Shown one piece after another: positions 1 through 64,000 of a stretch of DNA of 64,000 nucleotides. The stretch's first letter is position 1; each line of letters opens with the position of its first letter. The notes under the pieces are model-generated. The model was not told the origin of the DNA and ran no database searches. It worked only from the letters and a program-made list of their open reading frames with translations. Source of the DNA: Flavobacteriaceae bacterium PS02337 (GTDB lineage Bacteria; Bacteroidota; Bacteroidia; Flavobacteriales; Flavobacteriaceae); NCBI GenBank assembly GCA_029959285.1, contig JASCOE010000001.1:310001-374000 (forward strand). Reading direction: 5' to 3'. A program made the position numbers and the translations under genes.

Positions 1-98
1 TTCTCGTCTTCAAAAACAATTTTAGCATCAATTCGCTTTAAGCACTCTGGGCAAAGGCTTAATGTAAAGTCATAATAAGTATATTTTCTAACTGGCAT
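1..98 (-). CDS. Radical SAM protein, N-terminus only (possible Tes/MJ0619 type)
   Basis: Only the first 32 codons are inside the window; the gene runs off the left edge. The start is the ATG at 98-96, which overlaps the end of the upstream Lgt-like gene by 11 bp, so the two are probably cotranscribed and translationally coupled. The visible peptide has a CPECLKRIDAKIVFED-type start. From knowledge of the family, this Cys-x-x-Cys lead-in followed by an Asp-Ala-Lys-Ile stretch precedes the radical SAM core in proteins related to archaeal MJ0619 (tetraether lipid synthase Tes and relatives). The radical SAM CxxxCxxC motif itself is outside the window, so the assignment is an inference from 32 residues. 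Confidence 0.5.
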   Translation of the reverse strand, partial: MPVRKYTYYDFTLSLCPECLKRIDAKIVFEDE

Positions 99-831
99 TT
101 TTTACAAATAAATTTAAAATTGTTTTGTTATAATAGAGCAGACAAATCAAACATAAAATCTGAATCGAGCTTATTCCAAAAATCAGGAAATAATTGGGTT
201 TCAGAAATTCTACAAAAAAGCGAAATCCGAAATAGGCAATCATAAAATATTGAAATATAAGTCCGTTTTTGATATTTCTGGCTTTTAATTTCTTCAAAGT
301 AAAAAACAAAATAATCAGAAAAATTAATTCGTATAATGCAATCGGATGCCTCATAATATTATCACCAAGATTCATGCCCATAAAAAAGGTTGTTTGTTTT
401 CCATATGTAAACTCATTGGTTCCAGATAAAAAACAGCCAACTCTTCCAATAAAAATTCCTAAAATGATCGGAAAAGTAAACAAATCACCTGATGATTCTT
501 TTTCGCCAATAATTTTCTTAGCAATTTCAACTCCTAAAAGTCCGCCAAACAATCCTCCCATAATTGTTTTTGCATTGAAGAGTTCTAAAATTGATATTCC
601 ATCAAGATGAAAAACAGGATTTTCTAGAAATCCCATAATTCTAGAGCCTAAAAAAGCTCCAATTGCCGCTCCCAATATAATGGATAATCTATTGGTTGAA
701 ACAATTGTATCATTTGTTCTTTTTCTCAAAAAAATATAATATCGATATCCCAAGAAAAAAGCTAGATATTCTAAGACTAAATGGACATTAATTTCATACC
801 CAAAAATAACTGGCTCAAAAGGTAACTTCAT
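88..831 (-). CDS. Prolipoprotein diacylglyceryl transferase-like membrane protein (Lgt paralogue)
   Basis: A 247-aa polytopic membrane protein with the Lgt layout. It has a GGLFGGLLG stretch (92-100), GRVGCFLSG (129-137, keeping the Arg of the Lgt signature), RHPIALYE (161-168) and a C-terminal RFFVEF Arg (204). Lgt transfers diacylglycerol from phosphatidylglycerol to the lipobox Cys of pre-lipoproteins. Here the essential His of the E. coli HGG motif is replaced by Phe95, and the Glu after the GRxxxF motif is not conserved (Thr138). I therefore read it as a paralogue rather than the housekeeping enzyme. It overlaps a radical SAM gene by 11 bp, which suggests a shared lipid-related reaction (inference). 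Confidence 0.75.
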   Translation of the reverse strand: MKLPFEPVIFGYEINVHLVLEYLAFFLGYRYYIFLRKRTNDTIVSTNRLSIILGAAIGAFLGSRIMGFLENPVFHLDGISILELFNAKTIMGGLFGGLLGVEIAKKIIGEKESSGDLFTFPIILGIFIGRVGCFLSGTNEFTYGKQTTFFMGMNLGDNIMRHPIALYELIFLIILFFTLKKLKARNIKNGLIFQYFMIAYFGFRFFVEFLKPNYFLIFGISSIQILCLICLLYYNKTILNLFVKNAS

Positions 832-950
832 TCTTTACACTATAATTTAATACTATAATTCTGTAAAGATGCAAAAAAATGTTTTCAAACTGATGTTGAT
901 AAAATATTATCTTTGAAAAAATGTTTTTGATTCATTCGACTTATAAAGTA

Positions 951-980
951 AAAGCTGTTCCAGTTTGGAACAGCTTTTTT
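951..980 (+). terminator. Orphan rho-independent terminator
   Basis: An 11-bp stem (951-961 pairing with 967-977) with a 5-nt loop is followed by a run of T on the plus strand. No plus-strand gene lies upstream: the neighbour is the start of the minus-strand Lgt-like gene. It would end a short unannotated transcript from the 832-950 interval, or shield the WYL gene. Confidence 0.6.
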
Positions 981-1004
981 ATTTCTTTAAACATTAAACC
1001 TTTG

Positions 1005-1012
1005 TAACTTTG
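1005..1012 (+). promoter_or_regulatory. Bacteroidota -7 box (TAACTTTG) for the WYL regulator gene
   Basis: A perfect TAnnTTTG match sits 29 nt before the ATG at 1042 and just after the orphan terminator. No clear -33 TTTG is present at the usual distance. Confidence 0.45.
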
Positions 1013-1041
1013 AACCTCAAAACCTTAGAATCTTAAAAAAA

Positions 1042-2001
1042 ATGCTCGACGAAACTCCAAAACGATTTGACCGAATTGTTGCTATTCTCATTCAATTACA
1101 ATCTAAAAAAATTGTAAAAGCGCAGGAATTAGCCGACCGTTTTGATTGCAGTTTACGAACTATTTATAGAGATATCAGAACTTTAGAAGCTTCTGGAGTT
1201 CCTATATATAGTGAAGCGGGCGTTGGTTATGCTTTAATGGATGGTTATCGACTTCCGCCGGTTATGTTTACGCGCGAAGAAGTCAGTAGTTTTATTGCAG
1301 CAGAAAAATTGATTCAGAAATTTACAGATCCTGTTTTAGGAAATCACTATGCAACTGCGATGTACAAGCTAAAATCGGTTTTGAAAAGCAGCGATAAGGA
1401 TTGGCTTTCAAACATAGAATCGCGAGTGATTATGCAAAACGCAGAACCGATGTTTCATGATAATTCTCCGAATACTTTGACTGCTTTGTTTGAAAGTATT
1501 GCAGAAAAGAAACAGATTTTACTTTCGTATAAAACCTTTGGAAAAGATGAACTAACAGAACGTAATCTAGAACCTGTTGGTGTTTTCCATGACAATAATA
1601 ATTGGTACTTTTTGGGTTTTTGTCATTTGCGAAAAGATTACAGGCAATTTAGAACCGATAGAATTCAAAACCTCAAAAAAACCGATTTAGATTTTACAAT
1701 TGAACACGATTCTCTAGAAACCTATCTGAGTAAAACGGAAACAATTCCGACTACAAAAGTCCGTCTTTTAGTTGAAAAGAAAATAGCGCGATATCTGACA
1801 TTCGAAAGAAAATATCATGGTTTTGTTTCCGAAAAAGAAGTTGGTAATCATTTAGAGATGACATTTATGTGTCGTGATATCGAAAGCGGTTTTCCGAGAT
1901 GGTTCTTGATGTTTGGCGATTATGCGACTATTTTGGAACCCGAAATTTTGAAGACAAAGGTTTTAGATTTAATAGAAATCAATAAAAAAAGACTTTCATA
2001 A
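1042..2001 (+). CDS. YafY-type transcriptional regulator (HTH_11 + WYL domain)
   Basis: A 319-aa DNA-binding regulator. Residues 8-70 form an HTH_11 winged helix (RFDRIVAILIQLQSK... then SLRTIYRDIRTLEASGVPI). A WYL sensor domain occupies about 140-240, with the characteristic NNWYFLGFCHLRKDYRQFRTDRI stretch split around residues 187-209. A WYL C-terminal extension follows. In this family the WYL domain binds a nucleic-acid or small-molecule ligand and changes DNA binding. The convergent neighbour encodes a DinB protein; regulators of this type often sit beside the DinB or glyoxalase gene they control, and a TGACAA/TTGTCA palindrome lies in the DinB promoter. Direct control is an inference. 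Confidence 0.88.
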   Translation: MLDETPKRFDRIVAILIQLQSKKIVKAQELADRFDCSLRTIYRDIRTLEASGVPIYSEAGVGYALMDGYRLPPVMFTREEVSSFIAAEKLIQKFTDPVLGNHYATAMYKLKSVLKSSDKDWLSNIESRVIMQNAEPMFHDNSPNTLTALFESIAEKKQILLSYKTFGKDELTERNLEPVGVFHDNNNWYFLGFCHLRKDYRQFRTDRIQNLKKTDLDFTIEHDSLETYLSKTETIPTTKVRLLVEKKIARYLTFERKYHGFVSEKEVGNHLEMTFMCRDIESGFPRWFLMFGDYATILEPEILKTKVLDLIEINKKRLS

Positions 2002-2004
2002 AAA

Positions 2005-2047
2005 AACTCCCAAAGAGAATTTTCGTTCTTTCTTTGGGAGTTGTTTT
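2005..2047. terminator. Bidirectional terminator between the WYL and DinB genes
   Basis: A 12-bp perfect stem (2005-2016 with 2031-2042) has T-rich tracts on both sides: T-run after 2042 on the plus strand and after 2005 on the minus strand. It serves the two convergent genes. Confidence 0.9.
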
Positions 2048-2061
2048 TTATTTTCTGAAGA

Positions 2062-2541
2062 TTATCTTTCCCAGAAAAATGGTGGCTCGATATTTAAAGC
2101 TCTTAAATATACATACGCTTGCCCGCGGTGATGCACTTCATTATCAATAAAATATAAAATGTTCTGAATTACAGGAAATTCATATTGACCAAAAAGATTA
2201 AAGGTTTCGCTAAAATCTTCAATCGCTAATTGTTCCCAATATTTGTTGATTTCTGCAGTTGCTTCATCCCATTTTTCAAGATATTGCGCTTTAAAAATCA
2301 ATTTTTCAGCTCCTTCTGAGAATGGTGCTGTTTCTTTAGTCACAATTCCTTTTAAACCCGGAACCGCAATAGCCAAAAGTTCATCGACTAATTTTGCGAA
2401 AGGGCGCATTCCTCCTATCGAAAATTCGAAAAAATCTTTCTCAGGAAAAAGCTCAATCAAACGACGTGTTAACGCTCTGTGTCCTTGCCAGTGTTTTAGT
2501 AAATCTTCTGAAGTGATTACTTGTGCTTCTAATGTTTTCAT
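2062..2541 (-). CDS. DinB family protein
   Basis: A 159-aa protein of the DinB/YfiT metal-binding four-helix-bundle family. Visible features are a helix-1 His in LLKHWQGHRALTRRLIELFP (about residues 15-33) and the C-terminal EVHHRGQAYVYLRAL segment (about 135-149), whose His residues complete the metal triad in this family. Members include thiol (bacillithiol or mycothiol) transferases and many proteins of unknown function, often induced by stress. I cannot name the substrate. It is read from its own promoter, which contains a palindrome, and converges on the WYL regulator across a shared terminator. Confidence 0.8.
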   Translation of the reverse strand: MKTLEAQVITSEDLLKHWQGHRALTRRLIELFPEKDFFEFSIGGMRPFAKLVDELLAIAVPGLKGIVTKETAPFSEGAEKLIFKAQYLEKWDEATAEINKYWEQLAIEDFSETFNLFGQYEFPVIQNILYFIDNEVHHRGQAYVYLRALNIEPPFFWER

Positions 2542-2571
2542 GGTTTTAAAGTTTAAATATTTTTAATACTT

Positions 2572-2606
2572 CAAAAGTAAAATGGGCTGGTGACAACAGT
2601 TTGTCA
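2572..2606 (-). promoter_or_regulatory. dinB-gene promoter with candidate operator palindrome
   Basis: On the minus strand a TACTTTTG -7 box lies at 2579-2572, 30 nt before the ATG. Upstream, at 2591-2606, is TGACAA-cagt-TTGTCA, a palindrome with 6-bp arms placed where the -33 contact would be. That position suits a repressor, possibly the adjacent WYL protein (inference). Confidence 0.45.
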
Positions 2607-2751
2607 GCAGGAAAAAATATTTTAAAAAAAAATACTTGTAATTCATTTTTACTTAAATAGCATCTAAAAATTCATAAAATACTAACAATCATAAATTTAA
2701 TAAGAAATAATTTCGTAATTTTAAGTAAACCAACTAATGAAAATATGAAAT

Positions 2752-5700
2752 ATGAGAGCTGCTCTACTTCTACTTTTATTATTTTATTCGGCTATATCTA
2801 CATCACAAGGAATAGTAGTCGACACTACAACTTTGGGCATACCTGAACTAATACGTGCAGAATTGATGCAAAATGGCTGTTCAAACGAAAGTAATTTCAA
2901 ATTCTCATCTCATCAAGGTATCGGTAAATTCACAAACACCAATCCAAACTTTCCTATTTCAAGCGGAATCATCATACGAAACGGAATTGCCAAATATTCA
3001 GAAGGATCTTATACAGGAAACAATGAAAGCAGCAGACTTAATAATGCTACTGACAGTGATTTACAAATTATCAGTGATAGCAACGGTCAAATTGTTCCTG
3101 TTACCGATGTGAGTTTTATTCAATTTGATTTTACACCTTTGTCGAGCAATTTTAGTTTTGATTTTCTTTTTGCTTCAAATGAATACGGTGAATTTCAATG
3201 CGGTTTCAGTGATGTTTTTGCTTTTATACTGACTGATTTAACAACGGGAATTTCTACAAATCTCGCCGTTGTACCGGGAACGAATACTCCAGTTTCGGTT
3301 AAGAATATTAGAGATCAGCAATACAATTCATCTTGTTTATCTGCGAACGCCAATTTATTCGATCGTTATAATTTTACAAATCCTGCTGGATCGCCCATCA
3401 ATATGAGAGGTGAAACTAAAGTTTTAACTGCTTCTTCAACTGTAATTCCAAACAGAACTTATCGCATAAAATTGGCAATTGGAGATTATAATGACAGCAA
3501 TTATGATTCGGCAGTTTTTATAAAAGGAGGCAGTTTTATGACCACTATGGATTTAGGTCCTGACAGAACTATTTGCCAAGGAGAAAAAATTACGCTTAAA
3601 TCTGATCTTGTCGGCAATTACAATTATGTCTGGACATTAAATGGAGTAGTAATTCCAAATGAGAACAGCAATTCTTTGACAATCGATAAAGCTGGAACTT
3701 ACGGAGTGACAGCAACGCTTTCTGGATGTGTGGTTAAAGACGAAGTTGTAGTTCAAGATCTGATTATTAAATCTCCCAAAAACTTAACTGCGTGTTACAG
3801 TGCAAGCGGGACCTATCAATATGATTTAACTCAAAATAATCTAGCCGAACTAGGAATTGATCCGACTAAATTTGCAATTTATTATTTTGATTCTCAAACT
3901 TCAGCCAATGCAAATAGTCCCGCCATACCCGAAAATCAATTAAAATCATATACAAGTTCTGGCAATCAAACTATTTATATAAAAGCAGTTCCTGTTGATG
4001 ATAAACCTTTCTTTTGTAACAATGTGATTTCATTTAATTTATTGGTAACTAATCCAATCAATATTGTAAAACCACCAGACATTAATGCGTGTGATAACAT
4101 TTTTAAAAATGTAGCCGTTAATTTAACTGTTAATGAAAATCTTATCTTAAATGGATTAAATTCTTCGGAATACAAAATCAGTTATTACCAAATTGAAACT
4201 GATGCCAACAATGCTAAAAACGGCATTTCAGATCCGAAAGCATTCTTAACATCTTCATCACAATCACCAAAAACTATTTGGGTTCGCGTTGAAAATATTT
4301 CAAACTCCTTTTGTTACACATCAGTAAATTTCAATATCATTGTTAATCCGCTACCACCAGTAGATAAGATTCCGAATGTTATTGCTTGCGACAGCTATAC
4401 GTTGCCGCCACTTGCAAATGGTGAATATAATACGTCAATAAATGGAACAGGAGCCAAACTAAATCCTGGAGATGTCATCACCAAAAGCGGCACTATATAC
4501 ATTTACAAAGCCTCAGCTACAAACAATTGTAGTAATGAGAGTAGCTTTAATATAACCCTGATTTACGAAATTGATTTTAAAAAAGAAGCATGTGGTCAAT
4601 ACGTCGTTCCGCAAGTTCCTGCTGGTGGTTTTTATACTCAGGCAGGAGGACGTGGAGATTCTATTCCAGAAGGAACAGCATTTACAACCAGCCAAACAAT
4701 TTATTATTATGCCATTATTAATGGATCTGTGTGTCGTGACATAGCAGTCCCTTTTATAGTTTATCCTTTGCCAGAAGTAGATAAACCTGAAAACATTGTA
4801 ACCTGTGATTCTTATACCTTGCCTCCTTTGGCAAACGGAAATTATTTTACATCAGCTGGCGGATTAGGAAAAGCTCTGAATGCTGGAGATAAGATAACTT
4901 CAAGCCAAACCTTATATATTTTTGCAAATGATGGAAGATGTACCAATGAGCATTCTTTTAAAATTGACATTGTTAATTCTCCCATTTTTGTTCCGATTTC
5001 GCGATGCGGAAGTTTTACTTTACCTCCAATTTCTATTGGCGGTTATTATGAAAGTCCAAGTGGTCAGGGTAAAAATATTCCAGCAGGAACTGTGATTACC
5101 ACTTCTCAAACCGTGTATTATTATGCGGTAACTACAACTTCTCCCAATTGTACTGAAAATCTAAAATATGTCATTACCATAAAACCACTGCCTTTGGTCG
5201 ACAAACCTATAAACAGATTGGAATGTGCTCGTTATGTTTTACCGCCATTAACAAATGGTAATTATTATACAAAAACCAACGGTGGCGGAACTCCATTAAA
5301 AGCAGGTGACGTCATTACCTCAACACAAACTCTCTATGTTTATTCCGTTGGACCTGAATGTACAAATGAGCATAGTTTTGTTGTTGAAATAAGACCTCTT
5401 CCATCTGTTGACAGTTTTACTGATGTTGTAACCTGCACGGCTTTTCAACTTCCAAAACTAAGAAATGGAAAATACTACACCGCAACAGGAGGTCCAAACG
5501 GTTTAGGAACTCAAATTGCCGAGGGAACAGCCATCAATACAACACAGACTATTTATATTTATAATGAATGGGCAGATTTTAAGTCTTGCAGTAATGAAAC
5601 ATTTTTTAAGGTTAATTACAACGGAATTGATGTTGGCGAGTTTAGTAACATAAATGTGTGCGACAGTTATACTTTGCCTCCGCTAAAATTGGGTAATTAT

Positions 5701-6807
5701 TATGGACAGCCAAACGGAAAAGACCCCATTATTCCAGCTGGAACTATTTTACAAACCTCACAAATCGTTTATGTTTATGCTATTTCAGGCAATCGTTTGA
5801 CTTGTACTAGCGAAAAGAGTTTTTCGGTTACAATATCTAAAACTCCTATATTGACCGATACTCCCGACATTGCTATTTGCGAAAGCTATACTTTACCTCC
5901 TTTAGAAATCGGAAATTATTATAGCGAACCAAACGGAACTGGAACTCAATGTACAGCAGGGCAAAAAATAAATGCCAGTCAAAAAATGTATATCTATGCT
6001 GTTGCGACCACAAATTCGAGTTGCTTTGCTCAAGATGATTTTTACATTACTATTTATCCTTTAAAAAATTTTACTGTCCAAAACGGAGCAATTTGTGTTG
6101 ATTATAAAACAGGAACTTTACAGCATTCGGTAGAATTAAGTTCGGGAATTAATTCTCCTGATTATACCATCGAATGGTATTTGAACAATACAAAAATGGG
6201 TACAGGTCCAACTTATACCGCTGTTCAAGATGGAGTTTATACTATTATCCCTGTCAAAAACGTGCCTGATGTTGGTAACGATTGCGGTTATAATCCAACT
6301 ACTGTGACTGTCGAAAAATCCAGTCCAGCAATTGCAACCGTAACCGTGTCGGGCGAATTTGAAGATAATATAGATATTATAGTAAATCTAATTAATGGTT
6401 TCGGAACTTATGAATATCAACTTGATGATGGCGATTTTCAAACAAACAACATCTTTCAGAATGTAGATTCAGGAGAACATGCCATTACGGTAAGAGATAC
6501 AAAAGCCAATTGCGACAATCTTATTTTATTTGCCAAAGTACTCAAATACCCTAAATTTTTTACTCCAAATAACGATGGTTACCACGACACTTGGAACATT
6601 CCTGATCTGGCAGATCAACCAGATGCTGTCATTACAATTTTTGACCGTTACGGAAAACTCATAACTGTAATAAAACCTTCTGGCGCCGGCTGGGATGGTA
6701 ATTTCAATGGCAATCAACTTCCTTCTACAGATTACTGGTTTCTGGTTACGTATACCCAAAATGGCGTGATTCAGGAATTCAAAGCTCATTTTAGTATGAA
6801 ACGATAA
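2752..6807 (+). CDS. Choice-of-anchor L, repeat-rich adhesin with T9SS type B signal
   Basis: A 1351-aa secreted surface protein. A signal peptide (1-19, ending STSQG) precedes a choice-of-anchor L domain (about 25-265; note FDFLFASNEYGEFQCG and the AIGDYNDSNYDSAVFIKGG end). An Ig-like segment follows. Then come eight tandem repeats of about 80 residues (roughly 535-1130), each opening with Cys-x-x-(Tyr/Phe)-x-LPPL-x-x-Gly-x-Tyr, holding a TSQT-(L/I/V)-Y-x-Y core and a second Cys. The end is a gliding-motility-associated CHU_C domain (FFTPNNDGYHDTWNIPD... to MKR), the type B sorting signal removed after T9SS export. The likely role is adhesion or gliding on surfaces. The ATG at 2752 is the only in-frame start, since TGA lies two codons upstream. 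Confidence 0.88.
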   Translation: MRAALLLLLLFYSAISTSQGIVVDTTTLGIPELIRAELMQNGCSNESNFKFSSHQGIGKFTNTNPNFPISSGIIIRNGIAKYSEGSYTGNNESSRLNNATDSDLQIISDSNGQIVPVTDVSFIQFDFTPLSSNFSFDFLFASNEYGEFQCGFSDVFAFILTDLTTGISTNLAVVPGTNTPVSVKNIRDQQYNSSCLSANANLFDRYNFTNPAGSPINMRGETKVLTASSTVIPNRTYRIKLAIGDYNDSNYDSAVFIKGGSFMTTMDLGPDRTICQGEKITLKSDLVGNYNYVWTLNGVVIPNENSNSLTIDKAGTYGVTATLSGCVVKDEVVVQDLIIKSPKNLTACYSASGTYQYDLTQNNLAELGIDPTKFAIYYFDSQTSANANSPAIPENQLKSYTSSGNQTIYIKAVPVDDKPFFCNNVISFNLLVTNPINIVKPPDINACDNIFKNVAVNLTVNENLILNGLNSSEYKISYYQIETDANNAKNGISDPKAFLTSSSQSPKTIWVRVENISNSFCYTSVNFNIIVNPLPPVDKIPNVIACDSYTLPPLANGEYNTSINGTGAKLNPGDVITKSGTIYIYKASATNNCSNESSFNITLIYEIDFKKEACGQYVVPQVPAGGFYTQAGGRGDSIPEGTAFTTSQTIYYYAIINGSVCRDIAVPFIVYPLPEVDKPENIVTCDSYTLPPLANGNYFTSAGGLGKALNAGDKITSSQTLYIFANDGRCTNEHSFKIDIVNSPIFVPISRCGSFTLPPISIGGYYESPSGQGKNIPAGTVITTSQTVYYYAVTTTSPNCTENLKYVITIKPLPLVDKPINRLECARYVLPPLTNGNYYTKTNGGGTPLKAGDVITSTQTLYVYSVGPECTNEHSFVVEIRPLPSVDSFTDVVTCTAFQLPKLRNGKYYTATGGPNGLGTQIAEGTAINTTQTIYIYNEWADFKSCSNETFFKVNYNGIDVGEFSNINVCDSYTLPPLKLGNYYGQPNGKDPIIPAGTILQTSQIVYVYAISGNRLTCTSEKSFSVTISKTPILTDTPDIAICESYTLPPLEIGNYYSEPNGTGTQCTAGQKINASQKMYIYAVATTNSSCFAQDDFYITIYPLKNFTVQNGAICVDYKTGTLQHSVELSSGINSPDYTIEWYLNNTKMGTGPTYTAVQDGVYTIIPVKNVPDVGNDCGYNPTTVTVEKSSPAIATVTVSGEFEDNIDIIVNLINGFGTYEYQLDDGDFQTNNIFQNVDSGEHAITVRDTKANCDNLILFAKVLKYPKFFTPNNDGYHDTWNIPDLADQPDAVITIFDRYGKLITVIKPSGAGWDGNFNGNQLPSTDYWFLVTYTQNGVIQEFKAHFSMKR

Positions 6808-6930
6808 GGAGAAATAAAAAGAAAAAACTTCGTTTATATTGTTTCTGAATATTAATTTTAGAACCTCAACGCTAATAACAAATTAAACATCAGAACAAAA
6901 ACATTTTTTTAAACTAACAGTACTCAAATA

Positions 6931-7212
6931 ATGATTTTTAAAACCAAAACTGCCAACCAAAAAAATATTTTAAAAACTTTGGCATTTTATTTAATTTACA
7001 TCTTAATCGCAGTAATCTTTTTTTATGTTCTTCCGAATGGAATGTGTGCACCAGGCCCAAATGCAGTATTAATTTTGCTAGCACCATTTATAGTTGGAAT
7101 TTTCACAATAGTCAATTTGATAAAAACACTCATAAATAAAGAACATTTAGGTTCGCTAATAATCCATTTTGTTATTTTAATTATTTTACTCTTTTTGATC
7201 TTTTTAATTTAA
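6931..7212 (+). CDS. Small hypothetical membrane protein
   Basis: A 93-aa protein that I do not recognise. It has three hydrophobic segments (about 13-34, 43-62 and 72-93) and almost no extramembrane sequence, and contains GMCAPGPNAVLILLAPF in the loop leading to the second segment. It lies alone between the adhesin and thiL with more than 100 bp on each side, so it is probably monocistronic. Confidence 0.55.
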   Translation: MIFKTKTANQKNILKTLAFYLIYILIAVIFFYVLPNGMCAPGPNAVLILLAPFIVGIFTIVNLIKTLINKEHLGSLIIHFVILIILLFLIFLI

Positions 7213-7324
7213 GTTGAATAAACTTCGCTTTAACAAAACCAGAATAATCTAAACAAAAAGCTAAATCTTTTTACTCTAAATCAATAATCGAACATCGTTT
7301 ATAGTTATTCAAATCTCAACTTTG

Positions 7325-7348
7325 TACCTTTGCACCTTAATAACTTTG
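7325..7348 (+). promoter_or_regulatory. Two -7 boxes before thiL
   Basis: TACCTTTG (7325-7332) and TAACTTTG (7341-7348) both fit the Bacteroidota TAnnTTTG consensus and end 29 and 13 nt before the thiL ATG. Either could start transcription; no strong -33 element is seen. Confidence 0.4.
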
Positions 7349-7361
7349 GAACTTAACAGAA

Positions 7362-8414
7362 ATGATAGAAGATAAAAATCAGCAGAGAACTAGTTTAGCG
7401 CAATTGGGCGAATTTGGATTAATCGAACATTTAACCAAAAATTTTGACGTTACGCAAGAATCTACTTTAAAAAGTATTGGTGATGACGCAGCTGTTCTTG
7501 ATTTTAAAGATAAAAAAGTAGTAGTTTCTACCGATTTATTGATTGAAGGAGTTCATTTTGATTTGGCTTACATGCCTTTAAAACATTTAGGTTATAAAGC
7601 TGTTGTCGTAAATGTATCTGATATCTGTGCGATGAATGCAAAACCGACTCAAATTACGGTTTCTGTAGCGGTTTCAAATCGTTTTCCTCTTGAAGCTTTA
7701 GAAGAATTATTCGCAGGAATTACACACGCTGCAAAAGAATATAAAGTTGACGTTATTGGCGGCGATACAACCTCATCTCAAAAAGGTTTAATTATCAGTA
7801 TTACCGCAATTGGAGAAGCTGACGAAAATGAATTGGTTTACCGTAATGGAGCAAAACAAACCGATTTACTTGTTGTAACAGGAGATTTGGGTGCAGCTTA
7901 TATGGGATTGCAAGTTTTAGAACGCGAAAAACAAGTTTTCCAAGTCAATCCAAATAGTCAGCCCGATTTAGATCCTTATACGTATTTAGTTGAACGCCAA
8001 TTGAAGCCAGAAGCAAGAAAAGATGTTCGCACTTTGCTTCATGCATTAGACATAAAACCAACGGCTATGATTGATATTTCAGACGGATTATCTTCTGAAA
8101 TTATTCATATCTGTAAACAATCAAAAGTGGGTTGTAATTTATATGAAGATAAATTGCCATTAGATCCGCAATTTATTTCTACTTGTGAAGAATTTAATAT
8201 TGACAGCACAACAGTTGCCATAAACGGAGGTGAAGATTATGAACTTTTATTTACAATTGATATTAATGATTTTGATAAAATAAAAGGAAATCCGAATTTT
8301 TCTATTATCGGACATATGGCAGAAGAAAGTGAAGGAATTCACCTTGTAACTCGCGCCAATACAAAAATCGCTTTAAAAGCACGTGGTTGGGACGCTCTTA
8401 GTGAGGAAGCTTAA
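7362..8414 (+). CDS. thiL: Thiamine-monophosphate kinase ThiL
   Basis: A 350-aa cytosolic kinase that phosphorylates thiamine monophosphate with ATP to give thiamine diphosphate, the last step of cofactor synthesis. It has the PurM/ThiL fold signatures: GDDAAVL (40-46), STDLLIEGVHFD (56-67), VNVSDICAMNAKP, a GGDTTSS nucleotide/Mg loop, MIDISDGLSSE and GGEDYELLFT. The length is normal for the Bacteroidota enzyme. It stands alone, with a tandem -7 box upstream and a strong terminator downstream. Confidence 0.95.
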   Translation: MIEDKNQQRTSLAQLGEFGLIEHLTKNFDVTQESTLKSIGDDAAVLDFKDKKVVVSTDLLIEGVHFDLAYMPLKHLGYKAVVVNVSDICAMNAKPTQITVSVAVSNRFPLEALEELFAGITHAAKEYKVDVIGGDTTSSQKGLIISITAIGEADENELVYRNGAKQTDLLVVTGDLGAAYMGLQVLEREKQVFQVNPNSQPDLDPYTYLVERQLKPEARKDVRTLLHALDIKPTAMIDISDGLSSEIIHICKQSKVGCNLYEDKLPLDPQFISTCEEFNIDSTTVAINGGEDYELLFTIDINDFDKIKGNPNFSIIGHMAEESEGIHLVTRANTKIALKARGWDALSEEA

Positions 8415-8453
8415 TTCTCAGTCGCGTTCGCAGTATGCAGCAACAACCTAATC

Positions 8454-8494
8454 AAAAATCCTATCAGATTTCAAGAACCTGATAGGATTTTTTT
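8454..8494. terminator. Terminator downstream of thiL and the response regulator
   Basis: A 14-bp perfect stem (8454-8467 with 8479-8492) and an 11-nt loop are flanked by T-run on the plus side and A-run (T on minus) on the other. It can serve thiL and the convergent response-regulator gene. Confidence 0.9.
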
Positions 8495-8541
8495 ATTGAT
8501 AAATTTTGTTCTAAAAATCTGAAATCTAAAATCTAAAATTT

Positions 8542-9240
8542 CTAGAAAAGCCCTTTATTTTTTGCTTCTTTCAACAAATCTTCATCAGAATCGTTTTTAA
8601 TTTTAAGCAATTCTTTGAGGTGTTTTTTTCTTTTTTCGATTGCATTTAAAGAAATTGGAATATACTGAAGCATGTCATTACTTGAAGTTCCTTTAGCTAA
8701 GTGAATCAATATTTGTTTATCATATTGATCAATTTCGATAGCATTGTGTGTGGACTGATTCAGCATTTTAACGACCGATTGGCTGTAATATTTTTCATTT
8801 TTCATTACTTTATCAAAAGCCAGAAGCAATTCATCAAAAGTAAGATCGTTTTTTATAATTAAACCATTTGGCTGAATTGATCTGATAATGGTTTTAATTT
8901 TAAGCAATTCTGTATACATCGTTAAAAGAATAACTTTGCACGAAGGCATTTTTTTATTTAGAAGTATCGCCAAATCTTCGCCCGTAAAAATTTCCTTTTC
9001 TTCGTAAGGCGGCATACTGATGTCTAAAAATGCGATATCAAATTGTGGAGAATTACTATCTTGAATAATTTCATAACCCGATTTACAATCGTGGCCTTGA
9101 GAAATCGAAAAATCATAATATTTTGGATTATACCGCGTAATGGCATTCTTATATCCTTCAATAATAAATGGATGATCATCTACTATTAGAATGTTTTTTT
9201 TAACTAATTGCGAATCGGAAGCTGTTAAATCAAATGTCAT
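8542..9240 (-). CDS. Response regulator with C-terminal LuxR-like HTH
   Basis: A 232-aa two-component regulator. The receiver domain (about 14-140) has the acidic pair D21-D22, phospho-acceptor D73 (FLDISMP), T107 (LLTMYT) and K130, so it should be phosphorylatable. The C-terminal part (about 168-220) is a degenerate NarL/LuxR-type helix-turn-helix (DKQILIHLAKGTSSNDML... AIEKRKKHLKELL). Its start overlaps the 3' end of the histidine kinase gene by 11 bp, so it is the kinase's cognate partner. The target genes are unknown; nearby candidates are the repeat-peptide and LytTR genes (inference). Confidence 0.85.
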   Translation of the reverse strand: MTFDLTASDSQLVKKNILIVDDHPFIIEGYKNAITRYNPKYYDFSISQGHDCKSGYEIIQDSNSPQFDIAFLDISMPPYEEKEIFTGEDLAILLNKKMPSCKVILLTMYTELLKIKTIIRSIQPNGLIIKNDLTFDELLLAFDKVMKNEKYYSQSVVKMLNQSTHNAIEIDQYDKQILIHLAKGTSSNDMLQYIPISLNAIEKRKKHLKELLKIKNDSDEDLLKEAKNKGLF

Positions 9241-11287
9241 TATTATGCAGGTTATTATTAGGAATTATTGGGATTTTTACAGTAAGCTTGGTTCCTTCGT
9301 CTTTAACAGATTTTATAGTAACTGTTCCTTTACATTCTTTTGCTCTGTATTCTATATTGTGTAAACCAATTCCGTTTTTGGTTTTTTTAGTATTAAATCC
9401 GATTCCGTCATCTTCAATTCTTAAAACCAAAATTTCATTTTCATTTTTAAACTCCACTTTAATAATATCAGCCTCAGCATATTTATTACAATTTTGAAGT
9501 CCTTCCTGAATAATTCTGTACAAATTGATTTTGACGATATTGCTTATTGCTTCCCATTTTACATTTGGATCAAAAGTCGTTATCAATTTAGAACTATATG
9601 TATTTATCTGATTTTCAAATAGTTTATTTAAAATAGCAATAAAATTATTAATTAATTCTGATTTTTCTCTATTTAAATCATGAGAAATTTCACGAATATC
9701 TTGTTCGATATTTTTAAGTTCTGTCAAGTATTTTTTTCTTTTAGAAGCCGCTTCCGCTTCATCAAGTTTATCTAAACTATCCAAACTAATTCTAATACCA
9801 AACATACGTCCCAAAACTCCGTCGTGCAATTCTTGTGCTACGTTTTTCTTTTCTTTAATTCTTGTTAATTCAATTTCATTCTGTTGAGAAATCATCAGAT
9901 TGTAAATATCTTCGTTTGCAATTTGTTGCTGTTGTTTAAATAAAAGTTCACGGTTTTTGGCCTGTTGCGTTTTATACACATAAAAAAACAATCCGAGCAA
10001 TGTACAAATACTAAAAACATAAACCAAAGTTTTATTTTTTTCCTGAAGATTTGAGTTTTCGTCTTTTATTTCGTTGGTTTCATATTCTATTCTGGAGAAT
10101 TTTTCGCCCATTTTTCGCTCTATTTTCAGCATTTTATCATTGAGCTTAATATATTCTCTAGAATAAATAGACGCATTTTTCGGATCAACAATTGTGGTTT
10201 GCTTAAGTGCTTCAAGAGTATTTACGTACTTTGTTGTTGTGCGAGAAAGTTTAAGAGCTTGTTTAGAAAGTTCTAATGCTTTTGCGGTATCTCGTTTAAA
10301 AGCATAATATTCGGACAAGTGAATTTTACTAGATACAACTCCGGAAACCAAATCGAGGCTGTCTCTAATTTGTAAAGATTTATAAAATAAATCGGGCATC
10401 TCGGTCTCATCATTTAGCTTAAATTTAGCGTATCCTAAATTATCAAGCAAAATGGCATATAAACTTGCTCTATCCTTAAAGAGATTACTTTGTCGAATTC
10501 CTTCTTCAAAGAATGTTTTGGCCTCTTTATATTTTTTCATGTTCATATATATGTAGCCCATATTATTCAAAGACGCAGCTTTATATTGAAACTCGGCAGG
10601 TATATTTTTATCTTGGAGAATTTCTAAGGCATTATTCTGAAATTCTAACGCTTTTTTATACTCTTCTCTTTCGTTATATAAAACGCCAAGTAAATTATAG
10701 CTTTCATACAAAAGATCATTTACATTTTTCTGCTTTTTTAAAATAGTCAAAGTTTTAAAAACGGCTATTTCACTTTCATAAAAATCACCTTCATTATATT
10801 GCAAACTCGCTTTATTTAAAAATGTTTTCGCCAATTTTAATTGATCGCCAATTTTTAAATAAGTCTTTTCTGCTTTATAATAATTCATAAAAGCACTATC
10901 AGAAATAGATTGAGACAAATAATAATCTCCTAGATAAGTGTAAGCTTTTGCCATGTTAGCAGAATCTTTAGATTTTTCTGCTCTTTCTAAAATCAGTTTT
11001 GTAGTTTTCAAATACGCCTTCCAATCGCTCATATTGTAATAGCGGTTAGCGACTTTAAAAAGATTTTTCTTGTTTAGCGTATCATCTTTTTGAGTTAAAA
11101 TGATGTTTAATGCCTTGAGGTTATAAGTTTGTTTGGACTTTAAAGGAACATTGTTTTCGTTTGCAAGTTTAAGATAGATAGGCAGACTATCTGCTGAAGA
11201 AACGGTATCATTATCTAAGCCAGTTTTCTTGGTACATCCCAACAAAACGAAGAGTATAAACAATACTATTTTAATTGCGTTTTTCAA
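9230..11287 (-). CDS. TPR-containing sensor histidine kinase lipoprotein (HisKA_3 type)
   Basis: A 685-aa kinase. A lipoprotein signal with lipobox LLGC (Cys18) precedes about 350 residues of tetratricopeptide repeats (about 75-345), a transmembrane helix (421-438), a coiled coil, a HisKA_3 dimerisation domain with phospho-acceptor His488 (ELHDG) and a HATPase_c domain (EGLQNCNKYAEA, DDGIGF, NGIGLHN). The sensory TPR part would sit outside the cytoplasm and could bind a protein or peptide. The start codon is TTG (11287-11285): no ATG precedes the signal peptide in frame. Its promoter lies just past the terminator of the repeat-peptide gene. Confidence 0.88.
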   Translation of the reverse strand: MKNAIKIVLFILFVLLGCTKKTGLDNDTVSSADSLPIYLKLANENNVPLKSKQTYNLKALNIILTQKDDTLNKKNLFKVANRYYNMSDWKAYLKTTKLILERAEKSKDSANMAKAYTYLGDYYLSQSISDSAFMNYYKAEKTYLKIGDQLKLAKTFLNKASLQYNEGDFYESEIAVFKTLTILKKQKNVNDLLYESYNLLGVLYNEREEYKKALEFQNNALEILQDKNIPAEFQYKAASLNNMGYIYMNMKKYKEAKTFFEEGIRQSNLFKDRASLYAILLDNLGYAKFKLNDETEMPDLFYKSLQIRDSLDLVSGVVSSKIHLSEYYAFKRDTAKALELSKQALKLSRTTTKYVNTLEALKQTTIVDPKNASIYSREYIKLNDKMLKIERKMGEKFSRIEYETNEIKDENSNLQEKNKTLVYVFSICTLLGLFFYVYKTQQAKNRELLFKQQQQIANEDIYNLMISQQNEIELTRIKEKKNVAQELHDGVLGRMFGIRISLDSLDKLDEAEAASKRKKYLTELKNIEQDIREISHDLNREKSELINNFIAILNKLFENQINTYSSKLITTFDPNVKWEAISNIVKINLYRIIQEGLQNCNKYAEADIIKVEFKNENEILVLRIEDDGIGFNTKKTKNGIGLHNIEYRAKECKGTVTIKSVKDEGTKLTVKIPIIPNNNLHNNDI

Positions 11288-11307
11288 TTATGGCTTTTGA
11301 ATTTTAC

Positions 11308-11336
11308 CAAAAATAGTAAAAAACTTGAGACGCAAA
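11308..11336 (-). promoter_or_regulatory. Promoter of the TPR histidine kinase operon
   Basis: On the minus strand TTTG (11336-11333), a 17-nt spacer and TATTTTTG (11315-11308) match the Bacteroidota promoter pattern. The -33 element is formed by the end of the T-run of the preceding terminator, so the kinase is insulated from the peptide gene yet starts immediately after it. Confidence 0.5.
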
Positions 11337-11362
11337 AAAAAAGCTGTCATTTCTGACAGCTT
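11334..11362 (-). terminator. Terminator of the repeat-peptide gene
   Basis: A 9-bp stem AAGCTGTCA/TGACAGCTT (11341-11349 with 11354-11362) and a 4-nt loop are followed on the minus strand by nine T. It ends the short transcript of the repeat-peptide gene. Confidence 0.88.
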
Positions 11363-11383
11363 AATTATATATCGATTTGTAGA

Positions 11384-11665
11384 TTAGTCTACTTTTTTAT
11401 CATTTCCGATAGCTTGATTAACGCTTGCGAAGTTTGCATTAACATCTCTTTTTTTGATTACTCCACCTACAGCACCACCATCAATTGACATTGCCTCATC
11501 TCTTTTTTTGATTACTCCGCCTACAGCACCACCATCAATTGGCATCATTGCATAATCTCTTTTTTTAATTACTCCTCCTACAGCACCACCATCAATTGGA
11601 GCGCTAAAAGATGTTGCTAATACTACTAAAGAAAATAATCCGATTGTTAAAGCTGTTTTTTTCAT
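11384..11665 (-). CDS. Secreted three-repeat peptide precursor, function unknown
   Basis: A 93-aa protein of a kind I do not recognise. A Sec signal peptide (about 1-22) leads directly into three tandem units of 18-19 residues. Each unit contains the identical 14-residue core IDGGAVGGVIKKRD, with spacers YAMMP and EAMS between them, then a short tail. The units are also conserved at DNA level (period 57 and 54 nt). Every unit ends in a basic KKR cluster, like the processing sites of repeated peptide prohormones, and carries a GG pair. A precursor cut into three copies of one small peptide is an inference. It has its own terminator and lies between a LytTR regulator and a TPR kinase, all on one strand. 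Confidence 0.7.
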   Translation of the reverse strand: MKKTALTIGLFSLVVLATSFSAPIDGGAVGGVIKKRDYAMMPIDGGAVGGVIKKRDEAMSIDGGAVGGVIKKRDVNANFASVNQAIGNDKKVD

Positions 11666-11842
11666 GACCTGAGGTTTTTTAATGTTTGTTTAAATTTTTG
11701 GAGAATGACTGCCGTTTGCTAGCGAATCATGGTGTAAAACTAATAACAAGGCAGAAAAAAATTTATACGAAAAAATGGGTTTGTGGTAAAACATACCCAA
11801 TTGATAGTCAATGAGTAGCAAATCTGAGTAGATGACTAATTT

Positions 11843-12694
11843 TTAGATTTCTAGATAATTACCTGCTGAAAAATCGGCAATGATCTGATCTACATTTGCT
11901 TTGTAAGTCTTAGAAAATGGAATCTTTTTTGAAGAGTTTTTAATATAACATATTGAATTCCCGCTGTGAATTCGAAAAATGTAATTTCTATTAATTACAT
12001 AACTGTTATGAATACGAATAAACGGATACGTTAATACACTTTCAAAATGCTTTAACGTTTTAAACGCCGTAATCATTTCACCCGTATTCAAATAAATATC
12101 TGTAGAATTGTTATCGGCTTGAAAATAACAAATATCCTCGGCGTTTAAATATCGATAATCACCGTAGGATTTGATACAGATTGTTAAGGGTTTTTCAATA
12201 TTCTGAGGAATCGGTGTATTATCAATTACAATAGAAACGGGTTCTTCTACAGAAATATTGTTTTTTGTTTCTAAATTGGCTTTATTTAACCTCAAAACCG
12301 TCTTTCTCAATTCAATTTCCAGAACTGGTTTTAGCAGATAATCAAATACGCCGTATTGAATTGCATCAAAAGCCTTATCTTTCTGTTTGGTGGTAATAAT
12401 AATTTTGGGAATTTCCTGAAAAAAACGATGCAGTTCGCTAATGAAACTTAAAGACAATTGACTTGAAGCATTTTTAGGAGAAATTTCGAGAAAAACCAAA
12501 TTAGGTTGATGTTCTAAAACCAAATTTAAACCGTCTTGGAAATTTGATGCTGATGCGATAAAAGATAATTCTGAAAAACCTGAAGCGGTTGTTTTGGTTT
12601 TCAAAATACTTTCAGCATCATCATCAATAATAATATACGAATATTTCCTCAATTTTTGGTTTTGTTGTTTTTTTCCACACGCAATCACAATCAA
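11843..12694 (-). CDS. LytTR-family regulator with Glu at the phosphorylation site
   Basis: A 283-aa protein with an N-terminal receiver-like domain (about 17-135) and a C-terminal LytTR DNA-binding domain (about 170-275; YLNAEDICYFQADNNSTDIYL, then FIRIHNSYVINRNYI and PFSKTYK). The acidic pocket (IIIDDDAES) and Lys122 (LLKP) are kept, but the phospho-acceptor Asp is replaced by Glu70 (LVFLEISPK). Glu at this position often mimics the phosphorylated state, so the protein may be constitutively active or controlled otherwise (inference). No histidine kinase of the LytS type is adjacent. LytTR proteins often control surface or signalling-peptide genes; the repeat-peptide gene is 177 bp downstream in the same direction. 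Confidence 0.85.
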   Translation of the reverse strand: MIVIACGKKQQNQKLRKYSYIIIDDDAESILKTKTTASGFSELSFIASASNFQDGLNLVLEHQPNLVFLEISPKNASSQLSLSFISELHRFFQEIPKIIITTKQKDKAFDAIQYGVFDYLLKPVLEIELRKTVLRLNKANLETKNNISVEEPVSIVIDNTPIPQNIEKPLTICIKSYGDYRYLNAEDICYFQADNNSTDIYLNTGEMITAFKTLKHFESVLTYPFIRIHNSYVINRNYIFRIHSGNSICYIKNSSKKIPFSKTYKANVDQIIADFSAGNYLEI

Positions 12695-12869
12695 AAAATA
12701 ATTTTAATTTGATGTCTTTGTCAAAAAAAATGATTTTGGCTTTTTTCCCGAATTTAAAAATACGGATTTTAATATTTTAAGAAGTTCATTGTTAACACAT
12801 TACAATAAAATGTTGATACAAAATGATGAAATGCAAAAATCATCGATAAAATGCGTGTTTTTTAAAATC

Positions 12870-12902
12870 AAAAATCCCAAACTCCTTTACGGAATTTGGG
12901 AT
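12870..12902 (-). terminator. Terminator of glyS
   Basis: A 12-bp stem with one mismatch (12874-12885 with 12891-12902), loop TTTAC, followed on the minus strand by T5. Confidence 0.8.
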
Positions 12903-12923
12903 CAATACTATAATTGGTAAAGA

Positions 12924-14462
12924 TTACATTTTCATTAACCAGTTTTTCATCGAAACTTCATTTTCGATAATACCTCTTAATTCTGCAATTTTTACGCGAT
13001 CTTGTTTCATGGTATCTCTATGACGAATTGTTACCGTTTCGTCTTCCAATGTTTGATGATCTACTGTAATACAGAAAGGCGTTCCTAAAGCATCTTGTCT
13101 TCTGTAACGACGTCCTACAGCATCTTTTTCATCATAAGCAACGTTGAAATCCCATTTCAAATCTTCAATGATTTTTCTTGAAATTTCTGGTAAACCATCT
13201 TTTTTAACTAATGGTAAAACGGCTGCTTTAGTTGGTGCTAAAACTGCTGGCAATTGTAAAACTGTTCTTGTAGAACCGTCTTCTAATGTTTCTTCTTTTA
13301 ATGAAGTTGCAAAAACAGCCAAGAACATACGATCTAAACCAACAGAAGTTTCTACTACATAAGGAACATAGTTTTCGTTTAATTCTGGATCAAAATATTG
13401 TAATTTTCTACCAGAATATTCTTCGTGCGCTTTCAAATCGAAATCGGTACGAGAGTGAATTCCTTCCAATTCTTTAAATCCGAATGGGAAATTAAATTCG
13501 ATATCTGCCGCCGCATTTGCGTAGTGCGCTAATTTTTCGTGATCGTGAAAACGGTAATTTTCTTTTCCTAATCCTAAAGACAAATGCCATTTCAGACGCG
13601 TTTCTTTCCAATGGTGGTACCATTTCATTTCTTCGCCTGGGCGAACAAAAAATTGCATTTCCATTTGTTCAAATTCACGCATACGGAAAATAAACTGTCT
13701 TGCTACAATCTCATTTCTGAACGCTTTACCCGTTTGAGCAATTCCAAAAGGAACTTTCATACGACCTGATTTCTGAACATTTAAAAAGTTTACAAAAATA
13801 CCTTGCGCCGTTTCCGGACGTAAATATAAATCCATTGCAGATTCTGCAGAAGCTCCCAATTTAGTTCCAAACATTAAGTTGAATTGCTTCACATCTGTCC
13901 AGTTTTTAGAACCAGTTTCAGGATCAGCAATTCCTAATTCTTCAATTAACGCTTTCACATCCTGAAGATCGTCTGTCATACCTTTTGCAAGTCTTTCCAG
14001 AATTTCTTTTCTTTTAGAAAGATATTCTACAACGCGTGCATTTGTTGTAATAAATTCTTCTTCATTAAAAGCATCACCAAAACGAGCTTTTGCTTTTTCG
14101 ATTTCTTTTTGAGCTTTTTGATTAATCTTTTCAGCGTATTCTTCAACTAAAACGTCAGCTCTATATCTTTTTTTAGAATCTTTATTATCAATTAATGGAT
14201 CATTGAATGCATCAACGTGGCCTGAAGCTTTCCAAGTTGTTGGATGCATCAATATTGCAGCATCAAGGCCGACAATATTTTCATTCATCTGAACCATTGA
14301 TTTCCACCAATATTCACGGATATTCTTTTTTAACTCGACTCCATTTTGTGCATAATCGTAGACTGCACTTAATCCGTCGTAAACTTCGCTTGACGGAAAA
14401 ATAAATCCGTACTCTTTTGCGTGCGAAACCACATTCTTAAATATATCTTCTTGTTTTGCCAT
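12924..14462 (-). CDS. glyS: Glycyl-tRNA synthetase (homodimeric class II type)
   Basis: A 512-aa cytosolic enzyme that charges tRNA-Gly with glycine using ATP. It is the eukaryote/archaea-like dimeric form, not the bacterial alpha/beta tetramer. Motif 2 region: RPETAQGIFVNFLN, then GIAQTGKAFRNEI and FRMREFEQMEMQFF. Motif 3: the VETSVGLDRMFLAVF segment. An anticodon-binding domain (LPAVLAPTKAAVLPLV... and RRYRRQDALGTPFCITVDHQ, split here) forms the C-terminus. The length is typical for Bacteroidota. A TATTTTTG -7 box ends only 7 nt before the ATG, so the mRNA leader would be very short. Confidence 0.96.
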   Translation of the reverse strand: MAKQEDIFKNVVSHAKEYGFIFPSSEVYDGLSAVYDYAQNGVELKKNIREYWWKSMVQMNENIVGLDAAILMHPTTWKASGHVDAFNDPLIDNKDSKKRYRADVLVEEYAEKINQKAQKEIEKAKARFGDAFNEEEFITTNARVVEYLSKRKEILERLAKGMTDDLQDVKALIEELGIADPETGSKNWTDVKQFNLMFGTKLGASAESAMDLYLRPETAQGIFVNFLNVQKSGRMKVPFGIAQTGKAFRNEIVARQFIFRMREFEQMEMQFFVRPGEEMKWYHHWKETRLKWHLSLGLGKENYRFHDHEKLAHYANAAADIEFNFPFGFKELEGIHSRTDFDLKAHEEYSGRKLQYFDPELNENYVPYVVETSVGLDRMFLAVFATSLKEETLEDGSTRTVLQLPAVLAPTKAAVLPLVKKDGLPEISRKIIEDLKWDFNVAYDEKDAVGRRYRRQDALGTPFCITVDHQTLEDETVTIRHRDTMKQDRVKIAELRGIIENEVSMKNWLMKM

Positions 14463-14469
14463 AGTGATG

Positions 14470-14477
14470 CAAAAATA
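14470..14477 (-). promoter_or_regulatory. -7 box of glyS (TATTTTTG)
   Basis: A perfect TAnnTTTG box on the minus strand ends 7 nt before the glyS ATG, predicting a 5' leader of only about 4 nt. Confidence 0.45.
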
Positions 14478-14532
14478 TAAAAAGTACCATTAAAAAAAAG
14501 AAAAATAATAAAGTTTGAAGCATTGATTTTGT

Positions 14533-14540
14533 TATTTTTG
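14533..14540 (+). promoter_or_regulatory. -7 box of comF (TATTTTTG)
   Basis: This TAnnTTTG match lies 20 nt before the GTG start of comF and diverges from the glyS box about 55 bp away. A TTTG at 14514-14517 is 15 nt upstream, which is shorter than usual. Confidence 0.4.
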
Positions 14541-14560
14541 TAAATAAAATCTTTCTTTTA

Positions 14561-15241
14561 GTGATTAATTATCTAATAAATCTATTTTTTCCTAAAGTCT
14601 GTGACGGATGTCGCGGAATTTTACTTCAAAATGAAAATGTTTTCTGCACAATTTGCCGACACGAAATGCCTCTTACTCAATATCATTTAGATGCAAAAAA
14701 TGAAGCCATAAAAAAGTTTTACGGCAAAGTCGATATTCAATTTGCATCGGCGTTTTTGTATTTTAATAAAAAAGGAATGGTTCAGGAATTAATTCATAAT
14801 TTAAAATACAAAGGTCATGAAGAAATTGGCACTGCTTTAGGAATTTGGTATGCCGAAGATTTAAAAGAAGTTTCGTTTAAAATTCCTTTTGATGCTGTAA
14901 TTCCTGTTCCGCTTCATAAAAGAAAATTTAAGGAACGTGGTTATAATCAAATTACCACTTTTGGAAAAGCAATTGCAGAAGGTTTTTCAATTTCATTCAA
15001 TGAAAAAATTTTGCTTAGAAAAGTATATTCTAAAACACAATCTAAAAAAAATCTTTTAGGAAGATCTGAAAATATTGAAAACATTTTTGACGTAGAATTT
15101 ACAGAAGCCGATCACAATAAACATTTCTTACTTGTTGATGACGTGCTAACAACAGGCGCTACAATCGAAGCTTGTTCTAGAGCTTTATTAAAAATTCCAG
15201 GCGCCAAAATAAGCACCATTTGCATTGCAATGGCGCATTAA
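14561..15241 (+). CDS. comF: ComF family phosphoribosyltransferase-like protein
   Basis: A 226-aa cytosolic protein. The N-terminus has a zinc-ribbon made of CDGC (14-17) and CTIC (30-33). The C-terminal half is a type I PRTase fold with the PRPP loop LLVDDVLTTGATIEAC (about 190-205) and the VIPVPLHKRKFKERGYNQ segment typical of ComF. ComF is required for DNA uptake during transformation in several bacteria, acting at the cytoplasmic side of the channel; its role in Flavobacterium is less certain. Translation starts at GTG (14561); I see no better ATG. Confidence 0.88.
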   Translation: MINYLINLFFPKVCDGCRGILLQNENVFCTICRHEMPLTQYHLDAKNEAIKKFYGKVDIQFASAFLYFNKKGMVQELIHNLKYKGHEEIGTALGIWYAEDLKEVSFKIPFDAVIPVPLHKRKFKERGYNQITTFGKAIAEGFSISFNEKILLRKVYSKTQSKKNLLGRSENIENIFDVEFTEADHNKHFLLVDDVLTTGATIEACSRALLKIPGAKISTICIAMAH

Positions 15242-15255
15242 AAACTAGCTAAAAA

Positions 15256-17937
15256 TTAATTGACAATTATTTTCTTTACTGTTCTTTTTTCTCCATCTGT
15301 AACGGTTACAAAATAAACTCCAGACGGAACACTTGGAAGTTCAATATCTTGAATAAAATATCCAGAACCTTGAAATGTTCTGTTGTAGACATATTTTCCT
15401 AAAATATCATGAACAAAAACGTGAATATCTTTAACGGTATCTCTTTCAAATTGAACTGTAAAATGTCCTTTATTCGGGTTTGGAAATAATGCAAAATCTA
15501 CATTTTGAAAATCGTCTGTACCTAAAGTAAAGGTCTTATTGCAAATATTTACCGATGCCGAATTTATGGTTCCAAACATTCCTACAACCGCATCTCGAAC
15601 TCTAAAAATCCAATTCCCTTGAGGATTTTGTCCATTAAAAGCACTTAAAGCCGAAGCCGGAATCACAATTTGGCTTGTTGTTGTAGAACAACTTAAAGCA
15701 GATCCGCTGTCGTCGTATTGAAGTATAAGTGTTGAATTTGTGCTTCCGCAACTTTTATTAAATAAAGTTACGACTGTTCCGCTTGGACTTACAATTTGCA
15801 TTTCAAGATCTTGAAATCTGTCATGCGTTACATTTATAGAAACATTTACATCTGAAACAGTTCCTGTTGAAGCGGGCACTGTAACTGTTTTGCTTACAAA
15901 TGTAGAACTCGTACCGATAGGATAATTGCTTTCAAAATTGTACGTTGAACAACTTGTCGAAACTGCATAACCAATCGCAAATGGAGTACTATTTAGTGCA
16001 TAATAAATATTACCAACTGGCTCGATTAAAAGTCTGCAATTTGTAGAAGGCGTAATTCCAGAAGGAATCAACACCGTTTCTGATCCATCATTTGGTGTGT
16101 TTGAAGCTAGAATTGTAGAAAATGTTAAACCTCCATCTAATGATAATTTAATATTAACGTTCGAAGATCCTGGAAGCGTATTGGTATTATTTACACTCCA
16201 AGTTATAGTTTGTGTTGAACCTTTTTCCCACGAAATATTTTCTGCATTTTGTGATGTAACTGCAAATGGTCCCGCAGCAGCCGTTACAGTTACAACCATA
16301 GCATCTGTAAAAGTCTGAGCAATTCCTGTTCCTGCATTATCTCTTCCTGTTAAGGTAAAATTCATTGTTTTTCCAATTGAAGAAACAGATTCCCAAGTAG
16401 TTGTCAATCTATTACTCAAAACAGAACTAAAAGCTGGCATATAACGAACTGGAGATGTTGTTGGAGGAAATGATCTGAACATTGGACCATCTGGTTTTGT
16501 TGCGTAAGCAATACTATTTGCGCCAAAAGCAGTAACTGCGCTATCAAATTGTTCCCAAGTATAGGTAATCGCATTTCCTTCTGGATCTGAACCTGTTCCA
16601 GTTAAGACAAAAGGTGTGCTAATTGGAATTGTATAATCTAATCCAGCGCTTATTACAGGCGGATTATTTGCAATCGCTGTTGTTACTGGACAAGTCTTTC
16701 CAGCTAAATTATTCTGTATCTGATTGATACTTCCGTAAGAGAAATAATCATCTGAATTAGCTTGAACATCGTAATCTTTGGTTACACCTGCATATGCCAT
16801 AATCGTGCTTCCGCTTCCTGGTTCATATTGTGTTCCTGATCCTTCACTTGCATGAGAAAAAGTATGAGTTCCACCAAGTTGATGCCCCATTTCGTGAGCA
16901 ACAAAATCAATATCAAAAGTATCTCCTTGCGGTCTAGCGTCTGATGGAGAAGTATAAGCACCTCCTTTTCCTAAAGGATTATTTGTTGTCGGATTTACAC
17001 AAACACAACCGATACAACCTGCGTTACCGCCGCCGCCAGATCCTCCAAATAAATGTCCGATATCGTAATTTGCATTTCCAATTACATTGGTTAATGTCGT
17101 TTGAACTTCTTGTCCCCAAGTTCCGCCCGGATCTGCAGTTCCAGCTGAAGCATTAGAATATGGATCTGTAGATGCATTTGTATAAATTACAGCGTCGTTG
17201 TTTGCTATTAAAACCACTTTTACAGAAAGATCTCTGTCGAATATTCCGTTTACTCTAGTCAAAGTAGCATTCATTCCTGTTAATGCACCTTCTTTTGTTC
17301 CCCCAAAAAAAGCTGCATATTCTCCTGTACAAGATAATGCAAGACGAAATGTTTTAAATTGTTTTGCACTTGAAGCCGTTTTTGCAGTACTCGAAGATTT
17401 ATTTTCTGAAATTAAATCGGTTGTTTTACAATCTAAACGCATTTTAGAAGCTGCGTTATCTGCCGATTTAAATAACACATATTCCGATTTATCATCTGGA
17501 TTTTGCTCAATATATTCTGTTGGTTTTGCTACACGAAAAACCATAGTCTGCATTCCAATTGGAGCAACACTAAAATGTATTTTAGCATTTTTATCGTCTA
17601 TTCCTCTTCCTTCATAAGATCGGATTTCTGGATATTTAGCTTGTAATTCTGGATCAAAATTAGAAGATTCCCAAACCGAAAAACGTTCTAAAGTTCCATT
17701 TGTATTTGGAATAGTAATTTCTGTAGTTTCACTTTTCGAAGCTTTATTGGTAACTGAAATTAACTTTGCACTCAGAAGTTCTGCATTTAATTTATAATAC
17801 AATTTATCTGAATCTGAAACATTTACCTTTCGCGAAAGCGATGATGAAGAAGTTACTTTTTGCCACAAAACGTCATTTTGGGCATTAGCATTCACACAAC
17901 AAAAAATAAAAAATATATAAAGTAATAGTTTTTTCAT
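15256..17937 (-). CDS. Secreted reprolysin-like metalloprotease with P-domain and T9SS type A signal
   Basis: An 893-aa extracellular protease. A signal peptide (1-20) and a prodomain-like region (to about 190) precede a metzincin (M12) catalytic domain with HEMGHQLGGTH (348-358; Zn ligands His348, His352 and His358, catalytic Glu349) and a Met-turn TIMAYAG. Ig-like domains follow, then a proprotein-convertase P-domain (about 655-800, with NVSINVTHDRFQDLEMQIVS split here) and a type A C-terminal secretion signal (from about 815, FALFPNPNKGHFTVQF to VKKIIVN). It probably degrades host or environmental protein outside the cell. It converges on comF with only 14 bp between them. Confidence 0.92.
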   Translation of the reverse strand: MKKLLLYIFFIFCCVNANAQNDVLWQKVTSSSSLSRKVNVSDSDKLYYKLNAELLSAKLISVTNKASKSETTEITIPNTNGTLERFSVWESSNFDPELQAKYPEIRSYEGRGIDDKNAKIHFSVAPIGMQTMVFRVAKPTEYIEQNPDDKSEYVLFKSADNAASKMRLDCKTTDLISENKSSSTAKTASSAKQFKTFRLALSCTGEYAAFFGGTKEGALTGMNATLTRVNGIFDRDLSVKVVLIANNDAVIYTNASTDPYSNASAGTADPGGTWGQEVQTTLTNVIGNANYDIGHLFGGSGGGGNAGCIGCVCVNPTTNNPLGKGGAYTSPSDARPQGDTFDIDFVAHEMGHQLGGTHTFSHASEGSGTQYEPGSGSTIMAYAGVTKDYDVQANSDDYFSYGSINQIQNNLAGKTCPVTTAIANNPPVISAGLDYTIPISTPFVLTGTGSDPEGNAITYTWEQFDSAVTAFGANSIAYATKPDGPMFRSFPPTTSPVRYMPAFSSVLSNRLTTTWESVSSIGKTMNFTLTGRDNAGTGIAQTFTDAMVVTVTAAAGPFAVTSQNAENISWEKGSTQTITWSVNNTNTLPGSSNVNIKLSLDGGLTFSTILASNTPNDGSETVLIPSGITPSTNCRLLIEPVGNIYYALNSTPFAIGYAVSTSCSTYNFESNYPIGTSSTFVSKTVTVPASTGTVSDVNVSINVTHDRFQDLEMQIVSPSGTVVTLFNKSCGSTNSTLILQYDDSGSALSCSTTTSQIVIPASALSAFNGQNPQGNWIFRVRDAVVGMFGTINSASVNICNKTFTLGTDDFQNVDFALFPNPNKGHFTVQFERDTVKDIHVFVHDILGKYVYNRTFQGSGYFIQDIELPSVPSGVYFVTVTDGEKRTVKKIIVN

Positions 17938-18010
17938 ACTCGTTTGGGATATGATATCAAAATTAAATCAATTAATTTGAAATAAGACAACAAATAAGAC
18001 AATTAACGCT

Positions 18011-18021
18011 TTTTAATCGAC
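18011..18021 (-). promoter_or_regulatory. TTTTAATCGAC motif upstream of the T9SS protease
   Basis: This 11-bp sequence lies 74-84 nt upstream of the protease start. The same motif forms an inverted repeat upstream of the T9SS type C gene (24164-24199). It may be a regulator site; only two occurrences support this. Confidence 0.2.
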
Positions 18022-18105
18022 GAGTCAGCTTGTTTACTTAGAAATAAATTAATAGAATCACTAAAATTCAATTTAGGTTAGTATTAAATTTAAAAGAGAA
18101 AAGTA

Positions 18106-18113
18106 TAAATTTG
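18106..18113 (+). promoter_or_regulatory. -7 box of ribF (TAAATTTG)
   Basis: A perfect TAnnTTTG match ends 21 nt before the TTG start of ribF. No clear -33 element is present. Confidence 0.45.
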
Positions 18114-18134
18114 CAGCATCTTAAATAATTTGTT

Positions 18135-19064
18135 TTGAAGCTCTTTCATTCTATAAACGATTTTCAGTCAACCAAGAAAACTATTTTAACTCTTGGCACT
18201 TTTGACGGCGTGCATATTGGTCACAAAAAAATTCTTGAACGAATTACCCAAAATACTGAAAACGGAACATATGAAAGTCTGGTTTTAACCTTTTTTCCGC
18301 ATCCGCGAATGGTACTTCAGGAAAAATCGGAAATAAAATTATTAAATACTATCAGCGAAAAAACGAAACTTCTTGAAGCAACGGGAATCGAAAATTTAGT
18401 TGTTCATCCGTTCAACGAAAGTTTTTCAAGATTAACCGCTGAAGAATTTGTTCATACTATTTTGGTGGATAAATTTCAAATTCAAAAAATTATTATCGGA
18501 CACGATCATCGCTTCGGACGCAATAGAACGGCAAATATTGATGATTTAATTGCTTTCGGAATTGAATATGGTTTTGAAGTGGAACAGATTTCGGCGCAAG
18601 AAATTCAAGATGTTTCGGTAAGTTCAACCAAAATCAGAAATGCTTTAAAGGAAGGCAATATGACTTTGGCAAATGAGTATTTGGGATACGATTATTTCTT
18701 AAACGGCACAATTGTAAAAGGAAAACAATTAGGAAGAACGATAGGTTTTCCTACTGCAAATATTCATATTGAAGAAGATTACAAACTGATTCCAAAAATT
18801 GGTGTTTATGTTGTAAAAGCAATCGTAAACCAAGAAACCGTTTTTGGTATGATGAACATTGGTTTTAATCCGACTGTAAATGGCGAAAAGCAAACTATCG
18901 AAGTACATCTTTTTGATTTTGATAAGGATATTTACGATCAAAATATTGAAGTTTCTCTATTGCATTATATTCGTGAAGAACAGAAATTTGGTTCGGTTGA
19001 TGCGTTAAAAGAGCAGCTGAATCATGATAAAACTGTGGCTTTAGATTTTATAAAACTTCAATAA
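18135..19064 (+). CDS. ribF: Bifunctional riboflavin kinase / FAD synthetase
   Basis: A 309-aa cytosolic enzyme that phosphorylates riboflavin to FMN and then adenylates FMN to FAD. The N-terminal nucleotidyltransferase domain has GTFDGVHIGH (21-30) and IIIGHDHRFGRNR (about 120-132). The C-terminal flavokinase domain has GRTIGFPTANI (about 199-209) and the NIGFNPTV segment. The start is TTG at 18135: a TAA lies three codons upstream in frame and the next Met is far inside the first domain. It appears monocistronic. Confidence 0.94.
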   Translation: MKLFHSINDFQSTKKTILTLGTFDGVHIGHKKILERITQNTENGTYESLVLTFFPHPRMVLQEKSEIKLLNTISEKTKLLEATGIENLVVHPFNESFSRLTAEEFVHTILVDKFQIQKIIIGHDHRFGRNRTANIDDLIAFGIEYGFEVEQISAQEIQDVSVSSTKIRNALKEGNMTLANEYLGYDYFLNGTIVKGKQLGRTIGFPTANIHIEEDYKLIPKIGVYVVKAIVNQETVFGMMNIGFNPTVNGEKQTIEVHLFDFDKDIYDQNIEVSLLHYIREEQKFGSVDALKEQLNHDKTVALDFIKLQ

Positions 19065-19118
19065 AAAATCACTTTATAGTTTTTCCCTGTTTTTAAATCA
19101 TCGTAGTTATTTTTTTAG

Positions 19119-19126
19119 TAAATTTG
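19119..19126 (+). promoter_or_regulatory. -7 box (TAAATTTG) before the 19179 membrane-protein gene
   Basis: A perfect TAnnTTTG match lies 52 nt upstream of the ATG. The -33 element is not clear. Confidence 0.4.
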
Positions 19127-19178
19127 GTAGAACACTGTTTTTCAAATATTTACTATTAACTTCTAAAAAATAACCACT

Positions 19179-19616
19179 ATGAAACTACCTAAAGAAATTA
19201 CCAACGGTTTTTTGATTTTTCTCGGAATTGGCATTTATTTTTTATTGATGAATGTATTAGGTTTAGCAGATTTGTTTTATTTGAGAACACTCAACGTTTT
19301 CTTTATATTCTACGGTGTTAACAGAACAATGCAGATGAATCTTCATGAGGGAGAAACCAATTTTGTAACAAATGCTGTTTTTGCCATGACTACTTCTGTG
19401 GTTGGTGTATCAATGAGTGTATTTGGATTGTTGGTTTACAGTTATGCCCGAGGCGGAGACGCATATGTAAAAACGCTTTCTGAAACATTTATGTTTGGCG
19501 GAAATCCATCTGTGCCAACTTATTGTATTTGTTTATTATTTGAAGGACTTGCTTCATCGGTAATTGTCACTTTGATGATGATGCTGTATTGGAATAATAA
19601 ATATGCTGCAGATTAA
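19179..19616 (+). CDS. Hypothetical four-helix membrane protein
   Basis: A 145-aa integral membrane protein with four predicted helices (about 9-30, 32-48, 63-87 and 112-138). I do not recognise the family. It has a short N-terminal MKLPKEITNGF and few charges between helices. It is monocistronic: it has its own -7 box and is followed by a strong hairpin terminator. Confidence 0.6.
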   Translation: MKLPKEITNGFLIFLGIGIYFLLMNVLGLADLFYLRTLNVFFIFYGVNRTMQMNLHEGETNFVTNAVFAMTTSVVGVSMSVFGLLVYSYARGGDAYVKTLSETFMFGGNPSVPTYCICLLFEGLASSVIVTLMMMLYWNNKYAAD

Positions 19617-19707
19617 TTTTTTATGAGTTTCTCATATTAAAGCAATTTAAATTCGATTACATCAAAAATTTAGCTAAAAGAGCTCATTAATCTCGATAAC
19701 TATTTTT

Positions 19708-19744
19708 AAATTGCTTGTAGCTCAGAGCTATAAGCAATTTTTTT
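19708..19744 (+). terminator. Terminator or attenuator between 19179 and 19755 genes
   Basis: A 15-bp stem with one G-U wobble (19708-19722 with 19726-19740) and a 3-nt loop runs into T7. The next ATG is only 11 nt further, leaving no room for a separate promoter, so it may work as a conditional terminator for the downstream gene. Confidence 0.8.
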
Positions 19745-19754
19745 ATTCAGCAAA

Positions 19755-20621
19755 ATGAAATTAAAACAGATAGAAAGGGTTAAAAAAATCTCAAAAACCG
19801 ATTTTATTTCCCAATATGTAAAAAAACAAATTCCTGTTGTTATTGAAGAACTGACCGAAGATTGGCCAGCTTACAACAAATGGAAATTATCTTATATGAA
19901 AGAAATAGCAGGCGATGCTATTGTGCCTTTATACGATGACAGACCTGTCAATCACGAAGATGGATTTAATGAAGCTCATACTAAAATGAAAATGAGCGAT
20001 TATATAGATTTGTTAGAAGAAAAGCCTACCAATTACCGCATTTTTCTTTATAATTTAATGAAAGAAGTTCCGTCTCTTAAAAATGACTTTTTATGGCCAG
20101 ATATTGGTTTAAAATTAGTCAAACAAATGCCGATGTTATTTTTTGGAGGAGAAAATTCAAGAGTATTTATGCATTACGACATTGATTATTCTAATATTCT
20201 TCATTTTCATTTTCATGGAGAAAAACAATGTATGCTTTTTGCTCCAGATCAATCAAAATTTATGTATAAAGTGCCGCACGCTTTAATTTCGAGAGAAGAT
20301 ATTGATTTTGACAATCCAGATTATGAAAAATTTCCAGCGCTTAAAAATGCAGAAGGATATATTACAAATCTCAAACATGGAGAAATGTTGTATATGCCAG
20401 AAGGTTATTGGCATTACATGAAATATTTAACGCCAGGGTTTTCAATGAGTTTAAGATCTTTTCCAAAAAACATTGTCAATTTATCCAAAGCCGCTTATAA
20501 TGTTTTTATAATGCGTCATTTCGATATTATGATGCGAAAAATTCAAGGCCAAAAATGGATAGATTATAAAAATGAAAAAGCCATAACAAATACGCACGAA
20601 AATCTTCAGCGTACTTATTAA
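19755..20621 (+). CDS. Cupin-like / JmjC-type 2-oxoglutarate oxygenase homologue
   Basis: A 288-aa cytosolic protein of the Cupin_8/JmjC-like (FIH-like) family. The Fe(II) triad can be read as H140-x-D142 (FMHYDIDY) and H220 (PEGYWHYM), on a double-stranded beta-helix with LHFHFHGEKQCMLFAP. Family members hydroxylate proteins or small molecules using O2 and 2-oxoglutarate; the substrate here is unknown. The N-terminus (IERVKKISKTDFISQYV) is typical of Bacteroidota members. It sits immediately behind a terminator hairpin and ends at a bidirectional terminator. Confidence 0.8.
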   Translation: MKLKQIERVKKISKTDFISQYVKKQIPVVIEELTEDWPAYNKWKLSYMKEIAGDAIVPLYDDRPVNHEDGFNEAHTKMKMSDYIDLLEEKPTNYRIFLYNLMKEVPSLKNDFLWPDIGLKLVKQMPMLFFGGENSRVFMHYDIDYSNILHFHFHGEKQCMLFAPDQSKFMYKVPHALISREDIDFDNPDYEKFPALKNAEGYITNLKHGEMLYMPEGYWHYMKYLTPGFSMSLRSFPKNIVNLSKAAYNVFIMRHFDIMMRKIQGQKWIDYKNEKAITNTHENLQRTY

Positions 20622-20623
20622 AT

Positions 20624-20656
20624 AAAAAAGCGGTTAAGAAAATTAACCGCTTTTTT
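20624..20656. terminator. Bidirectional terminator
   Basis: A 14-bp perfect stem (20624-20637 with 20643-20656), loop GAAAA, with A6/T6 ends, between two convergent genes. Confidence 0.92.
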
Positions 20657-20673
20657 GTTGTTTTTAATTGAAT

Positions 20674-23600
20674 TTAGAAAACTATCTTTTTGGTAACCGT
20701 GTGTCCATTATCTAATATAATTTTCACAAGCAAAACCTGATGTGTTGGTTGCAAGTTTGTAATCAGCAATTCTTTATTATTAATTTCTTTTTTATTGTAT
20801 AATAATTTTCCACCGATGTCATAGATAGTAGTTTCAGAGAGATTTTCGGTATCGGAAACTGCTTGAAGTTTGATGGTTTTATCTTTAATAGAAACAAAAA
20901 CATTCTTATCTAAACTTGCAAAATCACTAGTATCTAAAGTACCTGAATTTTTATAGCGCAACATAAAACGTTCTGGAAAAACTCCAATCGCAGTTGTAAA
21001 AGTATATCCTCCGGTTCTCAAATCATGTAACTTATTCGTTACTTTATCTTGCAGATAAATTGGCTGATTACTCAAATTTCCATCAGTTCGATCTATTGCA
21101 ATAGTAAAATCTCCAGCGATTGCAGATCGATATCCTAATGGAATTGTATCAGCTTCATCAAAAGGCAATGCACGACCTTGAATTACGAGTTTCAGATTAT
21201 TATTTATACTATAAAAATCAACAAAAGGATTTGCATCTAGAGTTGCAGCATCGTAGTTGTCATCCCAAAGGTTTGTCGCTCCTTCTACATAACCAATTAA
21301 TAATTGTTTAAAAGCTCCTTGCGTATTGGTTAAATTCAGCCAAACACGGTGTCTTTCTAGTGTTTCAGCTGTTGTTTTATAAAATTGAGTATTGTTACCA
21401 GATACCCTCATTGTATTTGTAAAAACTGCTTTTTGTGTTGTTTTTGCCTGTACAATAAATCCTTGTCCAGCCGCAATGTATCCTAAAGGAGGATCCTGAT
21501 TTCCAGGTGTTGTAGCGCCAGTTCCAGACATTGTTCCAACAGTTGTATTTCCCGAAAGATTATAAATGGCATAATCATCTTCATTATAATACAAATTAGT
21601 ACTTCCTGGTACAGTTTGAGCAGGAAGTGTATTATGTGTCCAAAAATATAATGTCCCATAATAATTCGCCGTGTTATCATGAATAAACTGATCTGCATAA
21701 ATTGCAGAAGGATACGGATTACCAAGTAAAACTGCTCTTTCAGCTACAGCATTTGGACCTAAAATAGTTCCGTTATTAGGAACTCCAATAAATTCTCCTC
21801 CATAAATAACAGGAGCATTTATATCATAAATCTGTGGAGCACGAATACTATATCCCGTTGCTTTAGCCATTTCTTCTGCTCCATTGTAAATTATTATCCA
21901 GCCAGCATTTGGGTCAAATTTAAAATATTTATCTCCATAAGTACCCGGAGAAAAATTATACAATGTAAAAGCTGGAACACGAGTTACCGGAGAAGACCAA
22001 TAAGTTAAATCATAACGGCGTATTGGTTTTGAATTTCTTCGGTAGGTAACATTTCCAGTATTCGCAACATCTGCAATTTGAACTAAACTGGAATTGTTTT
22101 CTAAAATTAAAGATCCAGTTCCCAATACTTTTACTTCATTGGTAACAGTAAGTGTGTTAGTACCTTGTACAACTAAAAAACCATTATTTTCAACAGTTAA
22201 TCTATTTGCCAAAAAGACAGCATTAGTTCCAGAAATTATTGGATTAGATCCTACAGCAGGTATATCAACGCAATCCGATGCAGTAGGAATTCCTGCGGGA
22301 GTCCAGTTTGCTGCATTTCCCCAACTATTGCCCGCACTTCCGTTCCATGTTTTTGCAACCAGCGGATTAATGTTTACAAGCGTTATTGGCGATTGACAAA
22401 GTGTAGTATTATTTCTGACTCTTACATTGTATGCACCCGTAGCCAAACCTGTAAATATTCCTGTAGTGTTTGTAAAAGTAGCTCCACCATCCGTACTATA
22501 TGAAAATCCGGATCCAGCTGCTGGCGAAGTTACCGTTATAGTTCCCGTATTATCCATACAAGTGGGCTGTTTAGTTGCCGAAGCTGTTGGAGCGACAGGC
22601 AACGCATTAACATTTATTGTAATAGTATAATTTGTCGAAACACAACCCGCATTGCTTACTGTCAATGTTCCTGTATAACTTCCTGCCGCAGTTCCAGCTG
22701 GTACCGCAATAGTAATTGGACTTACAGGTAAAACTACATTACTAACTGCCGCAAAGCTGTTTGTTGGAGATGCGTTCCAAGCGATGCTATAATTTGTTGG
22801 CACATTTGTTGTCGCCGTATATGGTAGATTAACGTTTTGTACACTGGCACTATTACAAATTGCTGCTATAGTACCAAGTGTTATGGTAGGAAGCGCCGTT
22901 ACCGCAATAGTCACAGCGTTATTAAGAGTAATTGTTGAAGAACAATCTACAGATGTCAAATTAGTGATTGTAATAGTACTATTGCCAACGGTATTGAGCC
23001 CTGACGCAGTAAAACTACCAACACCAGCATTCGTAACTGAAAAAGTAGCTGTACCCGTACCTGAAGGACTACTTCTGCTGTAAGTTACAGTATAATTCCC
23101 TTTTGGTAAGCTTGTAGCTGTACCTGTAATCTCAACTAACGATGTTCCAGTAGACGTACAAGCATTTGATGCTTTTATCGATGTAAGGCTATAGGTTTTA
23201 CAGGTATATGAAAGAATAGCATGCCCAATTCCGCCATTTCCTCCACTGCGAAGATCTGAAGAACTAATTGCTCCAGCACCTCCGCCGCCATAGTCATTTC
23301 CATTATTTCCATTTTGATTGGCAAGAATCAAACTCACAAATCCAGCCCCTCCTGTCCCTCCAGCTCCAGCTCCTAAATTTGCAGCGTTACCTCCATTACC
23401 AGATGAAAGAGCTAAGCTCAACGCAGTAGATGTTCCTGCTGTTCCATCTGAGCCATTTCCTCTAGCCTCACTACCAACAGCAATTCTCCCTCCAAGACCT
23501 CCAGTCGCAACAGCACCTTCTACAGTATTTGAATTTCCACCTAATCCTCCTGGTGCATAAAAACTACTTTCATATCCTGTCACAAAAGAAGCACCACCAG

Positions 23601-23997
23601 CAGTACCATTACCTCCTGTTCCTAAAGTGACCGCTCCTACGACAACATTTAATGTTTGTGGTGTAGACGTAATAAGAATACTTTTTGCATAAGCTCCGCC
23701 GCCGCCGCCGCCGCCGCTTCTTCCAACCAAAAATGTAGTCTGTGCTCCACCTCCAGCTCCTCCAGCTCCCCATGCTTCTGCGGTAACTTGATCGATTCCT
23801 GCGGGAAGAACTAAAGTTCCACTGGCTGTAAATGGATGCGTTCGCAATTGTGCTTTAATAGAGCTACAAAAAAAAGATAATAGTAAAATCAGAACAAATT
23901 TGAATTTAAAGACTGAACTCAATTTTAATCGTTTATTGAAAATTATTAGAGTCAGAAAGCTGAAAAAGCTCTGATAAATAAGTAGATTTCTTTTCAT
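20674..23997 (-). CDS. Glycine-rich giant surface protein, T9SS type C signal
   Basis: A secreted protein of about 1107 aa. I place the start at the ATG 23997-23995; the frame stays open to 24081, but the internal start gives an extended signal peptide (about 1-49, ending SSIKAQ) like that of the split gene at 37701. After it comes a glycine-rich domain (AWGAGGAGGG and a GGGGGGGAY stretch), Ig-like repeats, then the shared module of about 430 residues that begins YDLTYWSSPV and ends in the ChiA-like type C sorting domain (DNGHTVTKKIVF). The function is probably surface structure or adhesion; no catalytic motif is seen. Confidence 0.82.
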   Translation of the reverse strand: MKRNLLIYQSFFSFLTLIIFNKRLKLSSVFKFKFVLILLLSFFCSSIKAQLRTHPFTASGTLVLPAGIDQVTAEAWGAGGAGGGAQTTFLVGRSGGGGGGGAYAKSILITSTPQTLNVVVGAVTLGTGGNGTAGGASFVTGYESSFYAPGGLGGNSNTVEGAVATGGLGGRIAVGSEARGNGSDGTAGTSTALSLALSSGNGGNAANLGAGAGGTGGAGFVSLILANQNGNNGNDYGGGGAGAISSSDLRSGGNGGIGHAILSYTCKTYSLTSIKASNACTSTGTSLVEITGTATSLPKGNYTVTYSRSSPSGTGTATFSVTNAGVGSFTASGLNTVGNSTITITNLTSVDCSSTITLNNAVTIAVTALPTITLGTIAAICNSASVQNVNLPYTATTNVPTNYSIAWNASPTNSFAAVSNVVLPVSPITIAVPAGTAAGSYTGTLTVSNAGCVSTNYTITINVNALPVAPTASATKQPTCMDNTGTITVTSPAAGSGFSYSTDGGATFTNTTGIFTGLATGAYNVRVRNNTTLCQSPITLVNINPLVAKTWNGSAGNSWGNAANWTPAGIPTASDCVDIPAVGSNPIISGTNAVFLANRLTVENNGFLVVQGTNTLTVTNEVKVLGTGSLILENNSSLVQIADVANTGNVTYRRNSKPIRRYDLTYWSSPVTRVPAFTLYNFSPGTYGDKYFKFDPNAGWIIIYNGAEEMAKATGYSIRAPQIYDINAPVIYGGEFIGVPNNGTILGPNAVAERAVLLGNPYPSAIYADQFIHDNTANYYGTLYFWTHNTLPAQTVPGSTNLYYNEDDYAIYNLSGNTTVGTMSGTGATTPGNQDPPLGYIAAGQGFIVQAKTTQKAVFTNTMRVSGNNTQFYKTTAETLERHRVWLNLTNTQGAFKQLLIGYVEGATNLWDDNYDAATLDANPFVDFYSINNNLKLVIQGRALPFDEADTIPLGYRSAIAGDFTIAIDRTDGNLSNQPIYLQDKVTNKLHDLRTGGYTFTTAIGVFPERFMLRYKNSGTLDTSDFASLDKNVFVSIKDKTIKLQAVSDTENLSETTIYDIGGKLLYNKKEINNKELLITNLQPTHQVLLVKIILDNGHTVTKKIVF

Positions 23998-24413
23998 GGC
24001 GTGGTATTTTAATTGAAAAATAAATTCAAACTCAAACAAGATTAATTGTAAAATGAAAAAAGAATTTCTTCCATTATGCAATCAATTTTTGGCAGATAAA
24101 GACAGTTTTGAACTGTTTACTTTAATGAAAAAAAATACAAATCAAAAGGCGTATAGAAAAGTATTTTAATCGACATTAAATGCTTTTTGTCGATTAAATA
24201 TCACAACAAGGTACGATTTTATTTACATTGAAATTGTGTTTGTAGTATTAAACTTTAAATTTTAACAGCTAAAAACGAAAAACAGTAAAAAATAGGAAAA
24301 AACTGTTAATTTAAATTTTAACAAATAATAACTACCTGAAATTAAATCACTTAATTAAATAAAAGCAAAAAAAAAGGATTTTTAAAATAGGTTTTAAAAT
24401 TGATTGAAGTCGT
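23998..24413. other. AT-rich intergenic region with inverted repeat
   Basis: These 416 bp hold no credible gene. A perfect 10-bp inverted repeat, TTTAATCGAC (24165-24174) with GTCGATTAAA (24189-24198), lies about 170-200 bp upstream of the 23997 start. It has no T-run, so an operator is more likely than a terminator. I see no clear terminator for the 24414 gene. Confidence 0.45.
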
Positions 24414-27400
24414 TTAGAAAATTATCTTTTTTGAAGTTAGATTTCCATTTTCTAAAGTTACTTTACAAAATAAAACTTGATTTGGAACAAACAGATTTTG
24501 AATCTGCAATACTGTTTCTTCAATGTTGTCTTTTTTGTACAATTCATTACCCAAAACATCATAAATACTGACTTGTCTTAGTTTATCATTGAACGATTCA
24601 ATAGAAATATTGCGATGATTAACAGAAATCAACACTTCATTTGAAGCTTTTTCATTCTGCGTTTTTCCCAACGTTTTATCTGTAAAAGTGATTTCGAAAC
24701 GATTGTCGAAGGTTCCGTTATCCGAATAAAAAGAATAAGGCATTTCACTTAAGTTGTGACATTTATTTAAAGTTTTGTCCAATAGAAAAATAGCTTTTCC
24801 ATTAAAGAAATTATCTTGATGATCAATTTCTAAATTTAAAGAGCCTTTGTTTGTCAGTTGATATCCTAAAGGAATAAAATCGCTATCGGTGAATGGCAAA
24901 GCTTTTCCTTGAATTACAAGTTTCTTATCATCGTCCAAAACACTATAGAAATCAATCATTGTATTTGAATTCAACGATTCGGCATCAAAATACAAATCAA
25001 ATCCATCTGAAGCACCATCGGCATAACCAAGTAAAATTTGTTTGAATAGACCTTCATCATTTTTAAGATTTAACCAGAACCGATATTTTTTGTTTTCATT
25101 CGTATCAATAGCATTATTCACAGGTTTAAAAAAGGTGCTATTGCTGCCTAAAATTCTCATGTTATCATTAAATTCAATAGAACCAGCTGTATTTGTGCTG
25201 ACAAAAAAAGCTTGTCCCGAAGCTATAGTTCCATCGGGTGCCGAAGTACTCGCTCCGGAGCTTGCAGCAACACCTCCCAAAAGATTATAAACTGCGAAAT
25301 CATCATAAGAATAATAATTATTTAAAGGCGGAGTATTGTGTGTCCAAAAACACAAAGTTCCATTTATTGTAGGCAGATTTGTTCGTATAAAAACATCAGC
25401 ATTAATTGCCGATGGATAAGGATTTCCAATGAGATAAGCGTGATTTTCAAGATTCAGATCAACATAGATTTTACCATTATTTGGAACACCTTTAAAAGTT
25501 CCTTCAAAAACTGATCTTTCCGTTGTAGAAAAATCCTGAGGTGCTCTAATACTGTAACCGTGTCCAGGAATCATTGTCATCGTTCCGTTATAATTTATAT
25601 TCCATGAAGTAACGGGATCATGCCAAAAAAATTTATCCCCATATGTGCCAGGTGAAAAATCAAACATTTTTTGATCATTGACAGGCGAAGACCAATGGGT
25701 AAGATCATATCTAATAAGTGGAGTTGTCTTTCTTTTTAAATGAATAATTCCAGTATTAACCATATCATCATCTGATTGATACAAACTGGCAGAATTTTCT
25801 AAGACTAAAATACCTAAACCGGTATATGCAAACTCAATATTTAAATTATTTTTCTCTAATAATGTTACTGTTTTACCTTCATCAATGTTGCATCCACAGA
25901 CATTTGCTGTTGTGAAGTTTGGATAATTTTCTTTAAAGTAGACATCTTTTCCTGCCGAAGGAAAACCATTTGACCATGAAATCCCATTCCAAATTGTTGT
26001 ATTTACGCAAAGCTTTAAGCGCGCGATTCTGTGCTTAGAAATTTCAGATACCGAATTAAAATTTCCGCCTACAAGTAGTCTATAATCCTCGGTAAAATTC
26101 ATTGCAAAAAGAGTATTATTTAACTTAGCCGCAAACGAATTATCATAAGAACCTGATGGCAATAATCGAATTAATCTTAAAGCAGAAATATTTTTGTATG
26201 TTCCTGAAAAAGAACCTCCAACCAAAATTCTATCATCTGGCTGAACAAGAATGCAGCGAACATCACCTTTACTAAAACCAATTCCAGAATCGAATGTGGT
26301 GTCTAAACTTCCATCATAATTTAAACGAGTAATTTTCTTTTGGGAAATTCCATTAAAGGTTAAAAACGATCCGCCAACCAAGATTTTTTGGTCGGATTGC
26401 AATGCAATGGCGAAAACATATTTATCAAAACCATTTCTAATATTAAAACCTGAATCAATACTGCCGTCTGCATTTAAACGAACCAAACCCGCAAAAGGGA
26501 ATCCATTAAAGGTTTTAAAGTGGCCTCCAACCAGAATTTTACCATCAGTTTGCAATACTATACTTTCAATAGTTTCATCTGCACCAGAACCAATATTAAA
26601 ATCGGGGTCTTTTGATCCGTCTGAAAGTAATCTCACTATTTTATTTGCATTCACAGCCGATCCATTGTACTTAGAAAATGCTCCAGCTACTATTATTTTT
26701 TGATCGGATTGAATTGCTAATGCATATACTTGACCATTAAAACCTTCACCAGTATAAAAAGAATTATCGATTTGTCCATTTTGAAAAATCCTTACAATTC
26801 GATTGTTTAAAAAATCATTGTACTTTGTAAAACTTCCTCCTAAAATAATCTTTTGATCAGCTTGCAAAATAGTAGTATTTACAAAATTATTAGCTCCCGA
26901 ATTTCCCAAATTAAAAGAATTATCAATTGAACCATCTTCTAAAAGACAGGCTATTTTTGAAACTAAAGCCCCATTAAACTTTTTAAATTTTCCACCAATA
27001 ATTATTTTCTTATTTGGAAGTGGTAAAATGTTCAAAACCGAATTATCAAATCCAACTCCAGAAGCTAAATAGGCAATATCATGTTCTCCTTCATTATTAA
27101 TTTTAACTAATCTTCCTTGATTTTGACCATTAAAAACCGAAAAAGAACCGCCTGCAAAGCAGGAACCTTCTTCATCAAATTCTAAAGCGAAAACAGACGC
27201 AGAAGCAGGTCCTAAACCAATATCGAAATCTGGTTTTATAGTTCCATCAGAATTTAGAAAAATCAATCTTGTAGTTGCTGTATTGTTGTAGAAACCCGTA
27301 AAAGAACCTCCAACCACTACATCTCCATTTTCATCAATTTTAATTACTTCAACACCGTTTTTATTAAAACCCGTTCCCGTTATGAAACTATCATCTTTGC

Positions 27401-28262
27401 TTCCATCTTCATTTAACCGAATAATACGATTTGCCGTAACTGAATCATAAGTTGTAAAATTGCCTCCAACAATAATCTTTCCATCGGTTTGCAAGGCAAT
27501 AGCTTTAACGTCATCATCAAAACCGCTTCCTGAATTGAAAGTTGCATCATAACTTCCATTAGAATTTAAACGAATAATTCGATTAGCCGGTGTATTGTTA
27601 AATGTGGTAAAATTTCCCGTGAGTATTACTTTTCCACTGGTTAAAACTTTAACATGTGATATTAGTAAGGCTGATCCAGAATTGGTAATAAAAGAAGTGT
27701 CAAGCGAACCGTTTGGCAATAGGCGCGCCACACGATTGACGGTGGTGCCATTGTATTTTGTAAAACTGCCGACGATAATAAATTTACCATCTGGTTGAGA
27801 AGCTATATCGTAAACAATTCCGACCGTTGCTCCGATAGTTGTATTAAAAGAAGTATCGTAAGATCCATCTGGATTTAGTCGAATAATTCTGCCTACATTG
27901 ATTCCATTATAAGCCGTAAAACTTCCTCCGACTATAATTTTACCATCTGTTTGTAGAAAAGAAGAATAGATTTTACCATTAAATCCTGTTCCCGTATTGA
28001 AAGTTTCATCAATTGATCCGTCAGGATTCAGTCGTGTAAGATATGAAACTGAAATTCCATTTAGACTTAAAAAATCTCCACCTACAATTAAATTTCCATC
28101 TCTTTGAATTTGAAGTGTTCGTACAGCAGCATTAAATCCATCTCCAAATTCGCCATCATCCACAACATTAAATGTATTATCAACTTTACCCTGCTGAGCA
28201 AAAAGTGCCGTTTGAAAGGTCAGAAAAAGTAAAACTAGGAAATAAAAGAAATGTTTAATCAA
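24414..28262 (-). CDS. Delta-60 repeat (beta-propeller-like) surface protein, T9SS type C signal
   Basis: A 1282-aa secreted protein. The signal peptide (1-22, ending ALFAQ) is followed by about 14 delta-60 repeats of 50-60 residues (roughly 30-770), each with a DGKI-(I/L)-(V/I)-GG-x-F core and a following R-(I/L)-x-RL-x-x-DGS-x-D-x-x-F stretch. The rest is the shared module (YDLTHWSSPV onward) and the type C sorting domain (NGNLTSKKIIF). Delta-60 repeats are thought to fold into beta-propellers; no enzymatic role is visible. It is monocistronic, transcribed in the same direction as the neighbouring type C genes. Confidence 0.85.
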   Translation of the reverse strand: MIKHFFYFLVLLFLTFQTALFAQQGKVDNTFNVVDDGEFGDGFNAAVRTLQIQRDGNLIVGGDFLSLNGISVSYLTRLNPDGSIDETFNTGTGFNGKIYSSFLQTDGKIIVGGSFTAYNGINVGRIIRLNPDGSYDTSFNTTIGATVGIVYDIASQPDGKFIIVGSFTKYNGTTVNRVARLLPNGSLDTSFITNSGSALLISHVKVLTSGKVILTGNFTTFNNTPANRIIRLNSNGSYDATFNSGSGFDDDVKAIALQTDGKIIVGGNFTTYDSVTANRIIRLNEDGSKDDSFITGTGFNKNGVEVIKIDENGDVVVGGSFTGFYNNTATTRLIFLNSDGTIKPDFDIGLGPASASVFALEFDEEGSCFAGGSFSVFNGQNQGRLVKINNEGEHDIAYLASGVGFDNSVLNILPLPNKKIIIGGKFKKFNGALVSKIACLLEDGSIDNSFNLGNSGANNFVNTTILQADQKIILGGSFTKYNDFLNNRIVRIFQNGQIDNSFYTGEGFNGQVYALAIQSDQKIIVAGAFSKYNGSAVNANKIVRLLSDGSKDPDFNIGSGADETIESIVLQTDGKILVGGHFKTFNGFPFAGLVRLNADGSIDSGFNIRNGFDKYVFAIALQSDQKILVGGSFLTFNGISQKKITRLNYDGSLDTTFDSGIGFSKGDVRCILVQPDDRILVGGSFSGTYKNISALRLIRLLPSGSYDNSFAAKLNNTLFAMNFTEDYRLLVGGNFNSVSEISKHRIARLKLCVNTTIWNGISWSNGFPSAGKDVYFKENYPNFTTANVCGCNIDEGKTVTLLEKNNLNIEFAYTGLGILVLENSASLYQSDDDMVNTGIIHLKRKTTPLIRYDLTHWSSPVNDQKMFDFSPGTYGDKFFWHDPVTSWNINYNGTMTMIPGHGYSIRAPQDFSTTERSVFEGTFKGVPNNGKIYVDLNLENHAYLIGNPYPSAINADVFIRTNLPTINGTLCFWTHNTPPLNNYYSYDDFAVYNLLGGVAASSGASTSAPDGTIASGQAFFVSTNTAGSIEFNDNMRILGSNSTFFKPVNNAIDTNENKKYRFWLNLKNDEGLFKQILLGYADGASDGFDLYFDAESLNSNTMIDFYSVLDDDKKLVIQGKALPFTDSDFIPLGYQLTNKGSLNLEIDHQDNFFNGKAIFLLDKTLNKCHNLSEMPYSFYSDNGTFDNRFEITFTDKTLGKTQNEKASNEVLISVNHRNISIESFNDKLRQVSIYDVLGNELYKKDNIEETVLQIQNLFVPNQVLFCKVTLENGNLTSKKIIF

Positions 28263-28357
28263 GACAATATAATTAAAGTTAAATTTTGTAAGAATTAAAC
28301 TAAATTAAAGAGTCTTGACAAATCGTACAATACCTAGATTTAGGGATATTTTAAAAC

Positions 28358-28385
28358 AAAAAGCCCATTCCGTAGAATGGGCTTT
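28358..28385 (-). terminator. Terminator of the split T9SS type C gene
   Basis: An 11-bp perfect stem (28360-28370 with 28375-28385), loop CGTA, with T-run on the minus strand. Confidence 0.85.
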
Positions 28386-28404
28386 AGAAATATTTTGTTT
28401 TCAA

Positions 28405-31400
28405 TTATAAATTAGAAAAAACAACTTTTTTAGTCAATGTATGTCCATTTTCTAAAGTTACTTTTACTAATAAAACCTGATCGCTAGAATTTAAATTAGA
28501 AATCTGCAAATCATTTGAATTGACTTTATTTTTATTGTAAAGTAATTGTGCACCAGCATTATAAATATTCACTTCTTTTAACGTTTCTTTTGATGAAGAG
28601 ATTTTTACCACTTTATTTTTCACTGAAACTAAAACGCTATTATCAAGATCTTCAAATTCTCCTGTTCCTAATGTTTTAGAAGTATAACGAAGATTGAAAC
28701 GATTTTCAAAAGTTCCAACTGCGGTAGTAAATTTATAGTTTCCATCACGAAGGTTTACTGTTTTACCTGCTAATAAATCTTCTAAATAAACTTCCTGAGT
28801 ATCAAAAAATCCATCCGCACGATCAATTGCAATTGTAAATTCTCCAGCAACTGTTGTGTTGTAACCTAAAGGAACAACATCTTTATTGTCAAAAGGAAGC
28901 GCACGACCTTGGATTGTTAATTTGTTAGCTTCGTTAACACTGTAAAAATCTACATAAGGATTAGCTTCTAACGAACCTGCATCATAATTAATATCCAAAC
29001 CATTAGTTGCTCCTTCTATATATCCAATTAAAGCCTGTTTGAAAGCGCCTTGATCATTAGATAAATTCAGCCAAACGCGATTTCTTTCAAAACCAACAGA
29101 TTCGGTAGTTTTATAGAACTGTTGATTGTTTCCATTTCGACGCATCGTGTTGTTGAAACTCATTGTTGCTGTTTTCGGCTGTGCCAAAAAGCCCTGACCC
29201 GCTGCAATATATTCTTGAAAAGGTTGCCCATTTAATAGTGCACCTTGAGCAGATCCTTGAGCAGATCCAGTTAAATTGAAAGCTGCGTAGTCATCACTAG
29301 TGTAAAAATATCTATGATCTCCCGGAACAGCCTGAGGTGGAGTATTGTGAGTCCAAAGGTAAATTGTTCCTAAGTTAGTGTTTCCGTTTATTAAAGCAAC
29401 CGCACTAATTGCAGATGGATATGGGTTACCTACTAAATTGTAAGTGCCTGAAACTACAGCTGGGTTTATGTCGCCATTATTTGGAATACCTGAAAATTTA
29501 CCTGTAAAAGTTGCAGCTATGCCAGTATCAAAAGGCTGTGGGGCTCTTACATTATAACCTTTTCCTGTTTCCATAACCTGTGTTCCATTGTAATTGATTA
29601 TCCATCCTGAATTAGGGTCATAAATGAAAAATTTATCACCTAAAGTGGCAGGAGAAAGATCATAAAGTTTAAAGCTTGGATTTGTAACAGGTGTTGACCA
29701 GTAAGTTAAGTCATAACGCCTTACATTAGTTTCTCTTTCGTAAGTAATACTGCCCGTGTTAGTTGCATTTGTTGTTTGCACTAAGCTAGAATTCGTTTTA
29801 AAAGTAAGCTGACCATTTGTTGTTACAGCATTAGTAATTACAAGTGTCACTCCGCTTTGAACTGTTACATTTATTGTTGGATTAATTGTTAATGAACAGC
29901 CATTTACAACTGGAGAACTCGACGGGAAAGGCGTACCAGAACTTGAAGCAATAACAATTCTTTTAGAACTAGTTGGTGCACCTCCCACCCAAGTTGTACC
30001 GTCCCACGTACTTGTTGAACTATCAGCTATTGATCGCGAAACTGAAGTTGAAGCACAAGTATTAGCCGTTTCAACTGTAAAAGTATAATTTCCAACCGCC
30101 AGACCAGTTATTTGGTAAGAAGTGCCTGAACCATTTATTGTTGCAGTCGCCTGCCCTGTTTGATTAATTTGCCAAGCTCCAGCGGGAAGATTTCCTAATG
30201 TGATAGTTCCTGCATTTGCGCAATCTATATCGGTATAGCTTGCAATTGTTGGAGTAGATTGTATCTGTTTTATAGTAATGACTGCGCTTCCCGTCATATC
30301 CGCCGCTACGGCAGTACAGTTAGCGTCACTTAAACCTGTAATAGCGTAAGTTGTTGTAGTATTTGGATTCACAGTAGCTGTATACGGATTTAAACTTGTT
30401 GAAAAAGTACCAGATATTGCTCCATATGTATAGGATATATTCCAAGGTGCAGTACCTGTAAATGAGACAGAAACTGTAGCATTTGCTCCATTACAGATGG
30501 TTGTAGAACCACTTACAACAGATGTTGGTCTAGGATTAACCGTTACCGTAATAGTAGTTCCAAAACTAGTACAACTTGCAGTACTTACCGTAAACGTTCC
30601 TGTATAGGTTCCTGCAGCTACATTTGCAGGTACATTTATGGCGTTTGAAATACTCCCTGCTCCGCCTGATGCAGTGAAACCTGGACTAGGAGCGACATTT
30701 GTTTTATTAGCAAATCCAGCCGTAATTGCTGCTGCATTCCATGTGATACTATAATTAATTGGTGTTCCTGTAGTAGCAGAATAACCAATTGGTAAATTTG
30801 CTACTGCAGTTGGTCGACAAGTTGTAGAATTAATTGTTGCAGGAGTAAGAGTGATTGATGTTGAATTAGTTACTGTAATTGGTGTACCGCATGCAGTTTC
30901 TCCACACGCATTTTTATACTTAACGTAATAAGTTGTATTTGCTGTAGGTGTTACAGTAATAGATCCATTTGAAAGTGTTGATCTTCCCACAAGAGTTCCA
31001 TTACAGCTTCCCGATGTCCATTCTGCATATCCTCCCGTGTTAGTTCCCATAGTACCTCCATTTACAGTTAAAGTTACCGTACCTCCCGCACAAACAGGAT
31101 TTGGACTAGCTGATGCCGATGTTGGAGCTCCTATTTCTGCTAAAGTATTTGTAACAACGATAACGATTGTTTCATCAGAATAAATCCCAGAAGTTACCGT
31201 TCTTCTATAATATGTTTTTTGACTAACATTACCCGTAATCGTATAATCTTTTCCTGTATTCACTCCTGGAGCAGCACTGTATCCAGAACTTGGATTCGTA
31301 GTACTTACTTCCCATAAATAAGAATAAGTTCCATTACCACCTGTAGGTGTCGATCCTGTTATAGTACCTGGATTTGTGCCTGCACAAATAGGAGTTGAAT

Positions 31401-32007
31401 AAGTTGCCACGACATAATATTTTTTTACAATTCCATAACAAGGATCTCCAAACGTATTATTATATGACCCAGAAGCAGGAATGGTTGCCGAAGTATTACC
31501 AAGTAAACCAGTAGTTACTGTATGACTGTTAAATGCATGACAAGAACCAATTGTGAAATTTGGAGCTGTTCCATTTGGTAGACCATAACTTGCAAACTTG
31601 ACGTTTATAAAAATACTACCGATTGGAGCCGATAAAGTTAAAGCCCCATCATTCTCACCTTTAATACCAGTAACTTCACCAGTTGTTCCATAGGATGCAA
31701 AATTATTATCAATTGCTGGATAAGGTGCTCCTGAAACTGAAATTCTTCCAGTATTTCCTCCACTATTTGAAAAAAAAGTGTCATTTGTATTTTGCGCTAC
31801 AGGATTAGAAATGGTAGCTCCCCACGTAGACAATAATGGACCAGCTCCACCCAATGTTAAAACCCCTGCCGAATGTTGAAAAGCTCCTAAAGCCACTTTA
31901 GATCCTGTTGCAAAAGACCAAAGATTAGTAACTGTTGTTGCTTTAGTCATAGTTACACCTGCAGCACTTGTATTTCTAATTGTTAGACTATTAACTGTAG
32001 CTGGCAT
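28405..32007 (-). pseudogene. C-terminal part of a T9SS type C protein split by an IS1595 element
   Basis: This is the 3' part of a gene whose 5' part lies at 36334-37701. The frame is open up to 32040 next to the insertion; the ATG at 32007 is merely internal, and no signal peptide is present. It encodes Ig-like/PKD-like repeats, then the shared module (from about 785; RRYDLTYWSTPVTNPSF) and the type C sorting domain (ENGHTLTKKVVF). Removing the element and one 8-bp duplication joins ...NYIF to NGSVAQVTSSG-MPATV and restores 1667 codons without a stop. As it stands this half lacks an export signal and probably a promoter, so it should be silent or cytosolic. Confidence 0.9.
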
Positions 32008-32040
32008 CCCAGAACTAGTAACTTGTGCAACTGAACCATT

Positions 32041-32048
32041 AAAAATAT
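32041..32048. repeat. Target-site duplication, left copy (AAAAATAT)
   Basis: Identical 8 bp flank both ends of the element (32041-32048 and 36334-36341). Eight bp is the usual duplication length for IS1595-family elements. Confidence 0.93.
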
Positions 32049-32071
32049 GGTAAGTATACCCATTTTACACC
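32049..32071. repeat. Left terminal inverted repeat of the IS1595-type element
   Basis: These 23 bp, beginning GGTAAGTATACCCATTTT, are the perfect reverse complement of 36311-36333. Confidence 0.95.
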
Positions 32072-32109
32072 AGAGTTTATTTGTTTCTATTTTTTTGCGG
32101 GCGTGTGGA

Positions 32110-32481
32110 TTATTTATTTTTAGGGGTTTCAAAAGGCAATGAAATGTCTATCTGAAATTTAATTCTTGATGTTGTTTGATTAGTTATATTTGTTTCGGTA
32201 GATGCATTAGCATTAAAGATTTGTATTTTTAAACCACCTCCTATTTTATTAGCATCTTCTTCTGAAACAGTTACAGCAACATCGAAATCTATTTGTGTTA
32301 TTGTTCTTTTAGAAATGACTCCTGTTGATGATTGTTCGTATATAGAGTTTAAAACATTTCTATCATCTAATCTTCTTAGAGGATTAACTAAGACATTTTT
32401 TTCTTGCCCAAAAGTTTGAGCATTAATAACACCATTACTGATTGATTTAATTGTTTCAGTAATAAATACATCTAATTCCAT
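32110..32481 (-). CDS. Cargo protein: conserved hypothetical, trypsin-co-occurring-like
   Basis: A 123-aa protein beginning MELDVFITETIKSISNGV and ending with SRIKFQIDISLPFE. The order of an N-terminal amphipathic helix, an FDVAVTV strand, a Gly-rich GGGLKIQIF turn and a C-terminal SRIKF strand recalls small proteins of the trypsin-co-occurring (Trypco2-like) group found in bacterial conflict islands. I am unsure of that link. There is no signal peptide, so it is cytosolic. It is the last gene before the left end of the element and reads outward toward the disrupted gene. Confidence 0.55.
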   Translation of the reverse strand: MELDVFITETIKSISNGVINAQTFGQEKNVLVNPLRRLDDRNVLNSIYEQSSTGVISKRTITQIDFDVAVTVSEEDANKIGGGLKIQIFNANASTETNITNQTTSRIKFQIDISLPFETPKNK

Positions 32482-32520
32482 TGATTACTTTTTAAGTTTC
32501 TCAAATATACAGAAATAATT

Positions 32521-32548
32521 AAGCCTCTAAATTATTAGAGGCTTTTTT
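32521..32548 (+). terminator. Terminator inside the IS1595 element
   Basis: A 9-bp stem (32521-32529 with 32536-32544) is followed by T6. No plus-strand gene lies between it and the left end, so it may block transcription entering from outside. Confidence 0.7.
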
Positions 32549-32646
32549 GTATGAATTATTTTGCTATTTTTATAGAATCATTCCTGCGTACCGCTGTTGA
32601 ATTTTGGTTAGGCTTTAGCTAATGAAGAGGGCTTTTGCCAACCGAT

Positions 32647-32808
32647 ATGAATCACTTTTACAACCTGTTTGATGGCGTTTGTTACAAGTGGATTTTTCGT
32701 CAGTCACGTCTAAGAAACGGTAGAAAAGAGATTGCTCCGCAAGGACATCCCTTTACTATACCTGTCGAAGAAGTAGAATGCCATCACTGTAACTCTTGTG
32801 AACAATAG
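32647..32808 (+). CDS. Possible 53-aa Cys-rich micro-protein
   Basis: The ATG at 32647 opens a 53-codon frame ending in TAG at 32806. The peptide (MNHFYNLFDGVCYKWIFRQ at the start) is rich in Arg and aromatic residues and ends ECHHCNSCEQ, a Cys/His cluster that could bind metal. Its composition looks coding-like, but no promoter box is evident. It could equally be a chance frame. Confidence 0.3.
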   Translation: MNHFYNLFDGVCYKWIFRQSRLRNGRKEIAPQGHPFTIPVEEVECHHCNSCEQ

Positions 32809-32852
32809 TAGCAAGAATGATACTTAGAGCGATGTTCCACCATTGCTCTATT

Positions 32853-33146
32853 TTATTTCTTAAAATGTCTTGCTTTTAAAAGTGCTTTATTAAAGTCTGA
32901 CAGTTCTTCTTTTTTACGCCCTTTTTCAATATCTTCAAAAATAGCTGTTTTAACTGTCTTTCTTTTACCGTCAATTAATAACGGAAGTTCTAAATACTCA
33001 ACCTCTGATAAATCTTCTTGTAAATACTCTGCCATATCTTCAAGACTAAAATACCATTGTTGTTCAAATTCTGTCTTGTGTACGCTTTTATCTTGTAAAA
33101 GCTTTTCTTTTTCTAGTATTTTCAAATCATTGTGTTTAAAGTTCAA
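32853..33146 (-). CDS. Cargo protein with BRO-N/DinD-like N-terminus
   Basis: A 97-aa protein. The start (FKHNDLKILEKEKLLQDK, then EQQWYFSLEDMAEYL) resembles the opening of BRO-N/DinD-like proteins (KHNDIKI... EWYFSVVDVI). The usual following ST-rich segment is missing and the protein ends in a basic KARHFKK tail. It may be a shortened antirepressor-type DNA-binding domain (inference). It faces away from the small plus-strand gene at 33188 across a short divergent promoter region. Confidence 0.5.
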   Translation of the reverse strand: MNFKHNDLKILEKEKLLQDKSVHKTEFEQQWYFSLEDMAEYLQEDLSEVEYLELPLLIDGKRKTVKTAIFEDIEKGRKKEELSDFNKALLKARHFKK

Positions 33147-33163
33147 AATTAGTGAATAAATTT

Positions 33164-33171
33164 TATCTTTG
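33164..33171 (+). promoter_or_regulatory. -7 box (TATCTTTG) of the 33188 cargo gene
   Basis: A perfect TAnnTTTG match lies 16 nt upstream of the ATG at 33188. It falls inside the longer open frame that begins at 33152, so the later ATG is the better start. Confidence 0.5.
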
Positions 33172-33187
33172 GAAAAAACTCTTATTT

Positions 33188-33343
33188 ATGGAAGATAAAC
33201 TAATTGAAATTATTACTGTACAATCAGAAATTATTGAAATTTTATCTCGAGAATACATCGATACCCAACGAAGCCCTTATGAAAAGCAAGAAATGAGGGA
33301 TCTGGTAAGACTATTAAAAGACTTGCAGAAAGACCTTATATAA
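33188..33343 (+). CDS. Small cargo protein, 51 aa, helical
   Basis: A 51-aa mainly helical charged protein (MEDKLIEIITVQSEIIEILS, then a YEKQEMRDLVRLLKDLQKDL end). There is no signal peptide or motif that I recognise. I use the ATG at 33188 because a promoter box lies between it and the upstream in-frame ATG (33152). Its 3' end overlaps the convergent gene at 33314 by 30 bp. Confidence 0.45.
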   Translation: MEDKLIEIITVQSEIIEILSREYIDTQRSPYEKQEMRDLVRLLKDLQKDLI

Positions 33344-33502
33344 TAATTCTCCTTTGAATATATTGTATGCACAAGTAGGATGCTCCTCATTATTAAAAGA
33401 TTCTAATTTTTGCATAAGCTGTTTTGCTTTTTCGCTGTTATCTTCTTTTAAAAAGTTATAGAAGTCATTGTAATCTCGATGCTGTTTCAGTTCTTCTACC
33501 AT
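33314..33502 (-). CDS. Small cargo protein translated right after the transposase
   Basis: A 62-aa charged, helical protein (MVEELKQHRDYNDFYNFLKE at the start). Its ATG lies 2 nt after the transposase stop codon, which suggests translational coupling and a shared transcript. I do not recognise the family. A role as transposition accessory or regulator is possible but unsupported beyond position. Confidence 0.45.
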   Translation of the reverse strand: MVEELKQHRDYNDFYNFLKEDNSEKAKQLMQKLESFNNEEHPTCAYNIFKGELLYKVFLQVF

Positions 33503-33504
33503 AA

Positions 33505-34476
33505 TTAAGCAGTTAGTTGTTTGTATTTTGTTCTTATCTGAGAGTTAGCAATAATGTAATTGAATCTTTCTGAATTGCTCTGCTCTCTTAGATTGAATCT
33601 GTATACATGTTCATTAACATAGTTTTGGATGTGTTTTCTTGACCACCAGTTATAAATACCGTTGTAACTTCTTTTCATTATCCCCCAAAATCCCTCAATT
33701 GAGTTGCTGTGTATTTCTGGGTTATCGAAATCTACATACTGTTTCTTTGCGTGGTCTACAATATGATGATCGTAATGATTTTCTAGTCCTTTGTATCCGT
33801 GCCATTCATCTGAGATTAAAACGCTGTCTTTTTCTACAAATGATTTTATAAACGACTGTATTGATTCTCTTTTTGTGTTTGGCGCAACAATGCATTTTAC
33901 CTTACTTGGAGAAATCATAATCTTTTTACCGTCTATTATTTCAGATTCCCCTCTCTGCAATACTCCAATTACAGGCGTTTTGTCTTTAAAGCTTCTTCCT
34001 TGTGACTGTTCGACCTTTTTATCTTTATGTCGGTTTTTATTTTTCCCGCCAAAAAATGATTCATCAGCTTCACATATTCCGTCAAATTTATCGTCAATGT
34101 CGTTTTCAATTCCAAAACATTTTCGGATTCTCATAAGCATAAACCACGCTGATTTTTGGCTAATCTGTAAATCTTTTCCAAGCTGTACAGAACTGATTCC
34201 TTTTTTATGGTTTGTAACTAAATAAATAGCCATAAACCATTTTGGAAGTTCAATTTTAGTATTGTCAAACATAGAGCCTGTTTTAACTGTAAAGTATTTA
34301 CCGCTTGTTTTGCATTTGTACTTACCGCCTTTACATTTATACACTATACTGTCTTCGTGAAAAGGGCTTACAGGCTTATTATTCCAATAAAGCGCTTCTA
34401 AGTGTTCTATGCACTTTTCTTCGCTAGCAAATTCTCTTGCTACTTCAAGTATTGAATTGAAATCCTTATTAAACAT
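33505..34476 (-). CDS. IS1595-family (ISXO2-like) transposase
   Basis: A 323-aa transposase that cuts the inverted repeats and inserts the element, leaving 8-bp duplications. The N-terminal part has a degenerate zinc-ribbon (YKCKGGKYKCKTSGKYFTVK), then the family stretch WFMAIYLVTNHKKGIS and an HTH (SAWFMLMRIRK). The DDE/N core is seen as EADESFFGG, ISDEWHGY and HSNSIEGFWGIMKR. I chose the ATG at 34476, not 34512, because a full promoter (TTG-N20-TAAATTTG, 34528-34498) sits between them and family members begin MFNKDF. No frameshift or stop is present, so it looks functional. Confidence 0.92.
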   Translation of the reverse strand: MFNKDFNSILEVAREFASEEKCIEHLEALYWNNKPVSPFHEDSIVYKCKGGKYKCKTSGKYFTVKTGSMFDNTKIELPKWFMAIYLVTNHKKGISSVQLGKDLQISQKSAWFMLMRIRKCFGIENDIDDKFDGICEADESFFGGKNKNRHKDKKVEQSQGRSFKDKTPVIGVLQRGESEIIDGKKIMISPSKVKCIVAPNTKRESIQSFIKSFVEKDSVLISDEWHGYKGLENHYDHHIVDHAKKQYVDFDNPEIHSNSIEGFWGIMKRSYNGIYNWWSRKHIQNYVNEHVYRFNLREQSNSERFNYIIANSQIRTKYKQLTA

Positions 34477-34497
34477 GACTTTTAGTTTTTCTTTACC

Positions 34498-34544
34498 CAA
34501 ATTTACGAACATTTTTACACTTAAACAATAAATTAGTGTAAAAA
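34498..34544 (-). promoter_or_regulatory. Transposase promoter overlapped by an inverted repeat
   Basis: TTG (34528-34526), 20 nt and TAAATTTG (34505-34498) form a good Bacteroidota promoter. A 9-bp inverted repeat, TTTTTACAC (34512-34520) with GTGTAAAAA (34536-34544), flanks the -33 element. Its half-sites resemble the inner end of the element's terminal repeats (GGTGTAAAAT), so the transposase may bind its own promoter (inference). Confidence 0.55.
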
Positions 34545-34871
34545 AGTGCTAATTTTTATTAGTCAGGTATTATTTAAAGCCGTGAATACAAAAGTAATTG
34601 AGATATTTTTGTACTCCAATTCTTTGAAATCTACTGTAATTTGCTACTTTTACAGGATTGAAAATATAAGCGTTAGCTGTTATCATGGTATCGAAATCTG
34701 GACAATTTCAAAAGCACCACAGGATAATAAGACTATGCTCATGCTTTGGCGTGGGCGTAACTTATCTTGGTGCAAGGTTTGTCCAGAACCCCGATTCAGG
34801 TATTGGTTACAAACCCACGCTTTTTTATAAAGCAACTTCACTTCGGGTTTGGGTGGACTAAATCAAACCTT
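34545..34871. other. Long leader region of the plus-strand cargo operon
   Basis: A promoter-like TTTG-N18-TACTTTTA (34623-34652) is followed by about 215 nt with no convincing gene and then the ATG at 34872. Within it GCGTGGG (34749-34755) pairs with CCCACGC (34814-34820), and GTAAC with GTTAC just inside, directly before T6. It may be a structured leader or attenuator. Confidence 0.45.
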
Positions 34872-35378
34872 ATGAAAAAACTTTTACTTGTTTTATGCGT
34901 TTTGGCTTTCCTAAGCTGTTCTTCCGACGAATCCAAAACTGATTCAAATAGTTCTAACTCTAACTACATAGAGTATAACGGTGAAAAATTCTACTTTACC
35001 GAAGCAACAATCAAGCGACAATATGAAAATGATTCCAACTCTACTTCATTTGTAATATCTTTCAGTAACAACTCTATGACTTCTTACTTTCAACTAGAAC
35101 TAAGTACAAGTTGCAATAAATGCCCTGTTGACAATTTAATTGGTGCTACCTATACGCTAAGTTCAAATGCTTATATAAGAGTAATGGGACTAGGTAAATT
35201 CAAAAATGAATCATACATGAATGTTCTTTCAAAAGAAAGTCTTATTACAACAGTAATTAACAGCGTTATTGTCACTAAGAGTTCAGATACTAAATATGGA
35301 TTTAAATTCAGTTTTGTTACTCCAGCAGGAAAAGCAACAGGCGAATATTTAGGAGAATTAAAGAAACTTAACTATTAA
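34872..35378 (+). CDS. Cargo lipoprotein, function unknown
   Basis: A 168-aa predicted lipoprotein: signal MKKLLLVLCVLAFLSC with lipobox Cys16, a Ser/Asn-rich linker (about 17-32), then a beta-rich domain with a CNKC pair (about residues 82-85) and a C-terminal GEYLGELKKLNY. I do not recognise the family. The ATG at 34872 is preferred to the upstream in-frame ATG (34767) because it starts the signal peptide. The next gene begins 4 nt after the stop, so the two are coupled. Confidence 0.65.
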   Translation: MKKLLLVLCVLAFLSCSSDESKTDSNSSNSNYIEYNGEKFYFTEATIKRQYENDSNSTSFVISFSNNSMTSYFQLELSTSCNKCPVDNLIGATYTLSSNAYIRVMGLGKFKNESYMNVLSKESLITTVINSVIVTKSSDTKYGFKFSFVTPAGKATGEYLGELKKLNY

Positions 35379-35382
35379 AGAC

Positions 35383-35751
35383 ATGCTCGCATTTATATTC
35401 ATTGCTTTCGCAGTTTTCGTACTGTATAGCCATTTTTCAAAACCTGATGGAAATAATTCATCAATATCAAGACCACAGTTACACGCTGAAATGAGGAATA
35501 GACTGAAAAAATCTTTCATTGACGAAATAAAAACAAATCAGAGCATTAAAGAATTCAGAAATACCGAAGTAGAAACCATGCTGATACTTAATTTAATTTC
35601 TAATTTTTATCAAGCCAGTTTAAGGAACTTTGTTGAGCACAGGTTATCTATGGGACTTACAGAGCAAGAAGCTATCACTATGGTTAAAACCGTAACTAAT
35701 GAAGTTATGGATATTTATATCCAAGATGCAAAACAATTTTATATAAAGTAA
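35383..35751 (+). CDS. Cargo protein with one N-terminal membrane helix
   Basis: A 122-aa protein with an N-terminal transmembrane helix (2-17) followed by a helical charged domain. No known motif is seen. It begins 4 nt after the lipoprotein stop codon, indicating one operon; the pair may form an envelope complex (inference). Confidence 0.55.
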   Translation: MLAFIFIAFAVFVLYSHFSKPDGNNSSISRPQLHAEMRNRLKKSFIDEIKTNQSIKEFRNTEVETMLILNLISNFYQASLRNFVEHRLSMGLTEQEAITMVKTVTNEVMDIYIQDAKQFYIK

Positions 35752-35791
35752 ATCGGGTGTTTGTACTTAGAATTCCTTTATGTGTATTCTA

Positions 35792-35799
35792 TATATTTG
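35792..35799 (+). promoter_or_regulatory. -7 box (TATATTTG) before the 35819 cargo gene
   Basis: A perfect TAnnTTTG box lies 19 nt before the ATG at 35819, inside the longer in-frame extension that begins at 35780. It supports the later start. Confidence 0.45.
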
Positions 35800-35818
35800 T
35801 ATTGCTAAAACTTTAAAT

Positions 35819-36166
35819 ATGAGTAAAATATCACAACAAGATTTAGAAAGTTTGAAATCTTTAGCTGAAAATGCACAACAGGATTGGGAGTATACTAATG
35901 TAAATGCCCGTTCTTCCGCTTACATGAGCATTGAAACTATTCGACAGCTTAAAACTGCTACAAAAAACAACATAATGTTTACTATATTAGGAGCTGTTTT
36001 AGGTTTCATCTCATCAATATCTGTAGCAATATATACCAAATCGGACATAGACAAAGATTTACAAGAACTGCATACACAAATGCGCGAATTAAAAGTGCAA
36101 GTTGCACATTTTCATACGTATCAGTCCAAAAAAGATTCCTTAAAAACCTCTTCCAAAAAGAATTAG
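35819..36166 (+). CDS. Cargo membrane protein with coiled coil
   Basis: A 115-aa protein. The N-terminal helical part (MSKISQQDLESLKSLAENAQ) precedes a single transmembrane helix (about 52-70, FTILGAVLGFISSISVAIY) and a C-terminal coiled coil ending in a Lys/Ser-rich tail. There is no family that I recognise. A promoter box and a downstream terminator (36246-36281) frame it as its own transcript, the last gene before the right end of the element. Confidence 0.6.
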   Translation: MSKISQQDLESLKSLAENAQQDWEYTNVNARSSAYMSIETIRQLKTATKNNIMFTILGAVLGFISSISVAIYTKSDIDKDLQELHTQMRELKVQVAHFHTYQSKKDSLKTSSKKN

Positions 36167-36245
36167 AAAACTTCCAAGGCGCTGTTAAAATTATCATGTA
36201 TTCTATAGGGTCTTCGATAAATTTTTTCATAGTAGTATAAATTAT

Positions 36246-36281
36246 AAAACCCTCTTGGAAAAATAATCTGAGAGGGTTTTT
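36246..36281 (+). terminator. Terminator at the right end of the element
   Basis: A 10-bp perfect stem (36246-36255 with 36271-36280), 15-nt loop, and T5. It also has A-rich sequence on the other side, so it may act in both directions and stop transcription from the split gene. Confidence 0.82.
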
Positions 36282-36310
36282 GTTATTAAATTTGTTTTTA
36301 TTACTCGTTT

Positions 36311-36333
36311 GGTGTAAAATGGGTATACTTACC
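36311..36333. repeat. Right terminal inverted repeat of the IS1595-type element
   Basis: Perfect reverse complement of 32049-32071 (23 bp, ends in ...ATACTTACC). Confidence 0.95.
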
Positions 36334-36341
36334 AAAAATAT
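36334..36341. repeat. Target-site duplication, right copy (AAAAATAT)
   Basis: Identical to 32041-32048. Confidence 0.93.
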
Positions 36342-37917
36342 AATTTGCACCAGAATTATAAGTAGTCAACATTGTAGCTGCAACAGGTATCGATCCATCT
36401 ATCCCAGCTGCATTTGCAGTTATTAAAGTTCCTCCCGAATTTAAAATAAATTTTGCAGTTCCCGATGTTCCTCTTCCTCCCGAAATAGAAACATTATATG
36501 TCCCAAAATCAATTGTTCCGGTTACATTTAGTTCACCCATCCATGGATCAGTATCGCTTGTATTAGCAGTACTTAGTGTAAAGTTTGACGCTAACTTTAA
36601 AGTACTAGTCGCATTTACATAATATTTTACCCAAGCTCCAGCCCCCGCTGTTGGCATAGTTAACGTCTGAATACCAGTGCCATTAAAATTTAAAATTCCG
36701 TTTTGAACTACTCCAATTGTTGTTATTGAACCTGCCCCGGCACTATTTGTAAAATTTCCACCCAAATTGACAGTGCTTACACCTGAATTACCTCCATTGA
36801 AGTCGAAAACTCCACCAGTTTGATTATAATTCCCAACTATTGAGTGTGTAAAACTTGTAGCATTATTAGCTACAAAAGTACCACCCGACAAAGTAAAATC
36901 TCCATTAACAGTCAGATTTCCTGCGGCTGTTTTATTTGAACTTCCAGAAATTATTAAATTGCTATATGTAGTAGACTTTACAGTTTGATTACTTGTTCCG
37001 TTATAATTTATGGTATTCCCTGGTGAAGTCGCATCAAGCGTTGGTACAATAGTTGAACCTCCAAAATTTAAAGTTCCTGTATTAGTTATTGTGCTCGTAC
37101 CTGCTAATGCTGTGGAAACAGTAAGTGTCCCTATGTTAGAAGTAGTTCCCGATATTGTCAAGTTTGGAATTGCAATAGTATTGTTCCCTCCAATGGTTTT
37201 ACCTGTTCCCAAAAACGTATGAATGCCATTATTAGCTGTAAATGTTCCATCATTAGTTAAATTACCACCAAAATTAATTACAGAATTAGCCGTTTCATTC
37301 CAGACACCTCCTGTGTTAATTGCTACATCACCATTAAATATTTTTGTACTTGTATTTGCTAAGTTTAACGTTCCTCCATTTGCAATTTGCAAACTAGCGC
37401 CTATAGTCCATCCCAAGTTTGTTGTCACAAGCGTGCTACCATTTCTCACAATAAAGATATCTCCAGAGTTCGCAAAAGTAGTAGGGGCAGTCCCTCCTCC
37501 ATTTGTGTTAATACCCCAATTAGACAGAACACTTGGATCACCAGTAGCTTTTGAATAATAGGTTATCGCATTAGCATAAGAATAAGCAAAAAACATCGCT
37601 AAAGTAAGAAAACCCAAACTTGGATTGAAAATCTTTTTTGAAGTATGATTAAGAATTTTTGAAAATAAAAAGCGAACAAACAAAAGTAGTTTTCGTTTCA
37701 TATCAATGTGGTATTTATTTTAAATTTGTTTTTGGTTGCTAAAAGCAAAAAGGGCAATTGTCTTTAGTTTTTTCAATCAAAATTTAAAAGTTAAAATCTT
37801 GTTTTTCAACGCGATTAGACAACTGTTAAATTACCTTACAAAAATATGTAAATTCGGCACATACACAACATTTTACAGTCTTTCTTTTCCACAAATGTTA
37901 ACATTTTTTAGAAGATT

Positions 37918-37947
37918 TTTGTAAGTATTTGACGGATTTTACTTTTA
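37918..37947 (+). promoter_or_regulatory. recX promoter
   Basis: TTTG (37918-37921), 18 nt, then TACTTTTA (37940-37947), one base from the TAnnTTTG consensus, 25 nt before the recX ATG. The same arrangement, N18 with TACTTTTA, occurs at 34623-34652. Confidence 0.45.
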
Positions 37948-37972
37948 ATCGTTAAAATGCAAGAAAAAACCG

Positions 37973-38443
37973 ATGAAGGACACTTTTACACTCAAAGAAG
38001 CTTTACAAAAATTAGAACACTTTTGCGCCTATCAAGAGCGCTGCCACGAAGAAGTTGTTTCTAAATTATACAGTCTAAAAATGACTTCTGATGAAATTGA
38101 TACCATCATTGTAAAACTTATTGAAGACAACTTTCTAAACGAAACTAGGTTTGCTTGCAGTTTTGCTCGCGGTAAGCATCGCATTAAACATTGGGGAAAA
38201 ATTAGGATTACAAATGAACTCAAAGCAAGACAAATTTCTTCGACCAATATCAATTTGGCTTTAAAAGAAATTTCTCCAGAAGAATATTTTGAAACTTTTG
38301 AAAATCTGGCAGAAAGATGCTGGAATAATTCAACAGAAAGCAACACATTAAAAAAACGTAAGAAATTTTGCGATTATATGCTTCGAAGAGGTTATGAAAG
38401 CAATTTAGTTTATGAAAAAGTAAAAGAATTGGAAGGGAACTAA
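37973..38443 (+). CDS. recX: RecX family regulator of RecA
   Basis: A 156-aa cytosolic protein of three-helix RecX repeats: ALQKLEHFCAYQERCHEEV, then IVKLIEDNFLNETRFACSFA and RGKHRIKHWGKIRITNELK, with a final MLRRGYESNLVYEKVKEL. RecX binds RecA filaments and limits recombination and SOS. recA is not in this window. It stands alone between two divergent T9SS type C genes, one of them the gene split by the IS element. Confidence 0.9.
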   Translation: MKDTFTLKEALQKLEHFCAYQERCHEEVVSKLYSLKMTSDEIDTIIVKLIEDNFLNETRFACSFARGKHRIKHWGKIRITNELKARQISSTNINLALKEISPEEYFETFENLAERCWNNSTESNTLKKRKKFCDYMLRRGYESNLVYEKVKELEGN

Positions 38444-38849
38444 TTTTCAATTTTTACTAAAAACAAGAATTCTTCAATTAATTCAAAATCATTTATTTCG
38501 ATCACAAATCGTAATAAATTACACCTAAAAACATCAAACAACATTTAGTTATAATTTATTCTCATTTTGATGAATTTATAGCTAAACTCGCGTTTTTTAG
38601 TCCAAAAAATCAAAAAAGACACCTCAAAAAGCACAATTTTTACGATTATTCCTATAATTATTTTTCGTAATTTATAAGAATATCCGCAAATTGTTAATTT
38701 TTTTCATGCATTTCGTCGAGTATTTTAACAATTCATCGATTATATATAGGTATTGAAAACCATGCCTATTCTCAGCTCGTAGATGTATTTATCTTTGCGA
38801 TGGCAAAAAGTCCTATGCCAGCATAACAAACTGATAGAAAACATTTAAC
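38444..38849. other. Intergenic region upstream of the 38850 T9SS gene
   Basis: These 406 AT-rich bp have no credible ORF. A TATCTTTG box lies at 38790-38797, predicting a leader of about 50 nt before the ATG at 38850. The rest holds no clear structure that I can name. Confidence 0.5.
38790..38797 (+). promoter_or_regulatory. -7 box (TATCTTTG) of the 38850 gene
   Basis: A perfect TAnnTTTG match lies 52 nt before the ATG of the large T9SS type C gene. Confidence 0.45.
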
Positions 38850-41800
38850 ATGAAAAAAACTTTACTTTTATTTTTATTGTTGCCTTTTTTAGGATTTGCT
38901 CAAATTCCTACTGGAACTTATGTAATTAGCACGGCAAATACTGACCCTAATTTAAAAACACTTGCACTTGCAGTCGCTAGAGTAAATGCAGTTGGAATTA
39001 CAGGAGGACCGGTAACATTTTTAATAGATGAAGATCAAACAATAACTTCACAACTTAGAATTGATGCTATAACTAACTCTAGTGCAGTAAATACATTAAC
39101 GATTAAAACAAATACCGGAAGAGCTAATATCAACATTACTGCTAATATGCCAAATTCTTCAACTGGTATACCGGCAATCTTTATGTTCAATGGTACATCA
39201 AATGTAATTATTGATGGAAGCAATGCTACTGGAACGAGAAATTTAACTTTAATAAACAATGATAATATTAATAATGCTCAACGTTCTATCATTTGGGTTG
39301 CGAGTAACGGATCTGTAGGATCATCAAACATTACTGTTCAAAATTGCATTTTAAGGTTTAATTCAAGAAATGACCAATTAAGACTTTTAACAGGGGTTTA
39401 TTCTGGCAATAATAAGCTCAACACGGGCAACAACACAATAACTGAAGAGGTAAATACTGCGGCTAACTCTAATATAAAAATTATTAACAATGAAATGTTG
39501 AACGTAAAAGACGGAATCAACATTAATGGAAATTCTACTGCTTCATTATCACCAACCGGCTGGAAAATTCAGGGAAACAAAATTGGAACTACAACAGTTG
39601 CAGAGAAACCTGTAAGAGGAATGTACATTAACAACTTCTTAAATTACGAAATTTCGGGAAATACTATATCTGGAGTTAGAAACACTTTAAATCTAAGTAA
39701 TGATGCCGCTGCTATTATTTTGGAAGGCACGAGTAACGGTACAGTTTCCGGAAACACAATTAACGATATCGTTAATGCGGTATACAACAATAGTTATTTG
39801 ACTGCAGGAATAATAGTCAATTCATTGGGAGTTACAAACATCAATAATAATATCATCAATAATATTTACAATACCACAATTGACAACAATCCATATAATT
39901 ACCACAATAAAGGACAAGGTATCTATATCAAAAACGGATCAGCAATTAATTTGTATTACAATACGATTGTAATGGATTATGCTAGTGGAAGTGCATATTC
40001 TGCCTGCTTGTATACCACAGGAGGATCTAATATTAATGTTAGAAATAATATTTTTGTCAATTCACAACCAAACTCGCAATATGCAGTATTCAAAAATGGA
40101 GGAACATTTGGAACTGTAAGTAACAATGACTATTACGTTACCAATGTAACAAATCGATTTTTAAATAAAATTGATGGTAACGATTACCCTGGTACCGCAG
40201 CAGGAACTGTCCCAACGTCATGGAATACTGCCGCAGGAGATTCAGCTTCTCAAAGTTTCCTTCCAACATTTGTTACGCCTGGATCCAATTATCACATTCA
40301 AGACGTTACAGCAAATAACAATCTAAGCGCAGTAGCAATTTCAGGAATTACAACAGATATTGATGGAGATACAAGAGTAAAACCATACATGGGAGCTGAT
40401 GAGATTTACAAATGTGTACCAACTGGCGATCAAACCTCTTCTGCATCAGAATCATGGATAGGATACGTATATAGTTTTACAGGGAATACTGCGCCAAATC
40501 CAGCATATAATGCTATACCATCAGGAACTACTTATTTAGGAACTGTTACAGAACCGAAAAACTTTGATAGAGATGTTGCTGCGGGAGCTGTTAATGGGGT
40601 TACTAGAAATTTTTGTGATCCAGCACCAACTGACAAATTCTTTGTTCGATACAAAATGACTACTACTCTTACCGAAGCCGGAAGTTATAATTTTACAGTA
40701 GGTAGTGATGACGGAATCAGACTTTATGTTGACGGAAACCTTACTCCTCTTATAACACGTTGGAATCAACACAGTTATATTGTAGACTCCGCGCTACTTA
40801 ACCTAACTGCTGGTGTACACAATTTTGTTCTAGAATATTATGAATTTGATGGTTCCTCTAGAGTTGCATTTTCTTTTGGTTTAACAAAAGGAAATCAAGC
40901 TTTACCATACGGAATTAACGAATGGAATGTATATGGTTTAAACAAAAATGACTTAAACCTAAATAACACTGTATATGCTGGATACTATGTTGACTCAAAC
41001 GTCAACGTTGATTCGAAAAATTATTGGCCGGTTGATAAATCACCAGCAGCTGCTACAAATTGGCAAGGTGCTCCAATGCCAAATGATAATTTTACAGTAT
41101 CTTACAGACGTCAAGGTTTTCCTTGCGGAACATATAGAATAGAACTTGCAAATTCTGATGACGCAACGCAAATTTATTTAAACGACAATTTAATATTTAC
41201 TCAAGCTGGATATACAAATACTCCTGCCTATATTAACGGTACTACAACATATGTTCTAAACAGTTCTTCTAAAATCGAGGTTCGTTTGAGAGAAGATGGA
41301 GGAAATGCTAACGTAGGCGTAAATCTTGTGCGAGTATTAACAACTTACACTGGATCTGAAACAGTTAATTCAAATACATCAATTGTAATCAGCTCACCAA
41401 CAGTTACATTGGGATCAGATATACAGGTTTGTTCTTGCACAGTTAATGCAGGATCTACATTTAATATTCCTGTTGATAGAACTTTAACAGTTGATGAAGA
41501 CATAAATGTAATTGGAACAGGAAAACTAGTATTACAAAATGGAGGATCGCTTCTTCAAACTTCAACTAGTAAAACCATGTTTACTGGAAATATTGCAACT
41601 GCATTTGAAGTTCAAAGAACAACAAACGTAAGACGTTACGATTTAACTTACTGGTCAACGCCTGTTACAAATCCAAGTTTTAAACTTTATGATCTTTCTC
41701 CTGCTACTTTAGGTGATAAATTTTTCATTTATGACCCTAATTCAGGATGGATAATCAATTACAATGGAACACAGGTTATGGAAGCAGGAAAAGGGTACAG

Positions 41801-42929
41801 CGTGAGAGCTCCACAGCCTTATGATACTGGAGCAGCCGCAAGTTTTACAGGTGTATTTAAAGGTACTCCAAATAATGGCGACATAAATCCAGCAGTAGTT
41901 TCAGGTACTTACAATTTAGTTGGTAACCCATACCCTTCTGCAATTAGTGCTGTTGCTTTAATAAACGGAAACACTAACTTAGGAACAATTTACCTTTGGA
42001 CTCACAATACGCCACCGCAGGCAGTTGCTGGAGATCATAGATATTTTTACACTAGCGATGACTATACAGCTTTCAACTTAACTGGATCTACTCAAGGGGC
42101 ACTATTAAATGGAGAAACCTTTAAAGAATACATAGCTGCAGGTCAAGGATTTTTAGCACAGCCAAAAACTGCAACAATGAATTTCAACAACACAATGCGT
42201 CGTAGTGCTAACAACAAACAATTCTATAAAACTACGGAATCTATTGGCTTTGAAAGAAATCGTGTGTGGCTGAATTTATCTAATGATCAAGGTGCTTTCA
42301 AACAGGCTTTGATTGGATATATTGAAGGAGCAACGAATGATTTGGATATTAATTATGATGCAGGTTCGTTAGAAGCTAATCCGTATATAGATTTTTATAG
42401 TGTTAACGAAGCTAACAAATTAACGATTCAAGGTCGCGCGCTTCCTTTTGATAATAAAGATGTAGTGCCTTTGGGTTATAATACAACAGTTGCAGGAGAA
42501 TTTACAATTTCAATTGATCGTGCTGATGGATTCTTCGATACTCAAGACGTTTATTTAGAAGATTTGACAGCAGGTAAAACTGTAAACCTGCGTGATGGAA
42601 ATTATAAATTTACTACCGCAGTTGGAACTTTTGAAAATCGTTTCAATCTTCGTTATACTTCTAAAACATTAGGAACAGGAGAATTTGAAGATCTTGACAA
42701 TAGTGTTTTAGTTTCAGTAAAATCTAAAGTAGTAAAAGTTAGCGCTTCTAAAGAAAACATAAAAGAAGTTCAGATTTATAATATCGGCGGCCAATCGGTT
42801 TACAATAAAACTAAAGTTGGCACTAATGAATTACAGATTTCAAATTTACCTTCAGGAAATCAGGTTTTATTAGTAAAAGTTATTTTAGAAAATGGCTCTC
42901 AAGTAACCAAAAAGGTTATTTTCAACTAA
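38850..42929 (+). CDS. Beta-helix / PA14-containing surface protein, T9SS type C signal
   Basis: A 1359-aa secreted protein. The signal peptide (1-17, LLPFLGFAQ) is followed by a right-handed parallel beta-helix (about 50-480; many NN-I and SGNTI-type turns), a GADE end, and a PA14-like lectin domain (about 525-690, FFVRYKMTTTLTEAGSYNF and GSDDGIRLYVDG). A second similar beta domain follows, then the shared module from about 925 and the type C sorting domain (NGSQVTKKVIFN). The likely role is carbohydrate binding or adhesion. The last about 440 residues are nearly identical to those of the split gene at 28405. Confidence 0.87.
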   Translation: MKKTLLLFLLLPFLGFAQIPTGTYVISTANTDPNLKTLALAVARVNAVGITGGPVTFLIDEDQTITSQLRIDAITNSSAVNTLTIKTNTGRANINITANMPNSSTGIPAIFMFNGTSNVIIDGSNATGTRNLTLINNDNINNAQRSIIWVASNGSVGSSNITVQNCILRFNSRNDQLRLLTGVYSGNNKLNTGNNTITEEVNTAANSNIKIINNEMLNVKDGININGNSTASLSPTGWKIQGNKIGTTTVAEKPVRGMYINNFLNYEISGNTISGVRNTLNLSNDAAAIILEGTSNGTVSGNTINDIVNAVYNNSYLTAGIIVNSLGVTNINNNIINNIYNTTIDNNPYNYHNKGQGIYIKNGSAINLYYNTIVMDYASGSAYSACLYTTGGSNINVRNNIFVNSQPNSQYAVFKNGGTFGTVSNNDYYVTNVTNRFLNKIDGNDYPGTAAGTVPTSWNTAAGDSASQSFLPTFVTPGSNYHIQDVTANNNLSAVAISGITTDIDGDTRVKPYMGADEIYKCVPTGDQTSSASESWIGYVYSFTGNTAPNPAYNAIPSGTTYLGTVTEPKNFDRDVAAGAVNGVTRNFCDPAPTDKFFVRYKMTTTLTEAGSYNFTVGSDDGIRLYVDGNLTPLITRWNQHSYIVDSALLNLTAGVHNFVLEYYEFDGSSRVAFSFGLTKGNQALPYGINEWNVYGLNKNDLNLNNTVYAGYYVDSNVNVDSKNYWPVDKSPAAATNWQGAPMPNDNFTVSYRRQGFPCGTYRIELANSDDATQIYLNDNLIFTQAGYTNTPAYINGTTTYVLNSSSKIEVRLREDGGNANVGVNLVRVLTTYTGSETVNSNTSIVISSPTVTLGSDIQVCSCTVNAGSTFNIPVDRTLTVDEDINVIGTGKLVLQNGGSLLQTSTSKTMFTGNIATAFEVQRTTNVRRYDLTYWSTPVTNPSFKLYDLSPATLGDKFFIYDPNSGWIINYNGTQVMEAGKGYSVRAPQPYDTGAAASFTGVFKGTPNNGDINPAVVSGTYNLVGNPYPSAISAVALINGNTNLGTIYLWTHNTPPQAVAGDHRYFYTSDDYTAFNLTGSTQGALLNGETFKEYIAAGQGFLAQPKTATMNFNNTMRRSANNKQFYKTTESIGFERNRVWLNLSNDQGAFKQALIGYIEGATNDLDINYDAGSLEANPYIDFYSVNEANKLTIQGRALPFDNKDVVPLGYNTTVAGEFTISIDRADGFFDTQDVYLEDLTAGKTVNLRDGNYKFTTAVGTFENRFNLRYTSKTLGTGEFEDLDNSVLVSVKSKVVKVSASKENIKEVQIYNIGGQSVYNKTKVGTNELQISNLPSGNQVLLVKVILENGSQVTKKVIFN

Positions 42930-42940
42930 ATATAAAAAAC

Positions 42941-42968
42941 AGAAACCCATCTTAATTGATGGGTTTCT
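42941..42968. terminator. Terminator between 38850 and 42974 genes
   Basis: An 11-bp perfect stem (42941-42951 with 42958-42968), 6-nt loop, and T-rich tracts on both sides, serving convergent genes. Confidence 0.88.
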
Positions 42969-42973
42969 TGTTT

Positions 42974-43588
42974 TTATTCTTCTTTTAATTCGTCTATTAC
43001 ATTCTTTATCTCTTGTGCAAATTTTCCATAAAAATGATGCACCCACCACTCTAAACTTATTCCCATAAAAAGCATCACAAAAACCACAATTGACAATAAT
43101 CCTGCTAAATGATAATTGCTAAACTCATGCATTTCGAAACCTGGAATTTTAGAAAACTCGTAATAAAAAAGTCCAATTAAATAAAGTATAAGAAATGGAG
43201 TCAATGCAAATCCAAATGTTTTGTACAATTCCATATTAAGTCTAATATCAAAATAAGTTTCATAAAGACTATCCTTCGTTCTTAACGTAATCGCATTTAA
43301 TCGTTTATAAAACAAATAAAGCTTTACCAAATAATAAACACAAACTGCCAAGAAAATACTAAATAATACATAATAGATTTTGGTCATTGTATCTGGAAAA
43401 TGAAGGACAAGCGGAAGCAATGCAATAAAAAAAATGGACAGAATCTGGTAAATAAATTCCTTTTTAAGGTTTTGTTTAATCTTATCTAATGGAGTATTTG
43501 CAGATTGAATTTTCTCCAAATTTTTAGGCAGTGAAACGTTTTCAGATTTTTCGTTATTCCATGCATTTTGTATGTCGTTAAAATCCAT
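42974..43588 (-). CDS. Membrane protein downstream of ECF sigma gene (putative anti-sigma)
   Basis: A 204-aa protein with a cytosolic N-terminus of about 45 residues and four transmembrane helices (about 46-64, 67-91, 123-143 and 159-180). Its start overlaps the sigma-factor stop by 11 bp, so translation is coupled. Bacteroidota ECF sigma genes are often followed by such membrane proteins that may hold the sigma factor; no anti-sigma domain is recognisable, so the role is inferred from position. Confidence 0.65.
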   Translation of the reverse strand: MDFNDIQNAWNNEKSENVSLPKNLEKIQSANTPLDKIKQNLKKEFIYQILSIFFIALLPLVLHFPDTMTKIYYVLFSIFLAVCVYYLVKLYLFYKRLNAITLRTKDSLYETYFDIRLNMELYKTFGFALTPFLILYLIGLFYYEFSKIPGFEMHEFSNYHLAGLLSIVVFVMLFMGISLEWWVHHFYGKFAQEIKNVIDELKEE

Positions 43589-44081
43589 ATCCTTGATTTT
43601 TAATAATTTCTTTTAATTTTTCTTTTGCTCTATTTAATTTCACTCTAGCATTTCCTTCAGAAATTCCGAGATTATCTCCTATTTCTTTATGCGAAAATCC
43701 CTCCAATTGATAGAAAATAATTGCTTTATCTATTTTATCCAGTTTTTGAACGGCTTTATAAAAATGCTCAAGCTGACTTTCCTTGATATAAGAATCGCCT
43801 TCTTCTTCTTTGATATTTTCTGAAGCAATTTCATATTTATCAACCTTTCGCTTTTCTTTCTTTAAGAAGACAATTGCAGTATTGACGGCAACTCTGTACA
43901 TCCAAGTCGAAAACTGACTTTCATTTCGGAAAGAATCATACGATTTCCAGAGCTGACAAACAATCTCTTGAAACAAATCTTGCTGATCATCAGGATTATC
44001 CATATACATTTTAGAAACTTTATACAAAATTCCTTTATGGCTTTCCATCCGATTCAAAAACTCTTGTTCTTTCTCTTTCAA
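43578..44081 (-). CDS. ECF-type RNA polymerase sigma factor
   Basis: A 167-aa sigma-70 family protein with region 2 (DNPDDQQDLFQEIVCQLWKS and the QFSTWMYRVAVNTAI -10 recognition helix) and region 4 (DKAIIFYQLEGFSHKEIGDN, GISEGNARVKLNRAKEKL). It lacks regions 1 and 3 and so is extracytoplasmic-function type. It is the second gene of a three-gene operon, 7 nt after the TraB-like gene and overlapping the membrane-protein gene. Confidence 0.92.
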   Translation of the reverse strand: MKEKEQEFLNRMESHKGILYKVSKMYMDNPDDQQDLFQEIVCQLWKSYDSFRNESQFSTWMYRVAVNTAIVFLKKEKRKVDKYEIASENIKEEEGDSYIKESQLEHFYKAVQKLDKIDKAIIFYQLEGFSHKEIGDNLGISEGNARVKLNRAKEKLKEIIKNQGYGF

Positions 44082-44088
44082 AACAGAT

Positions 44089-44952
44089 TTAGTTCATTAC
44101 AGGTTTTACCGTATATCCTTCTTTTCTCAACAAATTTATAACACCATATTCACCACCCAAATGCGCTGCTCCAACTGCAAAGAAAATACTGTTTTCCTTC
44201 ATTAATTCTGGCATAACTTTTACCCAGTTCAAATTTCTATTATCCAAAATTTGCTTCTTAATTTTTTCACTTGTAAATTTTTCATTTGTAGCTAGCGCAT
44301 ACATACTATCAATATTTTCAGTTTTATAGGCTTTTACAAGTTTTATCGTTTCTTCTGTTGTTGATTCTCCTAAAAGCTGTAAAATTTCATCTGTTGAATA
44401 GGCATTTTCAAGAATATCAAATTGAGCTTTAACAGTTTCGAGACCAGCTACAGAAATGTTTTTGTTTTTTGCCATAGTTGAAAATTCCATTTCGTAAAAC
44501 TTTAGGTCAGTGCAACCAAAACTTTTCATAGAAATTAAACTCAAAACGGTCAGCATATTAAAACTATCAACTTGCTGTACCGACATTCCCGTTGTATTTT
44601 TTAAAATCAAGTCTAATTTTGCCAATTGTTCAGGGCTTAACTTTTTACTTAATGGTTCTTTTCCCATTGCCAATTGTTGCATTTGCCCCATTTCTGCGGG
44701 ATCAGTAAAATTGATTTCTAAATATAATTTATCTGATGCGTCAAATGCTTTTTTGGTTTTTTCAGTTAAAAAATAATCTGGAGAGCAAATCATATGAATT
44801 GTTCCATATAAATAGGAAGGTTTCTTTATGCCCTTTCCAGAAACTTCCCATAAAAGAGAATTTTCTAATTTTGGCGATTTTGTTTGTCCTGTAAGATTAG
44901 AAACGAAAAAGAATGTAAATAAAACTGCAATTGATTGAAATATTGTTTTCAT
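44089..44952 (-). CDS. TraB/GumN family protein
   Basis: A 287-aa exported protein with a signal peptide (1-22) and the TraB/GumN signature: SYLYGTIHMICSPDYF near the start and FFAVGAAHLGGEYGVINLLR near the end, with conserved GTIH and GAAHL His residues. The fold is related to Tiki metalloproteases, but bacterial function is largely undefined. It is first in the operon with the sigma factor and its membrane partner, which suggests an envelope-stress circuit (inference). Confidence 0.85.
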   Translation of the reverse strand: MKTIFQSIAVLFTFFFVSNLTGQTKSPKLENSLLWEVSGKGIKKPSYLYGTIHMICSPDYFLTEKTKKAFDASDKLYLEINFTDPAEMGQMQQLAMGKEPLSKKLSPEQLAKLDLILKNTTGMSVQQVDSFNMLTVLSLISMKSFGCTDLKFYEMEFSTMAKNKNISVAGLETVKAQFDILENAYSTDEILQLLGESTTEETIKLVKAYKTENIDSMYALATNEKFTSEKIKKQILDNRNLNWVKVMPELMKENSIFFAVGAAHLGGEYGVINLLRKEGYTVKPVMN

Positions 44953-45098
44953 AATTAATTTGGTTTATTTGATTACGACTCGTAAGTAATAAAAAGATTA
45001 AAACGTTACAAAAATTTTTAAAGTTTTTCTAAAAGCCAGTATTCACGGCCTTTAAATGAAATAAATTTTAAACGAAATGTTGCTGATCACTATTAAAA

Positions 45099-46235
45099 TT
45101 AGAAAATAAAATCTCTAACTAATTCTAAAACCTGATTAATTTCTTCCTGCGAATTATAACTGTGAATACAAAAACGAATGCGCTCCTGATTTTCTGGAAC
45201 TTGTGGAGAAAAAACAGCTTGAACGTCAAATCCTTTATCTTGAAGATTTTGAGCCAACTGTTTTACATTTTGATTTCCCGGAACAATAGCCGAATGTATA
45301 GCAGATTTACTATGAACAAACATCGGTTTTAATCCCAATAGATTTTTCTGCTGATTGAAAAACACAATATTTTGTCGAAGTTTCTCAATACTTTCTTTTT
45401 CAATTTCTAATTGATGATAGGCCGTCAAAATTGTCGCAACAGCATGAGGCGCTAAAGCTGTAGTGTAAATAAAACTATTTGCAAAATTGATCAGGTATTC
45501 TTTAAGTTCGATACTTCCTAAAATTGCTGCGCCTTGACAACCTAACCCTTTTCCGAAAGTAATAATGCGTGCGAAACTTTTATCATGCAATTCCAAAAGT
45601 TGGGCAAGACCTTCTCCTTTTTCTCCAAAAACCCCTAAAGCATGTGCTTCATCAACAATTAAGTAACAATTATATTTTTCTGAAAGTTGAATTAATTCTT
45701 CCAAATTTGGACTATCACCATCCATAGAAAAAACAGATTCAACTACAATGTAAATTATTTTGTTTGGAAATTTAAGAATCTGAAGTTCTAAATCTTCAAA
45801 ATCATTATGAATAAATGGATGCGAAATGGCAGCAGATAAAGAAATTCCGTCTTGTATAGAACCAATACACAATTCATCATATAGAATAACATCATTTTCC
45901 TGCGGTACAGCGCTAAAAAAACCAATATTAGCATCGTAACCCGAATTGAAAATTAAAGTAGCTTCTACATCATGAAATGCAGCTATGGCACTTTCTGTAA
46001 TTTGAAAAAGGGAATGATTTCCAGAAATTAATCTTGATCCAGTTGCACCATTCTGAAAAATTTCATTTTCTACTAAATAAGAATGTGAATGCTTAAAAAT
46101 CATCTCCGATTTAGAAAACCCGATATAATCATTTGAAGAAAAATCCACAAGATTATTAAATACTGGAAGTTTCTGAAACAAATTATTTTGCTTTTGATTT
46201 TCTAGCTTTTGAATCAGATTTTCTGGTAGTTTCAT
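45099..46235 (-). CDS. bioF: 8-amino-7-oxononanoate synthase-like aminotransferase (BioF/KBL family)
   Basis: A 378-aa PLP enzyme of the alpha-oxoamine synthase family. It has the GATGSRLISGNHSLFQITE substrate loop, DEAHALGVFG (195-204) and the PLP Lys229 (FGKGLGCQG). BioF joins pimeloyl thioester with L-alanine to start the biotin ring; the closely related KBL/SPT enzymes use other acyl-CoAs. No other bio gene is next to it, so the substrate is not proven. I use the ATG at 46235 because the frame upstream (to 46358) reads through the promoter box. Confidence 0.75.
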   Translation of the reverse strand: MKLPENLIQKLENQKQNNLFQKLPVFNNLVDFSSNDYIGFSKSEMIFKHSHSYLVENEIFQNGATGSRLISGNHSLFQITESAIAAFHDVEATLIFNSGYDANIGFFSAVPQENDVILYDELCIGSIQDGISLSAAISHPFIHNDFEDLELQILKFPNKIIYIVVESVFSMDGDSPNLEELIQLSEKYNCYLIVDEAHALGVFGEKGEGLAQLLELHDKSFARIITFGKGLGCQGAAILGSIELKEYLINFANSFIYTTALAPHAVATILTAYHQLEIEKESIEKLRQNIVFFNQQKNLLGLKPMFVHSKSAIHSAIVPGNQNVKQLAQNLQDKGFDVQAVFSPQVPENQERIRFCIHSYNSQEEINQVLELVRDFIF

Positions 46236-46240
46236 AAAAT

Positions 46241-46248
46241 CAAAGTTA
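46241..46248 (-). promoter_or_regulatory. -7 box (TAACTTTG) abutting the bioF-like ATG
   Basis: A perfect TAnnTTTG box ends 5 nt before the ATG at 46235, so transcription should start at or next to the start codon (leaderless or nearly so). Confidence 0.45.
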
Positions 46249-46431
46249 GAAAAAATAACAGAATTAAGGATGTCAATTGCCGAAAACACAAATGTTGATT
46301 TTTTATTTATTGAAATTGAACCACAAGTCTTCACAACTGAAACACATAAAAAAAACATTGTTTAAAATTGTTTTTTTATTGTTTATCGATAATTTTTATA
46401 TATTTACATCTGAATCAAAAATATATTTATT

Positions 46432-47307
46432 ATGAACTCAACCAAACATTTTGCCTCTTTTTTATATTTTACTATATCATTTATATTGATTGTTTCTGTC
46501 TTTTATTATATTGTTGGCATATCAGCAATATTTTTCGGCACCGATGGACAATACATTAATAAGATCGGCAACACTACTTCAATAATTGGAAATAAAAATT
46601 CAGAAGGATCTTTAGTCCCTGTTGCATTAACACTGCAAATTCCAGATTCCATCAATATAGACAAATCATACTTCGGTATGTCTTCACACAATACATATCC
46701 AGCAGTACAAAATCAATTTTTGAAAGAAAACAAAAAAGTAAAGGCGATAAACGTATATAGCGTTGGTTTGATGCAAGAAAACGAAAGCGCTATCATAACT
46801 GATGAAAATGGAAACTATACAAACCCAAAACCTAGTTTATTCAAATTTATTAAATATGTACATCAGGGCGATTCTCAATATTTAAAAATTAAAACTACAG
46901 ATACTTGGACCAACTTTGTACTGCTACTAAGAGGTCATCTTAATTCTCTTTTTTACATTTTGGAAATGTTTTTTCTAGCATTAATCTTAAAAGAATTGGC
47001 GAAAGAAATTTATTTTTCGAAAATCATTTCTAAGTATATTTCCAGACTAGGCTATCTCCTTCTTTTTTCACAATTGATTCCGCTACTTTATGCCTTTTTC
47101 GATTTAAAATTATTTGGAATTGTAATGATAAGTCCTCAAATCTTAGCATCTTTACAAAGTACTTATTTCGAAAATATTTCTGTTTCATTTAATCCTACTA
47201 TCGATGTGAACCTTTACATCATTTTATTAGGCAGCATATTGGTATTGCTAACTAAATTAATAGAAAGAGGAAGAACACTAGAAGAAGAAAGCGAATTAAC
47301 AATATAA
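46432..47307 (+). CDS. DUF2975 membrane protein
   Basis: A 291-aa membrane protein with four transmembrane helices: one near the N-terminus (about 11-34), a 130-residue extracytosolic domain, then three helices (about 168-190, 202-225 and 258-280). The layout and the HTH gene 2 nt downstream are typical of the DUF2975/YozG-like pair, in which the small HTH protein is cotranscribed. The function is unknown; a membrane-linked regulator is an inference. A possible weak -7 box (TATATTTA) lies just upstream. Confidence 0.75.
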   Translation: MNSTKHFASFLYFTISFILIVSVFYYIVGISAIFFGTDGQYINKIGNTTSIIGNKNSEGSLVPVALTLQIPDSINIDKSYFGMSSHNTYPAVQNQFLKENKKVKAINVYSVGLMQENESAIITDENGNYTNPKPSLFKFIKYVHQGDSQYLKIKTTDTWTNFVLLLRGHLNSLFYILEMFFLALILKELAKEIYFSKIISKYISRLGYLLLFSQLIPLLYAFFDLKLFGIVMISPQILASLQSTYFENISVSFNPTIDVNLYIILLGSILVLLTKLIERGRTLEEESELTI

Positions 47308-47309
47308 TT

Positions 47310-47519
47310 ATGCCAATCATTGTAAATCTTGATGTAATGCTTGCCAAAAGAAAAATGCGTCTGAATGAATTAGCAGAGCGAATTGGCATAACAACAGCAA
47401 ATCTTTCTATTTTGAAAACCGGAAAAGCGAAGGCTATACGGTTTTCAACTTTAGAACTTATCTGTGATGTTTTAGAATGTCAGCCAGGAGATATTATGGA
47501 GTTTATTAAGAAAGAATAA
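47310..47519 (+). CDS. Small YozG-like helix-turn-helix regulator
   Basis: A 69-aa Cro/C1-type HTH protein. The recognition region is NELAERIGITTANLSILKTG (19-38), and it ends with CDVLECQPGDIMEFI, the hallmark of the YozG/HTH_26 group. It starts 2 nt after the DUF2975 stop, so it is cotranscribed and probably works with that membrane protein. Confidence 0.88.
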   Translation: MPIIVNLDVMLAKRKMRLNELAERIGITTANLSILKTGKAKAIRFSTLELICDVLECQPGDIMEFIKKE

Positions 47520-47580
47520 TCTTTGTTAGTGCGAAGATTAACCACAAATTTTCAGAGGAAAACAAAATATCATTAAATAA

Positions 47581-47606
47581 AAAAGCCAGACAATAGTCTG
47601 GCTTTT
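47581..47606. terminator. Bidirectional terminator between HTH gene and atpC
   Basis: An 11-bp perfect stem (47581-47591 with 47596-47606), loop AATA, with T-rich flanks in both directions. Confidence 0.9.
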
Positions 47607-47625
47607 AATTTATTCTCAAATTGTC

Positions 47626-47907
47626 TTAGTCAACTAAAACAATTATTTGATTATTCTTCATTTCGATTGTTCCTGACTTAATCTCTAAAGTGTAAGTTTG
47701 GTCATTAACTCTCGAAAATTTATCCGCTGCCTCTTTAGAAAAATTAAAGCTTGGAGCTACAATTTTAATTGTTCCTTCTTCAAGAATAGAAACAATTGGC
47801 GCGTGATGATTTAAAATCTGAAAGCTTCCATCAACTCCTGGTAAAGTAACCGAAGTAACTTCTCCTGAAAATAATTTAGCTTCTGGTGATACTATTTCTA
47901 AAATCAT
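47626..47907 (-). CDS. atpC: ATP synthase F1 epsilon subunit
   Basis: A 93-aa protein forming the beta-sandwich of the central stalk (MILEIVSPEAKLFSGEVTSV, PGVDGSFQILNHHAP, about residues 1-40). It lacks the C-terminal two-helix hairpin of the usual 130-140-aa subunit, as in many Bacteroidota, so the epsilon-type inhibition of ATP hydrolysis should be absent. It follows atpD on the same strand, separated by 80 bp with a 13-bp inverted repeat. Confidence 0.93.
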   Translation of the reverse strand: MILEIVSPEAKLFSGEVTSVTLPGVDGSFQILNHHAPIVSILEEGTIKIVAPSFNFSKEAADKFSRVNDQTYTLEIKSGTIEMKNNQIIVLVD

Positions 47908-47930
47908 ATTTTTTTGAGTTATGATATAAG

Positions 47931-47975
47931 TTATGAGTTATAAGTGAGCAGAAACTCATAATTTATAACTCATAA
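47931..47975. repeat. Inverted repeat between atpD and atpC
   Basis: Perfect 13-bp arms TTATGAGTTATAA (47931-47943) and TTATAACTCATAA (47963-47975) with a 19-nt spacer, within AT-rich related words. There is no T-run; it may alter mRNA processing or be a REP-like unit. Confidence 0.7.
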
Positions 47976-47987
47976 TTCATAATTATA

Positions 47988-49502
<1,515 letters not shown>

Positions 49503-49560
49503 TTATGTATTTATTAAATAGCTATTTAGGTTTATCGAAAATACCTCTTTTTTCAGAGCG

Positions 49561-49590
49561 CAAAGATAATTTTTTAAAATATAAAATCAA
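49561..49590 (-). promoter_or_regulatory. atpDC promoter
   Basis: TTG (49590-49588), 19 nt and TATCTTTG (49568-49561) on the minus strand match the Bacteroidota promoter well. The predicted leader before atpD is about 57 nt. Confidence 0.7.
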
Positions 49591-49680
49591 TTTTTTTTTC
49601 ATAAAAAATAGCATGATTTTGTTTGATTCATAAAACTGATCCAAAAAATAACCAAAACATTCATTTTTTAGTTAAAAGAA

Positions 49681-49712
49681 AAAAGCCGCTACATTCTAAA
49701 AATGAGCAGCTT
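49681..49712 (-). terminator. Terminator of the GDSL lipoprotein gene
   Basis: An imperfect stem (AAAGC-GCT paired with AGC-GCTTT around an 11-nt loop) is followed by T6 on the minus strand. Confidence 0.65.
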
Positions 49713-49735
49713 TCTCAGTCAAAAAAATAGTATCA

Positions 49736-51301
49736 CTATAATGCTTTAGGATATAAAATTGGATAATTACCCACATTTACTCCTTTTAAATTAGAACCAT
49801 ATTTTGCATTAATTGCTTCAATAAATTTATTTGCAATAAAGGCATATCCTCTTGGCGAAGGATGAATTCCGTCTAAAGAAAACGTACCGCCTGTAACAAA
49901 TGTAGACTTCATAGTATAATTATCTGCCACTACTCCTGTTTTATCAATTTCCTGCATTATTGCATTTGCATCAACAAAAGCTAAACCTTTAGATTCCGCC
50001 AGTGCTTTAATTGTAACATTGAATGCATTTGTCGCTGTTTGCAGTTCTGCGATTTCAGTTGGAATTAAAACGTGTTTATCTTGCAAAGGAAATGTTATAC
50101 CGAATTTATCTAATGGCGCTGGAGGCGCAATTCCCAAACCTGAATTAGCAGCCGTTGGAGCAGTAGCTATTGCAGTCTGTGTTGTTAAAAGCACTAAATC
50201 TGTTGCCGTTGCCTGACGCGCCTGTCCAAAAATAGCACCGTAAAAAGCCGCAGTTTGCGCACCAAGTGTTGGCGTAAAAGCTGCCGTTAGTTGTGCCGAA
50301 AGATTAGTAAGCGACTCATCTTTTATCAATAACGGGTTTGCCGCTGTTGTAGATAATAAATTAATTCTAGCTCCAGCTCCAAAAGCCGTTAACGCTTGTT
50401 TTAACGGACCATAAAGCTGTGCATTTAATGCATTAATTGTAGCTGTTCCTACCGCTTCATTACCACCTCCAAGAACTTTAGCTGTTAAAGGATTGTATGG
50501 AACTGTTTTAAAAAATGGAATTGAAGTCACATAAGGAATATTAGCCACAACTCCTTTTGCTCCCGCAGAAGTTAAAGTTGTAATTAATGCCGCATAAGTG
50601 CCATCAAAACCAACTCCAGCAGCTCCTGAAGCAGGCGTAATAGGATTTGTACCATCACCACCTGTTGTTGCATAACCTAAAACATCATTATTTCCTATCC
50701 AAAGAGAAAAGAAAGTAGGCGTCTGGCTCATTGCATAAGCTAAAACCGAAGTATTTCCGTTAGGAGCAAAACGCACATAATACGGATTTGCTGTACCGTT
50801 TGCCAAACCTGCTGCAGAACCATATGTTGGCGACAACAAGTGAAAACTTTTTGCACCAGGAACACCAGTATTATTATAAGGACCAGCAGCCGCAACCGCA
50901 GGATTCGTAACTTCTGTCGTTGATGTTCCGCTAACCGCAACTGGTGCAGATCCATTAAAATATAATCTTGGACCAAAAGCAGGATTTACTTGTCCTCCAA
51001 AAAGGAGACCTCCAACATTATCATTCATAAAAGGAATCTTAAAGGCTCCTCCTCCAACAAGTTTAAATTGTTGTGCCATTACATTGGTATACGCGCCTTC
51101 TTGTCCTTTTATAAAAAGAGCTCCATCACTAAAACCTGAAGTTAGGGAATTTCCTAGAGCAACATATTTAGAAAAATCTGCAGTTCCAGCAGTCAAAGGC
51201 TTACCATCAGAAGAATCTATAACGGCTGCCACTTCATCATCGCTATTACAAGCCATAAAGGTTAACGAAACCAATAAAAGCCACTTGAAATTTTTTATCA
51301 T
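49736..51301 (-). CDS. SGNH/GDSL hydrolase lipoprotein
   Basis: A 521-aa predicted lipoprotein (lipobox LTFMAC, Cys18). Block I is VALGNSLTSGFSDG (Ser nucleophile in GNSLTSG), block III WIGNNDVLG (Asn), block V DGIHPSPRGYAF (Asp and His). These hydrolases cleave esters such as lipids or acylated sugars; a long Ala/Thr-rich insert separates blocks. The next gene on the same strand upstream is a TonB-dependent receptor, so substrate hydrolysis and uptake may be linked (inference). Confidence 0.85.
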   Translation of the reverse strand: MIKNFKWLLLVSLTFMACNSDDEVAAVIDSSDGKPLTAGTADFSKYVALGNSLTSGFSDGALFIKGQEGAYTNVMAQQFKLVGGGAFKIPFMNDNVGGLLFGGQVNPAFGPRLYFNGSAPVAVSGTSTTEVTNPAVAAAGPYNNTGVPGAKSFHLLSPTYGSAAGLANGTANPYYVRFAPNGNTSVLAYAMSQTPTFFSLWIGNNDVLGYATTGGDGTNPITPASGAAGVGFDGTYAALITTLTSAGAKGVVANIPYVTSIPFFKTVPYNPLTAKVLGGGNEAVGTATINALNAQLYGPLKQALTAFGAGARINLLSTTAANPLLIKDESLTNLSAQLTAAFTPTLGAQTAAFYGAIFGQARQATATDLVLLTTQTAIATAPTAANSGLGIAPPAPLDKFGITFPLQDKHVLIPTEIAELQTATNAFNVTIKALAESKGLAFVDANAIMQEIDKTGVVADNYTMKSTFVTGGTFSLDGIHPSPRGYAFIANKFIEAINAKYGSNLKGVNVGNYPILYPKAL

Positions 51302-51385
51302 AATTTAAATATTTTAAAATTATCTGTTTCCAAATCAAATATTCAGAAACATAAATAATGAATTTTACATTGAGTTAATTATCAA

Positions 51386-54214
51386 TTATGGGTTAATTGT
51401 CCAAGAAGCAAAATATTGCTGTCCGATTAATCCAGCTCCAATTACTTGATAGTATTCTTTACCACCAATATTTGCAGCTCCTAATTTTACAACCGATTTT
51501 AATTTTGGAATTCCATAGTTAATCTGAGCATCTATTACTGTTGCAGATTTTATTGTACCGTCAGCAAAACTAGATTGCCACTGGTATTCGCTATTCCATC
51601 TTCCGCTAACATTAAATCCGAAATTTTTGAATAATTTTTCATTTCCAAGAGATACTTTAACTCTATGTTTTGGAGTATTAAAACCAGCCTCAAAACTTGG
51701 GTCTTTCTCTTGATCAAAATCAAATTGAGCATAATTATAGTTTACTCCTAATTCGAAATCTGAAATTACTTTTCTAGAAAGTCCAAGCCCAAATCCGAAT
51801 GAGTGAATTTCTACATCTGAATTTGTATATAATTGATAAACACGATATTCTCCATTTTGAATTGCTCGTATAGATTGAACTCCCGGATCTGTAGTTCCTG
51901 CAGCAATATTTGGATTATCTTGAGCTGTTCCGTAGAAAGGAGCAATTACATTTAAGTTCCCAATGAAGTTGTTATAGATATTATAATAACCATTAACATC
52001 AACAGATAAACCATCAAAAACAGAACGATATCCTAATTCAAAAGCTTTTACTTCTTCAGGTTTCACATAATTTGCTCTTGATTTTTTCAACAATGCAGCC
52101 GCAGCAACAGGATTACTTCCCGCCAAGGCAGAGAACGCATTTACAGAACTTGCTATATATGAATTGCCATAAGCATCAAGACCGCTCATGTTTTTTGTTG
52201 GACCACCATTATAAAGCTGTCCTTCTGGACTAAGAGTAAAAGTTTCATTAAATCTCGTCAAGTTGTCTGGTGCAGAACCTAACAATACTGCACTTCCAAC
52301 GTTGAATCCGATATATTGATCTTGAGTTGAAGGATTTCTAAATCCAGTTTGGAAAGATCCTCTAAAGTTGTGATTTCTCTTTTCTCCACCTGAATACACT
52401 AAAGATAAACGTGGTGAAAAATTCCCGTCGAAGTTTTTAGATTTATCATAACGTAGAGATCCTGTAAATTTCAATCTATCATCTAAGAATTTCTTCATCA
52501 ATTGTGCATAAGCTCCATATTCATTATAATTAATTGGACCGTCAGCATCAGTGTAAATTCTTCCATGAGAATTTAATTCATATAATCTAAAAGAACCTCC
52601 TACCTGAATTTCAGCAAATTTTATTTGATCTTTAAAATTATAATTAGCATCTGAATGATAAATTCTAGAATTATCAACCAATTTCGAACCCGAAAGAACA
52701 CTTTCGTCAGCTATAACTTGATTGAATGCATTTTTAAATTCAGGTGTTCCTGGTAAAAAACGACCTGTATCAGCTGTAGCTCTACCAGCTGCATGAGCTT
52801 GTTCTGGAGTCATACCCGCTAAACTTCCTTGAATGTAAGCACCTGCATATTGACCAAACCAAGTGTTATCGTCTTTCCATTTTCTATTTACATTAATACC
52901 TGTAAAAACCATATCATAAGATTGACCTCCACGTTCATTAGTTGTATATCCTCTAACAAAGAAATTTTTCCCTTTTAATTCTAATTTATGCTGTTGCATA
53001 AAAAAGTTATTCAAATAATATCTGTTTGCTCCTTGGTAAACTGCATTACCAGTACCAAATTTACTTTGCCAGATAATTTCCAATCTTTCATCTCCAAAAG
53101 GTCTTCCATGTAAAGAAAAATCAATTTTTGTATTTGCCGCTTTATTATCTGTCAAATCAATTTCGTTGTATCCTGTTCTACTAACAACTGTACTTGGAAG
53201 AATATTAGAGGCTCCAGCAGGAATTAATCCCATTGCTTCTAATTTTTGCCCAACTCCTTTTATATTTGTAGAAGCCTCATCACCATAAACATTTATTCCG
53301 TCATAACCAGGATTTGTTCTATCTACTCCAGATCTTGTTTTATCATCGTAGTTTGTTGCATACCAGTCTGTAGCCTGCATATAAGTAAAGTTCGCTTTAG
53401 CCGCAAAATATTTATTGAAAGCATGCGCGAAACGAACACCAAAATCATAGTAACTATTTGTTCCTGCTGCTTCCTGAGAAGTTGCTCCATATTTAAAATA
53501 AGTAGAAATTCCCTGATTCGTAAACGGACTTTTACTTGTCATAAATAAAATACCGTTAAATGCGTTTGCCCCATACAATGCAGAAGATGCACCCGGAAGA
53601 AGTTCTACGCTCTGAACGTCAATTTCAGAAACCCCAATCAAATTTCCTAAAACGAAGTTCAATAATGGAGAAGAGTTGTCCATACCATCTACCAATTGCA
53701 TAAAACGAGTATTTGCAACAGTCGCAAAACCTCTAGTGTTAATTGACTTAAATGACATACTACTTGTATTCATCTGAACTTCTTTCATGTTTTCTAAACC
53801 ATCATAAAAAGAAGGAGATGCCGTTTTTTTAATATCCTGAATACCCATTCTTTCAATGGTCACAGGAGACTCAAGCACTCTCTCAGGAGTTCTAGAAGCC
53901 GATACTACAATTTCGTCCAATTTAGTTTCTTCATCTACTAATGCCACAATTATTTTTTGATTTGGAGTAGTGACATTAACTGTCTTAGATCCAAATCCAA
54001 CTGCAGAAACCTTTATAGAAAAAGGCAGTTTAGAACTGGTTGTCAATTTAAATGATCCATCGAAATCAGTGGATGCACCACTACTTTCGCCGACAACAAC
54101 AACATTAGCACCAGGAATAGATTGTTTGTTACCATCTGTAACCGAACCTGTTATTGTAGTTTGCGCAAAAGACATTCCGCTGAACAATAACATAATTAGC
54201 AAGTAGACTCTCAT
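51386..54214 (-). CDS. TonB-dependent outer membrane receptor with carboxypeptidase-like N-terminal domain
   Basis: A 942-aa outer membrane protein. The signal peptide (1-18, LLFSGMSFAQ) is followed by a carboxypeptidase-regulatory-like domain (TTITGSVTDGNKQSIPGANV), a TonB plug (DEIVVSASRTPERVLESPVT, FMQLVDGMDNSSP) and a 22-strand-type barrel. It lacks the STN domain and no SusD partner is nearby; instead a GDSL lipoprotein gene follows 84 bp downstream. I use the ATG at 54214; the frame stays open to 54256, but the extra 14 residues precede the signal peptide. Confidence 0.88.
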   Translation of the reverse strand: MRVYLLIMLLFSGMSFAQTTITGSVTDGNKQSIPGANVVVVGESSGASTDFDGSFKLTTSSKLPFSIKVSAVGFGSKTVNVTTPNQKIIVALVDEETKLDEIVVSASRTPERVLESPVTIERMGIQDIKKTASPSFYDGLENMKEVQMNTSSMSFKSINTRGFATVANTRFMQLVDGMDNSSPLLNFVLGNLIGVSEIDVQSVELLPGASSALYGANAFNGILFMTSKSPFTNQGISTYFKYGATSQEAAGTNSYYDFGVRFAHAFNKYFAAKANFTYMQATDWYATNYDDKTRSGVDRTNPGYDGINVYGDEASTNIKGVGQKLEAMGLIPAGASNILPSTVVSRTGYNEIDLTDNKAANTKIDFSLHGRPFGDERLEIIWQSKFGTGNAVYQGANRYYLNNFFMQQHKLELKGKNFFVRGYTTNERGGQSYDMVFTGINVNRKWKDDNTWFGQYAGAYIQGSLAGMTPEQAHAAGRATADTGRFLPGTPEFKNAFNQVIADESVLSGSKLVDNSRIYHSDANYNFKDQIKFAEIQVGGSFRLYELNSHGRIYTDADGPINYNEYGAYAQLMKKFLDDRLKFTGSLRYDKSKNFDGNFSPRLSLVYSGGEKRNHNFRGSFQTGFRNPSTQDQYIGFNVGSAVLLGSAPDNLTRFNETFTLSPEGQLYNGGPTKNMSGLDAYGNSYIASSVNAFSALAGSNPVAAAALLKKSRANYVKPEEVKAFELGYRSVFDGLSVDVNGYYNIYNNFIGNLNVIAPFYGTAQDNPNIAAGTTDPGVQSIRAIQNGEYRVYQLYTNSDVEIHSFGFGLGLSRKVISDFELGVNYNYAQFDFDQEKDPSFEAGFNTPKHRVKVSLGNEKLFKNFGFNVSGRWNSEYQWQSSFADGTIKSATVIDAQINYGIPKLKSVVKLGAANIGGKEYYQVIGAGLIGQQYFASWTINP

Positions 54215-54523
54215 TTGGGTTAGTTTTTCGTTAGTATATATAGCCAAAATACACAAATATTTTAATATACATAAAAAAACGTTAAATAAAATTAGAATTT
54301 GTTACTATTTTTTACAATATTTTAACTATTTCTTAATTCAATTTATTAGAATAAAACCAAAGAAAACCAAACAATAAATCAATATACTATGCATACATAT
54401 AAATTTTTATCAAAAAATTGAAAAATTCATAAAAATACATATCCTCAAAAAAATTATTGACAAATAAAAAAAGCGAGACCTAAATCTCGCTTTTTTAACA
54501 TATTTGTATTTTAAAAATAAAAT
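54215..54523. other. Intergenic region between TonB receptor and glmS
   Basis: These 309 AT-rich bp contain the glmS terminator and the receptor promoter region. I see no gene or other structure. Confidence 0.5.
54467..54496 (-). terminator. Terminator of glmS
   Basis: A 12-bp perfect stem (54467-54478 with 54485-54496), 6-nt loop, with T-run on the minus strand. Confidence 0.88.
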
Positions 54524-56374
54524 CTATTCTACCGTAACCGACTTCGCTAAGTTACGTGGTTGATCAACATTACAACCTCTCATTACAGCAATGTAATAAG
54601 AAAGTAATTGTAACGGAATTGTTGTAACTAATGGAGACAATGCATCTGAAGTTTCTGGAATTTCAATTACATAATCTGCCAATTCGCGAACTTGAGTATC
54701 ACCTTTAGTAACAACAGCGATAATTTTACCGCTTCTTGATTTAATCTCTTGAATATTGCTCACAATTTTATCATAATGCCCTTGTTTAGGAGCAATAACA
54801 ATAACTGGCATCAATTCATCAATTAAAGCAATTGGACCATGTTTCATTTCTGCCGCAGGATAACCTTCAGCGTGGATGTATGAAATCTCTTTTAATTTTA
54901 AAGCTCCTTCTAAAGCAACTGGAAAATTATATCCTCTACCTAAATAAAGACAGTTTGGCGAATCTTTAAAAGCAGCAGCGATTTCTTTTGCTTTATCATT
55001 AGTTTCTAATGCTTCAGCAACTTTTTCAGGAATGATTTCTAATTCTTGAAGGTAAGTATGGAAATCTGTATTTGATAACGTTCCTTTGGCTTTTCCTAAT
55101 CGCAAAGCAATCATAGTTAAAACAGTGATTTGCGTAGTAAAAGCTTTTGTAGAAGCTACTCCAATTTCTGGACCTGCGTGTGTGTAAGCACCTGCATGAC
55201 TTTCTCTTGAAATAGAAGACCCAACAACATTACAAACTCCAAATACAAACGCTCCGTTTTCTTTAGCCAATTTAATAGCCGCCATTGTATCTGCAGTTTC
55301 TCCAGATTGAGAAATAGCGATTACAACGTCATCTTTATTGATAATTGGATTTCTGTATCTGAATTCAGAAGCATATTCTACTTCAACAGGAATACGCGTA
55401 AATTCTTCAAAAATGTATTCTGCTACTAAACCTGCGTGCCAAGAAGTACCACAAGCTACAATTAGAATACGTTTTGCATTTAAGAATTTCTCTAGATTAT
55501 CTTCAACGCCAGCCATTTGAACAATTCCTTCATTTGCATGAAGTCTTCCTCTGTAAGTATCTTTAATAACACTTGGCTGTTCGTAGATTTCTTTAAGCAT
55601 GAAATGATCATACCCTCCTTTTTCAATTTGCTCCAAATTCATTTGAAGTTCTTGAATATAAGGATCTACTAAAGAGTCATCTTTAATTTTTCTGATTTTG
55701 ATTGGTTTATGCAATCTGATATTTGCCATTTCGCCATCTTCTAAATATACTGCATTTGAAGTATATTCTATAAATGGTGATGCATCAGAAGCGATGAAGT
55801 ATTCTCCTTCTCCAACTCCAATTGCTAATGGACTTCCTAATCTTGCCGCAACAAGTTCGTTTGGATTCTTTTTATCAAAAACAGCAATTGCATATGCACC
55901 AACAACTTGGTTCAATGCAACTTGAACAGCTTTTCCTAATTTAATATTTTCTTTCTTTTGAACTTCTTCTATTAAATTAACTAAAACTTCTGTATCTGTA
56001 TCTGATTTAAAAGTATAACCTCTTTTGATAAGCTCTTCTTTTAAAGGAGCATAATTTTCAATAATTCCGTTATGGATGATTACTAAATCTCCAGAATTTG
56101 AAAGGTGAGGATGTGAATTTACATCATTTGGAACTCCGTGTGTTGCCCAACGTGTATGTCCAATTCCAATAGTTCCATTTGTTGTAAATCCTTCATTAGC
56201 TTTAGCTTCAAGATCTGAAACCTTACCTTTTGTTTTACAAAGTTTTATACCCGACTCGTTATCATATAACATTACGCCGGCACTATCATATCCTCTGTAC
56301 TCAAGACGCTTTAATCCCTTTATAACAATAGGATAAGCCTCTCGATGCCCGATATATCCAACAATTCCACACAT
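54524..56374 (-). CDS. glmS: Glutamine-fructose-6-phosphate aminotransferase (isomerizing)
   Basis: A 616-aa cytosolic enzyme making glucosamine-6-phosphate from fructose-6-phosphate and glutamine, the entry to peptidoglycan and LPS sugars. The N-terminal glutaminase uses Cys2 (MCGIVGYIG); two SIS domains (CGTSWHAGLV, AISQSGETADT, YLGRGYNFPVALEGALKLKE split here) bind the sugar. The C-terminus ends PRNLAKSVTVE as in all GlmS. It lies 9 nt downstream of a DUF4270 gene in one operon. I saw no glmS ribozyme upstream, as expected outside Firmicutes. Confidence 0.97.
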   Translation of the reverse strand: MCGIVGYIGHREAYPIVIKGLKRLEYRGYDSAGVMLYDNESGIKLCKTKGKVSDLEAKANEGFTTNGTIGIGHTRWATHGVPNDVNSHPHLSNSGDLVIIHNGIIENYAPLKEELIKRGYTFKSDTDTEVLVNLIEEVQKKENIKLGKAVQVALNQVVGAYAIAVFDKKNPNELVAARLGSPLAIGVGEGEYFIASDASPFIEYTSNAVYLEDGEMANIRLHKPIKIRKIKDDSLVDPYIQELQMNLEQIEKGGYDHFMLKEIYEQPSVIKDTYRGRLHANEGIVQMAGVEDNLEKFLNAKRILIVACGTSWHAGLVAEYIFEEFTRIPVEVEYASEFRYRNPIINKDDVVIAISQSGETADTMAAIKLAKENGAFVFGVCNVVGSSISRESHAGAYTHAGPEIGVASTKAFTTQITVLTMIALRLGKAKGTLSNTDFHTYLQELEIIPEKVAEALETNDKAKEIAAAFKDSPNCLYLGRGYNFPVALEGALKLKEISYIHAEGYPAAEMKHGPIALIDELMPVIVIAPKQGHYDKIVSNIQEIKSRSGKIIAVVTKGDTQVRELADYVIEIPETSDALSPLVTTIPLQLLSYYIAVMRGCNVDQPRNLAKSVTVE

Positions 56375-56383
56375 ATATATTTA

Positions 56384-57964
56384 TTAATTTGGTTTCGTGT
56401 AGTAGACTTCAAGCCTCAGCCTTTTATCATCTGCAATAGAAGCTTTTCCTCCATATAAGATTGTACCTAAGGGACTCATAACTGATGTTCTCGGTACTTG
56501 AGAAATTACATCATTTTTAGTTTTTAATGCACTTGAAGCAACAATTCCTGGCGCTTGTGAAACAACAAGCCCCAAATCAACATTTACAGCTGTCGCATCT
56601 TTTATAAGATTACGAATATGATTGGTTATTCTGATTTTATACGTCTTTCCTTTTTTATCAGTACCTACATTAATTAACCCTCCATAAGGAGCAGTATCGT
56701 CTGCCGAATAATCTAATATAACGGTATTATTAGTTAAATCGTATAAATAAACCCTCATTGGCTCCTTCGATGCAGTAGCCATTTTTTCAGCATCAATATT
56801 AAAAACAAGATTAGCTTCATTCACCTTCCAATTGCTCGCTCTAATTGTTGCCAATTGAGCAGCAAAACCATTAAGTCGAATTACAGCAAGAGAACCTTGA
56901 CCTCCTTTTAAATATAACCTTTCGTCTCCTTCAGTTCTATTTACATTTGTAGTAGCAGCTTCGTAATCAGGTTTTCTAACATTTTGAAGAAAACTGGCTG
57001 TACTAGCTGGATTAGACGAACTAGATGTTTTAAGATTCAGAACAATTTGCTTCTTTTCCATTGTAGCATCAGCATCTGTTGTAGAAGCTGTTTTTGCTTT
57101 GTAATTAATCGTAATCTTTCCTTCTGCAAAATTTAAAAGAGCCAAATTAGAAGGATTCGAACCAGATTTTGCAATATTAAAATACAGTCCTTTTAAGTAT
57201 TCTTGAAAAACATCTTCTGATGCTAATTTTGAAGTAGGTGCATTTAAAATTTTCTGTTGAAAGAAATCTCTATTAAGATGTAAAACCATTTGAGGAGGAG
57301 TCCTTGTAACGGTTTCCTTTTTAGTATCTGGATCTGTCGTCTTTGTTACAATTTCCGTTGGATCAAAAAAGAATGCTGTACTTTCTATCGCTAAACTATC
57401 ATTTAAAAAGTTACCTATTTTTTTCGTCTCAAATTCAGAATTTTGATCTGTATAATAAAATTGAGCCAATTGAGAACCTCCACTAAAATAGCTATTTCTC
57501 ATTTGAATTCCAGACTCATAAACCTTTAAATCCAGTTTCCCATCTTTACCTTTTCCATCAGTTCCACCATAAATAGAATCTAACACATAAGTGCTGTTTC
57601 CATCTGCATCAACTGCAGTTACATGTTTAAAGTAAGGAATAGTCAAAATGGCATTTTCAATAACTGGCGATTCACCAATTGTTGGCGCATAAGACGAAAG
57701 CGCTACTTGAGTAACAAAATTTGCAGTAGTAGTTCCAAAAATTGGGTCGTCATAAATACCCAAAGCATTTGCAGGCAAAAGATTTGACTGTACAGGAGTC
57801 ACTTCCTGATTAAAAGCTAAAACATCATATTTTTCAGGTTCAAGCCCAAAATGATCATCTCCAATTAAACCATCACCAATTGCATTAAAATCTTTATCGC
57901 AAGAATATAAAAAAACTACAGTTAAAGCTAAAAGAAATTTCTTAATAAAAGAAGTATTAATCAT
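56384..57964 (-). CDS. DUF4270 lipoprotein
   Basis: A 526-aa predicted lipoprotein (signal MINTSFIKKFLLALTVVFLY, then SCDKDFNAIGDGLIGDDHFG). DUF4270 proteins occur across Bacteroidota; the function is unknown. The domain is beta-rich with QVALSSYAPTIGESPVIE and a final YYTKPN. I use the ATG at 57964 rather than 58036, because the upstream stretch overlaps the previous gene by 50 bp and has no signal. It is the middle gene of an operon with a glycogen-synthase-like protein and glmS. Confidence 0.85.
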   Translation of the reverse strand: MINTSFIKKFLLALTVVFLYSCDKDFNAIGDGLIGDDHFGLEPEKYDVLAFNQEVTPVQSNLLPANALGIYDDPIFGTTTANFVTQVALSSYAPTIGESPVIENAILTIPYFKHVTAVDADGNSTYVLDSIYGGTDGKGKDGKLDLKVYESGIQMRNSYFSGGSQLAQFYYTDQNSEFETKKIGNFLNDSLAIESTAFFFDPTEIVTKTTDPDTKKETVTRTPPQMVLHLNRDFFQQKILNAPTSKLASEDVFQEYLKGLYFNIAKSGSNPSNLALLNFAEGKITINYKAKTASTTDADATMEKKQIVLNLKTSSSSNPASTASFLQNVRKPDYEAATTNVNRTEGDERLYLKGGQGSLAVIRLNGFAAQLATIRASNWKVNEANLVFNIDAEKMATASKEPMRVYLYDLTNNTVILDYSADDTAPYGGLINVGTDKKGKTYKIRITNHIRNLIKDATAVNVDLGLVVSQAPGIVASSALKTKNDVISQVPRTSVMSPLGTILYGGKASIADDKRLRLEVYYTKPN

Positions 57965-57986
57965 TGTTTTATAATAAGTTAAAATT

Positions 57987-58793
57987 TTAAAGTCCAAATG
58001 TTCTATAGAAATTTGTATAAGCCTCAGCAAATGCATCTTTCGCGGCGAAAGGTAAAAAAGGTTTTCCTGAAGATTCTATAAATTTTGTTAAACTTGGAGA
58101 AACATTTTCAGATGCAATAATTACTCCATCAGAATGTAATATGCTAGCTTTTAAAACATTTTCATAATTTGGAACTTCTAAATCTGATATAGAATCGTGA
58201 GGAACGCCATCAAATTTAACTTTGTTGATCATTTCTAAATCTAAATTTTCATCAAATGACTGTCCGTAAACAGAAGTAATAATTTTAGTTTCAGAAAACA
58301 GTGCTTCATGTTTATAATAATGTTTCATATAAATTGGAAGCATAGCCGCCAACCATCCATGGACATGAATAATATCTGGAACCCAGTTTAATTTTTTTAC
58401 TGTTTCTACAACACCTTTAGCAAAGAAAATGGCTCTTTCGTCATTATCAGGATACAAAACACCTTCTTCATCAGCGAAAGTGGCTTTGCGTTTAAAATAT
58501 TCATCATTATCAATAAAGTAAACCTGAATTCTTTCCTTCGGAATCGATGCAACTTTGATAATCAATGGCATATCTAAGTCATTCACTACCAAATTCATTC
58601 CGGAAAGTCTAATCACTTCATGCAATTGATGTCTTCTTTCATTGATATTCCCATATCTAGGCATGAAAATTCTTATCTGGCCGCCTTGGTCATTAATCAT
58701 TTTCGGAACGTCATAAGACATTAAAGAAACCTCATTTTCAGCCAAATAAGGCACGACTTCAGATGATACATATAATATCCTCTTATCTTTCAT
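57987..58793 (-). CDS. Glycogen/starch synthase-like protein, N-terminal domain only
   Basis: A 268-aa cytosolic protein matching the GT5 glycogen synthase N-terminal domain (ILYVSSEVVPYL; PDIIHVHGWLAAMLPIYMKH at about 138-157). A full GlgA is about 470-500 aa; the C-terminal GT-B half is absent and the KTGGL sugar-nucleotide motif is replaced by LAENEVSLM (18-26). Catalysis is therefore unlikely and a regulatory or binding role is possible. The position beside panC and DUF4270 is common in Flavobacteriaceae, and the gene is first in the operon leading to glmS. Confidence 0.85.
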   Translation of the reverse strand: MKDKRILYVSSEVVPYLAENEVSLMSYDVPKMINDQGGQIRIFMPRYGNINERRHQLHEVIRLSGMNLVVNDLDMPLIIKVASIPKERIQVYFIDNDEYFKRKATFADEEGVLYPDNDERAIFFAKGVVETVKKLNWVPDIIHVHGWLAAMLPIYMKHYYKHEALFSETKIITSVYGQSFDENLDLEMINKVKFDGVPHDSISDLEVPNYENVLKASILHSDGVIIASENVSPSLTKFIESSGKPFLPFAAKDAFAEAYTNFYRTFGL

Positions 58794-58830
58794 AATAGTA
58801 TTTTACTTAATTTTGGTAATAAAAACGTCG

Positions 58831-58838
58831 CAAAATTA
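58831..58838 (-). promoter_or_regulatory. -7 box (TAATTTTG) of the GlgA-like/DUF4270/glmS operon
   Basis: A TAnnTTTG match on the minus strand lies 37 nt before the ATG at 58793, in the divergent region shared with panC. Confidence 0.45.
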
Positions 58839-58869
58839 CAAAATTTTATGCAGTTTATAACTAATATAT

Positions 58870-58877
58870 TATGTTTG
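58870..58877 (+). promoter_or_regulatory. -7 box (TATGTTTG) of panC
   Basis: A perfect TAnnTTTG match lies 23 nt before the ATG at 58901. It covers the earlier in-frame ATG at 58871, which therefore cannot be the start of this transcript's reading frame. Confidence 0.5.
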
Positions 58878-58900
58878 CACTAAATTTTAATAATACCTCA

Positions 58901-59749
58901 ATGCATATTTTCTACAGTAAAGCCGCTTTGATAGCTTATTTAAAAACTATCAAAACCGCAAATTCAACTATCGGATTTGTACCTACAATGGGCGCTTTAC
59001 ACCAAGGGCATTTGGCTTTAATGCAACGTTCGCTTAAAGAAAACGACGATACTGTTGTAAGCATTTTTGTCAATCCAACACAATTTAATAATCAGGAAGA
59101 TTTAGCAAAATATCCGAGAACTCTTGAAGAAGATGTTAAGAAAATGCGTACATTAAGTGATAAAATCATTTTATACGCTCCGACTGTCGAAGATATTTAT
59201 GAAGGAAATACTGTTTCGCAAACATTTGATTTTGACGGATTAGAAAATCAGATGGAAGGAAAATTCAGGCCCGGTCATTTTAATGGAGTTGGAACAATTG
59301 TAAAAAGGTTGTTTGAAATTGTAACGCCAACAAATGCTTATTTTGGAGAGAAGGATTTTCAACAGCTTCAAATTGTTAAAAAACTAGTAGAAAAAAATGA
59401 TCTACCAGTAAATGTTGTGGGCTGTCCTATTTTTAGAGAAGAAAACCAGCTTGCAATGAGTTCACGTAATGAGCGTTTAACTCCCGAAGAAAGAAAAGAA
59501 GCATCTATTATATATAAAATTTTAATAGAAGCAAAAGAGATTTTTCAGAAAGGTACTCCGCAAGAAACAATCGAATTTGTAGAAAATTCTTTCAAAGGCA
59601 ATAAAGATTTCGAACTAGAATATTTTGTTATTGCTGACGAATCTACACTTTTACCTATCAATCAAAAAGAGAATGACAAAAACTATCGCGCATTTATAGC
59701 AGTATTTGTTAATTCTATAAGACTGATAGACACCATTTCATTAAATTAA
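58901..59749 (+). CDS. panC: Pantothenate synthetase
   Basis: A 282-aa cytosolic enzyme joining pantoate and beta-alanine with ATP to make pantothenate, the coenzyme A precursor. Visible motifs are VPTMGALHQGHLALM (HxGH), VSIFVNPTQFN, YFGEKDFQQLQIV and MSSRNERLTPEER. The frame is open from 58871, but the promoter box sits on that ATG, and family members begin near MHIFYSK, so I choose 58901. panD follows 14 nt downstream, giving a pantothenate pair. Confidence 0.96.
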   Translation: MHIFYSKAALIAYLKTIKTANSTIGFVPTMGALHQGHLALMQRSLKENDDTVVSIFVNPTQFNNQEDLAKYPRTLEEDVKKMRTLSDKIILYAPTVEDIYEGNTVSQTFDFDGLENQMEGKFRPGHFNGVGTIVKRLFEIVTPTNAYFGEKDFQQLQIVKKLVEKNDLPVNVVGCPIFREENQLAMSSRNERLTPEERKEASIIYKILIEAKEIFQKGTPQETIEFVENSFKGNKDFELEYFVIADESTLLPINQKENDKNYRAFIAVFVNSIRLIDTISLN

Positions 59750-59751
59750 TC

Positions 59752-59759
59752 TAACTTTG
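59752..59759 (+). promoter_or_regulatory. -7 box (TAACTTTG) abutting panD
   Basis: A perfect TAnnTTTG box ends 4 nt before the panD ATG; it could give a leaderless panD mRNA beside the panC read-through transcript. No -33 element is obvious. Confidence 0.35.
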
Positions 59760-59763
59760 CAGC

Positions 59764-60114
59764 ATGCAAATTCAAGTTATAAAATCAAAAATTCATCGCG
59801 TTAAAGTAACGGGTGCCGATTTAAATTATATTGGCAGCATTACTATTGATGAAACTCTACTGGAAGCTTCAAATATTATTGAAGGCGAAAAAGTATCTAT
59901 TGTTAACATTAATAATGGCGAACGTTTTGAAACTTACGCTATTAAAGGTGAAAAAAATTCGGGAGAAATTACTTTGAATGGTCCTGCAGCAAGAAAAGTA
60001 CAGAAAGATGATATCATCATCATTATTTCTTACGCTACTTTGGATTTTGAAGAAGCTAAAACCTTCAAACCTTGGATTATTTTCCCAAATGAAAACGATA
60101 ATTCTTTAACTTAA
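59764..60114 (+). CDS. panD: Aspartate 1-decarboxylase proenzyme
   Basis: A 116-aa cytosolic proenzyme that makes beta-alanine from L-aspartate for the PanC reaction. It self-cleaves between Gly24 and Ser25 (YIGSITID) to form the pyruvoyl group. Further family features are INNGERFETYAI, LNGPAARKVQKDD and IIISYATL. The length is normal. It directly follows panC, so substrate and enzyme supply are coupled. Confidence 0.97.
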   Translation: MQIQVIKSKIHRVKVTGADLNYIGSITIDETLLEASNIIEGEKVSIVNINNGERFETYAIKGEKNSGEITLNGPAARKVQKDDIIIIISYATLDFEEAKTFKPWIIFPNENDNSLT

Positions 60115-60318
60115 GATTTTCCTTTTCTTATCGAATTTCCCTATTTTGTCAAAAATCAATTTTGCACAGAAAGGTCTTCTTTTGCCTAAATCGAAAGAGA
60201 TTTTAGGCTATAATTTTCTTTTGCTTCAATTTTAAATCTACCATTAAAGAAGCAAAATAAAATAGTATATTGCTACACTATTTTCAATACTTTTTAATTC
60301 ACTGAAATGCCACAAATC

Positions 60319-61470
60319 ATGAAAAAAGTCTACCTACTAATTCTTTTTATTTCATTTTCGTCGTTTGCCCAAAAAACGTTCGACAACATTAAATCAGAAA
60401 AACTGGGAGAAGAACGCAGAATCACTATCGGACTTCCTGCTTCTTATGAAGCCAACAAAGACAAAAAATATCCTGTTCTTTATTTATTAGACGGAGATTA
60501 TTTATTTGACCCTTTTTCTGGAGCTGTAAGTTATGGTAATTATTGGGATGATATTCCGGAAATGATTATTATCGGAATTCACCAAAACAAAGATGGAGAA
60601 CGTTTTGACGACACAACAATCGATCAAAACACTGGGCTTCCTTTTGAAAAAGGAGCAGAATTTTTCGAATTTATCGGAGCAGAATTAATTCCATACATCG
60701 AAAAAAAATACAGAACTTCTCCGTTTAGAATTATTGCAGGACATGACTTAACAGCAGGTTTTGCTAATTTTTATTTATATAAAGAAACTTCAATTTTTAA
60801 TGCTTACATCTGTTTAAGTCCAGAATTGGCATCAAAAATGGAAGTTCGAATTCCAGAAAAGTTTGCAAAAGTAAAAGAGCCTATTTTCTTTTATTTGTCT
60901 GCTGCCGATGGAGATATCAAAAAAATAAAAGAACCGATAGATAAATTAAACAGCAATATTAAAATTGCAAATAATCCGTTAGTGAATTATAAATATGAAG
61001 TATTTAAAGGAACGACGCATTATACAGAAGTTTTACATTCAATACCAAGTGCACTATATCAGATTTTTGAAGTTTACAGACCGATAAATTCTGCAGAATA
61101 TAACGATAAAATTGCCGTTCTTCAATCTGGATATGCAGAATACTTGGAGAATAAATATAATGCAATGTCACAAATTTTAGGAGTTCAAATTCCTGTTAGA
61201 ATAAGTGATTTTAAAGTAATTGAAAATATTATTTTAAGAAATAACGCTTATAGCGAATTAAGTAAAATGGCCGAAATTGGAAATGTAAATTATCCAAAAG
61301 CCATGTTGGGAGAATATGAATTAGGTTTAATGTATGAAAAGCAAGGCGATCCTAAACATGCTTCAAAAAAATATCAAAACGCTTCGCAAATGGAACCGAT
61401 TGGCGATTTGAATAAAGATATGATGTATGAGAAGATTGATGAAATGAATACGCTTGCGAAAAAAAAGTAA
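60319..61470 (+). CDS. Esterase D-fold protein with Asp at the nucleophile position
   Basis: A 383-aa exported alpha/beta-hydrolase of the esterase D (PF00756-like) group. The signal peptide (MKKVYLLILFISFSSFAQ) precedes the family start (ITIGLPASYEANKDKKYPVLYLLDG) and PEMIIIGIHQNKDGERFDDTT. At the nucleophile elbow, where family enzymes have GHSxGG, it has GHDLTAG (Asp143), so it is either inactive as an esterase or uses Asp. A TPR-like C-terminus (about 300-383) follows. An ATG at 60307 is 4 codons earlier; I prefer 60319 for the cleaner signal peptide. radA starts 3 nt after its stop. Confidence 0.8.
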   Translation: MKKVYLLILFISFSSFAQKTFDNIKSEKLGEERRITIGLPASYEANKDKKYPVLYLLDGDYLFDPFSGAVSYGNYWDDIPEMIIIGIHQNKDGERFDDTTIDQNTGLPFEKGAEFFEFIGAELIPYIEKKYRTSPFRIIAGHDLTAGFANFYLYKETSIFNAYICLSPELASKMEVRIPEKFAKVKEPIFFYLSAADGDIKKIKEPIDKLNSNIKIANNPLVNYKYEVFKGTTHYTEVLHSIPSALYQIFEVYRPINSAEYNDKIAVLQSGYAEYLENKYNAMSQILGVQIPVRISDFKVIENIILRNNAYSELSKMAEIGNVNYPKAMLGEYELGLMYEKQGDPKHASKKYQNASQMEPIGDLNKDMMYEKIDEMNTLAKKK

Positions 61471-61473
61471 ATA

Positions 61474-62835
61474 ATGTCAAAAGTTAAAACTTCCTTTTTT
61501 TGTCAGAATTGCGGAACCCAATATGCCAAATGGCAAGGGCAATGCAATGCCTGTAAAGAATGGAATACGATTGCCGAAGAAATAATTCAAAAACAGGATA
61601 AAGTTGCCTGGAAAAGTGAATCTGCTCCAACTGGAAAAGCACCAAGACCTTTAAAAATTAACGAAATTGATTCTGCACAGGAAGTCCGAATGGACACAAC
61701 CGACAGCGAATTAAATCGTGTTTTAGGAGGCGGACTTGTTCCTGGATCTTTAACACTTTTAGGTGGTGAACCCGGCATCGGAAAAAGTACGCTTTTGCTG
61801 CAAGTTTCTTTAAAATTACCATATAAAACTTTATATGTTTCTGGAGAAGAAAGTCAGAAACAAATTAAAATGCGCGCGGAAAGAATTACGCCAGACAGCC
61901 AAAACTGTTATATTCTAACCGAAACCAAAACGCAGAATATTTTCAAACAAATTGAAACCATTCAGCCTGAAGTGGTCATTATTGACTCTATTCAGACTTT
62001 GCATACCGATTATATTGAATCGACCGCAGGAAGTATTTCTCAAATTCGAGAAACAACTGCCGAACTAATCAAATTTGCTAAAGAAAGTAATATTCCTGTT
62101 ATTTTAATCGGACATATTACGAAAGACGGAAATATCGCTGGTCCAAAAATTTTGGAACACATGGTTGATACCGTTTTGCAATTTGAAGGCGATCGAAACC
62201 ATGTTTATAGAATTTTACGTTCCTTAAAAAATCGTTTCGGATCAACTGCAGAATTGGGAATTTACGAAATGCTTGGAAGTGGTTTACGCGAAGTAAATAA
62301 TCCTTCCGAAATTCTAATTTCACACAAAGATGAAGAACTTTCGGGAACTGCAATCGCAACAACTCTCGAAGGCATGCGTCCGCTAATGATTGAAATTCAA
62401 TCTTTGGTAAGCACAGCAGTTTATGGAACGCCTCAAAGAAGCACAACAGGTTACAATGCAAAAAGACTAAACATGATTTTGGCTGTTTTAGAAAAAAGAG
62501 CTGGATTTCGTTTAGGCGCAAAAGACGTTTTCTTAAATGTTACAGGCGGAATTTCTGTTGATGATCCAGCAATTGATTTGGCGGTTGTTGCTGCTATTTT
62601 GTCTTCAAACGAAGATATTCCTGTCGGAAAAGGATTTTGTTTTGCTGGCGAAGTCGGTCTTTCTGGCGAAATTCGTCCTGTCAATCGTGTAGATCAGCGA
62701 ATTCAAGAAGCCGAAAAATTAGGTTTTGACACTATATTTGTTTCTAAATACAACAAAATTGCTTTAAAAAATACTGGAATCAAAATCGAATTGGTTGCAA
62801 AAATTGAAGATGTAGCGAGTATTCTTTTTGGTTGA
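61474..62835 (+). CDS. radA: DNA repair protein RadA/Sms
   Basis: A 453-aa cytosolic RecA-like helicase that helps process branched recombination intermediates. Zinc finger Cys10, Cys13, Cys24 and Cys27 (CQNCGTQYAKWQGQCNACKEW split here); Walker A GEPGIGKST (98-106); the RadA-specific LKNRFGSTAELGIYEM; and a Lon-like C-terminal domain (VDDPAIDLAVVAAILSS; GEVGLSGEIRPV). The length is normal. It follows the esterase-like gene by 3 nt, so the two are probably cotranscribed. Confidence 0.97.
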   Translation: MSKVKTSFFCQNCGTQYAKWQGQCNACKEWNTIAEEIIQKQDKVAWKSESAPTGKAPRPLKINEIDSAQEVRMDTTDSELNRVLGGGLVPGSLTLLGGEPGIGKSTLLLQVSLKLPYKTLYVSGEESQKQIKMRAERITPDSQNCYILTETKTQNIFKQIETIQPEVVIIDSIQTLHTDYIESTAGSISQIRETTAELIKFAKESNIPVILIGHITKDGNIAGPKILEHMVDTVLQFEGDRNHVYRILRSLKNRFGSTAELGIYEMLGSGLREVNNPSEILISHKDEELSGTAIATTLEGMRPLMIEIQSLVSTAVYGTPQRSTTGYNAKRLNMILAVLEKRAGFRLGAKDVFLNVTGGISVDDPAIDLAVVAAILSSNEDIPVGKGFCFAGEVGLSGEIRPVNRVDQRIQEAEKLGFDTIFVSKYNKIALKNTGIKIELVAKIEDVASILFG

Positions 62836-62844
62836 TTTTATTTA

Positions 62845-62936
62845 GCCACAAATTGCACAAATTTGCACGAATTTTTATTTTTTATTGAATTTTATTCGCC
62901 CGAAGCTTAATTCGAGAAATTAGTGCAATTCGTGGC
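62845..62936. repeat. REP-like imperfect palindrome
   Basis: GCCACAAATTGCAC (62845-62858) and its near-perfect reverse complement GTGCAATTCGTGGC (62923-62936, 13/14) flank an AT-rich centre with further partial pairing. Words of this kind recur between genes in Flavobacterium genomes, from my general knowledge. There is no T-run, so it is not a standard terminator. Confidence 0.55.
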
Positions 62937-62953
62937 AAAAAAAAACAGACAAT

Positions 62954-64000
62954 ATGAATTTTCCAAAACAAAAAATATACAAAGCACTAAAAATATTAGG
63001 AGTCCTTTTGGTATTGCTTTGCGTGGGACTTTACTTTTTTCGTGATTCACTTTTAAAACAGGCGATTGCAAAAGTAACCCACAAAATGGCTGTTGAATAT
63101 AATAGTAATTTTTCTGTAAAATCAGCTTCGTTTAATGGTTTGTCTACGATACATTTAACAGATGTTGTTCTAGCACCAATAAACGCCGATACACTTTGTA
63201 AAATTAAAAATATTGAAACCAGTATTAGTTTAAGCAATTTATTAATTGGAGATGTTCAAATTGGAACTTTAAAAATTGATAACGGTTATATTCAATTAGT
63301 AAAAAAAGGCAAAAAACGAAACTTTGATGCTTTTTTAAAACGAGATCGAGAAGAAACAGAATCAAACGAAAAACGAAAATACGCTTCGTTTGCTTATAGA
63401 ATCATTTCGAAAGTATTAAATTTAGTTCCAACCGATATGGATTTGAAAAACTTCAAATTCAAAATCAACGACAACGATAAACTTACTTTTATTAATGTCG
63501 ACAAACTGGTTTTAAACAATAAACAATTAGAAACCAATCTACACGTTCAGGCCAAAGATTTTGACCAGCGTTGGAATATTAAAGGTTTTGCAGATCCAAG
63601 AAATCAAAAAGCAGATATTCGATTTTTTAATTTAGATACAGGCGCAATTCGCGTTCCATATTTGGATCAGCGTTATAACTTAAAAGCAAGTTTTGATTCG
63701 ATTAGATTGAATGTTCAAAACATTGATAAAAGCGGCAGCGAATTGCATATCGATGGTTTTACTTCGATTGCTAATCTTAAAATCAATCATCCAAAAATTG
63801 CAAGCAAAGATGTCGTGATCAAAAATGCACGTTTTGATTATCGCTTTTTATTGGGAGATAATTTTATTTCGATTGACAGCACTTCAACAATGCAATTGAA
63901 CAAAATTAAAGTTCGCCCTTACGTTTCTTACGATACCGAAAAAGATACGGTTTACACTTTGAAAGTCGATATTCCGAAAATGAAAGCGCAGGATTTTATT
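62954..64000 (+). CDS. AsmA-like membrane-anchored protein, partial
   Basis: The ATG at 62954 opens a frame with 349 codons and no stop before the window's right edge. An N-terminal transmembrane anchor (about 12-28, ALKILGVLLVLLCVGLYFF at 11-29) is followed by a repetitive beta-rich envelope domain with AsmA/DUF748-like statements of the type SASFNGLSTIHLTDVVLAP and NLLIGDVQIGTLKIDNGYI. AsmA-like proteins help move phospholipids between membranes. The start is supported by the anchor; the C-terminus is missing, so the subfamily is open. Confidence 0.75.
   Translation, partial: MNFPKQKIYKALKILGVLLVLLCVGLYFFRDSLLKQAIAKVTHKMAVEYNSNFSVKSASFNGLSTIHLTDVVLAPINADTLCKIKNIETSISLSNLLIGDVQIGTLKIDNGYIQLVKKGKKRNFDAFLKRDREETESNEKRKYASFAYRIISKVLNLVPTDMDLKNFKFKINDNDKLTFINVDKLVLNNKQLETNLHVQAKDFDQRWNIKGFADPRNQKADIRFFNLDTGAIRVPYLDQRYNLKASFDSIRLNVQNIDKSGSELHIDGFTSIANLKINHPKIASKDVVIKNARFDYRFLLGDNFISIDSTSTMQLNKIKVRPYVSYDTEKDTVYTLKVDIPKMKAQDFI

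What the first reader, a model, noticed from the sequence alone, without database searches (positions are those of the whole stretch)
32041..36341. Recent IS1595-type insertion of 4.3 kb with cargo splits a T9SS type C gene
Perfect 23-bp terminal repeats, an 8-bp duplication (AAAAATAT) and an intact ISXO2-like transposase define the element exactly (32049-36333). Removing it with one duplication joins codon 456 of the 5' part to the 3' part in frame, giving 1667 codons without a stop. Most IS1595 elements are about 1 kb; this one carries seven or eight other genes. The duplication length and transposase type follow known IS1595 biology; mobility today is an inference.
Basis: partly seen in the sequence, partly recalled or inferred. 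Interest (0 to 1): 0.78.

Follow-up and report, generated by a model that had tools for sequence, protein, structure and literature searches.

The report
Transposon carrying an unlisted RNA leader
A jumping gene that recently split a secreted-protein gene in a Flavobacterium carries, among small cargo genes, a folded RNA of about 160 letters that recurs across the Bacteroidota, is missing from the RNA family library, and probably works as a portable on/off leader for the gene behind it.

Summary
The insertion is real. Window 32049-36333 is a 4,285-bp IS1595-family element with 24-bp perfect ends, an 8-bp target duplication and an intact transposase. It splits a T9SS type C gene; frame arithmetic gives 1,667 codons without a stop at the seam. 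The same genome holds a second insertion (seen only as two contig ends, duplication AAAAATTA) and a 1,015-bp cargo-only derivative. Large size is normal in this lineage: 24 elements, this one included, span 2.1-10.9 kb. Some carry phage-defence-like genes, and one complete relative sits on a viral contig.

Window 34669-34828 encodes a structured RNA just upstream of a cargo lipoprotein gene. It shows strong covariation, occurs in 208 of 399 sampled genomes of the genus and across Bacteroidota, and matches no Rfam family in the loci tested. It ends in a T-run. Its apical strand can pair with itself or with the strand before the T-run, and in a subset a downstream hairpin loop covaries with a bulge. 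The likeliest role is a portable cis-acting attenuator leader; that function is inferred, not shown.

The parts
32041..32048 (.). left copy of the 8-bp target duplication AAAAATAT
36334..36341 (.). right copy of the 8-bp target duplication
32049..32072 (+). left terminal inverted repeat, 24 bp, perfect
36310..36333 (-). right terminal inverted repeat, 24 bp, perfect
33505..34512 (-). IS1595-family (ISXO2-like) transposase, 335 aa, intact
   Evidence: PF12762 1.1e-38; NF033547 189 bits, cut-off 75
32853..33146 (-). 97-aa ORF near the transposase; homologues lie beside the transposase in three other elements (L042, L049, L050)
32110..32481 (-). 123-aa cargo ORF of unknown function; 77% identical to its homologue in the closest relative's element (L042)
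33152..33343 (+). 63-aa ORF, no family above cut-off
33314..33502 (-). 62-aa ORF, no family above cut-off
32647..32808 (+). short ORF (53 aa from the inner ATG), uncertain; lies in a stretch 83% conserved at DNA level with L042
34669..34820 (+). structured RNA: one long imperfect hairpin with conserved core; member of an RNA family found across Bacteroidota (model match 34669-34828)
   Evidence: model R2 152.5 bits, E=1e-27; covariation of the family; fold z-score -4.39 on + strand, -2.15 on - strand for 34649-34873
34821..34826 (+). T-run directly after the RNA hairpin (terminator-like)
   Evidence: run of at least four T in 135 of 144 family members
34811..34816 (+). bulge AAACCC in the RNA's 3' strand
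34837..34857 (+). small 3' hairpin whose loop CGGGTTT is complementary to the bulge AAACCC
34872..35378 (+). 168-aa cargo lipoprotein-like ORF (by its N-terminal sequence) starting 43 nt after the RNA match
   Evidence: homologue in L042
35383..35751 (+). 122-aa cargo ORF, no family above cut-off
35780..36166 (+). 128-aa cargo ORF, no family above cut-off
36342..37701 (-). 5' part of the split outer gene (with one duplication 456 codons)
   Evidence: homologues lie in open frames of 1,879-4,056 aa
28405..32040 (-). 3' part of the split outer gene, ending in a T9SS type C sorting domain
   Evidence: NF033708 49.6 bits, cut-off 40; frame

Best explanation
Window 32049-36333 is a mobile IS1595-family transposon of a Flavobacterium lineage that habitually carries cargo. 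It moved recently into a T9SS-secreted protein gene, duplicating 8 bp, and presumably inactivated it. Shown: ends, duplication, transposase family, split frame, further insertions in the genome. Its cargo contains a self-contained module: a structured RNA followed by a lipoprotein-like gene. The RNA belongs to a Bacteroidota-wide family that sits at the 5' side of very diverse genes (exported proteins, SusC, restriction-modification methylases, response regulators). Shown: structure by covariation, position, distribution. The best-supported mechanism is transcription attenuation in cis. The 3' strand of the apical hairpin (GCGTGGG) can pair with its 5' partner (read-through fold) or with the CCCACGC just before the T-run (terminator fold), so an unknown signal would decide whether the downstream gene is transcribed. 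In read-through transcripts of the subclass to which the window belongs, a hairpin close to the start codon would kiss the bulge left free in the read-through fold. The switching, the signal and the effect on the gene are inferred.
For: Insertion. Lineage: 24 elements of 2,129-10,927 bp, the window's included (control). RNA: on 70 aligned members 88.5% of pair cells are standard pairs (shuffled 70.2%), 608 cells have both sides changed (shuffled 184), covariation is 0.496 (shuffled 0.177; slid partners at most 0.094). G-U pairs outnumber A-C mismatches 452 to 93 and 502 to 108, pointing to the modelled strand as the RNA. A model built from members in public genome records (R2) finds the window RNA at E=1e-27 and hits 10 of the 24 elements at E<0.001. 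120 of 137 members have a same-strand ORF starting within 400 nt (random points 741 of 2,250), with a peak at 20-60 nt; TAnnTTTG starts at -45..-10 in 67 of 143 (background 92 of 2,860); T-run in 135 of 144. In 121 of 122 scorable members (of 144) the three bases before the terminal ACGC-like core pair with the apical strand, against 14.4% expected with random bases of the same RNA. Bulge and 3' loop pair over at least 5 bp in 34 of 71 (shuffled spacers 7%) and over 6 bp in 28 of 71 (0.8%), with compensated variants.
Against: No transcript, termination or regulation was measured. I saw no exact TAnnTTTG box at the expected place of the window copy. 17 of the 137 scored members have no same-strand ORF within 400 nt, and the SusC-linked members lie about 200-400 nt away, which would also fit a free sRNA. 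The apical strand hardly varies, so the alternative pairing cannot be tested by covariation on both sides; the first four pairs were built into the search expression, so only three positions are informative. 37 of the 71 close-ORF members show no 5-bp kissing, and the shuffles do not allow for relatedness. The covariance-model alignments lean towards their structure. 14 of the 24 elements have no R2 match at E<0.001.
Confidence: 0.72

Rival explanations
1. The RNA is a free small RNA with its own promoter and terminator that acts in trans on other mRNAs; its place before genes reflects shared promoters or co-transfer, not cis control.
For: TAnnTTTG box upstream in 67 of 143 and a T-run in 135 of 144 are also the marks of a stand-alone sRNA; some genomes hold several copies; SusC-linked copies lie about 200-400 nt from the ORF. 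The published sRNA Rfp18 of Flavobacterium psychrophilum affects protease mRNAs (PMC9723704, passages read).
Against: The peak of ORF starts 20-60 nt after the RNA leaves little room for a separate promoter; the 3' hairpin between T-run and ATG covaries with the RNA's bulge in about half of the close-ORF members, so there RNA and mRNA 5' end evolve as one unit.
Confidence: 0.3
2. The cargo, RNA included, is host DNA picked up by chance by an IS1595 element; the RNA has no special link with the transposon.
For: The RNA is widespread outside such elements: of the 60 RNA-selected loci only 2 (L104, L107) showed a relative of this transposase within 5 kb, and the position of the RNA relative to the transposase varies.
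Against: 10 RNAs at E<0.001 in 126 kb of 23 non-nested elements (about 79 per Mb) against 4 in the 5.7-Mb own genome (0.7 per Mb); both transposase-bearing viral contigs found also carry it. The comparison is crude because the elements come from many genomes.
Confidence: 0.3
3. The hairpin is a folded single-strand DNA site (attC-like or a transposition site), not an RNA.
For: Long imperfect hairpin with conserved ends and association with mobile DNA.
Against: Strong excess of G-U over A-C, upstream promoter box and downstream T-run; 14 of 24 elements lack an R2 match. No search for integrases or attC sites was made.
Confidence: 0.05
4. There was no insertion: two neighbouring genes happen to be separated by this DNA.
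For: The 5' and 3' parts each form an ORF.
Against: Perfect 24-bp ends, exact 8-bp duplication, in-frame continuity over 1,667 codons, and the four homologues of the 5' part lie in open frames of 1,879-4,056 aa.
Confidence: 0.01

Closest known systems
IS1595 family (ISXO2-like transposases; NCBIfam NF033547, Pfam PF12762)
   Same: Transposase family, inverted terminal repeats, 8-bp target duplication.
   Different: 2.1-10.9 kb with varied cargo instead of the roughly 1 kb usual for the family (usual size recalled, not looked up).
Insertion sequences with passenger genes (transporter IS) and mobile insertion cassettes without transposase
   Same: Passenger genes between IS ends; the genome also holds a 1,015-bp cargo-only unit with related ends and its own 8-bp duplication.
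   Different: Here 24 elements of one transposase lineage are of this kind, and several carry a structured RNA module. The category names are recalled.
Tn7-like transposons with defence cargo (PMC8649781, title and start of abstract seen in the listing)
   Same: Transposon cargo that includes phage-defence-like genes.
   Different: IS1595 elements have a single transposase; Tn7's larger machinery is recalled.
Flavo-1 RNA (RF01705) and 6S-Flavo (RF01685)
   Same: Structured RNA motifs of Bacteroidetes (PMC2864571, passages read; Flavo-1 also in PMC9723704, passages read).
   Different: No Rfam match to either over the RNA in the window or in the loci tested.
Rfp18 sRNA of Flavobacterium psychrophilum (PMC9723704, passages read)
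   Same: Structured sRNA conserved in the genus.
   Different: Described as pairing with protease mRNAs through a third stem-loop; the present RNA is one long hairpin. Sequences were not compared.
DonS family of antisense RNAs at susC genes of Bacteroides (PMC7366714, passages read)
   Same: RNA next to susC genes.
   Different: DonS RNAs are 78-128 nt and divergently encoded, antisense; the present RNA lies upstream on the same strand.

Membership tests
IS1595 family insertion sequence | ISXO2-like transposase above curated cut-off | tested here: met
   NF033547 189.1 bits, cut-off 75; PF12762 133 bits, cut-off 27
IS1595 family insertion sequence | Zinc-ribbon domain in the N-terminal part | tested here: inconclusive
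   PF12760 18.4 bits, below its cut-off of 25.4
IS1595 family insertion sequence | 8-bp target duplication and terminal inverted repeats | tested here: met
IS1595 family insertion sequence | Assignment to a named ISfinder subgroup | not testable with these tools
   ISfinder is not available here
T9SS type C substrate (outer gene) | C-terminal type C sorting domain | tested here: met
   NF033708 49.6 bits, cut-off 40
Any Rfam 15 RNA family, Flavo-1 and 6S-Flavo included | Covariance-model match over the RNA | tested here: not met
   window 31000-38000 none at E up to 1; window 34640-34880 at E up to 10 only a snoRNA hit of 12.6 bits on the other strand; no match over the RNA in 16 loci at E up to 1 and 18 loci at gathering scores
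Structured RNA | Compensatory changes beyond shuffled and slid controls | tested here: met
   70 sequences
Cis-acting attenuator leader | Same-strand gene directly downstream | tested here: met
   120 of 137 against 741 of 2,250 random points
Cis-acting attenuator leader | Mutually exclusive terminator and anti-terminator pairings | tested here: inconclusive
   121 of 122 keep the alternative pairing at the three informative positions, 14.4% expected, but the apical strand is nearly invariant
Cis-acting attenuator leader | Regulated termination or read-through | not testable with these tools
   needs transcription data
Integron attC site | Integrase partner and attC box layout | not tested
   no attC or integrase search was run; G-U excess, promoter box and T-run argue for RNA

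The most novel reading that the evidence does not exclude
Bacteroidota possess a widespread, uncatalogued class of roughly 160-190-nt RNA that serves as a portable expression switch for horizontally moving and surface-exposed gene functions. It combines a bistable attenuator with, in a subclass, a kissing hairpin next to the start codon, and it is spread as cargo by IS1595-family transposons, some of them on phages.
Probability: 0.5. Interest if true: 0.87.

Novelty: new variant of a known kind. Interest (0 to 1): 0.74.

Why it matters
A structured RNA found in about half of the sampled genomes of the genus and in many other Bacteroidota, yet without an Rfam match, would add a regulatory layer to a phylum in which RNA control is little understood. 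Because it precedes SusC genes, restriction-modification methylases, response regulators and transposon cargo, it may explain how newly acquired genes are kept quiet or switched on. The transposon lineage also gives a defined, single-transposase vehicle for accessory and defence-like genes in Flavobacterium, and a copy on a viral contig suggests how it may travel.

Tried and rejected
Rejected as main reading: an attC-like DNA site (G-U excess, promoter box, T-run). Rejected: the RNA as a required part of transposition, because 14 of 24 elements lack an R2 match at E<0.001 and its position varies. Rejected: identity with Flavo-1 or 6S-Flavo. A weak NCBIfam match of the cargo lipoprotein to a Shiga toxin B model (19.7 bits against a cut-off of 199.5, residues 1-71 with the signal peptide) was judged chance and not followed. 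A second group of elements (L060, L061, L062, L064, L066) has a conserved leader-like stretch; with filters off, on 701 bases of L064 chosen for it, R2 scores it 25.7 bits (E 8.6e-5), so kinship is likely but not secure. Blastn of the RNA against plasmids gave nothing. The paper searches listed nothing that I recognised as this RNA or this element lineage; the library lacks most subscription papers and I read only listings and passages.

Limits: R2 was built from sequences that R1 found, so the two models share the starting structure; I did not check whether any A6 member lies in an IS1595 element. Of the 81 records searched, 78 have an R1 hit over the pattern match, L166 and L168 have none, and the Fibrobacter record L210 has its hit elsewhere. 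Cargo scans: 91 of the 155 non-transposase ORFs went into A5 (those of at least 110 aa plus one of 97 aa, one duplicate left out), and 20 of these were scanned singly. Of the 130 downstream ORFs, 87 went into A7; those over about 900 aa (mostly SusC-like) and some cut, repeated or doubtful ones were left out, though one of 917 aa was kept. 22 of 144 members could not be scored in the apical/terminal test.
Full report
THE OBSERVATION. The left end begins at 32049 and the right end finishes at 36333; the inverted repeats are perfect over 24 bp and are flanked by AAAAATAT on both sides. The transposase (335 aa, minus strand) passes the curated IS1595 model by a wide margin (189 bits, cut-off 75) and Pfam's ISXO2-like domain. 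The outer gene reads in frame across the site: 1,360 nt of the 5' part plus one 8-nt duplication are 456 codons, a 33-nt bridge holds 11 codons without a stop, and the 3' ORF has 1,200 codons, together 1,667. The 3' part ends in a T9SS type C sorting domain (49.6 bits, cut-off 40). In 149 other genomes of the genus, 4 hold homologues of the 5' part at E<1e-20, all within open frames of 1,879-4,056 aa, so a natural end near codon 466 is unlikely; their matches cover residues 25-281 of 453, so none reaches the insertion point and none is an empty site.

MOBILITY IN THE SAME GENOME. The whole element occurs once in full. Contig C3 ends with its first 127 bp and contig C10 ends with its last 108 bp, both 100% identical; the flank before one and after the other is AAAAATTA, so these are the two sides of a second insertion with its own duplication, the interior being unassembled. 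Contig C44 holds a third unit (L041:9537-10551, 1,015 bp) with related ends (21 and 18 of 23 bases), TTAAGATA on both sides, two small ORFs and no transposase: a cargo-only derivative that the same transposase could move (movement in trans is inference).

THE LINEAGE. A search of 300 genomes of the genus gave 33 transposase matches in 25 genomes at E<1e-40, the window's included. I fetched the surroundings of the other 32 (31 loci, plus one locus of a distant IS1595 of the own genome). Looking for ends plus an exact 8-bp duplication gave, with the window, 24 elements that I accept, 2,129 to 10,927 bp long, median 4,735 among the 23 non-nested. Nine matches gave no convincing pair (L045, L048, L054, L058, L059, L063, L070, L071, L072). 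Chimeric flanks reached at least 18 of 24 end bases in 8 of 400 trials, so the weakest accepted pair (18 of 24, L046) rests also on its GGTAA ends. One element is nested in another (L055). Among 91 cargo proteins scanned together, 60 PADLOC families matched at E<=0.001, 25 of them shown. In single scans of 20 of them, 8 matched at E<1e-5: L049 holds an adjacent IetA/IetS pair, L061 a Shedu-like SduA beside an RmrA/PD-Lambda-2-like protein, L065 an RmrA, L066 a PDC-M68B, L067 a PD-Lambda-2-like and L068 a PDC-S13 relative; 12 of the 20 had none. Single components are not proof of working systems. For the window's own cargo only the first protein was shown singly, without a match.

THE RNA INSIDE. 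Comparing elements by DNA, a non-coding stretch stood out: window 34643-34886, about 71-88% identical among seven elements whose neighbouring cargo differs. All seven copies fold into one long imperfect hairpin; 9 of 50 consensus pairs have changes on both sides. The plus strand of 34649-34873 folds better than shuffles (z -4.39), the minus strand less so (z -2.15). Rfam has no match.

A FAMILY, NOT A CURIOSITY. A covariance model from the seven copies (R1) matched 208 of 399 genomes of the genus at E<=0.001. On 70 aligned members, 88.5% of pair cells are standard pairs against 70.2% after shuffling, 608 cells have both sides changed against 184, and the covariation score is 0.496 against 0.177 shuffled and at most 0.094 slid. 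One viral contig matched. R1 hits lie over the pattern match in 78 of these 81 records. A second model built from these hits (R2) found the window RNA at 152.5 bits, matched 10 of the 24 elements at E<0.001, and 43 of 296 genomes (26 of 139 genera) across the phylum at E<=1e-4. Thirty-four further loci run against Rfam gave no match over the RNA (16 at E up to 1; 18 at gathering scores).

ANATOMY AND POSITION. Among 144 distinct members, 137 could be scored for neighbours: 120 have a same-strand ORF within 400 nt, against 741 of 2,250 random points; 69 of the starts lie between 20 and 80 nt, 60 of them between 20 and 60. The box TAnnTTTG (named for Flavobacterium in PMC9723704, passages read) starts 45 to 10 nt before the RNA in 67 of 143, against 92 of 2,860 windows; a run of at least four T closes 135 of 144. 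I saw no exact box at that place in the window copy. Downstream genes are diverse. Of the 70 members in A4, 23 have a protein of one SusC-like cluster within 5 kb and 17 have a downstream ORF of that size class within 400 nt; the family was confirmed on one of them (L150). Among 87 other downstream proteins, Pfam counts 11 response regulators, 3 members each for several DNA methylase families and 3 redoxins. Exported or membrane N-termini are enriched by a simple hydropathy rule: 47 of 73 close and 35 of 51 farther ORFs, against 310 of 987 other ORFs.

HOW IT PROBABLY WORKS. Two sequence features suggest switching. First, the 3' strand of the apical hairpin, GCGTGGG, is complementary to the strand right before the T-run, which exists in 22 versions. 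Three of these bases are unpaired in the hairpin fold; they all pair with the apical strand in 121 of 122 scorable members, against 14.4% expected with random bases of the same RNA. Pairing there would make a classical terminator; pairing within the apical hairpin would not. Second, when an ORF starts within 61 nt, a small hairpin between T-run and start codon often exposes a loop complementary to the bulge: at least 5 pairs in 34 of 71 against 7% with shuffled spacers, 6 pairs in 28 of 71 against 0.8%, with matched variants such as AAACCC:GGGTTT, AGTCCC:GGGACT, TGTCCC:GGGACA and ATTCCC:GGGAAT; 37 of 71 do not show it. The simplest reading is an attenuator leader whose read-through form is, in a subclass, capped by a kissing contact near the start codon. 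The signal is unknown; termination and control were not measured.

TRANSPOSON AND RNA TOGETHER. Inside the elements RNA hits are about 79 per Mb (10 in 126 kb) against 0.7 per Mb in the own genome (4 in 5.7 Mb); this is crude but large. Two RNA-selected loci also lie in complete elements (L104, 7,366 bp; L107, 5,427 bp). A 144-kb IMG/VR contig (L290; its viral status is the collection's) carries a complete 5,024-bp element with 24 of 24 end bases, duplication TTAATCTT, a 79% identical transposase and the RNA 48 nt before an ORF that looks like a membrane protein; a second transposase-bearing viral contig (L291) also carries the RNA, though no convincing ends were found there.

NOVELTY. The IS1595 assignment is ordinary, and IS elements with passenger genes are a known kind (recalled). 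The cargo-bearing lineage and the RNA family were not recognised in the listings of the literature searches made; PMC9723704, PMC6414381, PMC2864571 and PMC7366714 were seen as passages only. I rate the whole as a new variant of a known kind, with the RNA as the part that deserves follow-up.

Noticed in passing
L041:9537-10551 (own genome, contig C44): A 1,015-bp unit with related ends and its own 8-bp duplication TTAAGATA carries two small ORFs and no transposase: a cargo-only derivative.
   Followed up: partly
L290:2952-7975 (viral contig): A complete 5,024-bp relative of the element, RNA included, sits on a 144-kb IMG/VR contig, suggesting transfer by phage.
   Followed up: partly
L055:8974-15804: One cargo-bearing IS1595 element (3,002 bp) is nested inside another; the relative L056 (3,708 bp, 97% identical at its ends) lacks the inner one.
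   Followed up: no
window about 28650 and 42690: The 3' part of the split gene and the neighbouring gene 38850-42929 have very similar C-terminal regions in inverted orientation (seen), a possible substrate for inversion.
   Followed up: no
L073:8924-9891 and 10401-10564 (own genome, contig C55): A second, distant IS1595 of about 1 kb lies next to another copy of the RNA and its downstream gene.
   Followed up: no
L129, L136, L142, L150, L158, L162 and others: Many RNA copies of the genus stand before SusC-like genes followed by a SusD-like gene; some have a small HTH-like regulator gene (by my reading, not scanned) divergent upstream.
   Followed up: partly
alignment A5 (element cargo): Single cargo proteins match an amino acid:DNA transferase, an aGPT-type pyrophosphorylase and a thymidylate synthase, families linked to phage DNA hypermodification (link recalled).
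   Followed up: no
L060, L061, L062, L064, L066: A second conserved leader-like stretch precedes ORFs; by eye in the alignment, the sequence just before the start codon repeats part of the leader's 5' strand.
   Followed up: partly
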